Positions 1 through 45,900 of a stretch of 45,900 bases of DNA are shown here, one piece after another. Each line of letters opens with the position of its first letter. Position 1 is the stretch's first letter. The position numbers were made by a program, and so were the translations under genes. The DNA is from a virus. The stretch lies in the IMG/VR virus record IMGVR_UViG_3300021960_000139, positions 1 through 45,900 of that record; one strand, given 5' to 3'. Under the pieces are notes generated by a model. That model was not told the origin of the DNA, made no database searches, and was given only the letters and a program-made list of their open reading frames with translations.

Positions 1-236
1 GTACACCTGTTGTATCGGCAACAGCAACCGTGGTGCCACTTGGACAATCAATGTCCATGTCTCTCGGCACACCGACCTTGGTTATTAGCTCTGTGGCAAC
101 ACCAACAGGTCTAGAAATGACAACTTCGGTAGGCACACCAGCGATATATTCATGGCAAGAAGTTGATGACTCAGAAACTTCAACGTGGACAGAAGTCGAT
201 GATAGTGCTACAATGTCGTGGTTAGATGCAGCATAA
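1..236 (+). CDS. C-terminal part of a repetitive virion protein (5' end outside window)
   Basis: The frame is open from the first base (codons from position 3) and stops at 234-236. The visible 78 residues contain imperfect repeats of a beta-strand pattern (TPTLVISS, TPTGLEMTTSVGTPA), then two copies of an EVDDSxT/W unit. Low-complexity beta repeats like these are typical of tail-fibre or other exposed virion proteins in marine phages. It stops 3 bp before the next fibre-like gene, which supports a structural role. If the window is circular, the frame continues back to an ATG at 45843 or 45846 and gives a protein of about 97 residues. The exact function is not recognised. Confidence 0.6.
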   Translation, partial: TPVVSATATVVPLGQSMSMSLGTPTLVISSVATPTGLEMTTSVGTPAIYSWQEVDDSETSTWTEVDDSATMSWLDAA

Positions 237-239
237 ACT

Positions 240-950
240 ATGAGTACATATTCAACACGATTAAAAATAGAACTAATTGGCTCAGGAGAGCAATCAAACT
301 CTTGGGGTAATACAACAAACAACAACTTTGACCAAGTTTTTGAGCAATCAATTGCTGGTGTATATAGTAAAAATTTAGGAGCAGCGTCTAGTCCTTATAC
401 ATTGACCTCGGGTAACGGACCACAGACACAAGCAAACAATGAAGCACGACAAGCTGCTATTTTGTTCACAGGACATACAAGTGATTTTACCGTACAGTTT
501 CCTACTGTAGAAAAATTATATTTCTTACGTAATGCTAGTTCAACTTATAAGATTACAGCAAGACTTGGTGGAGCAGGAAATACTTTTGTTGTTAATCCAT
601 CAAGAAATGTTTTCATTGCAACCGATGGTACCAACTGGTTTGAATTACAAACACAAGGAAGTGACTGGTTAACAAAGACAACAACATATACCGCTTTTCC
701 TGGTGATAAAATATTTGCTGATACATCTAGTGCTGCTTTTACTATTACATTACCAGCATCACCTAGTGTTGGTGATGAAGTTCGTTTCTTAGATTTAGCA
801 AATACATTTGATTCAAATAATTTAACCGTTGGTCGTAACAGTGAAAAGATTGATGGTGCAACAGCAGATTTAACAGTAGCAACTGAGGGTGCTGCTTTTG
901 CGTTGGTCTATTCGGGAGCAACGTACGGATGGAAACTACTGGAGAAATAA
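240..950 (+). CDS. Tail fibre-like virion protein
   Basis: A 236-residue protein starting MSTYSTRLKIELIGSGEQ, with the SWGNTTNNNF motif that opens many marine phage fibre or receptor-region proteins. Residues about 150-236 form a second beta-rich part with the pattern FLDLANTFDSNNLTV and the ending SGATYGWKLLEK, which recurs at the C-termini of phage fibre proteins. No signal peptide or membrane segment is seen. It sits in a run of tightly spaced structural genes (3 bp after the preceding stop, 1 bp before the next ATG), so co-transcription is likely. The structural role rests on recalled sequence style; the specific position in the tail is inference. Confidence 0.65.
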   Translation: MSTYSTRLKIELIGSGEQSNSWGNTTNNNFDQVFEQSIAGVYSKNLGAASSPYTLTSGNGPQTQANNEARQAAILFTGHTSDFTVQFPTVEKLYFLRNASSTYKITARLGGAGNTFVVNPSRNVFIATDGTNWFELQTQGSDWLTKTTTYTAFPGDKIFADTSSAAFTITLPASPSVGDEVRFLDLANTFDSNNLTVGRNSEKIDGATADLTVATEGAAFALVYSGATYGWKLLEK

Positions 951-951
951 T

Positions 952-1203
952 ATGGCAACTTACGCATCTCTTCGATATAATTTTTCAGGTACAGGTTTAA
1001 CAGGTGTTAACAAAACAGCAAATAACCTAAATGATGTTGCTTCAGCATCAAGTGCTAGAACAAATCTGGGTGTCGCAATTGGTAGTGATGTCCAAGCTTT
1101 CATTTCTGCAACTGCAGGAACCAATGCTAACGGCACACGTACGGTAAGCACATCAGATCCAAGTGGTGGATCAAATGGTGACATTTGGTATAAATATAGC
1201 TAA
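952..1203 (+). CDS. Small tail fibre-associated protein
   Basis: An 83-residue protein. I chose ATG 952, right after the previous stop and with GGAGAAA about 8 bp upstream; a longer upstream ATG in the same frame would overlap the fibre gene. The sequence LNDVASASSARTNLGVAIG followed by SDVQAF matches a short module (DVASxxxARTNLGVAIGxDVQA) common in phage tail-fibre proteins. The C-terminal DPSGGSNGDIWYKYS is also fibre-like. It may be a separate chain of a fibre encoded as two or three polypeptides with the genes on either side. Confidence 0.6.
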   Translation: MATYASLRYNFSGTGLTGVNKTANNLNDVASASSARTNLGVAIGSDVQAFISATAGTNANGTRTVSTSDPSGGSNGDIWYKYS

Positions 1204-1209
1204 TGCATA

Positions 1210-2130
1210 ATGCCAGTTTATGTTAAAGATGGAGGCGTTTGGCGTACAATAGATAGAGTCTATGTACGTGATGCTACATCCTTCACTAACAAAACGGTTA
1301 ATAATGTTTACATAAAAGATGGTGGAAGCTGGCGTGAAGTTTTTATCATTTATGATACCACTTCTTTTTCTACAACGACAGGCACTGTTCCCGTTCCTTC
1401 TTTAGCAAATGCTATACATGTACAATATGCTGCTGCCGCAGGCGGTGGTGGTTCTGGTGGTATGGATTATGATTCGAGAGGATATGAAGATGCAGGAGCT
1501 GGTGGTGGTTCTGGTGCTTTTATATCAGATAAAGTTTTTTCTGTTACAGGTGGTGAAACACTAACAATAGTAACTGGTACAGGTGGTGCTGGCGGTGATC
1601 CTATTGGCGATCCTCCAGGTGATGGAACATCTCGTAGTGGCGGTAATGGAAGCGCTGCAACAACGGTATCAGGCACCTCTTCAGGATCTTTATTTAGTTT
1701 AGCTGTTGGTATTGGTGCAACTTCAACGTACAACTCTGTTGCCGTTGCTGGAACAGGAGGATTAGCTACTATTTCAGGTACGACTTTAACATCAGGAACT
1801 ACTGTTGATGGTTTAGATATTACAACATTTACTTCTGGACCTTTATTAGCATTTAATCAATCAGGTAATGGTGCATCAGGATCAAACGGAAACAGATGTT
1901 CTGGTGACAACTGTAATGTTGGCGGTGCTAATGGTGCTGATTCTTACAGTGGTAATGTAGCAGGAGGAACAGGCGGTGACGCAGGTAATGGTGGTTCTTA
2001 CGAACCAGGTCAAGTTGGTAATCCTGGCACAAGAGGATCAGGCGGCGGCGGTGGAGGAACCGAACAAGGCGCTCCTGGCGGTGCTGGCGGCAACGGTGAA
2101 ATTAATTATAGATTTATAAGGATTGCATAA
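1210..2130 (+). CDS. Glycine-rich tail protein, candidate receptor-binding adhesin
   Basis: A 306-residue protein. The N-terminal 50 residues hold two copies of a V(Y)VKDGGxWRxxxxVYxRD-like unit (MPVYVKDGGVWRTIDRVYVRD and VNNVYIKDGGSWREV), a motif seen in phage tail-tip proteins. Residues about 80-300 are extremely rich in Gly, Ser, Thr and Ala with GGGGSGG and GGxGG stretches. This resembles polyglycine-helix adhesins such as the T4-type gp38 class, although homology to gp38 is not shown. The stop overlaps the next start by one base. A host-recognition role is inferred from composition and from its place beside fibre genes. Two cysteines in NRCSGDNCNV could form a disulphide. Confidence 0.55.
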   Translation: MPVYVKDGGVWRTIDRVYVRDATSFTNKTVNNVYIKDGGSWREVFIIYDTTSFSTTTGTVPVPSLANAIHVQYAAAAGGGGSGGMDYDSRGYEDAGAGGGSGAFISDKVFSVTGGETLTIVTGTGGAGGDPIGDPPGDGTSRSGGNGSAATTVSGTSSGSLFSLAVGIGATSTYNSVAVAGTGGLATISGTTLTSGTTVDGLDITTFTSGPLLAFNQSGNGASGSNGNRCSGDNCNVGGANGADSYSGNVAGGTGGDAGNGGSYEPGQVGNPGTRGSGGGGGGTEQGAPGGAGGNGEINYRFIRIA

Positions 2131-3959
2131 TGTTAACAAAATTAAACTTAGCTCCTGGTATAGATAAACAAGATACAGAATACGGTGCTGAAGGTCGTTG
2201 GACCGATGCACAAAATGTACGATTTCATTATGGCTTACCACAAAAAATAGGTGGTTGGACAACAATTATTACAGACACCCTTATTGGTGTTGCAAGAGAT
2301 CAACACACATGGACAGATCTTAATGGTGTACGGTACGCGGCCATCGGCACAGATAGAAAATTATACATTTACACAGAAGGTACAGCATACGATATAACAC
2401 CTATACGTCGTGGTCCTACATCTTTAACAAATCCTTTTACAACAAACGGCACTAACAACGTCACCGTAGCGGATACAGGACACGGTGCTATACAAGGTGA
2501 TTTTGTAACCTTTGATTCTTTCTCTGCTATTGACGGTTTAGATATGAATAATGAATTTGAAATTACATCTATTACAGATGCTAACTCTTATGTTGTAACA
2601 CATACAGATACAGCGACAGGCTCTACAGCAGGAGGCGGTGGTACAGGTAATGCAAATTATCAAATTAGTATTGGACAAGAAACATCAACCTATGGTTATG
2701 GTTGGGGTACTGATGCATGGAATGTTGATGCTTGGAACACACCACGATCTACATCTACCGTAACGATTGATGGTCGTAACTGGGCTTTTGATACGTTTGG
2801 TGAAGACTTAATTGCAACCGTACATAAAGGATCTACTTATCGTTGGGATACATCATCAGGAACCTCAAGCAACAGAGCTGCTGTTATTTCACAAGCTCCT
2901 ACAAGTTCACGGTTTAATCTTGTTTCTATGCCTGATAGACATGTCTTTTTATTTGGTACAGAAACAACAATTGGTACAGCTTCTACGCAAGATGATTTAT
3001 TCTTGCGGTTTTCCTCCCAAGAAGATTATACGGATTGGACACCTGCTGCAACAAACACAGCAGGTTCCTTCCGTATTCAAGATGGATCAAAGATTGTGGC
3101 AGCAACAAGATCACGTAATGCGGTGTTAGTTTGGACAGATACATCCTTGCACGCATTACAATTTGTTGGTGCACCTTTTACTTTTTCTCTTGTACAATTA
3201 GGTGGTGGATGCGGTGCTGTTGGTGTTCATAGTGCTGTTGATATTAACGGTGTTGCGTATTGGATGTCACAAAATGCTTTCTTCTTATACGATGGTACTA
3301 TTCGTAAACTACCATGTTCGGTGCAAGACTTTGTCTTTGAAGATTTTAGCGCGGCTCACCAACCAGAAACATATGCAGGTGTTAATTCAGAGTTTAATGA
3401 AATTACTTGGTTTTATGCGTCTGCTGATTCAAACTTTATTAATAGATCCGTAACGTATAATTATTTAGAAAAGACATGGTATACTAATACATTAGCAAGA
3501 ACAACATGGACAGACTACGGTGTCTATCAACAACCTTATGCAACATTATATAGCCCTACATCTTTACCAACAACGCCTACTGTATTAGGTGTCACTGCTG
3601 GTGCTACCACCTATTATCAACAAGAAACAGGAACTGATGATAACTTAACAGCAATGACAGCTTTTATACAGTCAGGTGATTTTGATATTCAAGACGGACA
3701 ACAATTACTACATATCAGTCGCGGTATTCCTGATTTTAAAAACCAAACAGGTAATGCAACAATTACCATGAACTTTAAAACATATCCAAATGATACATCA
3801 TCTACTACTGTTACTAGAACCGTTAATTCTAGCACGACAAGATTTGATACACGTGGTAGAGGTAGACAAACAAATTTAAAAATTGAAAGCACGGATCTTG
3901 GCGCAAACTGGCGATACGGTACATTGCGTTTAGATGTGCAACCAGATGGAGGTAGATAA
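2130..3959 (+). CDS. P22 gp10-like tail/head stabilisation protein
   Basis: A 609-residue protein with the N-terminal signature LNLAPGIDKQDTEYGAEGRW followed by DAQNVRFHYGLPQKIGGW. This pattern is characteristic of the phage stabilisation protein family (P22 gp10 type), which forms part of the tail hub/needle complex that plugs the portal. The rest is beta-rich, as expected of a propeller-type structural protein. It fits the P22-like portal encoded at 35468. It overlaps the genes on each side by one base, so it is translated in the structural operon. Family assignment rests on the N-terminal motif and on length; I am fairly sure of it. Confidence 0.75.
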   Translation: MLTKLNLAPGIDKQDTEYGAEGRWTDAQNVRFHYGLPQKIGGWTTIITDTLIGVARDQHTWTDLNGVRYAAIGTDRKLYIYTEGTAYDITPIRRGPTSLTNPFTTNGTNNVTVADTGHGAIQGDFVTFDSFSAIDGLDMNNEFEITSITDANSYVVTHTDTATGSTAGGGGTGNANYQISIGQETSTYGYGWGTDAWNVDAWNTPRSTSTVTIDGRNWAFDTFGEDLIATVHKGSTYRWDTSSGTSSNRAAVISQAPTSSRFNLVSMPDRHVFLFGTETTIGTASTQDDLFLRFSSQEDYTDWTPAATNTAGSFRIQDGSKIVAATRSRNAVLVWTDTSLHALQFVGAPFTFSLVQLGGGCGAVGVHSAVDINGVAYWMSQNAFFLYDGTIRKLPCSVQDFVFEDFSAAHQPETYAGVNSEFNEITWFYASADSNFINRSVTYNYLEKTWYTNTLARTTWTDYGVYQQPYATLYSPTSLPTTPTVLGVTAGATTYYQQETGTDDNLTAMTAFIQSGDFDIQDGQQLLHISRGIPDFKNQTGNATITMNFKTYPNDTSSTTVTRTVNSSTTRFDTRGRGRQTNLKIESTDLGANWRYGTLRLDVQPDGGR

Positions 3960-4126
3960 TGGCTAAAATAGCAACAACAAGATTACCTGATGCAACGCCT
4001 GACTATCAGGCAGAACAGTTTAACGCGCTTATTCGTATTCTTGAACAAATTACACAACAATTAAACTTTGGTTTTCAACAAGACATAAAAGACGAATCAA
4101 CGGCTAGGAGCTGGTTCCGTGTCTGA
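3959..4126 (+). CDS. Small hypothetical virion-region protein (55 aa)
   Basis: ATG 3959 overlaps the stop of the preceding gene (TAATG). The product begins MAKIATTRLPDATPDYQAEQ and is predicted mostly helical. The last codons overlap the next gene, whose GTG start lies at 4119. Similar short proteins lie beside gp10-like genes in marine phages. No function is recognised. Confidence 0.55.
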   Translation: MAKIATTRLPDATPDYQAEQFNALIRILEQITQQLNFGFQQDIKDESTARSWFRV

Positions 4127-4469
4127 TATTTTTATTAGTAAATCAGCAGTGGGCACAGGTAGTGCGGTAGCAACATATACCGTACCAACAGCCGACTCAG
4201 GAGCCGTGCCTCCCGTCCCACCGACCACGGCCATTATTAAAAGTATTCGTCTATCCAATCAAACAGGTGGTGCGGTAACAACAACAGTATCTGCTTTTGA
4301 TAACAGTGAATCGGATAGAGAAATACCTTTGTATATAAACAGTTTAGCAGATGCTTCAGAAATAGAAGTATTATCAGAAGGCGTTCCTATTGTATTAGAA
4401 CAAGGAGATGCTATTAAGTTAACAGGATTAAATGTAAGAATATTAATTAGTATAATGGAGATAACGTAA
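4119..4469 (+). CDS. Hypothetical small structural protein (116 aa)
   Basis: The start is GTG 4119, chosen because AGGAG lies at 4106-4110 with suitable spacing and because the coding overlap is only 8 bp. The product (SDIFISKSAVGTGSAVATY...) is beta-rich, with the pattern IIKSIRLSNQTGGAVTTTV. This resembles small virion or connector proteins of tailed phages (compare the genes at 43992 and 44308). Its stop overlaps the next ATG by one base. The role is inferred from style and context. Confidence 0.55.
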   Translation: MSDIFISKSAVGTGSAVATYTVPTADSGAVPPVPPTTAIIKSIRLSNQTGGAVTTTVSAFDNSESDREIPLYINSLADASEIEVLSEGVPIVLEQGDAIKLTGLNVRILISIMEIT

Positions 4470-4729
4470 TGTCAGAGATAGGTAAAAAAGTACAAGACGC
4501 TGAAGTTATTGGCTACGAGGAAGTAGACGGAAATAAAGTTCCTGTTTTAAAACCAGAGGTTTGGGAAAAAGTGTATTGTAATAATTGTAGTAATGAAGTT
4601 GATTCAGAAGAGTTAGCAACAGGTGATTGTAGCGACTGTGGTAATCCTTGGGCTTCAACGAAGACCAAAGATGTTACCATTCGCGTTGTTAAGATGCCAG
4701 ACGTTTTTGGATCTGGAGGAGAACTTTAA
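4469..4729 (+). CDS. Small zinc-ribbon protein
   Basis: An 86-residue protein. Residues about 36-60 contain the pairs CNNC and CSDC, separated by about 16 residues, which is a classic zinc-ribbon layout. It is preceded by a Glu/Val-rich segment (EVIGYEEVDGNKVPVLKPEV). It is the last plus-strand gene of this structural run, and its stop overlaps the stop of a minus-strand gene by 4 bp. Zinc ribbons in small phage proteins often mediate protein or nucleic-acid contacts, but no specific role can be assigned. Confidence 0.6.
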   Translation: MSEIGKKVQDAEVIGYEEVDGNKVPVLKPEVWEKVYCNNCSNEVDSEELATGDCSDCGNPWASTKTKDVTIRVVKMPDVFGSGGEL

Positions 4730-4881
4730 TTTTTCCTGCACTCGCAGTTTTCATCACAGTGACTTGAGTTGTCTTTCTGATGTTTTTCTAATTCTCTTTC
4801 CATAGTCATTAAACGTTCGTGATAGCGCCCCACCTTGTCAGCGAGGACAGCTATGGCTTTTAGTACTTCTTGATTTTCCAT
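4726..4881 (-). CDS. Small coiled-coil, Cys-rich tail protein (51 aa)
   Basis: Read on the minus strand, ATG at 4881 is preceded by a good ribosome site (CAGGAGACATT). The product is MENQEVLKAIAVLADKVGRY, then a Glu/Lys-rich helix (ERLMTMERELEKHQKD), then a cysteine-rich end (HCDENCECRKN). The end could bind a metal or form disulphides. It is convergent with the zinc-ribbon gene, sharing 4 bp, and follows another minus-strand gene 94 bp upstream. Function unknown. Confidence 0.6.
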   Translation of the reverse strand: MENQEVLKAIAVLADKVGRYHERLMTMERELEKHQKDNSSHCDENCECRKN

Positions 4882-4975
4882 AATGTCTCCTGTGATTTGT
4901 ATTTTGGTGAGAACCTAATTTAAACATATTTTCTCTTCAATCAATATTCTTTTTTAAAATTGTTTTCTTGACAAG

Positions 4976-5257
4976 CTATTCGTGTTCTGCGTAGTCAACG
5001 GATAAGTATTCTATTTTTGTTATCCACCCTTTCGGTATAGCAATAGCGCCACCACCTGATATGTCATCTTTGTCTTTACTATAAGATCGCATAATAATTA
5101 CTTTCTCTTTATTATTGTGAATTAACCAACCAACTTCTTGACATGTTGCTAAAGGAGCGTTCATAACGTCCTTTATATCTAGCCATCCTGTCTCTGTATC
5201 ACGGGCATCGAGCCACGTTACACGGACCATTGGTACTTTCTTAATGTCAAAGGTCAT
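4976..5257 (-). CDS. Conserved phage hypothetical protein (93 aa)
   Basis: The product contains MVRVTWLDARDTETGWLDI near its start, then EVGWLIHNNKEKVIIMRSYS and an IAIPKGWITKIEYL ending. Small proteins of this layout (VxVxWxDA ... VGWLI ... IPKxxI) are widespread in phages as uncharacterised host-takeover-type genes. With the 51-aa gene downstream it forms a short minus-strand operon that diverges from the promoter at 5266-5294. An internal Met at residue 10 could also be the start. No enzymatic motif is visible. Confidence 0.6.
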   Translation of the reverse strand: MTFDIKKVPMVRVTWLDARDTETGWLDIKDVMNAPLATCQEVGWLIHNNKEKVIIMRSYSKDKDDISGGGAIAIPKGWITKIEYLSVDYAEHE

Positions 5258-5265
5258 ATTTCTGA

Positions 5266-5294
5266 TTGCACATTACACGAAATTTGCCTATAAT
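5266..5294 (+). promoter_or_regulatory. Sigma70-type promoter for the internal-protein operon
   Basis: TTGCAC (5266-5271), a 17-bp spacer and a perfect TATAAT (5289-5294) give a strong housekeeping-type promoter. It points at the 5376 gene and would leave a 5' leader of about 75 nt. It lies in the divergent gap between the minus-strand pair and the large plus-strand structural operon. Confidence 0.7.
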
Positions 5295-5375
5295 CATATA
5301 AATAATTAGGCTTACTTCTCAAGGCCAGCCTCCTTGCCATAGACAATCACATAAATTGCAGTTAATAAGGAGATT

Positions 5376-6308
5376 ATGCTCAAAGGATTAAAAGGGATTT
5401 TAGAAAAAGCTGTGCAAGTTGCAGCACCTATTATCGGTGGATCTATGTTTGGCCCATTTGGAGCAGCAGCAGGATCAGGAATAGCATCCCTACTTACAGG
5501 AAACAAACCAAAAGATGCTTTAATTTCAGCAGGCTTATCTTATGGTGGTTCCAAGCTTGGCTTTTTACCAGGGGGTGGACAAACAGGCGGTGTAAAACAA
5601 CCAATGCAAGAAGTTATAGCAGCTTCTTCAAGGCAACCATCTTTGTTTGGATCAAGTCCTTCAGATATTATACAAAAAGCACAACAAGCTGATAAAAAAG
5701 GTATTTTAGAAAATTTATTTGGAAAGACAGTAGACTTTCTTGGAAAAAAATCAGGCAAGGACGGAGAAGGACCATCCTATGGCGCACAAATTTTAGCAAC
5801 AGGTTTACCCGCTGCTTTATCTTACATGGCAGCTTTAGAAGATGCAAAAAAAGCAGGAGTTGATGATCCAAGTGAATACATGAGTGCGGTTGATAAATTA
5901 TATGGTGGACAGTTTGCTCCTCCTCCAGAAGATAGAAGAATTAAGAATTTACTTTTTCAAGGTATAGGTGGTGACGGTCAACCTATTTATGCAAATCAAG
6001 GCGGTATTATGAATGCGCAACAACCCGTTCAATATTCCGCAGCTACAGGACAAGGTATTATGGGTATGGCAAAAGGTGGAGATGTATTTCCAAGAAAAAC
6101 AGGTCAAATAGAAGGACCTGGTACAAAGACAAGTGATTCAATACCTGCAATGTTAAGTGATGGCGAGTTTGTACAACGAACTGACGCTGTTAATGGTGCA
6201 GGGGTAATGATGGGAGCAACAAATGCAAAAGAAGCAAGAGAAAAAGGAGCGGACTTTATGTATGCACTACAAGATAAACTTGCTAAAATAGGTCAGAAGG
6301 TAGCGTAA
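5376..6308 (+). CDS. Virion-internal protein candidate with GG motifs (310 aa)
   Basis: Start ATG 5376 has AAGGAG 4 bp upstream. Residues 1-60 are Gly/Ala-rich and hydrophobic (AAPIIGGSMFGPFGAAAG), able to contact membranes. Residues about 232-235 hold AKGG, followed by a Pro/Gly segment IEGPGTKTSDSIPAML, then SDGEFVQRTDAVNGAG. This sequence recurs in marine phage tail or internal proteins. The stop overlaps the next ATG by 1-2 bp, and it heads a run of five overlapping large genes. In a short-tailed phage such a run usually encodes ejection proteins. That role is inferred from place and composition. Confidence 0.55.
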   Translation: MLKGLKGILEKAVQVAAPIIGGSMFGPFGAAAGSGIASLLTGNKPKDALISAGLSYGGSKLGFLPGGGQTGGVKQPMQEVIAASSRQPSLFGSSPSDIIQKAQQADKKGILENLFGKTVDFLGKKSGKDGEGPSYGAQILATGLPAALSYMAALEDAKKAGVDDPSEYMSAVDKLYGGQFAPPPEDRRIKNLLFQGIGGDGQPIYANQGGIMNAQQPVQYSAATGQGIMGMAKGGDVFPRKTGQIEGPGTKTSDSIPAMLSDGEFVQRTDAVNGAGVMMGATNAKEAREKGADFMYALQDKLAKIGQKVA

Positions 6309-7243
6309 TGGCAGAACAGACAACAACACAAATATCAAGAGAAGCTCCATATTTGGAGGATTATAGACGTCGATTATTAGAAGGTACATTTAAATTAGCA
6401 GATCAACCTATTCAACAATATCAAAGAGGCATTGCAGGTTTTGCACCAACAGAAGCGGCAGCTTTTACTGAAGCAGCAAGACAAATGGGCATTGACCCTA
6501 CAACAGGTGCACGAACAGGTGTAGCATCTTTTGAACCTTTTATACAACAAGCGCAAGCAACGATGGGACTTGGTATTCCTTCTCTTCAACAGGCACAAAC
6601 ACAATATGACCCTTCAACAGGTAATAGACAAAATTTCATGAATCAGTATCAGGCTGACGTAACTCAACAAGCATTAAAACAATTAGATGAAGAAGCGGCT
6701 AAAGCAAGTGCGCAATTAGCAGGACAAGCAACAAAAGCAGGTGCGTTTGGTGGTGCAAGATACGGTGTACAACAAGCAGAATTGGCAAAAAATTTACAGG
6801 ACATAAAATCAAAAAGAATATTTGAAGATTTATCAAGAAACTTTATGCAAGCACAACAAGCGGATATTGCAACAAGTGAGTCAGCAAGAGCAAGACAACT
6901 GCAAGCGGCTCCTGTATACGGTCAACTTGGTCAAGGTATTGGTCAATTAGGTGCACAACAATTTGGTCTTGGTCAACAAGGCATTGGAAGCTTATTAAGC
7001 GCAGGTCAAACTCAACGTACAAGAGAGCAAGCGATTGAAGACGAGTTATTTAGATTTAGAACAGGAGCGGCTCAAGAACCACGAACAAGATTAGGATTTA
7101 CAGCAGATATACTAGCGGGTGTGCCTTCCGTTCAACAAACGGTTACACAACAGCCTATACCATATACTAATCCTTTAGCAGCAGCTGTGGGATCAGGTCT
7201 CACAGGACTTGCTGGTTTAGGTGCTTTCTATAAAGGATCATAA
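6308..7243 (+). CDS. Gln/Ala-rich internal virion protein (311 aa)
   Basis: Very rich in Gln, Ala and Gly with long predicted helices (YQADVTQQALKQLDEEAAK, ASAQLAGQATKAGAFGGARY). It begins with an extended PYLEDYRRRLLEGTFKLADQP segment. Helical Gln/Ala-rich proteins just downstream of a portal-plug region resemble the ejection (internal core) proteins of podoviruses such as P22 gp7/gp16/gp20, but no direct homology can be claimed by eye. It overlaps both neighbours by one base. Confidence 0.55.
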   Translation: MAEQTTTQISREAPYLEDYRRRLLEGTFKLADQPIQQYQRGIAGFAPTEAAAFTEAARQMGIDPTTGARTGVASFEPFIQQAQATMGLGIPSLQQAQTQYDPSTGNRQNFMNQYQADVTQQALKQLDEEAAKASAQLAGQATKAGAFGGARYGVQQAELAKNLQDIKSKRIFEDLSRNFMQAQQADIATSESARARQLQAAPVYGQLGQGIGQLGAQQFGLGQQGIGSLLSAGQTQRTREQAIEDELFRFRTGAAQEPRTRLGFTADILAGVPSVQQTVTQQPIPYTNPLAAAVGSGLTGLAGLGAFYKGS

Positions 7244-8901
7244 TGGCAGATTCTATTTTTAATAGACCTATGTTTGCAGCAGGTCAGTATGCGGATCCTG
7301 TAACACCTAAAAAAGGAGCTCCAACAGAACAAGTCAAATTTGGTTTTGATGACATTTATAAATCTGATTTTACACCTTTTGATGCAGAGGGCGTTGCAAG
7401 TTTAATGCAAACATATGCACAGCCTGAAGCTACAAGACAAGCTTACGAAGAATTTGCAGGAAGTCCTAAAAGTGCAGAAGAATTTGCAAATGAGTATGAT
7501 AACTTATATCCTGGTACAGAAACAGCAGAAGAAAATTACAGTTTTGAAAGTAATTTAGCTTTAGCAAGATTAGGACTAGGTTTAATGCAGCCAACACCTG
7601 GCGGTGCTATAGCTCCAGCAATTGCAAAAGCAGGTGAGAATTTTTTAGCAGACCTTGCAAATGTTAATGAAAAAAAACGACTAGCAAAAGCAGCGAATAG
7701 AGAACAAGAAAGAGAAGATGAAAGATCCAAAAGGGAATATGTTTTAAATGCATTAAAAGAACAACGTGACATGAGAGACTCAAACGAATTTGATTTATTC
7801 ATGAAAGTTTTACAATTTAACATGGACAGTGATGAAGGTAACGTTGGCTTTAGAAGAGAACTTGCAAAACAAAACTTTGCTTACAAGTATGACGTTGACA
7901 TCATGGCGATGGAAAACAATGCAAAATTATTAGCTGAACAGTTTGAAAAAACACCAAAAGTATTTGCTATCAAACCAGAAGGTTTGGATCAAACAGTAAA
8001 ATACGTAACAGGATACTTAGGTATTGATCCAAAAGATGGTATAGAAAAACCTTTCATACCAAAGCAAGTAGGAGATCAAATTATTTATGAGCCAGCGCCA
8101 TTAGATGCTGTAATGGCAAACTTTAGCTTAAATGATGATAATTCGTTAAAACAAGATGTAAAAGCACAGATAGCTCAAGCGGAAAAAATAAATACAGGTA
8201 ATCAAGCACTATCTTTTATTGGTGATATTAAAACATCTATTGCTCAAAATAGAGGAAGAGTTGGTGCACCAGGTGCTATTAAAAAGACATTACAAAATGT
8301 TAAAGGTACTATTCTTGATATCGCGGATACTTTTGTTGAAGCTGGTGTTATTGATCAAGAATCGTACGAGGCTGCAAAAAATAAAATTGAATCAAGTGTA
8401 TTTAATGATTTAGCAGGTTCTTATCAAGGAGCGTATCCTGGCAGGAATGCTACTGATTTTTATTCTGATTTAGAATCAGATGAAAACAAAATCTATCAAG
8501 AATTTTTTGTTAAGCCACGTGAAAACTATGATCCCGCACTCGCTGCAAATGAAATTAAATTAAATGCAATTTACTACGCAGTTGCAAGAGCAAGAAAACC
8601 AACTGGTCGTTTGAATGTTGATGACGTTAATAATGCAAAAGCATCTTTATCATTATATAATTTAGATACTTCTTCAGATACTGTTATTACATCGTTAGGT
8701 GCAATTGAAGCTGAATTACAAGGCTTTGTTAGTGCACAAAAACAAATATACAAAAAAGCAGGATACGAAGAAGGGTTTTTATATAACTATAATCCATCAA
8801 AATTTAGCACAGAACCAGAATTACAAAATCAAGATCCTAACAAATCATTAGACGGAGCAACAGAGTTTGTTGATCCGTACGCAGACTTGGAGATAGAATA
8901 A
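7243..8901 (+). CDS. Internal virion protein candidate (552 aa)
   Basis: Largely alpha-helical. Residues about 140-175 form a highly charged coiled-coil-like stretch (NEKKRLAKAANREQEREDER). A short Ala/Gly-rich stretch near residues 105-135 (GGAIAPAIAKAG) could contact membranes. The C-terminus is acidic (FVDPYADLEIE). It is in the same overlapping operon as the genes on either side. Length and helix content fit an ejection-type protein, with no catalytic motif seen. Function otherwise unknown. Confidence 0.5.
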   Translation: MADSIFNRPMFAAGQYADPVTPKKGAPTEQVKFGFDDIYKSDFTPFDAEGVASLMQTYAQPEATRQAYEEFAGSPKSAEEFANEYDNLYPGTETAEENYSFESNLALARLGLGLMQPTPGGAIAPAIAKAGENFLADLANVNEKKRLAKAANREQEREDERSKREYVLNALKEQRDMRDSNEFDLFMKVLQFNMDSDEGNVGFRRELAKQNFAYKYDVDIMAMENNAKLLAEQFEKTPKVFAIKPEGLDQTVKYVTGYLGIDPKDGIEKPFIPKQVGDQIIYEPAPLDAVMANFSLNDDNSLKQDVKAQIAQAEKINTGNQALSFIGDIKTSIAQNRGRVGAPGAIKKTLQNVKGTILDIADTFVEAGVIDQESYEAAKNKIESSVFNDLAGSYQGAYPGRNATDFYSDLESDENKIYQEFFVKPRENYDPALAANEIKLNAIYYAVARARKPTGRLNVDDVNNAKASLSLYNLDTSSDTVITSLGAIEAELQGFVSAQKQIYKKAGYEEGFLYNYNPSKFSTEPELQNQDPNKSLDGATEFVDPYADLEIE

Positions 8902-11900
8902 TGATATATAAAGAACCATCAATGGTTCCTGAAGGATACATGTCTGTGGAGCTTCCTTCACAGCAAACAGGTTTACGTGGACCACGATATATTACTGTTA
9001 AAAAAGAAGTATTGGAAAGATCAGTTGATCCTGAAACAGGACAGGATAGAGCAATACCTAAAGTTAAAGGAGCTCCTTTTGATAACAGAACTTTTTATCC
9101 AATTTTTGCACCACGAACAGAGGTTGAGCAAAATAATGTTATTAAATTAATTAACAGAGAAAGAGCAAAGGAAGATAAAAATCCTATTAACGCAAAACAA
9201 TTTAATTACATTACAAATCAAATGGCTAACGCTTTACAATCGCAAGAAGCCGTAGCAGATGAAATGAAAAGAAGAGAGGACCCTTACAAATATTATGTAA
9301 AGAAATTTAAAGATGCATATGATCCTCAAGTACATCGTAATGCGGTTGATAACACTGCTAGTATCTTTCAAATATTTAGAGATCCTAAAAAATTTGCTCA
9401 AAATAAATATACAGAATTAAATCAAATGGTACGAAATGTTGCACCTGGATCACGAAATGATTTTATTATGGCTGGTGACATTGGTGGTTCTATGTTTGGA
9501 TTTAAAGGTGGACCAAAACCTGGTGGAGCAAAAGTACCAAAGAGTCTTGCTGATGAAGTGTTGGAAGGTTCTATATTTAAAACAACAGCGGGTGCAACAG
9601 CAGGCGGTACAGCAGCGAGTCTCGTATACGATTTAACAAACGCGGCAATACGTAAAACAATGGGCATACCAGATCCTCAAGATGCACCAAACGCGGCCCT
9701 CGAAGCATTAACACATGGTAGAAATACCTTGTACTTTACAGGCGGTGCTGCAGGTTTGATGGGGATTGCTTCATATTTACGACCAATGTTAGGAAAAGCA
9801 TTATTTGGTTTGGAAGGACCAAAAGCTCAATTTGCGAACATCGCAGAATTTTATAATGTGCCTATTGGTATATCACAATTATCAAGAGGAGCTGGTGGAG
9901 CGCTGTCTCCTGTGGCAGGAAAATTTTTTCAAGTTATTGGTAAAATACCTCTCTTAGGAGGGGGCTTTTCAAAAAGAAATACACTTGCTTCCATACAATT
10001 AACTAAAGGCATGAAAGATGCATTAGGTGATCTTGGAAGAGGTCAAAGTGATGATCCTTTAATTGATTATATAAGTAATAGTTATAAATCATTGCCAAGA
10101 GCAGTGAGAAAACAAATGGACACTGATGCCAGAAATGCTGGATTTAGAAGTTACAAAGACATGATGGCTGCTGAATTAAGAGTAAATGAATTAGCTCCAA
10201 TACAACATATGACAGAAGTAGGTGCTTTTATGTTTGAAGAAGCTGGTAAGAGATACAGACAATTCTCTTACATTAATGATTTGTTGTACACAGATTTCGA
10301 AAACAAAGCAAAAAAAATATCTAAATCTTTTATACCTACGTCAAGAACAAAATCTATGGCACAAAGTATTAGAGATGAAATTGCAGACATGAAAGTTCAA
10401 TTAGAAAATTATAGTGAATTTAAACCTGAGCTTGATAAGATTGAAAAATTTGTTGTTGAAACATTATCTAACTTGCCTGATTATATAAAACCAAAAGATG
10501 TGAGAACGTTTCAACGTGAGATTAACAGATTGTATCAAGAAGCGGAAAGTAAGTTAGGTCCAGGTGGTGCTAAACAAGGTATAATGGGTGGAAGTTTATT
10601 AGCCAAAGCTAGAAAAGCATTAACAGGAGATTTAAACGACTATGCAAACTGGGCACCAGGATTAAATGCGGAAGAAAAAGTATTAGCAGAAGCTGCAAAA
10701 AAATCTTTGTACAGAGCTAATGAAGTATTTGGAAAAATGAGTCCTTTATATAAAAGCCCTGCAGCAAAACAGTTTAATTTAGTTGATCAGAATTTATTTA
10801 CATCAGGGCCAGACTTACCTGGTTATTTTTATTCTGATGAAATTGGTAAGATGTTATTTAGAGATGGCTTGTCACCACAGCGTGTAAGAGACTATCAACA
10901 ACTTGTTGGTCAAAATGCATTTATGACGGGTGTAAGATCATGGGTTAATAATGGTTTTAAAGCAGCTTTAGATGATGCTCCTGAAATAGCTGTTAAAGTA
11001 GCAGACCCTTCAGGAAAACCAGGAACTATAACAATCAATGAAAAAATATTAGATGTTGATAAGTTAAAACAAAATATTAATTTTAAAGATGAAGGTTTTG
11101 AAGAAATGATGAATCTTGCTGGATACAACGGCAAAGCATTTAAAGAAAATATTAATAATTTAGTAGCGTTGCAGTCTATGGTAAAACAAGCAGGCATAGG
11201 TACATCTACCTCACAACTTGTTGCAAGACGTTTATCTTTAGGTGGTCTAAGATCTGCTGCAAATACTTTTGCTATTTTTGGTTCAGGTGCGGCGGCAGGA
11301 GCAAGCGCTAATGAAGGAGGCTTTTTTGGTTATCTTGGGGGTGGTTTAGCTGGATCAATTATGCTTGGTTTATTGACACGAAGAACAGCAAACTTTTTAT
11401 CGGAGCCAGGTGCATTGAAAGCATATACAAAAATTGTAGATCCAAAAACATCTGATGTGGTAAAGAGAGCATCTCTTGTTAATTTCTTACGAGGATATTT
11501 TAGACAACCTACTATTAGAGAAGAGTTACCAAAAGAGTTTAATACACCTGATAAGGTAGCAAAAAATCCAAATGGGTTTTTAGATTATTTATACAACAGT
11601 GAATATCTTGCTGTAACAGATAGTATCAATGATGGCTTTATGCGTGACTACATGAATGAAAGATACGGAGATAATTTAAATCTTAATATACAAAACTTAC
11701 AAAACATTGAAACAGAAGAAAAAGCTTTAGAAGATATTGAAACAGGAAAAGCTAGTGTCATTGAAGGTGATACAGAAATAGCTATGCCTGACGTTCCTAG
11801 TATGGGTGGTGAGTCTATGTTCGATACAAATGCAGCAATATCAGGGCCTGGTTTAAGAGGAATGGGTCAAAGCAGTCCGTTGAACACGGACCAACGAGCA

Positions 11901-11954
11901 GCGTTAGCATCAGGTGATATAGATGCAGCGTTAGCATTGAGAGGACAAAGCTAA
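8901..11954 (+). CDS. Large internal/ejection protein candidate (1017 aa)
   Basis: The largest gene of this operon. It has several Gly/Ala-rich hydrophobic patches (TAGATAGGTAASLVY around residue 235, YFTGGAAGLMGIASYL around 280, a long one around 795-830 with FGSGAAAGASANEGGFFGYL). Between them are long charged helices. Large helical proteins with scattered membrane-prone patches are typical of podovirus ejection proteins that form a channel across the cell envelope. No lytic transglycosylase motif was spotted. It overlaps both neighbours by one base. The role is inferred. Confidence 0.5.
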   Translation: MIYKEPSMVPEGYMSVELPSQQTGLRGPRYITVKKEVLERSVDPETGQDRAIPKVKGAPFDNRTFYPIFAPRTEVEQNNVIKLINRERAKEDKNPINAKQFNYITNQMANALQSQEAVADEMKRREDPYKYYVKKFKDAYDPQVHRNAVDNTASIFQIFRDPKKFAQNKYTELNQMVRNVAPGSRNDFIMAGDIGGSMFGFKGGPKPGGAKVPKSLADEVLEGSIFKTTAGATAGGTAASLVYDLTNAAIRKTMGIPDPQDAPNAALEALTHGRNTLYFTGGAAGLMGIASYLRPMLGKALFGLEGPKAQFANIAEFYNVPIGISQLSRGAGGALSPVAGKFFQVIGKIPLLGGGFSKRNTLASIQLTKGMKDALGDLGRGQSDDPLIDYISNSYKSLPRAVRKQMDTDARNAGFRSYKDMMAAELRVNELAPIQHMTEVGAFMFEEAGKRYRQFSYINDLLYTDFENKAKKISKSFIPTSRTKSMAQSIRDEIADMKVQLENYSEFKPELDKIEKFVVETLSNLPDYIKPKDVRTFQREINRLYQEAESKLGPGGAKQGIMGGSLLAKARKALTGDLNDYANWAPGLNAEEKVLAEAAKKSLYRANEVFGKMSPLYKSPAAKQFNLVDQNLFTSGPDLPGYFYSDEIGKMLFRDGLSPQRVRDYQQLVGQNAFMTGVRSWVNNGFKAALDDAPEIAVKVADPSGKPGTITINEKILDVDKLKQNINFKDEGFEEMMNLAGYNGKAFKENINNLVALQSMVKQAGIGTSTSQLVARRLSLGGLRSAANTFAIFGSGAAAGASANEGGFFGYLGGGLAGSIMLGLLTRRTANFLSEPGALKAYTKIVDPKTSDVVKRASLVNFLRGYFRQPTIREELPKEFNTPDKVAKNPNGFLDYLYNSEYLAVTDSINDGFMRDYMNERYGDNLNLNIQNLQNIETEEKALEDIETGKASVIEGDTEIAMPDVPSMGGESMFDTNAAISGPGLRGMGQSSPLNTDQRAALASGDIDAALALRGQS

Positions 11955-12784
11955 TGCCACACGGAGGTTATCATGGCACAGTTAAAATGGGTGGTAAAAC
12001 CATTCAACAAGGCTATCAAGATAATTCAGGTAATTATCAAATACGAGGAGGTATTGATGACAACTCACGGTTAGACAAGAATCCTCCGAGAAATGTTCAA
12101 CCTGCTCAATTACCTAACATACCAGATAATTTAATTACAAATGAAATGAGGTTGCAGAATATTATTGATAATAAAGATATTTTTAAAAATCAACCCTCAC
12201 CAACTAGACCTGGTATGAATGTCTATCAGGATAGAATGCAAGATTTTAGAACTTCTACTCCCGAAGCTATGCAAACATATGCAAATCGTTTTCCTCTTAC
12301 ACAGTTTGCAATGACAGGTCTTCCTAGAATTGCAATGTCTATGATTCCAGGTGGTAATGTTTTCTCTGCTATTGCTAATGCTTATCAATCGGGAAAAGGA
12401 AAAGTGCAAGGAGGATTATCTTCTATTGCTGATGAATTCAGTGGAACACTTGCTGGGTTAAAAAGTTTATTACCAACGAGCCTTGGCGGTGCAAATGTCC
12501 CTGACGTTTCTACACCAATTAAATTTATTGATGAAAGCAGACCTGAAGATTATCCTTTAAAAGATATGGCAGTAGATCAAACGCCATTGTCTAACTTTTT
12601 TAAAATACCAATGTACACACAAAATTACCCTGAACAACAAGCAGGCCCAAATCCAACATATGTTGATCCCAGAGAAATTAGAGAATTTTTAAATCCTAAT
12701 AAAAAATTTAATGAAGGAGGACTTGCATCATTAAGTAACCCAGAATATGATATGTTGATGAAAGCGAGTGACTTTAGTTTATGA
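11954..12784 (+). CDS. Virion protein candidate with C-terminal GG tag (276 aa)
   Basis: Begins with a His/Gly-rich head (MPHGGYHGTVKMGGKTIQQG) and is Pro/Asn-rich in the middle. It has one hydrophobic segment (LPRIAMSMIPGGNVFSAIA). It ends with FNEGGLASL (residues 252-260) and SNPEYDMLMKAS. The double-Gly motif near the C-terminus resembles motifs in four other products of this phage (see findings). It is the last large gene of the internal-protein operon, overlapping the next gene by 4 bp (ATGA). Confidence 0.5.
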   Translation: MPHGGYHGTVKMGGKTIQQGYQDNSGNYQIRGGIDDNSRLDKNPPRNVQPAQLPNIPDNLITNEMRLQNIIDNKDIFKNQPSPTRPGMNVYQDRMQDFRTSTPEAMQTYANRFPLTQFAMTGLPRIAMSMIPGGNVFSAIANAYQSGKGKVQGGLSSIADEFSGTLAGLKSLLPTSLGGANVPDVSTPIKFIDESRPEDYPLKDMAVDQTPLSNFFKIPMYTQNYPEQQAGPNPTYVDPREIREFLNPNKKFNEGGLASLSNPEYDMLMKASDFSL

Positions 12785-13005
12785 AAGATTTAACTTTTAG
12801 AGACGCTGTTTGGTTAGCACTAATTGTTTTTGGTGCGGGAGCATCTTATATGATGCTATCATCAAGATTGGAAGCCGTTGAACAAAAAGCAAACACCTTA
12901 GAGGCAATAGTCCTAAAAGAAATACCAGAAATGAGTGAACGATTAGTACGCCTTGAAACAAAAATGGATTTGTTATTAAAAACACAAACCGCTTCAATCA
13001 AATAA
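12781..13005 (+). CDS. Single-TM coiled-coil membrane protein (74 aa)
   Basis: Residues about 9-26 (AVWLALIVFGAGASYMML) form one membrane segment, followed by a coiled coil (LEAVEQKANTLEAIVLKEIPE...LVRLETKMDLLL). The layout resembles small phage holin-accessory or inner-membrane spanin proteins. The start overlaps the previous stop (ATGA). It ends 12 bp inside the 3' end of the convergent helicase gene. A lysis or envelope role is possible but unproven. Confidence 0.6.
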   Translation: MKDLTFRDAVWLALIVFGAGASYMMLSSRLEAVEQKANTLEAIVLKEIPEMSERLVRLETKMDLLLKTQTASIK

Positions 13006-14430
13006 TATTTTCTTCGGATCTTCTCCCATAACTTGACTAGCTAAATCTATTTTAGCATTCAATGCTTTTACAATCTTCTCATCTATAGTATGATCTGCCA
13101 TTAAATCTACGTATGTCACTTTCGATGTTTGCCCTATTCTATGCGCTCGGTCTTCTGATTGTAATCGTACTTCTAATGAGTAATCGTTAGAGTAATACAC
13201 AACAGTGTGAGAAGAAGTAAGAGTAAGGCCATAACCTCCTGTTTTGGGATTTCCAACAAAAAATCGAAGAGGATCATCAGCATCCATAAACCTGTCAACA
13301 ATAGACTGGCGTATACTATCTTTTGTATCCCCGTAATACGTCGCAACACTTTCTTTACCATACTTCTCTCCTAACGTTCTTTCTATCTCTTGTATGTCAT
13401 AACGGTACACGGCCCAGATAATAACCTTACCATCTGTCTCCTCAAGTACCTCTAATAATTCTTTTATACGATTACTCTTGATTGGTTTCACTTCTCCGTC
13501 GTCTGTTTTGACATGACCACAAATTATTTGATGTAATCGTATCATTTGTGTCAAAACGGAGGCTGCGGTCATCACATTTTCTTCAAAGAACGTTATTGCC
13601 GCTTTTTTCATCTCTGTGTAAGCTTTTACCTGTTCCGCGGTCAATGACACAGACCGCTTCGTATAAACCTTCTCAGGTAGGTCTAAACAGTCACTTTTTA
13701 AGACGCGAGTCGAAAAATGCTGTATTTTTTCCTGTAATTCGTCCAATCTTTGATATTTGACAATGTGTTGAAAAGAATGTGTACCGACACTACGTTGAAC
13801 GATCACAGCATACCTTGCACGGAACCCGTAGTACGATTGTTGTTCCAACAACCACGGATCAAGGAACTGAACTTGTGAAAACAAATCAAGTGGTGACTTG
13901 GTAACAGGTGAACCTGTCATGATACGTCTATACTTTGCAAGCTCTGCTAATTTAATTATATTTTTTGTACGTGCCGCCGAATGATTTTTTATGGTAGTTG
14001 ATTCATCTACACACATTAATGAATTGTTGCGTGTTAAAAAACTTTTTGCGAAGTCCCGACCACGGACCGTGGACAATGCTTCTATATTCATAATGAGAAC
14101 GGTCAAGTCATCAACGCTCACGGACAACTGATCAAGCTCGTCTTTTTCTTTTTTCTTTGGTGAAGCTGACCATACACCAACACGATAGTTTATGTGATCG
14201 GCTAAATGTATTCCTAATTCATTACGCCAGTTACGTTTGATACCATTAGGTACAACGATTAATGCTGCATTTATTTTGCCTTTGTCATACAAAATAGCAA
14301 TATTATCAATGCAAACCTTCGTTTTACCTGTACCCATCTCCATGAATAAGGCCCAAACTTCTTTATTCCAACTTTGTTTCAATGCATCTAATTGATGTTG
14401 AAACGGCTTTGTTTTAAATCTATAATCCAT
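12994..14430 (-). CDS. SNF2-family DEAD-like helicase
   Basis: A 478-residue superfamily 2 ATPase on the minus strand. Walker A is MGTGKT (residues 32-37). The Walker B region reads CVDESTTIKN, with DES in place of DEAH as in many phage SNF2 proteins. Motif III is MTGSP, and the C-terminal helicase lobe has GGYGLTLTSSHTVVYYS with SEDRAHRIGQ as motif VI. RIGQ is the SNF2 hallmark. It probably translocates on duplex DNA to remodel replication or recombination intermediates. It is the only large minus-strand gene; its own promoter lies at 14451-14479. It converges on the 12781 gene and diverges from the replication operon. Confidence 0.85.
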   Translation of the reverse strand: MDYRFKTKPFQHQLDALKQSWNKEVWALFMEMGTGKTKVCIDNIAILYDKGKINAALIVVPNGIKRNWRNELGIHLADHINYRVGVWSASPKKKEKDELDQLSVSVDDLTVLIMNIEALSTVRGRDFAKSFLTRNNSLMCVDESTTIKNHSAARTKNIIKLAELAKYRRIMTGSPVTKSPLDLFSQVQFLDPWLLEQQSYYGFRARYAVIVQRSVGTHSFQHIVKYQRLDELQEKIQHFSTRVLKSDCLDLPEKVYTKRSVSLTAEQVKAYTEMKKAAITFFEENVMTAASVLTQMIRLHQIICGHVKTDDGEVKPIKSNRIKELLEVLEETDGKVIIWAVYRYDIQEIERTLGEKYGKESVATYYGDTKDSIRQSIVDRFMDADDPLRFFVGNPKTGGYGLTLTSSHTVVYYSNDYSLEVRLQSEDRAHRIGQTSKVTYVDLMADHTIDEKIVKALNAKIDLASQVMGEDPKKILFD

Positions 14431-14450
14431 AATAACTTTCTAAAAATGCA

Positions 14451-14479
14451 AATATAACAGTTGCAAAAAGAAAATACAA
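14451..14479 (-). promoter_or_regulatory. Extended -10 promoter for the SNF2 helicase
   Basis: On the minus strand: -35 TTGTAT (14479-14474), a 17-bp spacer and TATATT (14456-14451). TG sits one base before the -10 box (CTGTTATATT), giving an extended -10. The start codon lies about 20 nt downstream of the -10. The same interval must also carry the plus-strand start signals for the 14503 gene, so the two directions overlap. Confidence 0.6.
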
Positions 14480-14502
14480 GTATAAAGGGGAAGATAGAAA
14501 GT

Positions 14503-14877
14503 ATGAATAGTTTTAGTAAAACAAAAGAACCAGGTAAGCCAACTGTATTTTTAGTACAGGAGAATCCGTATATAAATGTATTAGGTGCTGCTGAATATGG
14601 TGACATTGTTGTTTTATTTGATAGTGGCCAACAAATTATGTTTAGTCCACAACCTGCCATACGAAAATTAAAAAGAAAATTAAAAGATTTTGATGATGGT
14701 GATTATCTTTTAATGATGGGTGATCCCGCAGCTATGGGTATTGCTTGTTGTATTGCCGCTGAAATGAATAGGGGTAGATTCAACATATTGAAATGGGATA
14801 AGAAACAGCAACGTTATTATCCTGTAACCATTAATTTAAATGAGAAAGGCGAAATAGATGAGCAAGATAAATTTTGA
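14503..14877 (+). CDS. Conserved phage hypothetical, first gene of replication operon (124 aa)
   Basis: I chose ATG 14503, preceded by AAGGGGAAGA, over an in-frame TTG at 14461. The product has mixed alpha/beta character (TVFLVQENPYINVLGAAEYG, DIVVLF), then a basic helix AIRKLKRKLKDF and a GDYLLMMGDPAAMGIAC segment. It overlaps the next gene by 20 bp. Proteins of this type lie upstream of ssDNA-binding genes in marine phages, so a replication-accessory role is plausible. No family is recognised. Confidence 0.6.
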   Translation: MNSFSKTKEPGKPTVFLVQENPYINVLGAAEYGDIVVLFDSGQQIMFSPQPAIRKLKRKLKDFDDGDYLLMMGDPAAMGIACCIAAEMNRGRFNILKWDKKQQRYYPVTINLNEKGEIDEQDKF

Positions 14878-15412
14878 AGAGGATGTTGCTAATATAGATC
14901 AGAAGGGTCTGGAATCAGTAGCAGAACTATTAAGAGAACAGTTACGTTTAGAGAGTGTTATAGAAGACACAGAAGAACAATTAAAAGGTTATAAAGAAAA
15001 TTTACGTAAATTATCTGGTGAAGTCATACCAGGTAAAATGGCAGAACTAGGCATGACATCTACAACTATGTATGACGGATCAAAGGTAGATGTAGTAGAA
15101 GATATTCATGTATCTATACCTAAAGACCCGCAGAAATCATCTGCTTGTTATGAATGGTTAGAAGATAATGGTTTAGGAGATATTATAAAAAATAATGTCG
15201 GTATAAGTTTCGGTAAGGGAGAGGGTAATAAAGCAAAACATCTTGAAGAGACAATAAAAGAGATGGGCCTCATTCCTGAAGTAAAGATTTCAGTGCATCC
15301 TTCGACACTGAAAGCCACTATTAAAAAGTGGCATCAAGAAGGAAGATCTGTCCCAGACAATACATTTAGTTTGTTTATCGGACAGAAGACAAAAATAACC
15401 AAGAAAAAATAA
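14858..15412 (+). CDS. Coiled-coil replication-region protein (184 aa)
   Basis: Residues about 15-60 form a charged coiled coil (LLREQLRLESVIEDTEEQLK). The rest has a basic C-terminal half (STLKATIKKWHQEGRSV, GQKTKITKKK) that could contact nucleic acid. Nine bases separate it from the SSB-like gene, whose RBS is AAGGAG. The pairing of a coiled-coil protein with an SSB-like protein recurs in marine phage replication modules. Function is not established. Confidence 0.6.
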   Translation: MSKINFEEDVANIDQKGLESVAELLREQLRLESVIEDTEEQLKGYKENLRKLSGEVIPGKMAELGMTSTTMYDGSKVDVVEDIHVSIPKDPQKSSACYEWLEDNGLGDIIKNNVGISFGKGEGNKAKHLEETIKEMGLIPEVKISVHPSTLKATIKKWHQEGRSVPDNTFSLFIGQKTKITKKK

Positions 15413-15421
15413 GGAGTAAAT

Positions 15422-16204
15422 ATGGCAAACGCTATAAAGACTAAAGAAGCAGGAAACGTTGTTGCATTTGATTCTAGCATGTTTGAAGCAGACGCTAATC
15501 AAGGGCTAGGGCAACTAGGCATGGATGATCTTGCAATCCCTTTTCTTCGTATTCTAAGTGATACATCACCACAGATTAAGAAGAGAGATCCTCAATATAT
15601 TGAGGGAGCGGAAAGTGGAATGATCTACAACACGCTGACAAAAGAAATATTTGACGGAGATAAAGGAGTACAGGTCATACCTTGTTCCTATCAACGTCAA
15701 TATATTGAATGGCAGGATAGAGGCAAGGGAACTGGTGCTCCTGTCAATATTCATTCTGGCGATAGTAATATATTGTCAAAAACAACAAGAGATGATCAAC
15801 GTAAAGATAGACTTGCTAATGGCAACTATATCGAGGATACGGCTAATCACTTTTGTTTAATTAAAAGCGATAATGGAGTTTGGTCACAAGCTTTAATCGC
15901 TATGAAAAGCACACAAAGAAAGAAGTCTAAAAGATGGAATTCTTTAATGCTTGGGTTAAAGCTAAAGGGTGCGAAGGGGTTATTTACACCTCCTTCATAC
16001 TCTCACATTTACTCACTCAAAACGATTGCAGAGTCAAATGATTTGGGCGAATGGTTTGGTTGGGACGTCTCTAGGGTCGGTCCAATCGAAGATGCTGACT
16101 TGTATTCACAAGCAAAGGCTTTCTCCGCGTCTGTTGATGCTGGTGAAGTAAAAGTTAAGCATGATGACGAAAGTGTTGACGACGGCGAAAAAACACCGTA
16201 CTAA
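15422..16204 (+). CDS. Single-stranded DNA-binding-like protein
   Basis: A 260-residue protein. The central region has an OB-like beta pattern (LAIPFLRILSDTSPQIKKRD, GVQVIPCSYQRQYIEW, WSQALIAMKSTQRKKSKRW). The tail is strongly acidic and ends with an aromatic residue (KHDDESVDDGEKTPY). That acidic tail plus terminal aromatic is the hallmark of phage T7 gp2.5-type and bacterial SSB proteins, which use it to recruit replication partners. It precedes the PrimPol, helicase and polymerase genes. The call rests on tail and context and is fairly likely. Confidence 0.65.
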   Translation: MANAIKTKEAGNVVAFDSSMFEADANQGLGQLGMDDLAIPFLRILSDTSPQIKKRDPQYIEGAESGMIYNTLTKEIFDGDKGVQVIPCSYQRQYIEWQDRGKGTGAPVNIHSGDSNILSKTTRDDQRKDRLANGNYIEDTANHFCLIKSDNGVWSQALIAMKSTQRKKSKRWNSLMLGLKLKGAKGLFTPPSYSHIYSLKTIAESNDLGEWFGWDVSRVGPIEDADLYSQAKAFSASVDAGEVKVKHDDESVDDGEKTPY

Positions 16205-16223
16205 ACATATCGTTAAATTAATC

Positions 16224-16262
16224 GAGGGAGCACATCATTTTCCTCCTGAAAATCGCTCCCTC
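16224..16262 (+). promoter_or_regulatory. Long two-part hairpin before the PrimPol gene
   Basis: GAGGGAGC (16224-16231) pairs with GCTCCCTC (16255-16262). Inside it, ATTTTC (16237-16242) pairs with GAAAAT (16248-16253) around a CTCCT loop. No T-run follows, so it is not a standard terminator. It ends 14 bp before the PrimPol start, so it could be an mRNA processing or stability element or a partial attenuator separating SSB from PrimPol expression. Confidence 0.6.
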
Positions 16263-16276
16263 AACTAGGTATAAGA

Positions 16277-17803
16277 ATGACAGAACAGAGACGACGATTT
16301 ATAGAGATTTTTACAGGGCTTGACCGAGCTTATGGTCAAACTGAAAGCCGTTCAAAAAATGAGAATGGTAAACTAGAAGCAAAATCCTGGATAGAAAAAC
16401 AACAATTAACGGAACAAAAATGGCATGATCATCTTGATGGAAAAGAACCATCGCTTGGTATTATTCCTATTAAAGACGACAACACGTGTACGTGGGGTGC
16501 TATTGATATAGACTCCTATGATGGGTTCGATCATAAAAAATTAATTAAACAGATCCTCGAAAATAAATTACCACTGGTTGTATGTAAATCAAAGAGTGGC
16601 GGTGCTCATGTATTTTTATTTGTAAAAGAGTCAGTAAAAGCAGTAGATATGCAGATGAAACTGACAGAGATAGCTGCATGGTTAGGTTATGGTGAAAGTG
16701 AAATTTTTCCAAAACAAATAGAGTTAAACCCGAAAGGGACAGGAAACTTTTTAAACTTGCCGTATAACCACCCAGAGTATCCGACAAGATATGCGCTAGA
16801 TGATGAAGGTAATGCATTGGATAATCTGGATATGTTTATAGCGCATTATGAAAGTAAAGTCGTATCGAATCTCGGCATGGTAGTTATAAAGAAAAAAGAA
16901 CGTGAGAATACCGATTGGAAAGGAGCTCCTCCTTGTTTAGTGACATTAGCATCACGAGGCTTTGCTCAAGGCTCACGGAACGAATGTTTATTTCAAGTAG
17001 GTATTTATTTACGACAACGTTTTCAAGATACAGAGTTAGAACAGAAATTAGATGAATATAATTTAAAATATTTTCATCCGCCGTTACCAAGTAAAGAAGT
17101 TCAAACACTTTTAAATCAAGTGAGTGATAAGAAAAATTATTTTTACAGATGTAAGTTACCTGTTTTCAAAGATGTGTGTGAAGAAATGAAATGTAAAAAT
17201 ACTAAGTTTGGTATTGGTAAAGGAACTACCTCTTCTATTGTTAGTTTGAAGAAGTTTGTTTCTGATGATCCTATGTTTGAAGTTACACATAATGGTAAAG
17301 TTTTAGTTATTGATGGTGATACCTTGGCAGAGTTTCCTAGATACAGAAGAGCCTGTGTTAAACAAATAAATGAAAGTCCACAACCTATTCGTGCTGATGC
17401 ATGGGCAGATAAAGTACAGTCATTATTTGATGATCCTGGATTTGAAGAAGTTATTATGCCAGGCGAGGTAAGTTCTAATGGTCAGTTCTTATCTTACTTA
17501 CAAATATTTATAGAGAATAATGGTGGAGCAAAAGACAGACAAGATATGTTGCAAGGCATGGTCTATGAGCAAGAGAATAATTACATGTTTAAACCACAAG
17601 CATTCAGAGACTTTCTTAAAACAAAACGTTTTAATAAATTAAGTGATGTAGGACAGTTTAAAGTATTCTCTGATTTTAAAGGCACTGCAGAGAAGTTGCG
17701 TATAAATGATAAGGTTACACATATTTGGAAGATACCAACGACTGTTAATGATGCAGAATACATTGTGAAGTCAAAAGATTTTAAAGAAGAGGAACCATAC
17801 TAA
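16277..17803 (+). CDS. Archaeo-eukaryotic-type primase (PrimPol)
   Basis: A 508-residue protein with the AEP superfamily motifs in order. Motif I is WGAIDID, with catalytic Asp77 and Asp79. Motif II is SGGAH (107-111). A FPKQ segment (144-147) is followed by GTGNFLNLPY, the layout found in PrimPol-type primases. The C-terminal half (after about 210) is helical and may act as a PriCT-like or helicase-contacting region. It contains a Cys cluster (YRCKLPVFKDVCEEMKCKN, about 290-308) that could bind metal. It makes primers, perhaps also extends DNA, for the PolA encoded two genes on. It overlaps the helicase ATG by one base. Confidence 0.8.
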   Translation: MTEQRRRFIEIFTGLDRAYGQTESRSKNENGKLEAKSWIEKQQLTEQKWHDHLDGKEPSLGIIPIKDDNTCTWGAIDIDSYDGFDHKKLIKQILENKLPLVVCKSKSGGAHVFLFVKESVKAVDMQMKLTEIAAWLGYGESEIFPKQIELNPKGTGNFLNLPYNHPEYPTRYALDDEGNALDNLDMFIAHYESKVVSNLGMVVIKKKERENTDWKGAPPCLVTLASRGFAQGSRNECLFQVGIYLRQRFQDTELEQKLDEYNLKYFHPPLPSKEVQTLLNQVSDKKNYFYRCKLPVFKDVCEEMKCKNTKFGIGKGTTSSIVSLKKFVSDDPMFEVTHNGKVLVIDGDTLAEFPRYRRACVKQINESPQPIRADAWADKVQSLFDDPGFEEVIMPGEVSSNGQFLSYLQIFIENNGGAKDRQDMLQGMVYEQENNYMFKPQAFRDFLKTKRFNKLSDVGQFKVFSDFKGTAEKLRINDKVTHIWKIPTTVNDAEYIVKSKDFKEEEPY

Positions 17804-19416
17804 TGAAAAGAAATATAGTTATAGGTCCTCCTGGCACAGGCAAGACAACATTTTTAAAAGATAAAGTTGATAAATTAATTAGTGGTGGTCATTGTCGACC
17901 AGATGAGATTGGATACTTTAGTTTTACAGTAAAAGCTGCTGAAGAGATTCGTGACAGAGTCACGAAGGAGGAGTGGAGTGAGGCGGAATTAAAAAAGCTG
18001 TTCCCTTATTTTTGTACGCTTCACTCGCTCGCTTATAAACGATTACAGTTACAACAATCACAGATCATGGATCAAAGTGATTATGATGACTTATCACGGA
18101 ACACGGGCCGTTTCTTTGTTAACAAGATGAAGAAAGGTAATGGTATGGACATCTCTATGCCAACCGCAAAGAGTGAGTATCAAGACTTGATTAATTTAGC
18201 GTATGCAAAGTTTCCTGATGATGACGATAGACTCAATCAAATTTTTCGTACTGTTAAGCTCAGTGACTACGGCGCACGGAACACGATTGAACAAATGGAT
18301 TTAGATCTAAAAAATTTTAAACGTGATAGAGATAAATTAGAATACGTTGATTACTTTAATCATTTTTTAAAGAAAAAAAATCCGCCACCATTAAAATATT
18401 TATTTGTTGATGAAGCACAAGATTTATCTGCGCACCAATGGCAAGTCATTGACATGATACAAGAAGTGGCAAAACCAATTGAAACATATGTTGCTGGTGA
18501 TGATGATCAAGCAATCTTTCGTTGGGCAGGTGCAGACATCGAACACTTTATTAATATGGCACAGGATGAAAATAATACTATCATTCCTTTAACACAGTCA
18601 TATCGTATTCCTAAAAGTATACACACTATTGCCACAAAATTAGCACAGTCAATATCACGAAGAATTGATAAAAGTTACAAGCCAAGAGATGAAGAAGGCG
18701 AGAGAAAAGTCTTAAATATCAGACCTTTAAACAAAGGATTGGCTGAAGGCGAGTGGTTAATTTTATGTCGTACACATGAGATTGTGCAACAAGTTTCTGA
18801 ATCTTTAGAGCAGTTTGGTTGGTTGTATAAACGCTACGGACAATCCGTTGTTAATTTAAAATATATTGAAGCTATCAAAACGTGGACCACGTTGCAAAAT
18901 GGTAAAGAAGTTTCTGGTCAGTTATGTGATACTGTTTATCAGTTTATGGATAGCACACGCATAAAAAGAAACTACGGAACATTTAAAGGTGATCATGCTG
19001 CTGTTTACACATTAGAAGATTTAATAAAAGATTATGGTTTGCGTGAAACAATCAAAGACATAGACGTGCGTACCATGAAATGGTATGATGTATTGAATGC
19101 GAAAGGATTAAGAAAGAGAATAAATTATCTCAGAGCTATTATGCGTGAAGGAAATAAATTAGATGACACACCACGCATAGAAGTATCAACAATACATGCA
19201 AGTAAAGGCGGGGAGAGAGACAACGTTATGTTGTTGACGGATCTATCTTATGGTCCTTACAAATCATCTACAGAAACACAACAAGGTAGAGATGATGAAG
19301 CAAGAGTTTTCTATGTTGGTATGACAAGAGCCAAAAAGAAATTAATTGTTGTGCGTCGCACAGAAGCGCAGTTTGAATACGAACCTATATTTTTTCATGA
19401 AAGGAGATCGGCATGA
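17803..19416 (+). CDS. UvrD/PcrA-like superfamily 1 helicase
   Basis: A 537-residue SF1 helicase. Walker A is GPPGTGKTT (8-16) and motif Ia is FSFTVKAA. Motif II is LFVDEAQDLS, the glutamine motif region GDDDQAIFRWAG is motif III, and LTQSYRIP is motif IV. IHASKGGERDNV is motif V and FYVGMTRAKKKL is motif VI. It should unwind DNA 3'-5' at the replication fork or during repair. It is translationally coupled to PrimPol (TAATG) and overlaps the next gene by 4 bp. No separate replicative DnaB-type helicase was found in the window, so this enzyme may serve the fork. Confidence 0.85.
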   Translation: MKRNIVIGPPGTGKTTFLKDKVDKLISGGHCRPDEIGYFSFTVKAAEEIRDRVTKEEWSEAELKKLFPYFCTLHSLAYKRLQLQQSQIMDQSDYDDLSRNTGRFFVNKMKKGNGMDISMPTAKSEYQDLINLAYAKFPDDDDRLNQIFRTVKLSDYGARNTIEQMDLDLKNFKRDRDKLEYVDYFNHFLKKKNPPPLKYLFVDEAQDLSAHQWQVIDMIQEVAKPIETYVAGDDDQAIFRWAGADIEHFINMAQDENNTIIPLTQSYRIPKSIHTIATKLAQSISRRIDKSYKPRDEEGERKVLNIRPLNKGLAEGEWLILCRTHEIVQQVSESLEQFGWLYKRYGQSVVNLKYIEAIKTWTTLQNGKEVSGQLCDTVYQFMDSTRIKRNYGTFKGDHAAVYTLEDLIKDYGLRETIKDIDVRTMKWYDVLNAKGLRKRINYLRAIMREGNKLDDTPRIEVSTIHASKGGERDNVMLLTDLSYGPYKSSTETQQGRDDEARVFYVGMTRAKKKLIVVRRTEAQFEYEPIFFHERRSA

Positions 19417-19769
19417 TATCTAAAGATTTACTAGAGCAAGCCAGTAAATTAATTGGCGGTGATCGCCAAGAAGATTATGGTGATAAACTTACAAATCATC
19501 AGAACATTGCAGATTTCTGGTCTGTTTTTTTAAAGACACCAATTACAGCACATGATGTTGCGATATGTATGGCCTTGGTTAAAGTAGCACGGCTCATGAA
19601 CCAACATAAAAAAGATAGTTACATTGATATGGCCGCGTACGCTGCGATAGCAGGAGAAATAGAAGCAAGAACAGATAAAGATATTTCTTTTGAATCAGAA
19701 GGAGAGAGACGAGGACGACAAACAAGTGAAGCTATTAAGCAATGGCATAAGGAAAGAGAAAAAAAATGA
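19413..19769 (+). CDS. DUF6378-type conserved phage protein
   Basis: A 118-residue helical protein. The segment GGDRQEDYGDKLTNHQNIADFW, then TAHDVAICMALVKVARL and SYIDMAAYAAIAGEIEA matches what I recall of the DUF6378 family, common in phage replication regions. The Glu/Asp arrangement recalls all-alpha NTP pyrophosphohydrolases, but I cannot show an active site. Wedged between helicase and polymerase with 4-bp overlaps at both ends, it probably acts in nucleotide or replication metabolism. Confidence 0.6.
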   Translation: MISKDLLEQASKLIGGDRQEDYGDKLTNHQNIADFWSVFLKTPITAHDVAICMALVKVARLMNQHKKDSYIDMAAYAAIAGEIEARTDKDISFESEGERRGRQTSEAIKQWHKEREKK

Positions 19770-21643
19770 AAGAACAACCTAATTGGTTTCCTAAAGTACA
19801 TCGCATGCCTAGTGAATGGGTTATGCCTGACCACTTCCCTGATCTATCTGGTTATGACGAGATAGCAATTGATTTAGAAACACGCGACCCTGGTATCAAA
19901 GATACAGGGCCAGGATATATACGTAAGAATGGTGAAGTCGTTGGTATCGCTGTTGCCGTAGACGGGTGGAAAGGATACTACCCCATTGCTCACGAAACAC
20001 CGCCCAACATGGATAAAGCTATTGTTACAAAGTGGCTTAAAAAACAATGCTCATACGAAAATATTAATTATATATTTCATAACGCTTTTTATGATGTAGG
20101 CTGGCTTACTGCGATGGGTGTTGACATTAAAGGTAAAATAATAGACACTTTAATCGCTGCCCCTTTGGTAGATGAAAACAGGTTTCGATTTGACCTAAAC
20201 TCATTAGCAAAAGATTATCTAAAAGAGTCAAAATCGGAAGCCCAACTCTACGAGGCAGCAAAAATGTGGGGTCTAGATCCGAAAGGAGAAATGTGGAAGC
20301 TTCCCGCATCTCACGTTGGAGAGTACGCAGAGCAAGACGCTGCTGTGACGCTACGCTTATGGCATCATCTCAAAAGAGAAATCACTTCACAAAACTTAAT
20401 TAACATTTTTGAATTGGAAACTGATTTGTTTCCTGTTTTATTTAAGATGAAGCAAAAAGGTGTTAGAGTAGATTTAGAAAAAGCGGAGAAAATTAAAAAT
20501 GATTTACAGAAACAAGAAAATAAACTTTTACAATCTATCAAAAAACTTTCAGGTACATCTGTGGAAGTCTGGGCTGCGGCTAGCGTGGCAAAAGCATTTG
20601 ATGCATTACAGATTCCTTATGACCGCACACCGACAGGGCAACCAAAGTTTGATAAAAACTTTTTATCAAGTCATGATTCTCCTTTGGCAAAGATGGTTGT
20701 GGAGTGTCGTGAGATCAATAAAGCGAGAACAACGTTCATTGAAAGTATCACCAAGCATTCGTACCGAGGCAGGATTCATGCTGAAATCCACCAAATGCGT
20801 TCCGACCAAGGAGGAACAGTAACAGGTAGGTTCAGTTACAGTAATCCGAACTTACAGCAAATACCAGCACGGCACGGGATTCTCGGCCCACTGATCAGAA
20901 GTATATTTATTCCTGAAAAAGATCATGAGTGGGGTATCTTTGATTACTCACAACAAGAACCACGGCTCGTCGTACATTACGCAAGCCTACGTCATTTTAC
21001 AGGAGCTAGTAAGTTTGTAGATTCGTATCAAGAAGATCCAACAACGGATTTTCATAAAATGGTATCAAAGATGGCTGATATACCTCGTAAGCAAGCTAAA
21101 ACGATCAATTTAGGGCTATTCTACGGCATGGGTAAAGGTAAACTGATGTCACAGCTCGGTGTTAATTTAGAGACAGCAAGTGAACTACTTGCAAGTTACA
21201 ATGAACGCGTGCCGTTTGTTAAACAATTAATGAATGATACAATGAACAAAGCTGGTAAGAAAGGGTATCTGTCTACATTAGAAGGTAGACGCTGTCGTTT
21301 CGACCAATGGGAGCCTACAAATGAGTGGGGACAGAAGTCTCTGCCATTAGCTGAAGCTCAACAACAATACGGCGAACATATGATTAAACGTGCCTGGACA
21401 TATAAGGCACTCAATAGATTGATACAGGGCTCTGCTGCTGATCAAACAAAGAAAGCTATGCTAGAATTACATAAAGAAGGCTACCTAGCGCACATACAAG
21501 TACATGATGAACTTGACTTTTCTGTTGCAAGCGATGTAGATAAGGCTAAGATCAAAGAGATTATGGAAAATTGTGTTGAACTGTCTGTCCCAAGTAAAGT
21601 CGACGTTGAATGCGGTGACAACTGGGGCGATGCAGGTGATTAA
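19766..21643 (+). CDS. polA: Family A DNA polymerase with 3'-5' exonuclease
   Basis: A 625-residue protein. The exonuclease motifs are AIDLET (Asp36, Glu38), IFHNAFYD, and EYAEQDAA. The polymerase motifs are WGIFDYSQQEPRL (motif A), RKQAKTINLGLFYG (motif B/O-helix; Lys, then Phe-Tyr-Gly) and IQVHDELDF (motif C). There is no 5'-3' exonuclease domain, as usual for phage PolA. The O-helix position is Phe rather than Leu/Tyr in the segment GLFYG. It replicates the genome with the PrimPol and helicase upstream. The next small gene starts within its last codons. Confidence 0.9.
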   Translation: MKEQPNWFPKVHRMPSEWVMPDHFPDLSGYDEIAIDLETRDPGIKDTGPGYIRKNGEVVGIAVAVDGWKGYYPIAHETPPNMDKAIVTKWLKKQCSYENINYIFHNAFYDVGWLTAMGVDIKGKIIDTLIAAPLVDENRFRFDLNSLAKDYLKESKSEAQLYEAAKMWGLDPKGEMWKLPASHVGEYAEQDAAVTLRLWHHLKREITSQNLINIFELETDLFPVLFKMKQKGVRVDLEKAEKIKNDLQKQENKLLQSIKKLSGTSVEVWAAASVAKAFDALQIPYDRTPTGQPKFDKNFLSSHDSPLAKMVVECREINKARTTFIESITKHSYRGRIHAEIHQMRSDQGGTVTGRFSYSNPNLQQIPARHGILGPLIRSIFIPEKDHEWGIFDYSQQEPRLVVHYASLRHFTGASKFVDSYQEDPTTDFHKMVSKMADIPRKQAKTINLGLFYGMGKGKLMSQLGVNLETASELLASYNERVPFVKQLMNDTMNKAGKKGYLSTLEGRRCRFDQWEPTNEWGQKSLPLAEAQQQYGEHMIKRAWTYKALNRLIQGSAADQTKKAMLELHKEGYLAHIQVHDELDFSVASDVDKAKIKEIMENCVELSVPSKVDVECGDNWGDAGD

Positions 21644-21854
21644 GATTTGGTTATTAATTTCTATGGTGTCTATGCCTGGTATGCCATCCGTTAGACATAC
21701 TGCTGAACTTTGGTTTGATGAACCTAAGTGTGAAGCTAGACGCGTTGATATAGAAAATGTTTTATATGATACTGCGGCAGAACAAGGAATCAATCCTGTA
21801 TATGTTGAAACATGGTGTCTTGAATCAAATATGTTTGTTATTAATAATAGTTGA
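21630..21854 (+). CDS. Small exported or membrane protein (74 aa)
   Basis: ATG 21630 overlaps the last 14 bp of polA. The first residues MQVIKIWLLISMVSMPGMPS look like a signal or signal-anchor sequence. The rest contains two Cys (EPKC, ETWCLES) and an acidic helix. A short exported protein coupled to polA is odd. It could be a host-envelope modifier or superinfection protein, but nothing identifies it. The stop lies 3 bp into the promoter region at 21851. Confidence 0.55.
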   Translation: MQVIKIWLLISMVSMPGMPSVRHTAELWFDEPKCEARRVDIENVLYDTAAEQGINPVYVETWCLESNMFVINNS

Positions 21855-21879
21855 CACTCCCATTATATTAGATTAAAGA
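21851..21879 (+). promoter_or_regulatory. Sigma70-type promoter before regulatory operon
   Basis: TTGACA (21851-21856) is a perfect -35, followed by a 17-bp spacer and TAAAGA (21874-21879). The spacer contains CCCATTATATTAG. Its reverse complement CTAATATAATGGG closely matches the conserved spacer of the promoters at 27185, 28375, 29089 and 29751, so the element may be related but inverted. Confidence 0.5.
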
Positions 21880-21885
21880 AACAAT

Positions 21886-22087
21886 TAAATGAGAATGGTG
21901 CAACATTCTCTGAGTATGGCTGAACAACTGTAACAAGGTAGTAAGGCACGATTCTCACAAGGTATGGTCGAATGACTGAGGGTGTGAGGGTTGGTACTGA
22001 AGTACTGGTTAACTATGACAGGTTGACTTGTCGGGAAAAGGTTGGGGGTAGTCAAAGAATCCCCCTACTCACACTAAAAAAGGAAAA
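21886..22087 (+). ncRNA. Structured leader or small RNA, about 200 nt
   Basis: No convincing gene lies here, but several hairpins follow the promoter in order. They are GAGAATG/CATTCTC (21891-21897 with 21904-21910), CTCACA/TGTGAG (21954-21959 with 21983-21988), GTAC-TGAA-GTAC (21994-22005) and GGGGG/CCCCC (22044-22048 with 22061-22065). It could be a long structured 5' UTR of the HTH gene or an independent RNA ending near 22070. A 14-codon ORF from ATG 21889 is present without a ribosome site. It matches no RNA family I know. Confidence 0.35.
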
Positions 22088-22279
22088 ATGGATAAATATC
22101 AAAGATTTTTAACAGAACATGAATTAGCTAATTATTTTAAGGTAAGCGTCCATAAGCTACGTAGAGATAGAGTTGAAAACAGAGGAGTCCCTTACATTAA
22201 ATATGGTCGCCAAGTTAGATACCCTGTTGAAATAATTGAACAGTTTTTGGAAGACAATAAAGTTATACCAAAAAATTAA
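22088..22279 (+). CDS. HTH DNA-binding protein (excisionase/AlpA-like)
   Basis: A 63-residue protein: FLTEHELANYFKVSVHKLRR is a MerR/excisionase-type helix-turn-helix, followed by a wing-like VPYIKYGRQVRYP segment. AGGAAAAATG gives its start. No integrase is seen, so a transcription regulator role is likelier than excision. It heads a six-gene run of small regulators and is transcribed from the promoter at 21851 through a 200-nt structured leader. Confidence 0.7.
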   Translation: MDKYQRFLTEHELANYFKVSVHKLRRDRVENRGVPYIKYGRQVRYPVEIIEQFLEDNKVIPKN

Positions 22280-22291
22280 AAAGGAGAAAGT

Positions 22292-22591
22292 ATGAAACTT
22301 AAAAAAGAATATGAGATGACATTCAAAGAGGGATTTCGTCTTGGGGTACGTTTGACGCGAGCAAAAGCATATATAGAAAATGCCCGCGATGCAAAGAGAC
22401 TAGGTGATGAAACAATGGCTGAGCTTTATACAGAGTTTGCGCAAGAGTGGAATGACTTGGCTCGTAATGCAGGGCGTAAGTTTACACCGTCCGCGGCTCA
22501 CGAACCTGAACAGTCTGCTTTTGATTTTGGTGACATCGAAATGCAGGAACATTTATCAAAGTTACCTCATCAACTAAAGGAGACAGGATGA
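22292..22591 (+). CDS. Hypothetical helical protein (99 aa)
   Basis: Start ATG 22292 follows AAAAGGAGAAAGT. The product is charged and helical (EGFRLGVRLTRAKAYIENAR, ETMAELYTEFAQEWNDLARN), with an acidic tail. It overlaps the next gene by 4 bp. No family is recognised; the position suggests an early regulatory or host-takeover role. Confidence 0.55.
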   Translation: MKLKKEYEMTFKEGFRLGVRLTRAKAYIENARDAKRLGDETMAELYTEFAQEWNDLARNAGRKFTPSAAHEPEQSAFDFGDIEMQEHLSKLPHQLKETG

Positions 22592-22992
22592 AACAAAAAT
22601 ATGAAGAAGGTTACATGGATTACATAAAGAAAATGGGTGTATCCAAAAAAAAATTAAAAATTTCAGAACAAATGGATGTTGGCGAGTATAAAATAAATTA
22701 CGACACGGATCCTGTTGAACTGATGTATAAAGACGAAAATGACACAACAAGTGTCCCTTTTGAATGGACAGACGCTAATCTTTTAAAAGCCTTGGAAGAA
22801 GATATTCAAGAAATTTTTGAGTATTTTACGAGTGGAAAATTAGATAAGGAAAAAACACCTACTTATTTAGATATTTTGTATTCTCTTCCTAGAGTTATTA
22901 AACTTCAATTGGCGAAAAAGGATTTGTTTATTAATCCTGGTTCAAAAGACGCAATTAAGAAACATGAACAATACTTACGAGAGGGAAGATAA
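22588..22992 (+). CDS. Hypothetical acidic protein (134 aa)
   Basis: Rich in Lys, Asp and Glu, with helix-forming segments (DANLLKALEEDIQEIFEYF) and no catalytic motif. It is coupled to both neighbours (4-bp overlap upstream, 1-bp overlap downstream). It is conserved-looking in composition with surrounding genes but not recognised. Confidence 0.5.
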   Translation: MKQKYEEGYMDYIKKMGVSKKKLKISEQMDVGEYKINYDTDPVELMYKDENDTTSVPFEWTDANLLKALEEDIQEIFEYFTSGKLDKEKTPTYLDILYSLPRVIKLQLAKKDLFINPGSKDAIKKHEQYLREGR

Positions 22993-23141
22993 TGAACATC
23001 AAGAAGTTTAAAAGTGTGGCAGTAGCCATTGAAACGTACAAATTATTGAAGAAGATAGCTGCCGCCGACGATCGGTCGGCTGGTATGCAAATAACCTACT
23101 TGGTAAAACAAGAAGCAAAAAAAAGAAAGTTAACAGCATGA
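22992..23141 (+). CDS. Ribbon-helix-helix-like regulator (49 aa)
   Basis: The product is FKSVAVAIETYKLLKKIAA then DDRSAGMQITYLVKQEAKKR. A short beta-strand (SVAVAI), a first helix and a second helix after the DRSAGMQ turn match the Arc/MetJ-type ribbon-helix-helix fold that binds DNA as a dimer. ATG 22992 overlaps the previous stop and the stop overlaps the next ATG (ATGA). It probably controls this early operon or packages with the ParB-like protein. Confidence 0.65.
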   Translation: MNIKKFKSVAVAIETYKLLKKIAAADDRSAGMQITYLVKQEAKKRKLTA

Positions 23142-23920
23142 AAAAAGAAACCTATAATACTATTTATTCAACGAAAGATTTTAGTATTTTTGACAGAATT
23201 GTCGGCAATAGAGTGCCTACGACAGCGAGAGCTGAGACAAATATTAATCGTATAATTAAAAGTATACAAAAAAAATATGTGCCTTTACCAATTCTCGTAA
23301 ATAAAAATATGAAAGTTATTGATGGACTTCATAGATTAGAAGCACACCGAAGATTAGATATTCCTATTCGATACATCATTACTGATGTTGATGTTACGGT
23401 TTCTGATATTCAACGCATTAATAATATTTCAAACAATTGGAATACAGAAGATTATTTAAATTCAAACATGGATGTTGAAAGACAAAAATATCCAAACACG
23501 TATGATACTAAACCATATCACATGTATTCTTTGTTTAGAAAAAAATATAAATTTTCACATCGAAATAATTTAATGATGTTGCTTGGCACGGTTGTTAATC
23601 CAACAAGAGAAATAGAACAAGACTTTAAAGAAGGACGTTTTAAAATTTTAGATTGGAATGAAGCATGTGAAACAGCCGAGTATATTTGTACTTTTAAAAA
23701 TTACTTAGTTGATTATAAAAACAGGAACTTTGTTACTGCATTTTTATCTATTTATAATCATTGGCGTTTTAGTAAACGTACCTGGAATAAAAAGTTAGCA
23801 CAAAATTCCAGAAAAATTGTTCACTGTACAAACGCTGCTGACTATAGAGAAGTAATTCTTGAAGTATACAACTGGGGATTACAGTCAGGTTCACGTCTTA
23901 AAATTAAAGAAGCAGCATGA
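23138..23920 (+). CDS. ParB/sulfiredoxin-like N-terminal domain protein
   Basis: A 260-residue protein. Residues about 45-95 carry the ParB-like core: LPILVNKNMKVIDGLHRLEA, then HRRLDIPIRYI, including the G-x-H-R-L-E-A box that binds nucleotide in ParB-type proteins. The long C-terminal part is helical and basic without a clear HTH. No ParA is present, so a plasmid-partition system is unlikely. Phage ParB-like proteins act as DNA-binding regulators or nucleases. It lies between the RHH gene and small zinc proteins. Confidence 0.65.
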   Translation: MKKETYNTIYSTKDFSIFDRIVGNRVPTTARAETNINRIIKSIQKKYVPLPILVNKNMKVIDGLHRLEAHRRLDIPIRYIITDVDVTVSDIQRINNISNNWNTEDYLNSNMDVERQKYPNTYDTKPYHMYSLFRKKYKFSHRNNLMMLLGTVVNPTREIEQDFKEGRFKILDWNEACETAEYICTFKNYLVDYKNRNFVTAFLSIYNHWRFSKRTWNKKLAQNSRKIVHCTNAADYREVILEVYNWGLQSGSRLKIKEAA

Positions 23921-24099
23921 CACTCATGCCAAGGTTTAAGTCATACCGACCATTTAAACCAGATTGGAAGTATGAAAAGAAGTGTTGTAATAAGTGTAGT
24001 AAAGAGTATCTCACGGATAATATGATGGGTGTTAAAAGAGGTAGTTATATTTGTACTTGGTTTTGTATTCGATGTTACAATTTATTGCAAAAGTCATAA
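23917..24099 (+). CDS. Small zinc-finger protein (60 aa)
   Basis: Two cysteine pairs (CCNKC near residue 24 and CTWFCIRC near 46) frame a 20-residue loop, consistent with a four-Cys zinc site. The N-terminus is basic (RFKSYRPFKPDWKYEKK). ATG 23917 overlaps the ParB-like stop; an internal ATG at 23929 is an alternative. Probably a nucleic-acid or protein-binding accessory factor. Confidence 0.6.
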   Translation: MTLMPRFKSYRPFKPDWKYEKKCCNKCSKEYLTDNMMGVKRGSYICTWFCIRCYNLLQKS

Positions 24100-24302
24100 G
24101 CATTTTATGCTTATGTGGGACGATACTGGCGAGTGTATATATTCTCATATATTATTCGCCGTATCAAACTTTTATGCGTGATTGTGTAAAAGATGAGATA
24201 GGTAATTTCAGTAATGAGTACTGCACCTGGAAATATGACAAAGTGATGCTTTGTAGAAAGGAGAGTGTATGTTTCACTTATGGCATCTTAGCGCCATCAT
24301 AG
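24072..24302 (+). CDS. Single-TM membrane protein, Cys-rich ectodomain (76 aa)
   Basis: I start at ATG 24072. Residues about 3-26 (QFIAKVISILCLCGTILASVYIL) are a membrane segment. The rest has Cys at DCVKD, EYCTW, MLCRK and SVCF, which suggests disulphides outside the cytoplasm. It overlaps the preceding zinc-finger gene by 28 bp and the following gene by 34 bp. This is dense packing typical of small host-interaction genes. Confidence 0.5.
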   Translation: MLQFIAKVISILCLCGTILASVYILIYYSPYQTFMRDCVKDEIGNFSNEYCTWKYDKVMLCRKESVCFTYGILAPS

Positions 24303-24421
24303 GCGTGCTTGTAATAGGATTCTTTTTTGGAAGATGGTCTGTGCGAACTAAATACGAGGCAAAATTAGAAGAATTAGAAAATAGAAAGGAAAGTGTAGAA
24401 TGGGCCGCAAGACACCACTGA
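24269..24421 (+). CDS. Small membrane-anchored coiled-coil peptide (50 aa)
   Basis: Start ATG 24269 has AAAGGAGAGTGT just upstream, a good ribosome site. Residues about 7-23 (LSAIIGVLVIGFFFGRW) form a membrane helix, followed by a charged helix (KYEAKLEELENRKESVE). It overlaps genes on both sides in other frames. The architecture is that of a small inner-membrane peptide with a cytoplasmic coiled coil. Confidence 0.55.
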   Translation: MFHLWHLSAIIGVLVIGFFFGRWSVRTKYEAKLEELENRKESVEWAARHH

Positions 24422-24567
24422 AAGAAAAATTACTACGTGAGTATGTAAAAGTTTCAAAGACCGCGGTACGCAACCCACGGAACTGGAGAGAAGTTGCCGC
24501 CCGTATGCGATGGGAGCGCTTGAGAAAAATATTATGGAGGCGTTATGATTATATGCAGTCGATGTAA
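24400..24567 (+). CDS. Small very basic protein (55 aa)
   Basis: ATG 24400 follows GAAAGGAAAGTGTAGA. The product is MGRKTPLKEKLLREYVKVSK then TAVRNPRNWREVAARMRWER, rich in Arg and Lys, suggesting nucleic-acid contact. It overlaps the previous gene by 22 bp and the next by 23 bp. It contains one copy of the CACGGAAC motif discussed in findings. No family is recognised. Confidence 0.5.
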   Translation: MGRKTPLKEKLLREYVKVSKTAVRNPRNWREVAARMRWERLRKILWRRYDYMQSM

Positions 24568-24769
24568 AGGAAACGGATATGTTAAAGTTAGATTCGAGGC
24601 AGAACAAGCCATTGAGCAGTGTAAGGTTTGTCACTCACAAGGGGAAATCAATGAAAATAAGTACTACCACCAAACCTGGACAGAAGGCACTGAAGATTCC
24701 CTCGCGGTGTACTATGGACCGCCCTTGGACCCCGAATCATTCAAAAACTACACGATTTCGGGAGAGTAA
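24545..24769 (+). CDS. DnaJ-type zinc-finger protein (74 aa)
   Basis: CSRCKGNGYVKV (residues 4-15) is one CxxCxGxG repeat and QCKVCHSQGEI (residues 25-35) is a second, degenerate one. Together they make a DnaJ-like zinc centre. RBS: TTATGGAGGCGTT. The C-terminal half (YYHQTWTEGTEDSLAVYYG) has no known fold. It is overlapped in another frame by the ORF at 24651. Confidence 0.65.
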   Translation: MIICSRCKGNGYVKVRFEAEQAIEQCKVCHSQGEINENKYYHQTWTEGTEDSLAVYYGPPLDPESFKNYTISGE

Positions 24770-24806
24770 ACCAGTTATAGAGTTTAAGGGCGAACCGCCC
24801 TTTTAA
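24651..24806 (+). CDS. Overlapping small basic ORF (51 aa)
   Basis: ATG 24651 has CAAGGGGAAATCA in front, a good ribosome site. The product MKISTTTKPGQKALKIPSRC then TMDRPWTPNHSKTTRFRES reads like a real basic protein. It ends exactly at the terminator hairpin. However, 119 bp overlap the zinc-finger gene in a different frame, so one of the two C-terminal halves may not be under selection. Confidence 0.4.
   Translation: MKISTTTKPGQKALKIPSRCTMDRPWTPNHSKTTRFRESKPVIEFKGEPPF
24786..24804 (+). terminator. Rho-independent terminator of the regulator operon
   Basis: AAGGGCG (24786-24792), a 3-nt loop AAC and CGCCCTT (24796-24802) form a 7-bp hairpin with a short T-run. It closes the 21.9-24.8 kb operon. 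Confidence 0.65.
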
Positions 24807-24808
24807 AA

Positions 24809-24905
24809 TTTGAGGAAGGGCTTCCAGCGGCGCTACACACGCTGTGTTTAAAGCCTAAATTTAGACGAGGATGGTTCAGGTTTCCTCAAACTTGGTTTTT
24901 ATTAA
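24809..24905 (+). ncRNA. Candidate structured RNA with closing 9-bp stem and T-run
   Basis: TTTGAGGAA (24809-24817) pairs exactly with TTCCTCAAA (24882-24890). Nested inside are GGCTT/AAGCC (around 24820-24855) and CAGCG/CGCTG. The outer stem is followed by CTTGGTTTTTATTAATTTTTT. There is no ORF. It is about the size of a tRNA but lacks a TPsiC arm, anticodon loop and CCA context, so it is not a tRNA. It could be a small RNA or a terminator-protected processing product. Folding was judged by eye. Confidence 0.35.
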
Positions 24906-24949
24906 TTTTTTGCCAAGGTATTATGACCTGTTAAATCATCAAAGTGTAA

Positions 24950-24978
24950 GGGGAGGATGCTACGCCTCCCCTATATTT
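24950..24978 (+). terminator. GC-rich hairpin, possible terminator
   Basis: GGGGAGG (24950-24956) pairs with CCTCCCC (24965-24971) and is followed by TATATTT. The T-run is weak. It lies just before the promoter at 24981 and would stop upstream transcription from entering the next operon. Confidence 0.5.
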
Positions 24979-24980
24979 AG

Positions 24981-25009
24981 TTGCATCAAATGTGATAATA
25001 TACTATATC
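24981..25009 (+). promoter_or_regulatory. Sigma70-type promoter for the basic-protein operon
   Basis: TTGCAT (24981-24986), a 17-bp spacer and TATATC (25004-25009). An alternative -10 is TGATAATAT inside the spacer. The leader contains an inverted repeat, GAGCTGC (25019-25025) with GCAGCTC (25051-25057), before the 25076 gene. Confidence 0.45.
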
Positions 25010-25075
25010 TGTTACTATGAGCTGCTTGTGAAGCGAAATGCCTAACTACGGCAGCTCTGAAACAAAGGACTTGGT

Positions 25076-25588
25076 ATGGGTATATTTGGTGCAGCGATTA
25101 AAGGTTTTGGTAAAGCCTTAAAAAATAAAAAAGTAAAAGATAAGATTTCTAAGTCTGCAAAAGACTTTGTTGCAATACAAAAGAAAAAAAATAAAGGTAA
25201 ACCTGACCTTGTTAAACAATCAGGGCCATCAAAAACACAAGTTGTAGGATTTGGCGCAGCCGCAGGTGCTGGAGCAGGCGCATTAGCTACTATTAAAAAG
25301 AATAAGCCTGTTAAAAAAGCTATGGGCGGCGAAGCAGGAGAGAGTCTTAGAAAAGGCAAACTTTTTAAAGATGAGAGAGATAAACGAAGAGAATCAGTAG
25401 ATGAAATGATTGAAAGAGTATACGGTAAAGGACCATTTGATCCTCCACAAATAAAACCTAAACTAAAGAAAAAGCCAAAGAATCCGAATAGAATTAAACC
25501 TAAAACAAAACCAAAGAAGAAAAGTAAAAAAGTTTCGAATGAAGCAGAGTTAGACATGGTTATAAGAAGATTAAAATTTGGAGATTAG
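25076..25588 (+). CDS. Lys-rich basic protein with GG motif (170 aa)
   Basis: Starts MGIFGAAIKGFGKALKNKKV, a small amphipathic hydrophobic head, then long Lys-rich stretches (QKKKNKGKPD, KPKLKKKPKNPNRIKPKTKP). Residues 56-73 are Gly/Ala-rich (VVGFGAAAGAGAGALATI). KKAMGGEAGESL (residues 80-91) carries the double-Gly motif found in other virion candidates. The charge suggests DNA condensation or binding. Located directly before a second basic protein and the small terminase, it may enter the head with DNA. Not recognised as a family. Confidence 0.5.
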   Translation: MGIFGAAIKGFGKALKNKKVKDKISKSAKDFVAIQKKKNKGKPDLVKQSGPSKTQVVGFGAAAGAGAGALATIKKNKPVKKAMGGEAGESLRKGKLFKDERDKRRESVDEMIERVYGKGPFDPPQIKPKLKKKPKNPNRIKPKTKPKKKSKKVSNEAELDMVIRRLKFGD

Positions 25589-25597
25589 GAGAGTATT

Positions 25598-26050
25598 ATG
25601 TTAAGAAAACTTGCAAAAGAATTACGAAAAAGAAAAGCCGCATCAACAAAAAAGAATTTCGTTGGTCCTGATTCAGTATTATCAGGTAGAAGTGCAGCAG
25701 CAAAAAAAATTGGTAGTAAAGGTGTTAAATCAAAAGGTATAAATATTAAAGCTGGTAAAGGTAATCCAGCAGGTAAAGATTTAAGTATTGCTGGACAGAT
25801 TAAACGTCTGATGAACCCAGGTTCTAGAAATGTTGGTGAACCAGGACTTCGTTCTAAAGGTACACCAAAACCTGGTAGATTAGGACCTGATGGTAGAATT
25901 ATTAAAGATAAAGGTGGAAAAAGAGTTACTCCTTTAAAGAAAAAAAGAGGCGGTAAAGTAGATGCTACCAACTTAAATATTAAGAAAAAATACGGAAAAG
26001 CAATTAAAGAACGACTTCAAAGTAAAAATAGCAGAGCAAAAAGCAGATGA
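25598..26050 (+). CDS. Lys/Gly-rich basic protein (150 aa)
   Basis: ATG 25598 has TTAGGAGAG upstream. The protein is rich in Lys, Gly and Arg from end to end. Residues about 90-120 include GTPKPGRLGPDGRIIKDKGG and KKKRGGKVDAT, the latter with the double-Gly motif (residues 118-119). It is low in hydrophobic core residues, so probably disordered and DNA-binding. It overlaps the next gene by 4 bp. Confidence 0.5.
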   Translation: MLRKLAKELRKRKAASTKKNFVGPDSVLSGRSAAAKKIGSKGVKSKGINIKAGKGNPAGKDLSIAGQIKRLMNPGSRNVGEPGLRSKGTPKPGRLGPDGRIIKDKGGKRVTPLKKKRGGKVDATNLNIKKKYGKAIKERLQSKNSRAKSR

Positions 26051-26262
26051 GCGATCAAGAAATACTCAAGCAACGTGATTTATTGGACACGCTCCTCGCA
26101 TCACGGAACACGGGTCAATATGACAGATTAGAGAACATGAAAGTCATGGATTCAATCTATTTTAGAGAAAAACTACCTAAAAACGTAATATTATTCCCAT
26201 TACAAAGGATAAAACGGTATGTACACAAAACTACCCGAAAGCCCAGTAAGAAAAGTATATAA
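26047..26262 (+). CDS. Hypothetical small protein (71 aa)
   Basis: ATG 26047 overlaps the previous stop. The N-terminal half is helical (MSDQEILKQRDLLDTLLASR), the C-terminal half basic (PLQRIKRYVHKTTRKPSKKS). Codons 19-22 carry the dispersed CACGGAACACGGG sequence. It overlaps the next gene by 44 bp. No function can be assigned. Confidence 0.5.
   Translation: MSDQEILKQRDLLDTLLASRNTGQYDRLENMKVMDSIYFREKLPKNVILFPLQRIKRYVHKTTRKPSKKSI
26102..26114 (+). repeat. Dispersed repeat CACGGAACACGGG
   Basis: This 13-mer also occurs exactly at 18095-18107. Its first 12 bases occur inverted at 27895-27906, and its first 11 at 18275-18285. In an AT-rich sequence this is unexpected. Where it is coding it uses the otherwise uncommon codons CGG and ACG. 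Confidence 0.6.
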
Positions 26263-26419
26263 GTGTCGCCATTGCGGTGACGTATCAATAAAATTCTATA
26301 ATCCAAAGCACGACAGAGTATACACTGCTGAAGAGTGGGAAGTAATCATGACTGATGGACGCCAGGCATTGGATAGAGCTCTTAGATTAGTGCGTGATGA
26401 TCCAAAGATGTTCTCATAA
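26219..26419 (+). CDS. Small CxxC protein (66 aa)
   Basis: The start ATG 26219 lies inside the preceding gene, after AAAGGATAAAACGGT. VYKCRHCGDVSIKFYNPKHD gives one CxxC, perhaps a half zinc site completed by His residues or by dimerisation. The C-terminal part is helical (EEWEVIMTDGRQALDRALRL). It is the last gene before the repeat array and small terminase. Confidence 0.5.
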   Translation: MYTKLPESPVRKVYKCRHCGDVSIKFYNPKHDRVYTAEEWEVIMTDGRQALDRALRLVRDDPKMFS

Positions 26420-26484
26420 ATGCCGTTCCCTATAGATGTTTCTATGACAAATTTATTTTAAAATATTTTTTTAGTAAAATACAA

Positions 26485-26570
26485 GTTACAAGGTTACAAG
26501 GTTACAAGTAGCAGAATACTTACCTTTTTTTGTAACTTCTTGTAACTTACAACTATTTACAGGTTACAAG
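26485..26570 (+). repeat. GTTACAAG repeat array upstream of terS
   Basis: Three GTTACAAG octamers abut head to tail (26485-26492, 26493-26500, 26501-26508). Two inverted copies follow (TTTGTAAC 26529-26536 with one mismatch, CTTGTAAC 26539-26546), then a direct copy (26563-26570). The surrounding 26420-26660 region is very AT-rich and has no gene. Such arrays are binding sites for a dedicated protein, so this is a candidate packaging start (pac/cos recognition), replication origin or operator. Confidence 0.7.
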
Positions 26571-26663
26571 ATATCTATATTTTACGAAAAAAACTCGCAT
26601 TTCTCGGAAATATTTAGTAATATAATTATTATTTGAGAAAAACATCTATAGAAAAGGTGCATT

Positions 26664-27188
26664 ATGAAAGAAAATAAAGACGTAATTATCCCTGAAGCAT
26701 ACTCTGATGCATTATTTGACAGGAAACTATCGGAGAAACAAAGAAGGTTTGTATTGTTTCTTGTCCATTCCGAAGGACTCAAAACAGCTACACAATGTGC
26801 AATTGATGCTGGGTATGCACCTGGTTCAGCTCGGGTGAGAGCTTCTGAGCTACAACACCCTGAGAAATCACCACTTACTGCAAAAGCAATTGAGATGGAA
26901 CGAAGAGCTGTGTTGGATCGGTACAAGTGTAGTCAGGACAGGTCGTTGGCTACATTGGCACGCATCAGAGATGCTGCGTCATCTGCTGGTAACTACAACG
27001 CTGCGGTTGCTGCAGAGACCAGGCGTGGACAGATTGCTGGGTTGTATGTTGATAAGAAAGAAATCCTTACAGGTACGATTGACTCTATGTCGAGAGAAGA
27101 GGTTGAGAAGAAGTTACAGGACTTGAAGGAACAGTACAGTATTGAAACGACGTTTGAGGAAGTAAAAGAATTAGAAAATAAGTCTTGA
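26664..27188 (+). CDS. terS: Terminase small subunit
   Basis: A 174-residue protein. LSEKQRRFVLFLVHSEGLKT followed by ATQCAIDAGYAPGSARVRAS is the N-terminal HTH region of the Terminase_2-type small subunit. The middle is a helical oligomerisation region, and the Glu-rich C-terminus (SREEVEKKLQDLKEQY) would contact the large subunit. It starts packaging by recognising phage DNA; the GTTACAAG array lies 94 bp upstream. The large subunit is 3.1 kb away, an unusual separation. Its stop codon lies inside the -35 box of the next promoter. Confidence 0.75.
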   Translation: MKENKDVIIPEAYSDALFDRKLSEKQRRFVLFLVHSEGLKTATQCAIDAGYAPGSARVRASELQHPEKSPLTAKAIEMERRAVLDRYKCSQDRSLATLARIRDAASSAGNYNAAVAAETRRGQIAGLYVDKKEILTGTIDSMSREEVEKKLQDLKEQYSIETTFEEVKELENKS

Positions 27189-27213
27189 CTATAGAATAGA
27201 ATGGGACTAAATA
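27185..27213 (+). promoter_or_regulatory. Island promoter P1
   Basis: TTGACT (27185-27190), a 17-bp spacer ATAGAATAGAATGGGAC and TAAATA (27208-27213). The -35 includes the terS stop codon. The spacer sequence is shared with P2-P4. It would drive the four overlapping genes 27235-28056. Confidence 0.7.
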
Positions 27214-27234
27214 GACCTTAGAAAGAGAGGAAAT

Positions 27235-27360
27235 ATGAAATGGATAGTATGGGTTGGTGGTTGTGATGATCACTACGTTAATTATGAAGACGCAAAAAAA
27301 GCATACGATCAATGGATTGAAGATGGCTATGATGATGTTAAATTGGAGAAAGTATGTTAG
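27235..27360 (+). CDS. Small hypothetical protein (41 aa)
   Basis: ATG 27235 has AGAGAGGAAAT upstream. The product begins MKWIVWVGGCDDHYVNYEDA and ends YDQWIEDGYDDVKLEKVC. It is acidic, with a beta start and one helix, and it resembles small phage host-takeover proteins. It is the first gene after P1 and overlaps the next start by 7 bp. Confidence 0.55.
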   Translation: MKWIVWVGGCDDHYVNYEDAKKAYDQWIEDGYDDVKLEKVC

Positions 27361-27527
27361 CTATAATTAGACCAGATTTGTATGAGTATCATGCATTACC
27401 TATGACCGACGAATTGTTTTGGCGTAGGATAGAAAACTTGAGGCGCGCAGCGTTGACTGCTGAGAGCTTTGATTTTAGATTGTTATATTACAATCAAATG
27501 ATGGAACTGATGAAGAGGTGTCCGTGA
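27354..27527 (+). CDS. Small helical hypothetical protein (57 aa)
   Basis: ATG 27354 lies 5 bp after GGAGAAAGT. The product starts MLAIIRPDLYEYHALPMTDE and continues LFWRRIENLRRAALTAESFD, with a Met-rich helix at the end. Its TGA overlaps the GTG start of the next gene (GTGA), so translation is coupled. Confidence 0.5.
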   Translation: MLAIIRPDLYEYHALPMTDELFWRRIENLRRAALTAESFDFRLLYYNQMMELMKRCP

Positions 27528-27628
27528 TTCAAATGGTGCTTTTATTACTTGTTATATTGTTAGCTTTTAATTGGAAATTAGCATTGATGATAGGTGTTTT
27601 TATTTATTATTTCGGTATGCCTTTTTGA
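27524..27628 (+). CDS. Membrane microprotein (34 aa)
   Basis: GTG 27524 has GAAGAGG upstream; ATG 27533 is an alternative. Almost all of it is hydrophobic: MVLLLLVILLAFNWKLALMI then GVFIYYFGMPF, one or two short membrane segments. Its TGA overlaps the TTG start of the nuclease (TTGA). It could be a holin-like or membrane-stress peptide, or serve mainly to couple translation. Confidence 0.5.
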   Translation: MIQMVLLLLVILLAFNWKLALMIGVFIYYFGMPF

Positions 27629-28056
27629 AACCAGAATCAAAACTATGGCAAATGGTACGAAAGAATTTGTCAAATATACATTGGACTAGGTTTGAATCTT
27701 GGGTAAATCAAGGTGTACCAGACTTGCATGGCATCTCTGCTGGGATCAACATTTTTGTCGAGTTAAAAGTAACATCAAGTAATAAGATAAATATTAGCCC
27801 CTTCCAAAAAGTGTGGAATATTAAGCATACTTTACATGGTGGAAGATCTTTTATTATGCTTCAGCACCTCTCTCAGAGAGCACTGTATATATTTCCGTGT
27901 TCCGTGCTCCATTCTACATTGTCCATTACCCCCGAAACCCGCCCCCAGTATAGAGTAGAGCTCCCCGCATCTCCTGCTGCCTGGGATGCAATCCACGAAC
28001 ATCTTCTGCGTTCTCCATTTCCATTACCAAAGCCCAATCCCACAGGGGACATATAG
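27625..28056 (+). CDS. VRR-NUC/PD-(D/E)XK-type nuclease with repeat-derived 3' end
   Basis: I choose TTG 27625, overlapping the microprotein stop, giving a 143-residue protein starting MKPESKLWQMVRKN. Glu24, PD (32-33) and ELK (46-48) in the segment GVPDLHGISAGINIFVELKV form the catalytic PD-(D/E)XK set, and QKVW follows as in VRR-NUC enzymes. It is likely to cut branched or nicked DNA, for example as a resolvase preparing DNA for packaging. From about residue 80 codons become GC-rich, and from residue 95 the DNA overlaps the 85-bp repeat family, so the tail may be a replaced or added segment. Confidence 0.65.
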   Translation: MKPESKLWQMVRKNLSNIHWTRFESWVNQGVPDLHGISAGINIFVELKVTSSNKINISPFQKVWNIKHTLHGGRSFIMLQHLSQRALYIFPCSVLHSTLSITPETRPQYRVELPASPAAWDAIHEHLLRSPFPLPKPNPTGDI

Positions 28057-28357
28057 AGTCAGGCTGCACCTGCAGCGGGAGCTGATGGCACGCCAGTCCA
28101 CTTCCATTACGGAAAACCAAGCCTTTTTACCAGCATCATTGTTCCTGGTCTGCAGCTCACCAGGCGCAGCAGGAGCTACTCCATCTCCATTCCATTGCTG
28201 GAAGCCAACCAACCGTTGTAATATAAGGGATGCATGCAGCGGGACCAGGATGCTGAGATGGTAGCTGTCTGCATTTCCATCGGCGACCAACGTAGCTCTG
28301 GCACTATAGTAGTTACAGGACTGGCGTCACCAGCAGGAGCTGAAGTGCGTGTGGAAA
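27907..28357 (+). repeat. Array of about five degenerate 83-104-bp repeats
   Basis: Units begin near 27907, 28011, 28096, 28181 and 28269. Each starts with a TCCA(T/C)TTCCATTACC-like core. Most carry a TATAGTA/TATAGAG-like block about 30-45 bp on, and most end with a GCAGC(A/G)GGAGCTG-like block before the next core (28072-28084, 28166-28177, about 28236, 28331-28342). The first two units overlap the nuclease 3' end; the 320 bp after its stop hold no convincing gene. Further single units occur at 28981-29075 and 29620-29710. Confidence 0.6.
28342..28357 (+). repeat. 16-bp direct repeat GAAGTGCGTGTGGAAA, copy 1
   Basis: Identical to 29057-29072. Each copy ends a repeat unit and sits about 17 bp upstream of an island promoter (P2 and P3), so the repeat unit and promoter appear to travel together. 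Confidence 0.75.
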
Positions 28358-28374
28358 TAAAATGTAGATAGGTC

Positions 28375-28403
28375 TTGACTATCTAATAAGATGGGACTAT
28401 ATA
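28375..28403 (+). promoter_or_regulatory. Island promoter P2
   Basis: TTGACT (28375-28380), a 17-bp spacer ATCTAATAAGATGGGAC and TATATA (28398-28403). It drives the 28541 gene through a structured leader. Confidence 0.7.
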
Positions 28404-28408
28404 CATAC

Positions 28409-28517
28409 CTGTGGCTACCGAATCCGTTTGGAAGTTTCATGAACGGCCACACGAGTCAGGAGCTGAGGAGAACCCACGGGCTTCCATAAGCAGATTCGTT
28501 TGCCAGACGCCCTGACT
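28409..28517 (+). ncRNA. Structured 5' leader RNA of the 28541 gene
   Basis: Starting at the expected transcript start, GTGGC (28409-28413) pairs with GCCAC about 30 nt later, enclosing CCGTT/AACGG. Then GAGTCAGG (about 28453) pairs with CCTGACTC (about 28510), enclosing a GGAG/CTTCC stem. Two nested stems in about 110 nt, ending 25 nt before the start codon, suggest a regulatory leader. It does not match a riboswitch I recognise. A GTG-started 34-codon ORF overlaps it but lacks a ribosome site. Confidence 0.45.
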
Positions 28518-28540
28518 CACTTACATTAGAAAGGAACAAC

Positions 28541-28882
28541 ATGACAGAGACTGTAACAGTATTAAAGAAAGAACCCACCTGCGCTGAGCTGGTAGAAGAC
28601 CAGTGGCAGGAGAGGCAGGAAGATCTTAAAGATCCTGAGTACGAGGCATTGGGATTCGACTACGTAGAACCGCATACATTCACCGACCAGGCAGAAGGAT
28701 ACTGGCGTTGGCAGTTCAGCTGGGGCGGACCCAGCGACGAGCTTCGCGCATACGTTAACGAACATTATGAGATCCATCGACTCGAGTATTGGTACCTGGA
28801 CTGGGGCGACGGCGCTTCATTGCTGGTGAACCAGGACGCAGCTGCCTGGGCACAGATGGAACAAATGATAGGACCACGTTAG
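28541..28882 (+). CDS. Conserved phage acidic/aromatic protein (113 aa)
   Basis: RBS AAAGGAACAAC precedes ATG 28541. The core GYWRWQFSWGGPSDELRAYV, then HEYEIHRLEYWYLDWGDGAS-like spacing (actual: NEHYEIHRLEYWYLDWGDGA), is a pattern I recall from phage hypothetical proteins (SWGGPSxEFR...RIEYWxxDWxDGA). Codons are markedly GC-rich compared with the rest of the window, suggesting recent acquisition. It is the sole substantial gene behind P2 and thus a moron-like cassette. Function unknown. Confidence 0.65.
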   Translation: MTETVTVLKKEPTCAELVEDQWQERQEDLKDPEYEALGFDYVEPHTFTDQAEGYWRWQFSWGGPSDELRAYVNEHYEIHRLEYWYLDWGDGASLLVNQDAAAWAQMEQMIGPR

Positions 28883-28978
28883 ATGATCCTGCTCATTACA
28901 TTGCTGCTGGCAACCCATCACCCAGCAGCGGGGCTGCTTCTGCTCTGCAGCTACCTGCTGCTGAAGTCTGTCTTCTGA
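28883..28978 (+). CDS. Leu-rich membrane microprotein (31 aa)
   Basis: ATG 28883 directly follows the stop of the previous gene, with AGGA 10 bp upstream. The product MILLITLLLATHHPAAGLLL ends LCSYLLLKSVF: one or two hydrophobic helices. The DNA is CTG/CAG-rich like the neighbouring repeats, so a chance ORF is possible, but the placement fits a coupled membrane peptide. Confidence 0.35.
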   Translation: MILLITLLLATHHPAAGLLLLCSYLLLKSVF

Positions 28979-28980
28979 TG

Positions 28981-29075
28981 CCTCCACTCCATTCCATTAG
29001 CGAAACCTTTTGGTGTATATAGTATAATAGTAGTGCATGCTGCAGGTACGGGAGTGGAAGTGCGTGTGGAAAAAA
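28981..29075 (+). repeat. Isolated unit of the 85-bp repeat family
   Basis: Begins CCACTCCATTCCATTAGCG and contains GTATATAGTATAATAGTAG. It ends with the exact GAAGTGCGTGTGGAAA copy (29057-29072), then leads into P3. The 28979-29088 interval holds no gene. Confidence 0.6.
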
Positions 29076-29088
29076 AATAAAAAAAGAT

Positions 29089-29117
29089 TTGACAGGTATA
29101 ATAACATGGGATATAAA
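29089..29117 (+). promoter_or_regulatory. Island promoter P3
   Basis: TTGACA (29089-29094), a 17-bp spacer GGTATAATAACATGGGA and TATAAA (29112-29117). It drives the 29153 gene; transcription would end at 29596-29621. Confidence 0.75.
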
Positions 29118-29152
29118 GGGAGTATTAACTAGAAAGACGAAAGGATAATATA

Positions 29153-29566
29153 ATGTCAAAAGCTGTTAATATATTAGAAGTACTAGAGAAGGCACAACAA
29201 AGTCCTGCTAGTGTAAGTAAAAGAAATAAACAAGCTATCGTTGACGCTTATGGTCGAGCGTTGACAATGCAGAAAGTTCTGGCAGACTTTATTAAAGTCA
29301 ACAGACCACTGATGATAGACTTGTCTATGAGTGAAAATGCAAACCTATTGCATGGGAAGGATTACTCGCTTCATGTCACACAAAAACTTGGTGCAAAGAT
29401 TGACTCGCAGTTGGTCAAGGAGAAACTTGGCGAGATTGCGTATCATCAATGCAAAGTGCCAACGCAGTATAAACAGATACAGGCTATGCCTTTATCGGAA
29501 AGCACAGTATCACGAAACAAGAAGGCTACGATTGATGAAGTAGCAGACTTCAGAATTTCCGCTTAG
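29153..29566 (+). CDS. Hypothetical helical protein in single-gene cassette (137 aa)
   Basis: ATG 29153 follows AAAGGATAATATA. The protein has helices (AVNILEVLEKAQQSPASVSK, AIVDAYGRALTMQKVLADFI) and a basic middle (THVTQKLGAKID-like; actual HVTQKLGAKIDSQLVKEKLG). Composition returns to the AT-rich phage norm. It has its own promoter (P3) and terminator, so it is an autonomous unit. I recall similar sequences in marine phages, but no function. Confidence 0.6.
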   Translation: MSKAVNILEVLEKAQQSPASVSKRNKQAIVDAYGRALTMQKVLADFIKVNRPLMIDLSMSENANLLHGKDYSLHVTQKLGAKIDSQLVKEKLGEIAYHQCKVPTQYKQIQAMPLSESTVSRNKKATIDEVADFRISA

Positions 29567-29595
29567 TACCGATAAATTGCCTAAGTAGAATAACA

Positions 29596-29621
29596 GGGGC
29601 GACCTACTCGCCCCTTTTTTT
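29596..29621 (+). terminator. Rho-independent terminator of the P3 unit
   Basis: GGGGCGA (29596-29602), loop CCTAC and TCGCCCC (29608-29614), followed by seven T. It closes the 29153 gene. Confidence 0.9.
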
Positions 29622-29710
29622 ACGTCCATTTCCATTACCCATTGATTAGCTCTTATGTATAGTAGTATAGTATAGGTACACAAGCACGGCACATGCGTCT
29701 GGTCGGTCGT
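29620..29710 (+). repeat. Unit of the 85-bp repeat family before P4
   Basis: Contains TCCATTTCCATTACC (29625-29639), exactly as at 28014-28028, then TATGTATAGTAGTATAGTATAGG. It starts at the terminator T-run and lies just before the DnaA box and P4. Confidence 0.6.
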
Positions 29711-29724
29711 TGTCAAGTGAAAAG

Positions 29725-29733
29725 TTATCCACA
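29725..29733 (+). promoter_or_regulatory. Perfect DnaA box (TTATCCACA)
   Basis: TTATCCACA is the consensus high-affinity DnaA site. It lies 17 bp upstream of P4 in a short non-coding stretch. No second perfect box was noticed, so an origin is uncertain; DnaA-responsive promoter control is an alternative. Confidence 0.5.
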
Positions 29734-29750
29734 AGAAAGAAATAAAGTTG

Positions 29751-29779
29751 TTGAGTATAGAATAAAATGGGAGTAAGAA
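29751..29779 (+). promoter_or_regulatory. Island promoter P4
   Basis: TTGAGT (29751-29756), a 17-bp spacer ATAGAATAAAATGGGAG and TAAGAA (29774-29779). The -10 is weaker than in P1-P3, but the spacer is closest to P1. Confidence 0.6.
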
Positions 29780-29803
29780 GGTAGATAGAAAGGAGAAATC
29801 AAA

Positions 29804-30049
29804 ATGCCGAATAATGATGACTACTTATCAAGACAATTATCAGCAGTTAATAACGCTTTTGGTATTCAAGCAGTTGACAATCAACCTGTTACTGAACAAA
29901 GCCACGTTGATAATATTAATTGGAAGGCTTTATATAAAGTCTTGGAGTCTGAAGTTGAAAGCGTAATACTTGACCCTAATGCACCACGATACGTGAGCGA
30001 ATGGGGTCAGCGTGTTATGTCTAAGCTTCGAGAAAAACTACCGAGATAA
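29804..30049 (+). CDS. Small hypothetical protein in single-gene cassette (81 aa)
   Basis: AAAGGAGAAATCAAA precedes ATG 29804. The product (SRQLSAVNNAFGIQAVDNQP, then a helical KALYKVLESEVESVIL and basic end) has no recognised motif. It has its own promoter P4 and terminator, like the upstream cassette, and lies directly before the large-terminase operon. Confidence 0.55.
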   Translation: MPNNDDYLSRQLSAVNNAFGIQAVDNQPVTEQSHVDNINWKALYKVLESEVESVILDPNAPRYVSEWGQRVMSKLREKLPR

Positions 30050-30072
30050 CTTAATTCCTTAAGGATCGGCGA

Positions 30073-30096
30073 GGGGGCTATATAGCCCCCTTTTTT
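30073..30096 (+). terminator. Rho-independent terminator of the P4 unit
   Basis: A perfect palindrome GGGGGCTATATAGCCCCC (30073-30090) followed by six T. The 180 bp after it (30097-30281) hold no gene; they contain a CAG/CTG-rich stretch (30105-30155) like the repeat island and a C-rich stretch near 30225. Confidence 0.9.
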
Positions 30097-30281
30097 ATGC
30101 CATCTTACCAGGCAGCAGGATGCAGCTACCAGTTCTTCCAGGCAGCCCCATCCTGACACATTTAACACTCATCTACAACATCTAGGTACTTAGATTGCCC
30201 AACATACTACATATGGTTTTCCACGCACCCCCACCCAACCCAATTTGCCCCGTCGCGTGTGAGTGTGTCTAAAGGCTAAGT

Positions 30282-30309
30282 TTTACACAAACAGAAAGTA
30301 TGATATAAC
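30282..30309 (+). promoter_or_regulatory. Promoter immediately before terL
   Basis: TTTACA (30282-30287), a 16-bp spacer and TATAAC (30304-30309), with TATGA giving a partial extended -10. The predicted start of transcription falls on or next to ATG 30316, so the mRNA may be leaderless. Confidence 0.55.
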
Positions 30310-30315
30310 TTTTTT

Positions 30316-31758
30316 ATGAATTCAGAAAAAATCCCAACGGAATTATTAAAATATGAATTAAGGAAAATGCAAATAAAAGTGGCAGAGGAGTCCCGTTCCT
30401 CCTTCCTAACTTTTGTAAGAAAAGTTTGGCCAGAGTTTGTTGCAGGTTCCCATCACAAAATTATTGCACAAAAATTTGAAGACATTTCACGTGGAAAGAT
30501 AAAACGATTAATTGTTAATATGCCACCGAGACATACAAAATCTGAGTTTGCTTCCAATTTATTTCCTGCATGGATGTTAGGGCAAAAACCTAAATTAAAA
30601 ATTATACAAACTACACACACAGCAGAGCTATCATATAACTTTGGTAGAAAGGTTAGAAACTTATTTGATCAACAGGAATTTAAAGATGTTTTTCCAAATA
30701 GTGCTTTATCTCAGGATTCTAAAGCATCTGGTAGATTTAACACTAAAGTAGGTGGAGAATACTTTGCAGCAGGGGTCGGTGGTGCGATAACAGGGCGTGG
30801 TGCTGATTTATTAATTATTGATGACCCACATTCCGAGCAAGATGCTCTCTCACAAACAGCCATGGACAACGCCTATGAATGGTACACATCTGGACCTAGA
30901 CAGCGTTTGCAACCAGGCGGAGCCATAGTTATAGTTATGACCCGTTGGTCTACAAAGGATCTTACAGGTAAATTATTAAACGCACAAACTAACGAAAATG
31001 CCGATCAGTGGGAGGTGGTCGAGTTTCCTGCTGTTTTGAATGACAAACCGTTATGGCCACAGTTTTGGAAGATAGAGGAATTAAATGGTGTAAAAGCATC
31101 GCTGTCCGAACAAAAATGGCAAGCACAATGGCAACAACAACCAACATCTGAAGAAGGTTCGATTATTAAACGTGAGTGGTGGAAAATGTGGCCAAAAGAT
31201 GACATCCCTCCTTTGATGCATGTTATACAAAGTTATGATACCGCATTCAGTAAAAGAGAGACAGCAGACTTTAGTGCCATAACGACGTGGGGTGTATTTA
31301 AACCCGTGGAACACGGCCCACCGCACATTATACTTTTAAAATCTAGAAAAGGCCGATGGGACTTTCCTGAGTTGAAAGAAGTTGCGTTAGAAGAATATAA
31401 ATACTGGGAACCCGAAACAATCTTGATCGAAGCGAAAGCAACTGGTATGCCCTTAACACAGGAGCTACGTCAAGTAGGAATTCCTGTAGTAACTTATACG
31501 CCTAGTAAGGGCAATGATAAGCATGTACGTGTAAACTCCGTAGCTCCCCTTTTTGAAGCGGGACAAGTATGGGCTCCTGACGAACGTTGGGCAGAAGAAG
31601 TTATTGAAGAATGTGCCGCTTTCCCTTATGGTGAGCATGACGATTTAGTCGATTCAACAACACAAGCGTTGTTGCGATTTAGACAGGGTAACTTTATCAG
31701 TCTAGAGTCTGATTATGTGGATGAACCACGATACATTGAACCGAGAGAGTATTATTAA
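30316..31758 (+). CDS. terL: Terminase large subunit
   Basis: A 480-residue packaging motor. The ATPase has a variant Walker A MPPRHTKSE (69-77), Walker B LLIIDDPH (165-172) and the coupling segment IVIVMTRWS (about 204-212). The RNase H-like nuclease has SYDTA (306-310), ILIEAKATG (369-377) and HDDLVD (441-446), supplying the acidic metal ligands. It pumps DNA into the prohead through the portal encoded at 35468. There is no Shine-Dalgarno before ATG 30316, and the promoter is almost on top of it. Its stop overlaps the next ATG. Confidence 0.9.
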   Translation: MNSEKIPTELLKYELRKMQIKVAEESRSSFLTFVRKVWPEFVAGSHHKIIAQKFEDISRGKIKRLIVNMPPRHTKSEFASNLFPAWMLGQKPKLKIIQTTHTAELSYNFGRKVRNLFDQQEFKDVFPNSALSQDSKASGRFNTKVGGEYFAAGVGGAITGRGADLLIIDDPHSEQDALSQTAMDNAYEWYTSGPRQRLQPGGAIVIVMTRWSTKDLTGKLLNAQTNENADQWEVVEFPAVLNDKPLWPQFWKIEELNGVKASLSEQKWQAQWQQQPTSEEGSIIKREWWKMWPKDDIPPLMHVIQSYDTAFSKRETADFSAITTWGVFKPVEHGPPHIILLKSRKGRWDFPELKEVALEEYKYWEPETILIEAKATGMPLTQELRQVGIPVVTYTPSKGNDKHVRVNSVAPLFEAGQVWAPDERWAEEVIEECAAFPYGEHDDLVDSTTQALLRFRQGNFISLESDYVDEPRYIEPREYY

Positions 31759-34700
31759 TGGATCAATACGAAGATATAGATATTTTTGAAATTGACGAGG
31801 CATTACCACCATCAAAAGATGTAGTGGATATGGATTCAGGTTTTGAAAAATTAGGCGAATTTATGACAACGCCAGGAACTAATTATCCTAAATTTCTTAG
31901 CCCTATGTACAGAGCCATAGCTCAAGGAACCGATAAAGTGTATGATTTTAGTGAACGACTCAAGGAACTCGGCCCACTGACCAGACAGATGTTACCAGGT
32001 GGTAACATTATGTATATGATTGGTCAGTATGGTATTGGAGAAAATATTCCAAAAACTTTTGCAAAAGCGGAATTAGGTGAGCCTATTACACCCCTTGATG
32101 GGTTAGAAGCTTCTCTTTTAGCTTTGGATTTAGGTGGTGTGTATGCAGGTGGAAAAGTATTAGCTAAAGGAGCATATAATAATATTATAAAAATGTTATC
32201 GAAAAAAGGTGTGTCAGAAGAAGCTGCCGCTAGTCTTGCAACAAAAGCAGTTGTATCAGATCCTAAACTAATTGATGAGTATGCAGGTGCAAAAGATATT
32301 GAAGAGTTGTCTGATGAAGCGAAAGACAAACTTGGTGTAGGAGCTATAGTTTCTCCTGATACAAAAAATAATAAATTTTTTGGATCTTATTATTTAGATC
32401 AAGATATTGATTACACCTCTCCTCCGAAAGATCCAATGGGAGAAAAAATAAAACCTACATCTATTGCAATTAATGATGCCATGGCATCAAATCCAGGTGG
32501 CTTATCTACAGCAAAAGAATTACTAGAAGAGTTAGGAACTGATCCTGATACCGTTTCTATTAATGCTGCTCAAAAAGGAGATCGACGTGCTGCTGATATA
32601 GCAGGAGCTGGAAAAATAAAAACAATAAAAAATATTCGTCATGACGGAAATGCTAGCTTGTATAAAAAAGCGACACAAAGAAAAACTGATTCTGAAATGG
32701 AAAGATTAGCAAGTAATCCTGTTATTAAAAAAATATTTGAAAAAGAAAAATTAATTAAATCACATGCTTTAGAACAAAGTGCTGTTAAAGTTTTACCTGG
32801 AAAATTTAATACACCAAGAGATTTTTCTATTTATGAAATGATACCTCAAGACTTAATGGCTACAGTAAAATTAGGTAGATTAGAAGATATGGATCCTACT
32901 AAACCACAAGTTTTTTCTACTCAGGACAGAAACATGAAACATAAAGCTATTGGTGCAGCAATTGTAAGTAATTTAATAGATAAGTATAAAGTATTGGGAT
33001 ATGAATTTAAACCGAATAAAAAAAATTTAGGAGGAGCATGGACTTTTAATGAAGAATTAATATTACCTTTACCAGAGAAAAAGAAAACATTAGAGTCTAT
33101 AAATAAAAATATATCAACATTAGAAAAGCAATTAAAAGAATTAAAATTAGAAACAATGTTTTATGATCCTACAAAAGACAGATTGGTATTTTTTGGTAAA
33201 GGGCCTGAAAGTTTAACTGATTTAAAAAAAGACGTTAAAAAAAGAGGTTTTGCTTACGGCGGAGAGGTAACCGAGGACCTCGATATCTTTGAAACGCCAG
33301 AAGATTCTTTACCCGAAGGATCATATGAAACAGCAAATCTTATGTTACCTCTCTTTAAAGCTTTTGGTAAAGCACCTGTTAATGAGGTTGCACCAATACC
33401 AACACCAAAAGAAAAATTATCAAATCCAACAAAGAAACAATCGCAAAGTTTAGAAACAGAAAAAGCTAAAAGAGCAGAGGAAGATATATTTGATCCTACA
33501 CCTAATGAACAAGTAGAATTAGATCCAACAATGCCTGTTGAGGTTACACCATTAACAAACCAACCAATGACGTCTGTGTTTTATTCAGACATAGAACGTG
33601 CAATGACGAATGCTCCAGAAGAGTTTGCAAACAAACAAGAGGTTCTTGATTTCTTAAACAAAAACAGAATTAAAAAATCCGAGGTCGACGATTATCGTAT
33701 CGCGGCCCTTCTTAAATTATATGATGATGCTTCTCCTATACCTAAAACAGAAATTCTTTCACAAGTTAGATCAGCACCAATCAGTGGTATGCGAGTACAC
33801 GCAACAGGCTCGGGGTCCGAGATCATTAATCCAAATGGCGAGAAAAGCACACGTTATTCAGGATACTTTGAACCTGGTTCTATACCAGATACACAACGTG
33901 AGAGAGTTTTATATATTAACAGAGATAAATTACCAGGTGACACAGGCAATTATCCGCAGTCCATGTTTGGTGGAGAACGAATACAGCGTCATGAATTCGG
34001 TATACCAAATGAAGAAGATACTTACATTGTCGGTTGGACGCGGCTCTCGGACCGTTATGGATTTGTGCCACCAAAGGTAGAAGGACCACAAACAAAAATA
34101 AATGTAAGTAAACTCACAAAAGAAAAAACAAAAAATGACCGAAGTTTGCAAGGTTTATATGCGGAGGCAAAAAGTAAATTAGAACGATTAGCTAATCAAC
34201 GAGGAATGAGTCAAAATGACATTAATGATTTATTGATTGATTTTGGTTCTGATACTCCCAAACTATCTGTCATAGCAAAATATGCTGACCAATTAGATGA
34301 GATAAGCCCAGGTTTGGTGAATCAAATGGATGAGCTCGTTGTTAAAAATAACGCGTTACAAGAACAGATAACCAAAGCATCGGGCGTTGATCCGAGCGGC
34401 GTGGTTCGTGTAACATTTGCCGATGAGATACAATCCGATTTATTACAAGCAGCGGCAGGGCGTAAACAACAACTGGCCGCGGCCCTTAAAAAAATACAAG
34501 AAGAAGGGGCAGCAAATACAAATTTAGAAGGATTAAACCGCGTAGCGCAGGCAACAATAGATTTCTATGAAAAAAATAAATCCGTCTTTAGGCCGCTGAC
34601 GAAAACAGAGGGTGAAGTAAACGTTATAGCAGAACGTATTAATAAACTAGAAACGGAGGTGGATGATATTGTCAATAACTACATTGCAACAAGAGAAATA

Positions 34701-35465
34701 GATCAACCAGAAATAGATCGTTTAGCAGGATTGTTGAATGATAATATTAATACCATGTTAGATGAAGTATTATCCGTTGACTCTAATACAATGGCAGGAC
34801 TCTTTCCTGATTTACCATTTAAGAATAGAGACGAGTGGGCAGATGCGTTAATTAAAAAAGATCTCTACGAACTAGCATACAGAAAGTTTGTCTTAAAAGA
34901 TCCTGATGCGTCATCGTATTATGCGGTGTCACCATCAAAATATGTCAGTAACCGATATAATTTTAAAGGAGATGCTTCGACACCAGCAGCCGATAGAGCA
35001 GCTGATAAACAACGACGCTTTGATGCTTTTAAACGAAATGGTCAATTTATAGATTCACAATACAAAGGTATTGGTATGGACGAGTTTTATGGGGGCCCTA
35101 ATGCTGTTGATGAAAGCGGAAAACACTATACCTCGACGCTAGAAAAGATTTTGAAGAAACAAGCACAAAGTAATAATTCAGAAATTATTACCATGCCTGT
35201 ACAATTAAAAAGTGGAAAAGGAGCAACCCAATATCGTGTCACTGATCAAAATGGTAATATGGTAGCAACATTAACCAATGAAGATCAAGCAAGAGAACTA
35301 CTTGTATCAAATCCAAATTACAGAATTCAGCCTATTTCCATACCCAACAAAAAAGACATGGAGCCAGTTTTTGCTATTAAAATTACTCCTGAGATGTTAG
35401 AACCATATAAAACACACAAAGCGCAAGGTGGACTTGTCGAGCATATTGATATATTTGAGGTATAA
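31758..35465 (+). CDS. Giant multi-domain protein, polyvalent-like, perhaps a fusion (1235 aa)
   Basis: Placed between large terminase and portal. A DIFE motif occurs three times: EDIDIFE (5-11), EDLDIFE (about 506-512, after FAYGGEV) and EHIDIFE at the very end after KAQGGLV. The middle copy looks like the end of one protein and the start of another, so the gene may be a fusion or duplication. The second half has VTFADEIQSDLLQ (about 885-897). It ends with FAIKITPEMLEPY, and MDEFYGGPN lies before that. EIQSD and ITPEM pairs are features I recall from large polyvalent proteins that phages inject to modify the host. It may thus be packaged and ejected. No catalytic site is proven. Confidence 0.5.
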   Translation: MDQYEDIDIFEIDEALPPSKDVVDMDSGFEKLGEFMTTPGTNYPKFLSPMYRAIAQGTDKVYDFSERLKELGPLTRQMLPGGNIMYMIGQYGIGENIPKTFAKAELGEPITPLDGLEASLLALDLGGVYAGGKVLAKGAYNNIIKMLSKKGVSEEAAASLATKAVVSDPKLIDEYAGAKDIEELSDEAKDKLGVGAIVSPDTKNNKFFGSYYLDQDIDYTSPPKDPMGEKIKPTSIAINDAMASNPGGLSTAKELLEELGTDPDTVSINAAQKGDRRAADIAGAGKIKTIKNIRHDGNASLYKKATQRKTDSEMERLASNPVIKKIFEKEKLIKSHALEQSAVKVLPGKFNTPRDFSIYEMIPQDLMATVKLGRLEDMDPTKPQVFSTQDRNMKHKAIGAAIVSNLIDKYKVLGYEFKPNKKNLGGAWTFNEELILPLPEKKKTLESINKNISTLEKQLKELKLETMFYDPTKDRLVFFGKGPESLTDLKKDVKKRGFAYGGEVTEDLDIFETPEDSLPEGSYETANLMLPLFKAFGKAPVNEVAPIPTPKEKLSNPTKKQSQSLETEKAKRAEEDIFDPTPNEQVELDPTMPVEVTPLTNQPMTSVFYSDIERAMTNAPEEFANKQEVLDFLNKNRIKKSEVDDYRIAALLKLYDDASPIPKTEILSQVRSAPISGMRVHATGSGSEIINPNGEKSTRYSGYFEPGSIPDTQRERVLYINRDKLPGDTGNYPQSMFGGERIQRHEFGIPNEEDTYIVGWTRLSDRYGFVPPKVEGPQTKINVSKLTKEKTKNDRSLQGLYAEAKSKLERLANQRGMSQNDINDLLIDFGSDTPKLSVIAKYADQLDEISPGLVNQMDELVVKNNALQEQITKASGVDPSGVVRVTFADEIQSDLLQAAAGRKQQLAAALKKIQEEGAANTNLEGLNRVAQATIDFYEKNKSVFRPLTKTEGEVNVIAERINKLETEVDDIVNNYIATREIDQPEIDRLAGLLNDNINTMLDEVLSVDSNTMAGLFPDLPFKNRDEWADALIKKDLYELAYRKFVLKDPDASSYYAVSPSKYVSNRYNFKGDASTPAADRAADKQRRFDAFKRNGQFIDSQYKGIGMDEFYGGPNAVDESGKHYTSTLEKILKKQAQSNNSEIITMPVQLKSGKGATQYRVTDQNGNMVATLTNEDQARELLVSNPNYRIQPISIPNKKDMEPVFAIKITPEMLEPYKTHKAQGGLVEHIDIFEV

Positions 35466-35467
35466 GA

Positions 35468-37852
35468 ATGGCCGTAGATAGAAGAATTACAGGGGAACCA
35501 ACAGAATTAGAAGCAGAATCTGTTACTATTGAAACACCTGAAGATCAACTAACAGTTGAAAACATTGAAATGACAGAAGATGGTGGAGCGTTAATTAATC
35601 CAATTGATGAACAGATGGAGGTAGAATTTGATTCTAACTTAGCCGAATATATTGATGAAAAAGATTTGCAAAATATTTCATCTGATTTGATTGGTGAATA
35701 TAAAGAAGATAGTTCCTCTCGAGAAGAGTGGTATGATGCTTACGCAAAAGGATTAAAACTACTTGGATTTAAATATGAAGATAGATCACAACCTTTTCAA
35801 GGAGCAAGCGGTGTAACGCATCCTTTATTATCAGAGACTGTTACACAGTTTCAAGCGCAAGCCTATAAAGAATTATTACCTGCTAATGGCCCTGTAAGAA
35901 CACAACTTATTGGCAAAGCAGATCCTCAAAAAGAACAACAAGCACAGCGCGTGCAGGACTTCATGAATTATCAAATCATGCATGTTATGGAAGATTTTGA
36001 TCCTGACTTGGATCAAATGTTATTTTACTTACCTTTATCAGGATCTAGTTTTAAAAAGGTATACTATGATTCTACAATGGGAAGAGCTGTATCAAAGTTT
36101 ATTCCAAGTGAAGAATTAATTGTCCCTTACACAGCAACTGATTTAGCGACAGCGGAACGTGTTACACATGTTTTAAAAAGAACAGAAAATGACATTCGTA
36201 AACTACAAGTAACAGGTTTTTATCGTGATGTAGACTTAGAGGAATATACCGATTCTGATACAAGCAGTATTCAAACTGAAGTTAACAGAATGGATGGTGT
36301 AAGGGAAACAGGTAGTGGTTATAAAAATGATCAATATACTTTACTAGAAATACACTGTGATTTAGATTTACCAGGTTTTGAAGATCCTGATGGAATTAAA
36401 CTTCCTTATATTGTTACTATTGATGAAGGCTCTGGCAATATTTTATCGGTGTACAGAAACTATGATGAAAAAGATTCTTTAAAAAAGAAAAAACAATATT
36501 TTGTTCATTATAAATTTCTACCTGGTTTAGGTTTTTATGGTTATGGGTTAATTCATATGCTTGGTGGTTTATCAAGAACAGCAACAGCAGCTCTTCGACA
36601 ACTACTTGATGCAGGCACGTTAGCAAATTTACCAGCAGGCTTTAAGGCTAGAGGTTTACGTATTGCTGATGATGATTCTCCAATACAACCTGGTGAGTTT
36701 AGAGATGTAGACGCACCAAGTGGTGACTTGCGTGCAGGACTAATGCCTTTACCTTACAAAGGGGCTGATCAAACTTTATTTCAATTACTAGGATTTGTTG
36801 TACAAGCAGGGCAACGTTTTGCTTCTATTGCTGATCAAAAAATTGGAGATAGTGTAGCAGCAAATGCACCTGTAGGAACAACAATGGCTTTGATCGAAAG
36901 AGGATCAAGAGTTATGAGTGCAATACATAAAAGATTACATTATGCACAAAAAACAGAATTTAATTTACTTGCAAAAGTATTTAGAGATTTTTTACCTCCT
37001 CAGTATCCGTACACACTAAATGATAACGCTGTACCAAGTATCAAAACATCTGATTTTGATGAACGTGTTGATATTATGCCTGTGTCTGATCCGAACATAT
37101 TTTCTATGTCTCAACGTGTTACGTTGGCACAAACACAATTACAAATGGCACAATCAGATCCTAAGTCTCATAACCTATATGAAGCCTATAAAAGAATGTA
37201 TCAATCACTTGGTGTAAAAGATATAGACGCTATTCTTCCTCCACCAAAACCACCAGCACCAAAAGATCCTGGTTTAGAGAATGGTGATTCATTACTTGGA
37301 CAAAAATTACTTGCATTTAGACAACAAGATCATCAAGCACACATTGATGCTCACAGAACATTTATGTCTTCTATGTTGGTACGCTCAAATCCTCAAGCAA
37401 CCATTTTATTACAAGCACATGTCATGGAACATGTTTCTTTATTAGCAAGAGAACAAATAGAGGCAGAAAATGCTCCTCTTATTGAACAAGAAGCAAGAAA
37501 ATTTGGCGGACAACTACCACCAGATCTACAAGCACAGTTCCAAGAAGAAGTTGAACGTCAAGTTGCGACTAAAGTTACAGAATATATTGAAGAAATGTTC
37601 GTTGAAGAGCAAGAAGCAATGGCAGGACAGGGTTCAGACCCACTTGTTGAGCTAAAACAGCAAGAATTACAGCTAAAATCACAAGATATTCAAAGAAAAG
37701 CACAAAATGATCAACAAAAACTTGATTTAGAGGGTGCAAAACTTAACCAAAGTGCAAAAATAGCACAAGATAAGATAGATTCTAACGAAGATATTGCACA
37801 ATTACGTGCGAATGTTAATTTAGAAAAACAAAATGACAAGCGCAACAGTTAA
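35468..37852 (+). CDS. P22-like portal protein
   Basis: A 794-residue protein. EEWYDAYAKGLKLLGFKYED, then FQGASGVTHPLLSETVTQFQ, LPLSGSSFKKVYYD and FHYKFLPGLGFYGYGLIHM-like core (actual VHYKFLPGLGFYGYGL) match the P22-type portal family. The C-terminal 150 residues form a Gln/Glu-rich barrel-type coiled coil (QQELQLKSQDIQRKAQNDQQ). It forms the dodecameric ring for DNA entry and tail attachment. It starts 2 bp after the preceding stop and overlaps the next gene by 20 bp. The acidic 60-residue N-terminus is longer than usual. Confidence 0.85.
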   Translation: MAVDRRITGEPTELEAESVTIETPEDQLTVENIEMTEDGGALINPIDEQMEVEFDSNLAEYIDEKDLQNISSDLIGEYKEDSSSREEWYDAYAKGLKLLGFKYEDRSQPFQGASGVTHPLLSETVTQFQAQAYKELLPANGPVRTQLIGKADPQKEQQAQRVQDFMNYQIMHVMEDFDPDLDQMLFYLPLSGSSFKKVYYDSTMGRAVSKFIPSEELIVPYTATDLATAERVTHVLKRTENDIRKLQVTGFYRDVDLEEYTDSDTSSIQTEVNRMDGVRETGSGYKNDQYTLLEIHCDLDLPGFEDPDGIKLPYIVTIDEGSGNILSVYRNYDEKDSLKKKKQYFVHYKFLPGLGFYGYGLIHMLGGLSRTATAALRQLLDAGTLANLPAGFKARGLRIADDDSPIQPGEFRDVDAPSGDLRAGLMPLPYKGADQTLFQLLGFVVQAGQRFASIADQKIGDSVAANAPVGTTMALIERGSRVMSAIHKRLHYAQKTEFNLLAKVFRDFLPPQYPYTLNDNAVPSIKTSDFDERVDIMPVSDPNIFSMSQRVTLAQTQLQMAQSDPKSHNLYEAYKRMYQSLGVKDIDAILPPPKPPAPKDPGLENGDSLLGQKLLAFRQQDHQAHIDAHRTFMSSMLVRSNPQATILLQAHVMEHVSLLAREQIEAENAPLIEQEARKFGGQLPPDLQAQFQEEVERQVATKVTEYIEEMFVEEQEAMAGQGSDPLVELKQQELQLKSQDIQRKAQNDQQKLDLEGAKLNQSAKIAQDKIDSNEDIAQLRANVNLEKQNDKRNS

Positions 37853-38054
37853 ATTACAGGAATATTTTACTGAGTTAATGACTTTTGCTGATACAGGTGT
37901 AACAAGTCAAGAAGATCAGATACTTTTAGCGGGTGCAATGATGGGTGTAGCTAAAATGTTGTATCACAACAACCTTACCGAGCAAGAGTATGATAATATT
38001 TTAAATCATAATGCAAGAGACTTGCTAAATCTTTTAAAACCAACTATACATTAA
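37833..38054 (+). CDS. Small helical hypothetical protein (73 aa)
   Basis: ATG 37833 is inside the portal 3' end. The product is helical (LQEYFTELMTFADTGVTSQE, ILLAGAMMGVAKMLY), with no known motif. Small helical genes at this position often encode head-completion or portal-associated proteins; this is inference. Confidence 0.5.
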   Translation: MTSATVKLQEYFTELMTFADTGVTSQEDQILLAGAMMGVAKMLYHNNLTEQEYDNILNHNARDLLNLLKPTIH

Positions 38055-38058
38055 GAAA

Positions 38059-38178
38059 ATGAAAAAGAAAAAAAAGTTTCCTGATTTAAGTGGTGACGGT
38101 AAAGTTACCAAAAAAGATATTTTAATGGCTAGAGGGGTTATTAAAAAGAAAAAAGGCAAAAAAAAGGCAAAAAAATGA
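38059..38178 (+). CDS. Basic mini-protein with one EF-hand-like loop (39 aa)
   Basis: The product is MKKKKKFPDLSGDGKVTKKD, then ILMARGVI and a Lys-rich tail. DLSGDGKVTKKD fits the calcium-binding loop pattern D-x-S-x-D-G-x-V-x-x-x-D seen in EF-hands and dockerins. A single loop between two poly-Lys arms is unusual and could bridge calcium, protein and DNA. ATGA overlap with the next gene. Confidence 0.55.
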   Translation: MKKKKKFPDLSGDGKVTKKDILMARGVIKKKKGKKKAKK

Positions 38179-38360
38179 AATTTAAAAATGCAAAAATGAC
38201 TACTGTCTCTGCAAAAAACCCTTTTCCAACAATGAAAGTTGGATCAGATGCAGCAATGACTTTTCCCTCTTTTGTTGTGAAAAACAACAAAGGTTCGGGC
38301 CCAAAAGGTCAGACAAGTAATGCGCAGATTAAAAAAGTAGCTTTTAAAGGCGTAAAATAG
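38175..38360 (+). CDS. Small basic hypothetical protein (61 aa)
   Basis: Coupled to the preceding mini-protein by ATGA. The product (MKFKNAKMTTVSAKNPFPTM, then a basic end SNAQIKKVAFKGVK) has low hydrophobic content. It may be a minor head component. It ends just before a TATAAT at 38361-38366 that could begin lysis-cassette transcription, although no good -35 is visible. Confidence 0.45.
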   Translation: MKFKNAKMTTVSAKNPFPTMKVGSDAAMTFPSFVVKNNKGSGPKGQTSNAQIKKVAFKGVK

Positions 38361-38390
38361 TATAATCCCGACTTTAACAAAGGAGGTTCT

Positions 38391-38525
38391 ATGAACTTAC
38401 TAAAAGATCTATGGTCACACATTAAAGAATGGAGTGACTGGCAGATGAAAGATTGGATCAAGGCCGCTATTGTAGCGATCGTTGTTATCTGGGTAATTAG
38501 CTGGATGACAGGCGGAGCAGCATAG
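38391..38525 (+). CDS. Small membrane protein of the lysis cassette (44 aa)
   Basis: A perfect AGGAGG lies 5 bp before ATG 38391. The N-terminal half is amphipathic and Trp-rich (WSHIKEWSDWQMKDWIK). Residues about 22-40 (KAAIVAIVVIWVISWMTGG) form one membrane helix. Directly upstream of the holin gene (stop and start overlap), it probably is a holin partner or antiholin. Confidence 0.6.
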   Translation: MNLLKDLWSHIKEWSDWQMKDWIKAAIVAIVVIWVISWMTGGAA

Positions 38526-38935
38526 TGCTACAAGCTCTCGGAGGACTATTAGGCGGTAAAGGCGGAGCCTTAAAAACTATCGCAAAAGTTGTCGACGAGA
38601 TTCATACATCAGAGGAAGAAAAATTAGATAAAAAAATATTGATGCAACGCATTCAACAAAAGCTTGCAGAAAAGCAATTAGATGTTAATGCAAAGGAAGC
38701 CACCCATCGTAGCGTATTCGTTGCTGGGTGGCGACCAGCGATTGGCTGGTGCGGAGCACTGGCGCTATTCTTCGCTTTTATTCTATCTCCCTGTATTGAA
38801 TGGTATGCAAAATTTTCAGGTATAGATATTGTACCACCTGCCATAGAAACTGGGCCCCTTCTAGCAATTGTCACTTCAATGCTCGGCGTATCGGGTCTCC
38901 GCACTTTCGAAAAGGCACGGGGATTAACTAAGTAA
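38525..38935 (+). CDS. Holin (3-TM type)
   Basis: Start GTG 38525 overlaps the preceding TAG. Residues about 20-65 are a charged helix. WRPAIGWCGALALFFAFILS is the first clear membrane segment, and TGPLLAIVTSMLGVSGLRTF follows before FEKARG. WRPxxGW plus LLxxxxxxLGxxGLRTFEK is the signature of the Holin_3TMs family. It should make inner-membrane holes that release the lysozyme encoded two genes on. Its stop overlaps the next ATG. Confidence 0.8.
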   Translation: MLQALGGLLGGKGGALKTIAKVVDEIHTSEEEKLDKKILMQRIQQKLAEKQLDVNAKEATHRSVFVAGWRPAIGWCGALALFFAFILSPCIEWYAKFSGIDIVPPAIETGPLLAIVTSMLGVSGLRTFEKARGLTK

Positions 38936-39351
38936 TGAGTTGGAATTTTAATGAAATGTTAGACAAGTGTTGGATGACAGCACTTCAACATGAACCAGAG
39001 GCAAAACTCTATCAAGGGTTTGCTACAAAAGAAATGAAATTTGTAAATTCTGTTTTTAGAGGAAAAAATAATACTACTCTTTTAGTAGAGTGTAATGACG
39101 AAGGAGAATCACATTTACATGATGTTGACAGTCCTTATATGGATGATTGTGTTATTCACCCACCTATAAAAATGTCACAAGAAGAGTCACTAAAAATATT
39201 AACAGAACATTTGGTAAATCCAGAGTGGTCAAATGTTGTTCTACGTAAACCTCTTGGACCAGAACCAATTAATACTTCTTATATTTATACATGTGTTACT
39301 GGTTATTGGGCCGTGGATACAGAAACAGGAGCCGTTACTAAATTTTCATGA
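38935..39351 (+). CDS. Hypothetical protein in lysis cassette (138 aa)
   Basis: An acidic, mixed alpha/beta protein (KFVNSVFRGKNNTTLLVECN, YIYTCVTGYWAVDTETGAV) with no signal peptide. It is locked between holin (1-bp overlap) and lysozyme (4-bp overlap). It could modulate lysis, but no motif supports this. Confidence 0.5.
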   Translation: MSWNFNEMLDKCWMTALQHEPEAKLYQGFATKEMKFVNSVFRGKNNTTLLVECNDEGESHLHDVDSPYMDDCVIHPPIKMSQEESLKILTEHLVNPEWSNVVLRKPLGPEPINTSYIYTCVTGYWAVDTETGAVTKFS

Positions 39352-39788
39352 CATACGACGAATTAGCAGGTTCCGTAAAACTATCCGAAGGCTTCAGAGA
39401 TCACGTGTACATAGACACGGAAGGATTTCGCACAATAGGGTGGGGTCATAAAGTAGTACATGAAGATAAGTTTGAAGACGGTAAAACATACACAAAAGAA
39501 GAATTACAAGAAGTATTTGATAAAGATTTACAAAAAGCGATAGGTCAAGCAAGAATGTTGATGGAAGAACATGGTGTAACTGATTTGCCTATTTTAGCAC
39601 AGCATACTATCACCGAAATGGTGTTTCAACTTGGGAAGTCAGGTGTTTCCAAGTTTCGTAAGATGTGGTCAAACCTGCAAAACCGAAATTTTGAAGGCGC
39701 GAGTTTAGAAATGTTAGACTCGAAATGGAATCGTCAAACTCCAAATCGCTGTAAAAAATTATCGGATCAAATGAAATCATGCGCATAG
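39348..39788 (+). CDS. T4-type lysozyme (glycoside hydrolase 24 endolysin)
   Basis: A 146-residue muramidase. LSEGFRDHVYIDTEGFRTIG then WGH places Glu14, Asp23 and Thr29 with the same spacing as T4 lysozyme E11-D20-T26. The C-terminal lobe has TEMVFQLGKSGVSKFRKMW and WNRQTPNRCKKL, close to the T4 family pattern (VFQMGxxGVxxF, W-x-x-QTPNRA). No signal peptide, so release depends on the holin. It cuts peptidoglycan for lysis. Confidence 0.9.
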   Translation: MTYDELAGSVKLSEGFRDHVYIDTEGFRTIGWGHKVVHEDKFEDGKTYTKEELQEVFDKDLQKAIGQARMLMEEHGVTDLPILAQHTITEMVFQLGKSGVSKFRKMWSNLQNRNFEGASLEMLDSKWNRQTPNRCKKLSDQMKSCA

Positions 39789-39976
39789 AAAATTTTTTTA
39801 CTTATTACAAAAATCAACTAAAAGATAGACAAGACACTATAAGACAGGCTATATGTAGTGGTGTAAAAGATTGGGACGAATATCGGTATTTGACTGGTAA
39901 ACTTCGCGGTCTTGAAGAAACTGAACAGGAACTCACGGACCTGCTGAAGAAAACGGAGCTAGAAGATGACGACTAA
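39779..39976 (+). CDS. Small coiled-coil protein (65 aa)
   Basis: ATG 39779 overlaps the lysozyme stop region by 10 bp. A helical, charged protein (YYKNQLKDRQDTIRQAICSG, GLEETEQELTDLLKKTELED) with an acidic end. No membrane segment or lipobox, so a classical spanin is unlikely. Function unknown. Confidence 0.5.
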   Translation: MRIENFFTYYKNQLKDRQDTIRQAICSGVKDWDEYRYLTGKLRGLEETEQELTDLLKKTELEDDD

Positions 39977-40382
39977 ACCTAAATTGATTGTACCCAAACA
40001 CGTTTGGGATGGTGCAGAAAAACAAAAAGAAAAAAAAGAACTAGAAAAAGTTCCTCAACCAGTCGGTTGGAGAATAGTTTTGTTTCCTCTTAAATTAAAA
40101 GGCAAAACAAAAGGCGGTGTAATTCTTACTGATGAAACAGTAGAAGAATCACAAATAACAACAAACATTTGTAAAGTTTTAAAGACTGGATCTTTATGTT
40201 ATAAAGATAAAGAGAGATATCCTGATGGTCCCTGGTGCAAAGAGGGTGATTGGGTTATAATAACTCGCTATGCAGGATCTCGAGTAAAGATTGATGGTGG
40301 TGAGTTACGTATTATTAACGAAGATGAGATACTGGCAGTCGTTGATGATCCTAGAGACATATTGCCAGCTAACATAATGTAA
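39966..40382 (+). CDS. GroES-like co-chaperonin
   Basis: A 138-residue protein. VGWRIVLFPLKLKGKTKGGV followed by ILTDETVEESQIT matches the GroES start (RVLVxP...KTxGGIxLxD). GDWVIITRYAGSRVKIDGGE and IINEDEILAVVDD match its end. The usual mobile loop lies around KLKGKTKGG. A 45-residue basic N-terminal extension is added, like phage gp31-type co-chaperonins. It should cap host GroEL to fold the capsid protein, in keeping with its place before the head genes. Confidence 0.8.
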   Translation: MTTKPKLIVPKHVWDGAEKQKEKKELEKVPQPVGWRIVLFPLKLKGKTKGGVILTDETVEESQITTNICKVLKTGSLCYKDKERYPDGPWCKEGDWVIITRYAGSRVKIDGGELRIINEDEILAVVDDPRDILPANIM

Positions 40383-40395
40383 CATGGAGAATTCT

Positions 40396-41307
40396 ATGCA
40401 AGTACAATCGCAAAATGACAAAATGGTCCCGATAGATACCTCGGGAGACCCCGTCGAAGTGGAGTTAAAAGAAGAAGAAAAGAAAGAACTGGAGGATAGT
40501 AAACCTGATATTCAAGTAGAAGAAGCTGTTCAAGAAAAACCTAAACAAGAGGGGAAAGAAGAAGAGCTTGAAGAGTATTCTCAATCTGTGAAAAGACGTA
40601 TTGATAAACTCACACGCAAAATGCGTGAAGCAGAGAGACGTGAACAAGCAGCAATTGAGTACGCAAAAAAAGTTCAAGAAGAAAATAAAAATTTAAATGT
40701 TATGTCTCAAGTCAGTTCCAAAGAAAGAGTAGCTTCGGATGAACAAAGTCTACAATCAACAGAACAGCTTTTAAAAACAGCTTACACGCAAGCTGTTAGT
40801 GAAGGAGATATTGAAAAACAAGTAGAGGCTCAACAAAGAATAGCACAGTTAGCTATTGAAAAGGAAAGACTAAATCTACGTAAAAGAAAAGTAGAACAAC
40901 AAGAAATTCAAAAGGAAAAACCTGTTGAAGAGCCTTGGAATAATCAACAACAGGCTCAACCACAGACTAGTCCAGACCCTAAAGCTCAAGATTGGGCCGA
41001 AGATAACAAATGGTTTGGAACAGATAAAGCAATGACATATACAGCAATGTCTTTTCATGATGAATTAATAAACGAAGGATTTGACGCGAGCTCAGAAGAG
41101 TATTATACTGAAATAGATCGGAGAATCCGAAAAGAGTTTCCTCATAAATTTGAGGATCAAAGTAAGCCGAGGCAAAAAGTTGCTTCTGCTACTCGAACAA
41201 CGGCAACAGGCCGCCGCACTGTGAAACTCACACCCTCACAGGTAGCTATTGCAAAAAAACTTGGTGTGCCACTTGAAGAATACGCAAAACACGTGAAGGA
41301 GGCGTAA
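40396..41307 (+). CDS. Scaffolding protein candidate
   Basis: I prefer ATG 40396 because GGAGA lies 5 bp upstream; ATG 40384 lacks a site. The first 230 residues are highly charged and Gln/Glu/Lys-rich with coiled coil (LTRKMREAERREQAAIEYAK, QRIAQLAIEKERLNLRKRKV). A basic C-terminal end (RTVKLTPSQVAIAKKLG) could bind the coat. The composition and position just before capsid genes fit a head scaffolding protein; no sequence motif proves it. Confidence 0.6.
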   Translation: MQVQSQNDKMVPIDTSGDPVEVELKEEEKKELEDSKPDIQVEEAVQEKPKQEGKEEELEEYSQSVKRRIDKLTRKMREAERREQAAIEYAKKVQEENKNLNVMSQVSSKERVASDEQSLQSTEQLLKTAYTQAVSEGDIEKQVEAQQRIAQLAIEKERLNLRKRKVEQQEIQKEKPVEEPWNNQQQAQPQTSPDPKAQDWAEDNKWFGTDKAMTYTAMSFHDELINEGFDASSEEYYTEIDRRIRKEFPHKFEDQSKPRQKVASATRTTATGRRTVKLTPSQVAIAKKLGVPLEEYAKHVKEA

Positions 41308-41775
41308 ATGACTGATACAAAAATAAACAAAACCTCACGCAAATTAGAAACCCGTGAAAAGGATGTTCGAAAGAGGGGATGGGTCCCTCCAAGCAACTTA
41401 GAAGCACCTGAACCACCAGAAGGTTATCACCATCGGTGGGTAAGAGCTGAATATCGTGGCATGCAAGATGAAAAAAATATCATCGGTAGACTACGAAGCG
41501 GATATGAATTTGTAAAATCAGATGAATATCCCGATAGAATGGATTTACCATCTATCGCTGACGGCAAATATAAAGGTGTAATAGGGATCGGTGGATTATT
41601 ACTAATGCGTTGTCCTGTTGAAGTTAAAGAAGACAGAAATTCTTATTTCAGAAACTTAACGGATTCAAAGACACAGGCAGTAGAAAATGATCTCCATAAA
41701 GAAGAGCATCCAGCTATGCCAATCCATCAGGAAAGGCAAAGCAGAGTAACATTTGGAGGCAATAAGAAGTCTTAA
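41308..41775 (+). CDS. Head-region conserved protein (155 aa)
   Basis: Starts at the base after the scaffold stop. RKRGWVPPSNLEAPEPPEGY, then HHRWVRAEYRG and RLRSGYEFVKSDEYP are conserved in phage head operons as I recall. The central DGKYKGVIGIGGLLLMRCPV is beta-rich. Located between scaffold and decoration protein, it is probably a minor capsid or assembly protein. Confidence 0.55.
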   Translation: MTDTKINKTSRKLETREKDVRKRGWVPPSNLEAPEPPEGYHHRWVRAEYRGMQDEKNIIGRLRSGYEFVKSDEYPDRMDLPSIADGKYKGVIGIGGLLLMRCPVEVKEDRNSYFRNLTDSKTQAVENDLHKEEHPAMPIHQERQSRVTFGGNKKS

Positions 41776-41818
41776 TGAGTAAGATCATTTATGTCTCTGA
41801 AAAATTTAGGAGACTACT

Positions 41819-42403
41819 ATGGCTAACATAGATCAAGCTTTCGGTTTAAGACCGATAGCTAAAGTTGGTTCTGCCCCTGGTGGAACAACTGGTACGACTA
41901 AATACTCTATTACAAGTGGCGCAAGCGCAATATTTACAGGAGACCCCGTTAAGCCAAAGGCTGACGGATCAATTGAGGTAGCAACGGCTGGCGACCCTAT
42001 TAGAGGTATTTTTTTAGGATGTTTCTACACAGATCCATCCACAGGCAAACCTAGATATAACAACACTTTCCCCAACGGTACGGTGGCAAGTGATGCTATA
42101 GCTTTTGTTGCTGATGATCCTGATCAATTATACATTGCTCAGCAAGATTCAGATGGAAGCAATCTAGTAGCAGCTGACTTAAACCAAAACTGTGATCTAG
42201 TTTTTGGTGCTGGTTCTACCACTTCGGGTATTTCTGGTGTAGAAATTGATTCAAGTTCTAAAAATACTACTGCAGCACTTCAGGTGAAGTTGATTGATTT
42301 TTATGACACACCGAGTAATGACGCTACGGCTAATAACTCTGTTCTTGTTATAAAACTTAACAACTCTGATATGAACGGTGGTACTGGAACTGCAGGCGTA
42401 TAG
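41819..42403 (+). CDS. Head decoration/stabilising protein candidate (194 aa)
   Basis: AGGAG precedes ATG 41819. The product starts MANIDQAFGLRPIAKVGSAP, then has a beta-rich body (GDPVKPKADGSIEVATAGDP, IRGIFLGCFY). The xFGLRPI opening with a GDPV...G...I.V...G metal-like beta barrel is a pattern found just upstream of phage major capsid genes. It probably binds the outside of the head. The call is by pattern and position. Confidence 0.6.
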   Translation: MANIDQAFGLRPIAKVGSAPGGTTGTTKYSITSGASAIFTGDPVKPKADGSIEVATAGDPIRGIFLGCFYTDPSTGKPRYNNTFPNGTVASDAIAFVADDPDQLYIAQQDSDGSNLVAADLNQNCDLVFGAGSTTSGISGVEIDSSSKNTTAALQVKLIDFYDTPSNDATANNSVLVIKLNNSDMNGGTGTAGV

Positions 42404-42412
42404 GAGAGTATT

Positions 42413-43315
42413 ATGGCGATTAATAGAGCGCAACTCGCGAAAGAGCTAGAACCTGGCCTTAACGCCCTGTTCGGTATGGAGTATTCTCGTTATGAAAACG
42501 AGCATGCTGAGATTTTTGACCAAGAAACAAGTGACAGAGCTTTTGAAGAAGAAGTAATGTTAGTTGGCTTCGGTGAAGCTGCAGTCAAGCAGGAAGGTTC
42601 TGCTGTACAATTTGATACAGCTCAAGAATCTTTCACTGCTAGATATTCTCATGAAACTGTTGCATTAGCATTCAGTTTGACTGAGGAAGCAGTCGAAGAC
42701 AACTTGTACGATACTTTATCGGCTCGTTACACAAAATCTTTGGCACGTTCAATGGCATACACAAAGCAACAAAAAGCAGCGAACATTTTAAATAATGCAT
42801 TCACAACTGCTGGTGGTGATGGTGTTTCATTAGTAAACACAGCACACCCAACTGCTTTAGGTGGCACATTCTCAAACAGAAGTGCAACTGATGCTGACTT
42901 GAACGAAACCTCATTAGAGCAAGCAATGATTGATATTGCAGGCTTTATCGACGAAAGAGGGCTAAAAGTTGCAATGCAAGGTAGAAAATTAATTCTTCCT
43001 GTAAATATTCAATTTGTAGCTGATAGAATTTTAAATTCTACTCTAAGAGTTGGTACTGCTGACAATGACATTAATGCAATGAGAAACATGGGTATGCTAC
43101 CTGATGGATACGTGGTTAACCACTACCTATCAGACACTGATGCATATTTCATTAAAACTGATGCTCCTAATGGATTTAAACACTTCGTAAGAGCTGCCCT
43201 TGCTACTGGCATGGAAGGTGATTTCGACACAGGAAACATGAGATACAAAGCAAGAGAGAGATACAGCTTTGGATTCTCAGATCCTAGATGTGTATACGGA
43301 TCTCAAGGTTCATAA
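42413..43315 (+). CDS. Major capsid protein
   Basis: A 300-residue protein with RBS TAGGAGAG. Features include ELEPGLNALFGMEYSRYENE, a beta-rich FTARYSHETVALAFSLTEEA segment, an A-domain region with ANILNNAFTTAGGDGVSLVN and the C-terminal RYSFGFSDPRCVYGSQGS. Layout and length fit an HK97-fold capsid protein of the type found after a decoration gene. A strong terminator follows, as usual for the most abundant transcript. No N-terminal protease-cleaved delta domain is obvious. Confidence 0.8.
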   Translation: MAINRAQLAKELEPGLNALFGMEYSRYENEHAEIFDQETSDRAFEEEVMLVGFGEAAVKQEGSAVQFDTAQESFTARYSHETVALAFSLTEEAVEDNLYDTLSARYTKSLARSMAYTKQQKAANILNNAFTTAGGDGVSLVNTAHPTALGGTFSNRSATDADLNETSLEQAMIDIAGFIDERGLKVAMQGRKLILPVNIQFVADRILNSTLRVGTADNDINAMRNMGMLPDGYVVNHYLSDTDAYFIKTDAPNGFKHFVRAALATGMEGDFDTGNMRYKARERYSFGFSDPRCVYGSQGS

Positions 43316-43343
43316 GAATTAACTAAATCTTTCTTAGGTGAAG

Positions 43344-43369
43344 AAGGCGGTTGCGAGACCGCCTTTTTT
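43344..43369 (+). terminator. Rho-independent terminator after the capsid gene
   Basis: AAGGCGGT (43344-43351) pairs with ACCGCCTT (43358-43365) around a 6-nt loop, with a T-run to 43369. It separates capsid from the connector/tail genes. Confidence 0.9.
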
Positions 43370-43470
43370 GTTTTATAACTTATGTACCTAGATTAATTAA
43401 GTTGTGTAGACTGACTAGGCAGACGGTATAGAGACTACATGACGAGGGCTATACACCATAGGAGGTTATT

Positions 43471-43992
43471 ATGGCACAAACGACTTTTCAAGGGCCAGTT
43501 AAATCAATTAACGGTTTCATAGGAGCAGGTGTTGGAAACGTAGTAAGCTTAACAGCGGATACAACTCTAACAGTTGCAGACCACGCAGGTCGAATTTTAA
43601 CGTGTAATGATGCAGACGGCAAATTTACTTTACCAACGATTGACGCTACAGCTGATGCTAACGGCACAGGACCAGGCAACGATCCAAACAACACTAACAA
43701 CGTAGGCGCTACTTTTACTTTTATTGTAGAAACAGCAGCTACTGATATGGACGTGTTAACTGATGGTACCGATAAATTTGTTGGCGGTGCTTACATTGGT
43801 ATTGATGATTCAGCAGCAGGTAAAACTTTTATCTCTGGTGCAACTAACGATGTTATTACACTAAACGGAACAACAAAAGGTGGACTTGCAGGTAGTATTA
43901 TTAAATGTACTGCAATGGCTGATAATAAATATCATGTCGAAGCACAGTTATTAGGTTCAGGAACTCTAGTAACTCCATTTGCGGATGCGTAA
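43471..43992 (+). CDS. Virion structural protein candidate (173 aa)
   Basis: ATAGGAGGTTATT gives an excellent start signal. The product (FQGPVKSINGFIGAGVGNVV, LTVADHAGRILTCNDADGKF) is a beta-sandwich-like, Ala/Gly/Thr-rich sequence typical of decoration or fibre-type proteins of marine phages. It follows the capsid terminator and opens the next structural operon. The 101-bp gap before it (43370-43470) has no clear promoter with standard spacing. Confidence 0.55.
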   Translation: MAQTTFQGPVKSINGFIGAGVGNVVSLTADTTLTVADHAGRILTCNDADGKFTLPTIDATADANGTGPGNDPNNTNNVGATFTFIVETAATDMDVLTDGTDKFVGGAYIGIDDSAAGKTFISGATNDVITLNGTTKGGLAGSIIKCTAMADNKYHVEAQLLGSGTLVTPFADA

Positions 43993-44306
43993 TGTTCGGT
44001 CTTAAAAATAAAGAACTAACTTCGAGCGGACAAGTTACGACTAAAGTCTCTGCGGGCACTAACACTCTTAGTGCCCCCGCTAGAGTTCTACAGTTAAGCA
44101 TTAGATGCGGTGCAACTTTAGGAAGAGTGGATCTAATAGATAACGGTTCAGGTGGAACTGTTAAATACACAGTTCCTACTCCTGCAATCGGCGCTGGTGA
44201 AGATGAAGTAATGACGATTAGTTTTCCAGATTTAGGTATTAAATTTGATACAGATCTTTACGTTTTCTTTAACCAAGCAACGCACGTAGAAGTTTTGTAC
44301 GCATAA
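43992..44306 (+). CDS. Small virion structural protein (104 aa)
   Basis: Overlaps the previous stop by one base. Beta-rich (VLQLSIRCGATLGRVDLIDN, DTDLYVFFNQATHVEVLY), similar in style to the 4119 product. It is likely a head-tail connector or decoration component. Confidence 0.5.
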   Translation: MFGLKNKELTSSGQVTTKVSAGTNTLSAPARVLQLSIRCGATLGRVDLIDNGSGGTVKYTVPTPAIGAGEDEVMTISFPDLGIKFDTDLYVFFNQATHVEVLYA

Positions 44307-44307
44307 G

Positions 44308-45105
44308 ATGGCTAGACTTGTCACATCAATTTCTAAATTAGGATCCTCTGAGCCATTTGAACTTCAGGTGGCTCAGGGACAAATCGCTTATCACGAACAC
44401 ATTTACAAGTTTGGACAAAATTCAGTCGTTGGAGATAGTGTAGAAACTATCTGGCAACAAGGTGGTTTATATTCTTATCCACCAAGTGCAACTACAATGA
44501 CGGTATCTAGTTCTAATACAAATGATACATCAGCAGGAACAGGTGCACGGACAGTTTTAATTTCTGGATTGGACGGAGATTATAATGAAATATCTGAAAC
44601 TATAACACTAAATGGTCAAACAGCTGTTACTACTACTAATTCCTTTTTACGAGTAAACAGAGCAATAGTTTTAACCGCAGGAAGTGGCGGGTCAAACGCA
44701 GGAATTATTTATGTAGGAACAGGAACAGTGACTACAGGTGTACCCGCCAATATTTATACAACAATTAATGGAGATGGTACAAACCAAACTCTTCAAGCAT
44801 TTTGGACAGTACCTGCAAACTATAACGCTTATATTTATCAAACAAATATCTCAACAGGAAATAGTTCAAATACTCCTGCGGTTTTAAAAACTTTGTTAGT
44901 GGCAAGATCACATGGTGGAGTATTTAACACAAAAGAAGTAATTGTATTAACAGATGGCAATCATCTACAGGACTATAGTTTTCCCATTACGTTAACAGAA
45001 AAAACAGATATTGAATTTAGAGCAGAGTCAAGTTCAGCATCTGTAAACTTTAATGTATCTGCGTCTATGAATATTTTATATGTTAGAATGGGAAGCACTT
45101 TATAA
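44308..45105 (+). CDS. Virion structural protein (265 aa)
   Basis: The N-terminus MARLVTSISKLGSSEPFELQ and YKFGQNSVVGDSVETIWQQG, then GLYSYPPSATTMTVSSS match a family I recall from marine and cyanophage structural regions. The body is a Thr/Ser/Asn-rich beta-sandwich. The stop overlaps the next ATG. It probably forms part of the tail tube or baseplate; the exact place is unknown. Confidence 0.6.
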   Translation: MARLVTSISKLGSSEPFELQVAQGQIAYHEHIYKFGQNSVVGDSVETIWQQGGLYSYPPSATTMTVSSSNTNDTSAGTGARTVLISGLDGDYNEISETITLNGQTAVTTTNSFLRVNRAIVLTAGSGGSNAGIIYVGTGTVTTGVPANIYTTINGDGTNQTLQAFWTVPANYNAYIYQTNISTGNSSNTPAVLKTLLVARSHGGVFNTKEVIVLTDGNHLQDYSFPITLTEKTDIEFRAESSSASVNFNVSASMNILYVRMGSTL

Positions 45106-45380
45106 TGGCTGACAAACAACCACCAAAAACAAAAAAGTATTTTCGTCCTACTAAAAGTGGGGCGGGAATGACTAAAACTGGGGTCAAGCGATATAGAAGA
45201 GACAATCCTGGTTCTAAATTAAAAACAGCAGTTACAGGTAAAGTTAAAAAAGGATCTAAAGCTGCTAAAAGAAGAAAATCATATTGTGCAAGAAGTGCAG
45301 GGCAGATGAAACAATTTCCAAAAGCTGCGGCTAATCCTAACTCAAGATTACGTCAAGCTAGAAAAAGATGGAAATGTTAA
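45105..45380 (+). CDS. DUF6321-type basic protein (91 aa)
   Basis: Very Lys/Arg-rich. TKSGAGMTKTGVKRYRRDNP, then GSKLKTAVTGKVKKGSKAAK and RRKSYCARSAGQMKQFPKAA to a final RKRWKC match what I recall of the DUF6321 family, abundant in marine phages. Strong conservation of a basic protein suggests DNA or RNA binding. It overlaps the next gene by 13 bp. Confidence 0.7.
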   Translation: MADKQPPKTKKYFRPTKSGAGMTKTGVKRYRRDNPGSKLKTAVTGKVKKGSKAAKRRKSYCARSAGQMKQFPKAAANPNSRLRQARKRWKC

Positions 45381-45900
45381 GAATTTTATTAATAGTTTCT
45401 ATATTACTATTCTCTCAAAAAATTTATGGAGAGACAAACACTGTGTCTTCAACCGTGGTAACGAATTCGACACCGCCTACTGCAAGTGCACCAAGTGTTG
45501 TTGTTAATAATTCTGATGTTTGTAAAGTAGCAACGTCAGGTGCAATACAAACAAATATACTTGGTTTGGCTACAGGTGTAGTAGTTGACGACGAGCTGTG
45601 TCAATTGCTCAAGCTCAGCAGGCAGATGTATGCTGCAGGCCTAAAAGTTGCGGCGGTGAGTATATTAGCACAAGACCCAAGGGTGTTTGACAGTTTAGTG
45701 ATGGCAGGAACACCACCTCCGTACATGGGTTCTATTGGCAGTGAAGCTTTAGAGAAATGGAAATCAAATCCACATATGATACCAGAAGGTAGCATGGTAT
45801 TTAAAGATGATGTTTTAAAAATTAATATAAATGAGGATGTAGATGATGGCGAATTCAAAAAGTTTTTATTTTTGGCTATGGCTATGTATATCGGTCTCCC
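45368..45900 (+). CDS. Secreted/virion protein, 3' end beyond window
   Basis: ATG 45368 begins within the previous gene. MEMLRILLIVSILLFSQKIY is a signal peptide ending before GETNTVS. The segment VVVNNSDVCKVATSGAIQTN, then DDELCQLLKLSRQMYAAGLK and VAAVSILAQDPRVFDSLVMA recalls exported proteins beside tail genes of cyanophages and marine phages. The frame is open to the last base. If circular, it would stop at 88 near the window start, giving 206 residues. A tail or periplasm-directed role is likely. Confidence 0.65.
   Translation, partial: MEMLRILLIVSILLFSQKIYGETNTVSSTVVTNSTPPTASAPSVVVNNSDVCKVATSGAIQTNILGLATGVVVDDELCQLLKLSRQMYAAGLKVAAVSILAQDPRVFDSLVMAGTPPPYMGSIGSEALEKWKSNPHMIPEGSMVFKDDVLKININEDVDDGEFKKFLFLAMAMYIGL

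Follow-up and report, generated by a model that had tools for sequence, protein, structure and literature searches.

A repeat array upstream of the terminase genes of HTVC023P-type podophages, a putative operator whose unit changes between relatives

Immediately upstream of the small terminase gene (terS) in the viral DNA analysed here (the window, a 45,900-base viral record, classified as linear) lies an array of 8-bp repeats that, judging from sequence comparison between relatives, is probably read by a sequence-specific protein. It may well serve as an array of operator sites for a small ribbon-helix-helix (RHH) protein that the same phage encodes at 22992-23141, binding being predicted. 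An earlier note on this DNA had listed an operator among several options and had named RHH proteins as possible ligands; of those options, the one with the strongest support is now an RHH-bound operator. Matches of the capsid, TerL and TerS point to the HTVC023P-type podophages, a group described as widespread in the ocean, for which literature searches found neither a described regulatory element nor a packaging signal, and nothing relevant on repeats before terS. The array and its candidate reader would form a directly testable protein-DNA pair, also present in the cultured HTVC023P, where gp13 is the RHH protein, and the more than ten spellings of the unit found at one fixed gene position offer a natural record of how such sites change.

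The array and its genomic setting

The array occupies a gap of 244 bp (26420-26663) between a 66-aa ORF and terS, in agreement with the description in the earlier note of an AT-rich, gene-free stretch (AT-richness judged by eye). The six copies described there, five of them exact and in both orientations, correspond to the positions of GTTACAAG and GTTACAAA in Table 1, to which can be added several degenerate copies and a flanking inverted repeat that were absent from that description. The core of this inverted repeat, ATAGATGTT/AACATCTAT, is kept in most of the window-clade relatives shown.

Table 1. Features of the array and its surroundings in the window, and repeat units in relatives
Feature	Sequence	Position or group	Strand	Basis or remark
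Three tandem exact units, period 8	GTTACAAG	26485-26492, 26493-26500, 26501-26508	+	letters read
Exact copy, inverted	GTTACAAG	26539-26546	-	
Exact copy, direct	GTTACAAG	26563-26570	+	
Inverted copy, one mismatch to GTTACAAG	GTTACAAA	26529-26536	-	
Degenerate copy abutting the tandem block on its 5' side	AATACAAG	26477-26484	+	letters read; putative member
Degenerate direct copy	TTTACAGG	26556-26563	+	letters read; several relatives have TTTACAAG at the same place
Degenerate extra copy	TTACAAC	26548-26554		
Inverted repeat around array, left arm	CTATAGATGTTT	26430-26441	.	
Inverted repeat, right arm, close before terS start	AAACATCTATAG	26640-26651	.	
terS, next gene 3' of array		26664-27188	+	PHROG 51 (2e-12) and 641; Pfam Terminase_2 slightly below cut-off
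66-aa ORF, last of upstream gene block, conserved neighbour		26219-26419	+	
49-aa RHH protein, proposed array reader		22992-23141	+	AF2 model, Foldseek, VIA
Class W	GTTACAAG, GTAACAAG and mixtures	window clade		
Class C	AAGTTACC	window clade		
Class D	GTAACAGT	window clade		
Class E	AGGTAACCT	window clade		
Class F	ATGTAATTT	window clade		
Class G	GTAACCAG	window clade		
Class H	ATGTTATTT	window clade		
Class I	GGTATCC	window clade		
Unit of the G021 clade	GTAGCAGT	G021 clade		three-tandem plan kept, unrelated spelling
Unit of G022 and G023	TCATAATG	G022, G023		three-tandem plan kept, unrelated spelling
Copies in HTVC023P	CTAGGAAA	HTVC023P		looser plan
Clusters	TAGGGTCA	G024, G026		

Such a concentration of copies is not reproduced by shuffled sequence. 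Dinucleotide shuffles of the window (n=30) gave a maximum of 2-3 non-overlapping copies of any 8-mer per 90 bp, and shuffles of the gap (n=2000) at most 3, versus the 5 observed. A search of the window for triple tandems with periods of 7-9 found no other, and only two further exact copies of GTTACAAG, at 18674 and 34355, occur in the whole 45.9 kb. Its period of 8 falls within the 7-11 bp spacing of short similar sites taken here to mark an RHH operator array. The spelling of the unit is not itself a specific marker, the exact 24-mer being found also in unrelated Bacteroidota and Verrucomicrobiota contigs, nor does GTTACAAG alone constitute proof, the motif being present in phages L097, L101 and L106 as well. 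In L097 (near 1063) and L101 (near 5702), which are unrelated, Bacteroidota-like phages, a GTTACAAG array lies between primase/helicase-like and small nuclease-like genes.

The gene order shared by the longer relatives G001-G003 (60-76 kb) runs from an SNF2-like helicase through an SSB-like protein, primase, UvrD, PolA, the RHH protein, variable genes and two small ORFs to the array, and continues with TerS, TerL, portal and capsid. Two of these contigs, G001 and G002, extend beyond one unit of ~61 kb into 80-88% similar sequence, which implies a circular or permuted map; the window covers about three quarters of it. The ends of G001 (1-14400 and 61500-75600) share tail-region sequence at this level of similarity and probably represent two strains joined around a circular ~61 kb map. 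Within terS, the part encoding the helix-turn-helix (HTH) half (26664-26933) occurs as at least four alleles, recombining independently of the C-terminal half and of the array. Further 3', the ORF at 27571-28056 contains a GVPDLHG...ELK motif, recognised by eye only, and may encode a VRR-NUC-type nuclease. The PHROGs label of phosphofructokinase given to the ORF at 19413-19769 is doubtful, as the product is only 118 aa.

A conserved place and a changing unit

The earlier note had proposed looking for the array at the same place in relatives, and it is indeed found directly 5' of terS, both in the window clade and in two clades less closely related to it. Within the window clade (155 loci, comprising 86 distinct arrays) it lies immediately before terS in essentially all cases. 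The relatives share a plan of three tandem 8-9-bp units followed by more copies, of which as a rule two are inverted and one is direct, while the spelling of the unit varies (Table 1). Other spellings in the G021 clade include CATAGC, GTTGCG, GTCTTGT, GTCTAAG and GTAGCGGT, and are mostly mirrored by the inverted copies. A one-base difference between the tandem and inverted copies is seen in L372-L375.

When units from the tandem block were matched to the rest of the region, the mean score was 21.5/24 within genomes versus 17.0 between genomes (permutation p about 1e-5, or 2e-5 once similar units had been collapsed). Tandem and dispersed copies therefore agree within a genome while the unit differs between genomes, a pattern which suggests that a sequence-specific protein reads them. 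Conservation of a hairpin was rejected, the dispersed copies of classes H and F being mostly direct rather than inverted; the constraint is hence on sequence and not on pairing.

The loci L328 and L329 have upstream DNA that is 95-100% identical over much of its length, but they differ in array and terS. Both G022 and G023 carry three extra tandem copies of their own unit just before the replication operon. No second array was found, at the level of exact 7-mers, in the fetched loci of the three clades (300 loci).

The RHH protein as candidate reader

The AF2 model of the protein at 22992-23141 has a mean pLDDT of 81, with low confidence in the strand region. Nearly all Foldseek and VIA matches to the model are RHH proteins (Arc, CopG, AmrZ, PutA, SvtR), and CopG is among the closest folds (VIA Z 7.5); no Foldseek E-value was under 0.001, and a Pfam search with this protein gave no match. 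The gene is near-universal upstream of the array, being found in 54 of 55 window-clade loci with at least 4.5 kb of upstream DNA, 1.3-4 kb before the array, and in 64/65 loci of the two distant clades with enough upstream DNA, or 118/120 loci with enough flank overall. A profile search of G022 detected no RHH protein, and one RHH-like ORF was recognised there by eye; none was detected in G024 and G026, the contigs of which are partial.

The strand of the RHH protein and the core of the unit correspond between clades, with almost no cross-over. KFKSVAV (87 sequences) occurs with a GTWAC core, of which 79 of the 86 distinct arrays have at least 4 copies; KYKSVAT (29 sequences) occurs with GTWGC (34/48 arrays); and a strand that is mainly KWKSVAI/V (37 sequences) occurs with CTAGG (37/61 arrays). 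Within the window clade the strand is constant and most arrays have the GTWAC core, and in other clades both change together. This pairing is consistent with the RHH protein reading the core of the unit, with the caveat that it amounts to some three to four independent contrasts and that differences between clades are a general property of core genes. Two departures were noted: L525/L391, partly masked in sequence, combine the strand KYKS with a GTCTTG unit, and L509 combines a different RHH protein with CTAGG. Inside a clade the RHH protein has no explanatory power for changes of the unit, because identical or near-identical RHH proteins are found with units W, C and H.

Other genes of the upstream region make poorer candidates. 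An HTH_17 protein (22088) and a ParB-like protein (23138) were present in only 2 and 18 loci, respectively, versus 87 for the RHH protein in the same set, all these counts being limited by how far the contigs reach. Covariation with the unit was rejected for orf66, orf71, PolA, UvrD, primase and the SSB-like protein, each of which occurs as identical proteins with different units; for o22292 no identical pair exists, and pairs at least 95% identical have different units. The RHH protein is hence the best candidate reader, and is put forward as such.

In the composite operator envisaged, a DNA-binding protein specified by the phage itself would recognise a series of 8-bp sites by their sequence. 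These sites lie where the replication block adjoins the packaging and virion block, close upstream of terS. RHH dimers would cooperate in binding adjacent sites, whether direct or inverted, in the manner of omega, CopG and F55 of SSV1, and once bound may control transcription of terS and the genes after it by repression or activation. The findings counted in its favour include the near-universal presence of the RHH gene upstream, the match of copies within genomes, the pairing of strand and core by clade, the extra tandem copies before the replication operon of G022 and G023, as would be expected if two promoters shared one operator, and the form of the array itself, since RHH proteins are suited to rows of 7-8-bp sites on both strands. 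We infer both the RHH protein as reader and the presence of a promoter at the array; a sigma-70 scan at the array returned no strong promoter, and no more hits than in shuffles.

Rival readings and comparable systems

The earlier note had regarded the array foremost as a candidate packaging site bound by TerS. The tie to terS holds in three clades, whereas the comparisons do not support a TerS-bound packaging site. According to this proposal, which we consider unlikely, rings of TerS would attach to the array, or to bent DNA there, with TerL cutting close by, giving SPP1-like headful packaging and circularly permuted DNA, as would suit a map of ~61 kb that behaves as circular. The pac region of SPP1 spans the terS promoters and contains direct repeats, and it is bound by the TerS of SF6 with hardly any sequence specificity (PMC4737164), for which reason headful packaging could begin at the array. 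Nevertheless, a TerS of this kind would leave the match of copies within genomes unexplained, and the HTH alleles of TerS have been swapped independently of the array. Genomes with the same array can have different TerS recognition helices. The N-terminal HTH half is highly variable and exchanged apart from the C-terminal half: arrays 97-99% identical accompany TerS N-terminal halves only 63-68% identical in DNA (L004/L073, L006/L305, L062/L347), L023 (W) and L025 (D) encode identical TerS proteins, and L087 (W) and L329 (H) have a recognition helix in common. Array identity correlates less with that of the TerS N-terminal half (Spearman 0.30) than with that of the upstream ORF (0.65). Furthermore, HTVC027P and psg01, in which terS is reversed, have no such array directly at terS, and the second TCATAATG array of G022 and G023 is far from terS and is more in line with an operator common to two transcription units than with a packaging site. 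A cos site or other fixed DNA end at the array was rejected, as 30 of the 31 PolA-selected contigs that extend as far as the array continue beyond it; this speaks against a fixed end, not against headful initiation.

That second array would also suit an iteron replication origin bound by an initiator, with the copy before the replication operon serving in autoregulation, and an AT-rich gap with short direct and inverted repeats, replication genes upstream, and the position of the GTTACAAG arrays of L097 and L101, immediately following a primase/helicase-like gene, are all in keeping with it. An origin nonetheless appears improbable, given that the primase, UvrD, PolA and SSB-like proteins are identical in L328 (W) and L329 (H) despite their different units, and that there is no sign change of GC skew at the array, although the genes lie nearly all on one strand. 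The same pair of loci, through its difference in array and terS next to near-identical upstream DNA, could be explained by a host regulator or another phage protein reading the sites, with changes of unit following changes of host; among the neighbouring phage proteins tested, none varies in step with the unit within a clade. We give this little credence, for it conflicts with the correspondence of RHH strand and unit core between clades, and the link to hosts is conjectural. Rather speculatively, the rewriting of the unit in all copies at once, and its exchange almost independently of every neighbouring gene, might mark a fast-diversifying recognition array, as if to evade something else that recognises these sites, be it a satellite, a host factor or a competing phage.

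The array can be compared with several known systems. The met boxes of MetJ are 8-bp tandem boxes bound by RHH dimers. MetJ operators thus resemble the array in period, and CopG has a fold near that of the RHH model, whereas both act on cellular or plasmid genes and show no homology past the fold. The omega protein of pSM19035, a small RHH ParB, binds contiguous, non-palindromic 7-bp repeats in direct or inverted orientation at promoters; it differs in having WATCACW as its site, 7-10 contiguous repeats and a ParA partner, as opposed to 8 bp with three contiguous and further dispersed copies here (PMC9499535), and no ParA was noticed among the window proteins examined. F55 of SSV1 and SvtR of SIRV1 are likewise small viral RHH proteins, binding tandem repeats at virus promoters and a structural-gene promoter, respectively, but belong to archaeal transcription with other sites, and the likeness to the candidate is one of size and predicted fold (PMC5569661). 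In SPP1 and SF6, repeats precede terS and also lie at its beginning (PMC4737164). In those phages TerS binding and the cleavage site are established, whereas the array here is known from sequence, and its copies match per genome.

In L109 (Pelagibacter phage HTVC027P), the sequence GATGTTTCACGTGAAACGC is found upstream of terS; it is close to TGTTTCACGTGAAACA, which we take to be the bacterial chromosomal parS site.

Follow-up and report, generated by a model that had tools for sequence, protein, structure and literature searches.

We propose, with a rough probability of 0.55, that the 1235-aa protein encoded between the terminase (TerL) and portal genes of a 45.9-kb virus record (the whole stretch of DNA analysed here, hereafter the window) serves an HTVC023P-type marine podovirus as polyvalent-like cargo; it would be packaged in the virion, ejected and active on the host, and its front part is exchangeable. 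That the protein has a mosaic architecture appears almost certain from the comparison with its relatives. In relatives of the phages that infect the commonest bacteria of the ocean (SAR11 and other Alphaproteobacteria), parts of what is probably an early-infection protein seem to be exchanged, and such exchange beside near-identical flanking genes would be an arms-race signature at entry.

The TerL-portal protein and its modules

The open reading frame (ORF; 31758-35465, plus strand) starts with ATG, shares one base with the stop of TerL and ends two bases before the portal start. Its placement between a terminase and a portal gene had been noted in a sequence-only reading of the window, and PHROGs and Pfam confirm the identity of both neighbours (Table 1). 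Scans of IMG/VR for related loci yielded 39 and then 53 loci, and 49 loci were examined for flanks and mosaicism; wherever a TerL ORF (26 loci) or a portal ORF (46 loci) was identified beside the gene, it adjoins it, TerL immediately upstream and portal immediately downstream, with identities across relatives of 84-100% for TerL and 70-100% for portal. Among cultured phages, the window TerL is 60-65% identical to those of the Pelagibacter phages HTVC027P and HTVC023P, of 023Pt_psg01 and of phage DSL-LC04, and the portal 49-54%; by sequence, the window belongs near the HTVC023P-type podoviruses. Elsewhere in the window, positions 6308-7243 encode a 311-aa protein that matches PHROG 4287, DNA ejection protein (E 7e-14), and the next two ORFs, of 552 and 1017 aa, are without family matches and may be further ejection proteins; positions 5376-6308 encode a 310-aa protein whose residues 229-283 are common to many tail tape measure proteins, and positions 39966-40382 a phage co-chaperonin GroES (PHROG 3188), which the cultured relatives have too.

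The protein consists of three independently varying modules: N of about 200 aa, C of 720 aa and, between them, M, which has 300 aa in the window and about 490 aa in most other loci. The N type of the window is 88-91% identical in L018, L019, L024 and L026 and is absent or about 30-45% identical in most others. Its M module, M1, was found only in the same-species contigs L002 and L003 and in L069, where a 64% identical M1 sits behind a different N type and ahead of a divergent C. Between the window and L005 the portal is 99% and C 92% identical, N only 34%, and M is unrelated; L045, with a TerL 99% identical to that of the window over 201 aa, has the same pattern as L005. L014 has TerL at 98% and portal at 97% with N and M unrelated, and L004 has C at 97% and portal at 98% with M unrelated. 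The M of L004 is in turn 96% identical to that of L022, whose C reaches only 74%. L022 and L025 agree in N (94%) and C (95%) with M at 26%, L025 and L026 agree in M (96%) with N at 46%, and L014 and L012 agree in M (91%) and C (95%) with N unrelated. Close relatives with near-identical TerL (95-99%) and portal (87-99%) combine N, M and C differently, and, as read from these alignments, cassette exchange rather than drift is behind the combinations. The sequence-only reading had suggested a fusion of two injected proteins, which is right in that separable units are joined at about residue 510, the fronts being exchanged while the rear stays; it understates the mosaic, since the front itself consists of two independently exchanged modules. 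No relative was found to carry the two units as separate genes; two cultured relatives with two genes in the TerL-portal slot may be cited in support of the two-unit idea.

Table 1. Coordinates in the window of the mosaic protein, its flanking genes, modules and motifs.
Feature	Position	Strand	Basis or remark
TerL, conserved left flank	30316..31758	+	PHROG 38, E 2e-111; Pfam Terminase_6C
Mosaic protein, whole ORF, 1235 aa	31758..35465	+	TerL upstream, portal downstream
N module, residues 1-200, begins MDQYEDIDIFE; one of several N types	31758..32357	+	identity among relatives
N-terminal DIFE, residues 8-11	31779..31790	+	motif search, shuffles
M1 module, residues 201-500, rare, exchangeable	32358..33257	+	found in L002, L003, L069
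Joint string GGEVTEDLDIFE, residues 501-512	33258..33293	+	recurs at joint of most relatives
C module, residues 516-1235, divergent FYS/EIQSD family member	33303..35462	+	profile comparisons
FYS...KSE...PIPKTEIL region	33576..33785	+	strongest EIQSDWHQ-family profile match, hhalign 97.8-98.7%
Predicted long helices, residues 779-875	34092..34382	+	AlphaFold, pLDDT about 80-90; family alignment
EIQSD, residues 890-894	34425..34439	+	E, Q, S, D invariant
ITPEM, residues 1209-1213	35382..35396	+	matches 'ditpem' of family profile
C-terminal string GGLVEHIDIFEV	35427..35462	+	at every C-terminus seen, small changes at most
Portal, conserved right flank	35468..37852	+	PHROG 1216, E 6e-58; Pfam SU10_portal

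The DIFE and GG-x-V strings and the TerL-portal slot

Three copies of DIFE, at the N-terminus, near residue 510 and at the C-terminus, and a GG-V segment ahead of two of them had drawn attention to the protein, and both observations stand: the copies begin at residues 8, 509 and 1231, with GGEV (501) ahead of the second copy and GGLV (1224) ahead of the third. Shuffling the protein 100,000 times gave a mean of 0.016 DIFE and never three copies; three are far above chance expectation, and DIFE was not found in the other plus-strand ORFs of the window (13,623 aa). The M-C joint of relatives usually reads GG-x-V...[LI][DN]IF[EQ], and nearly all relatives reaching that far end in GGLVxxIDIFEV(A) or a near variant; exceptions are L063-L065, whose C-terminus reads EDIFE, and L067-L069, in which the GG-x-V of the joint is absent or displaced. 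The N-terminal copy is limited to some N types, and a fourth conserved string, EDIFDPTP (D[IV]FD in relatives), stands at residue 576 at the start of the C module. The N-M joint has no DIFE, and the units bounded by the strings are thus two, N+M and C. Exactly at the joint string, the DNA identity of the window to L004 climbs from about 35% to over 83%; where the M classes of a pair differ (341 pairs), the homologous stretch begins at a median of 29 residues ahead of IF[EQ], against a median of 109 residues, the limit of the stretch tested, in pairs of the same M class. In L007 (ORF 1060-6165, residues 754-958) an extra cassette of ~190 aa, weakly similar to a terminase small subunit PHROG (E 5e-4), lies between two copies of GGMVEDDL[DN]IFE. 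Judging by these comparisons, the DIFE strings mark real module boundaries.

The cultured relatives hold other proteins in the same genomic slot. Two genes, non-homologous to the window protein, occupy it in HTVC027P (gp41/gp42) and 023Pt_psg01; DSL-LC04 has a Pfam PcfJ protein there, with GG-x-V strings near its N-terminus, and HTVC023P a 201-aa protein (gp30), while in Roseobacter phage CRP-901 TerL and portal are adjacent and the slot is empty. None of the slot proteins of the first four phages has detectable sequence homology to the window protein, and several carry GG-x-V strings. The PcfJ protein of DSL-LC04 opens with MDQNLEDIDSLSLVRFAMGGPV followed by GGLVDINSLS, to be compared with MDQYEDIDIFE and GGLVEHIDIFE of the window protein, which hints at, but does not prove, a sorting string common to unrelated cargo.

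GG-x-V...DIFE may tentatively be read as a loading tag carried by each unit, with the position between TerL and portal as a dedicated cargo slot of interchangeable modules, into which new host-acting modules could be plugged with packaging kept, a phage counterpart of polymorphic toxins; we regard this as possible, though short of probable. The string is also a short motif with a directly testable role, and the TerL-portal slot a place to seek cargo in related genomes.

Rather doubtful is the alternative that the strings are recombination remnants only, that is, conserved module-edge DNA enabling cassette exchange and having no role at the protein level. The breakpoints do fall at the string, and the two copies that flank the extra cassette of L007 are near-identical in DNA. 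However, string copies within one gene differ in codons (e.g., GATATTTTTGAA, GATATCTTTGAA and GATATATTTGAG), indicating that the peptide, not the DNA, is what is kept; the C-terminal copy is conserved though nothing is exchanged there, and GGLVDINSLS-type strings recur in the PcfJ protein that DSL-LC04 carries in the same slot. It is also unlikely that the DIFE strings are processing sites, at which a prohead protease would cut after glutamate and part the front and C units. Cleavage by T4-like proteases follows [IL]-x-E, as at ITE-6 and LTE-619 of T4 Alt (PMC5694885), and P1 DdrB and DarA are cut before packaging (PMC5512222); IFE fits this pattern, and residue 11, the joint and the position near the end are where cuts would be expected. 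Many relatives, however, have IFQ at the joint, only one or two residues follow the C-terminal copy, and none of the window's proteins was recognised as a prohead protease. Beta-clamp and SSB-type peptides have as a rule a glutamine or a free C-terminal phenylalanine; DIFE, in which these are missing, was rejected as a peptide of this kind.

As a separate observation, GG-x-[VI] strings are above shuffle expectation in large proteins within or close to the TerL-portal region of several phages, often at domain ends; the regions are L077 10344-12821 (DSL-LC04), L075 6953-11084 (HTVC027P), L076 5472-9574 (023Pt_psg01) and L200 6380-15042 (ct7L0027), with three copies in the DSL-LC04 protein and 3, 1, 3 and 6 in four ct7L0027 proteins.

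The C module and the FYS/EIQSD family

The EIQSD and ITPEM motifs in the second half of the protein had been said to recall large polyvalent effector proteins, and profile searches show that they do indicate homology with a large family of phage proteins. At least 120 viral stretches encode EIQSDWHQ, in an open frame in 120/120 of those listed, and a family profile was built from 120 proteins. It matches the window ORF with 33.7 bits (hmmsearch, E 7.6e-10 in a set of 672); the best reversed decoy scores 6.7 bits, with nearly all C modules above and L063 below it. The matches lie in the order FYS...KSE..., EIQSD...PFK..W and GM..FY...ITPEM, the same motif order as in the family (FYS - EIQSD - PFK..W - GM..FY - ITPEM), and an independent profile-profile comparison (hhalign) of the C module with the family gave probabilities of 98.7% and 97.8%. 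E, Q, S and D of EIQSD are invariant in 26/26 C modules and 40/40 canonical proteins. Seven of the nine residues that are invariant in 40 canonical members align with, and are invariant in, the C modules (S610, E890, Q892, S893, D894, Q897 and P1020); the remaining two, H and R of xHFxxPNVLAHxR, are not aligned automatically, the helical insertion disturbing the alignment, and RHEF...GWTR has both. The profile scores and these seven residues together make the C module a member of the EIQSD family by sequence, and we consider its place in the FYS/EIQSD family nearly certain. It differs from the family in having DLLQ where the others have DWHQ (as does HTVC028P gp34), in a helical insertion of about 100 residues before EIQSD (residues 779-875 in the family alignment with canonical EIQSDWHQ proteins) and in being fused behind exchangeable front modules, and its likeness to the family lies below BLAST detection.

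Viral contigs encode EIQSDWHQ proteins in very large numbers (at least 120, L079-L198) and with lengths of up to 3429 aa; LPD22, a polyvalent domain, is present in one member of 2769 aa. Four canonical members were searched against Pfam and matched none of its models. PHROG 7348, with which the family overlaps, bears the label endolysin; this label probably derives from a different domain and is probably misleading for these proteins. In the cultured Pelagibacter phage HTVC028P, the family member gp34 is flanked by gp33 ('internal virion protein') on one side and by gp35/gp36 ('internal protein A') on the other, and in ct7L0027 an EIQSD protein (UOF80349) is encoded two genes after portal. A C module, 57% identical, also stands at a contig end of the single-cell genome AG-910-K03 (titled uncultured Alphaproteobacteria; L073, G001:C11:26451-27965); it hints at the host group and at nothing further, and the cell was possibly infected, given the phage-like C module on its contig. 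FYS/EIQSD is, in our view, a so far unnamed, widespread phage protein family worthy of a name.

It is improbable that the C module is instead a morphogenesis factor, serving portal/terminase assembly or as an internal scaffold, with the variable front as a tolerated, fast-diverging appendage. Its position between TerL and portal is invariable, it is present in all relatives found and its predicted structure has many helices, all of which would suit such a factor. Yet cultured HTVC023P-type phages (TerL 60-65%, portal 49-54%) hold non-homologous proteins at this place and CRP-901 has TerL and portal adjacent, so that across the group assembly proceeds without need for the protein; moreover, wholesale replacement of modules is not drift, and the wider family of the C module is found elsewhere in genomes, for example among internal virion proteins.

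The AlphaFold model of the C module is of moderate confidence (mean pLDDT 65, pTM 0.55), and that of N+M1 (pLDDT 37) was uninformative and was discarded. One continuous portal-assembly fold, which the sequence-only reading had set against its own proposal, was not obtained, a weak test at these model confidences. With the C model as query, Foldseek found no convincing fold among viral and PDB structures, and a viral match with E 2.5e-4 was set aside, its TM being about 0.1. In VIA-align the top row is the acetyltransferase KacT (Z 8.7, 3.8 A, 137 aligned of 170), the rows over the same sheet are also GNATs (NATA1, Z 5.9 and 5.8), and the remaining rows match only the long helices. A GNAT-like fold is thereby weakly suggested by the model, as a lead and not a result. 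That the EIQSD domain has a GNAT acetyltransferase-like fold modifying host proteins seems to us hardly likely; GNATs are known in polyvalent proteins (PMC5512222), but the model is only moderate, a Z of 8.7 is near the usual background, no GNAT is among the best 50 Foldseek matches and no sequence match was found.

The front modules and the comparison with known systems

Searches of the N, M and C modules against Pfam, PHROGs and PDB sequences returned no significant match, and no enzymatic domain in N, M1 or C, the sensitivity of Pfam being limited for sequences this divergent. BLAST against cultured phages, run at E up to 10 except in the whole-protein search, gave no match for the whole protein, the C module, M1 or an M4 module, and weak matches only for the M2 module of L018. 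This M2 contains GLDHVQPLRFGGSNASDNLRF, which aligns with the HNH motif of ZRANB3; its best PDB match to that HNH endonuclease is not significant (E 0.35-0.94), and an unrelated ephrin receptor scores alike. Among M modules, a plain HNH-type motif occurs only in M2 of relatives. In M1 of the window (model pLDDT 37), profiles recognise no HNH motif; its conserved blocks are RHDGNA, [SG]HALEQSA and FFGKGPESLTDL, as seen in two independent sequences only. M4 keeps R, QIAH and D.S..N...Q...E at 24-30% identity, a seemingly enzyme-like pattern. Nuclease-like activity would be the most likely kind for some M modules, a guess for M2 and a weaker one for the rest. No detectable homology emerged when profiles of M1-M4 and of the slot proteins in cultured relatives were compared, and a common nuclease origin was therefore dropped and is not claimed. 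HTVC027P gp42 (L075 8406-11084), annotated as hypothetical, has an HNH-like VDHFDKVKNNPFSNLRVI / VDHFDKVKNNPFSNLRVIPARINRAAG.

As an ejected, host-acting cargo protein, which is the reading we prefer, the window protein would be made late, alongside the head genes, and would enter the prohead and be retained there via short terminal or joint strings, in the manner of P1 DarB, whose 30 N-terminal residues suffice for capsid targeting (PMC9024508). It would exit with the DNA and act in the newly infected cell, where the function of the C module may be conserved and the activity of the swapped front lineage-specific, directed against changing host targets or defences. An ordinary ejection-protein candidate is present at 6308-7243 (PHROG 4287), so the window protein need not belong to the DNA-ejection machinery.

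Phage polyvalent proteins (Iyer et al. 2017, PMC5512222), which include P1 DarB and DdrB, are very large, consist of many modules, are encoded with the portal-terminase system and are thought to be injected; the window protein is likewise large and modular, and its ORF is encoded beside portal and terminase. Where polyvalent proteins join domains of disparate activity, the window protein has three separable modules, none with a recognised activity domain. The earlier description as polyvalent-like gains from the family homology and from LPD22 in the 2769-aa member, and falls short in that searches of the window protein itself found no catalogued domain, whether enzymatic or LPD. The comparison with polymorphic toxins is partial in another way. 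In those systems an exchangeable toxin module goes with an adjacent immunity gene; no immunity gene was found beside window-type ORFs, portal being directly next in 46/46 loci with a portal ORF, and the pairing is absent here. Like polymorphic toxins, the window protein has a constant part to which exchangeable modules are attached at a fixed joint; unlike in them, it is the N-terminal part that is exchanged, and a phage is the carrier.
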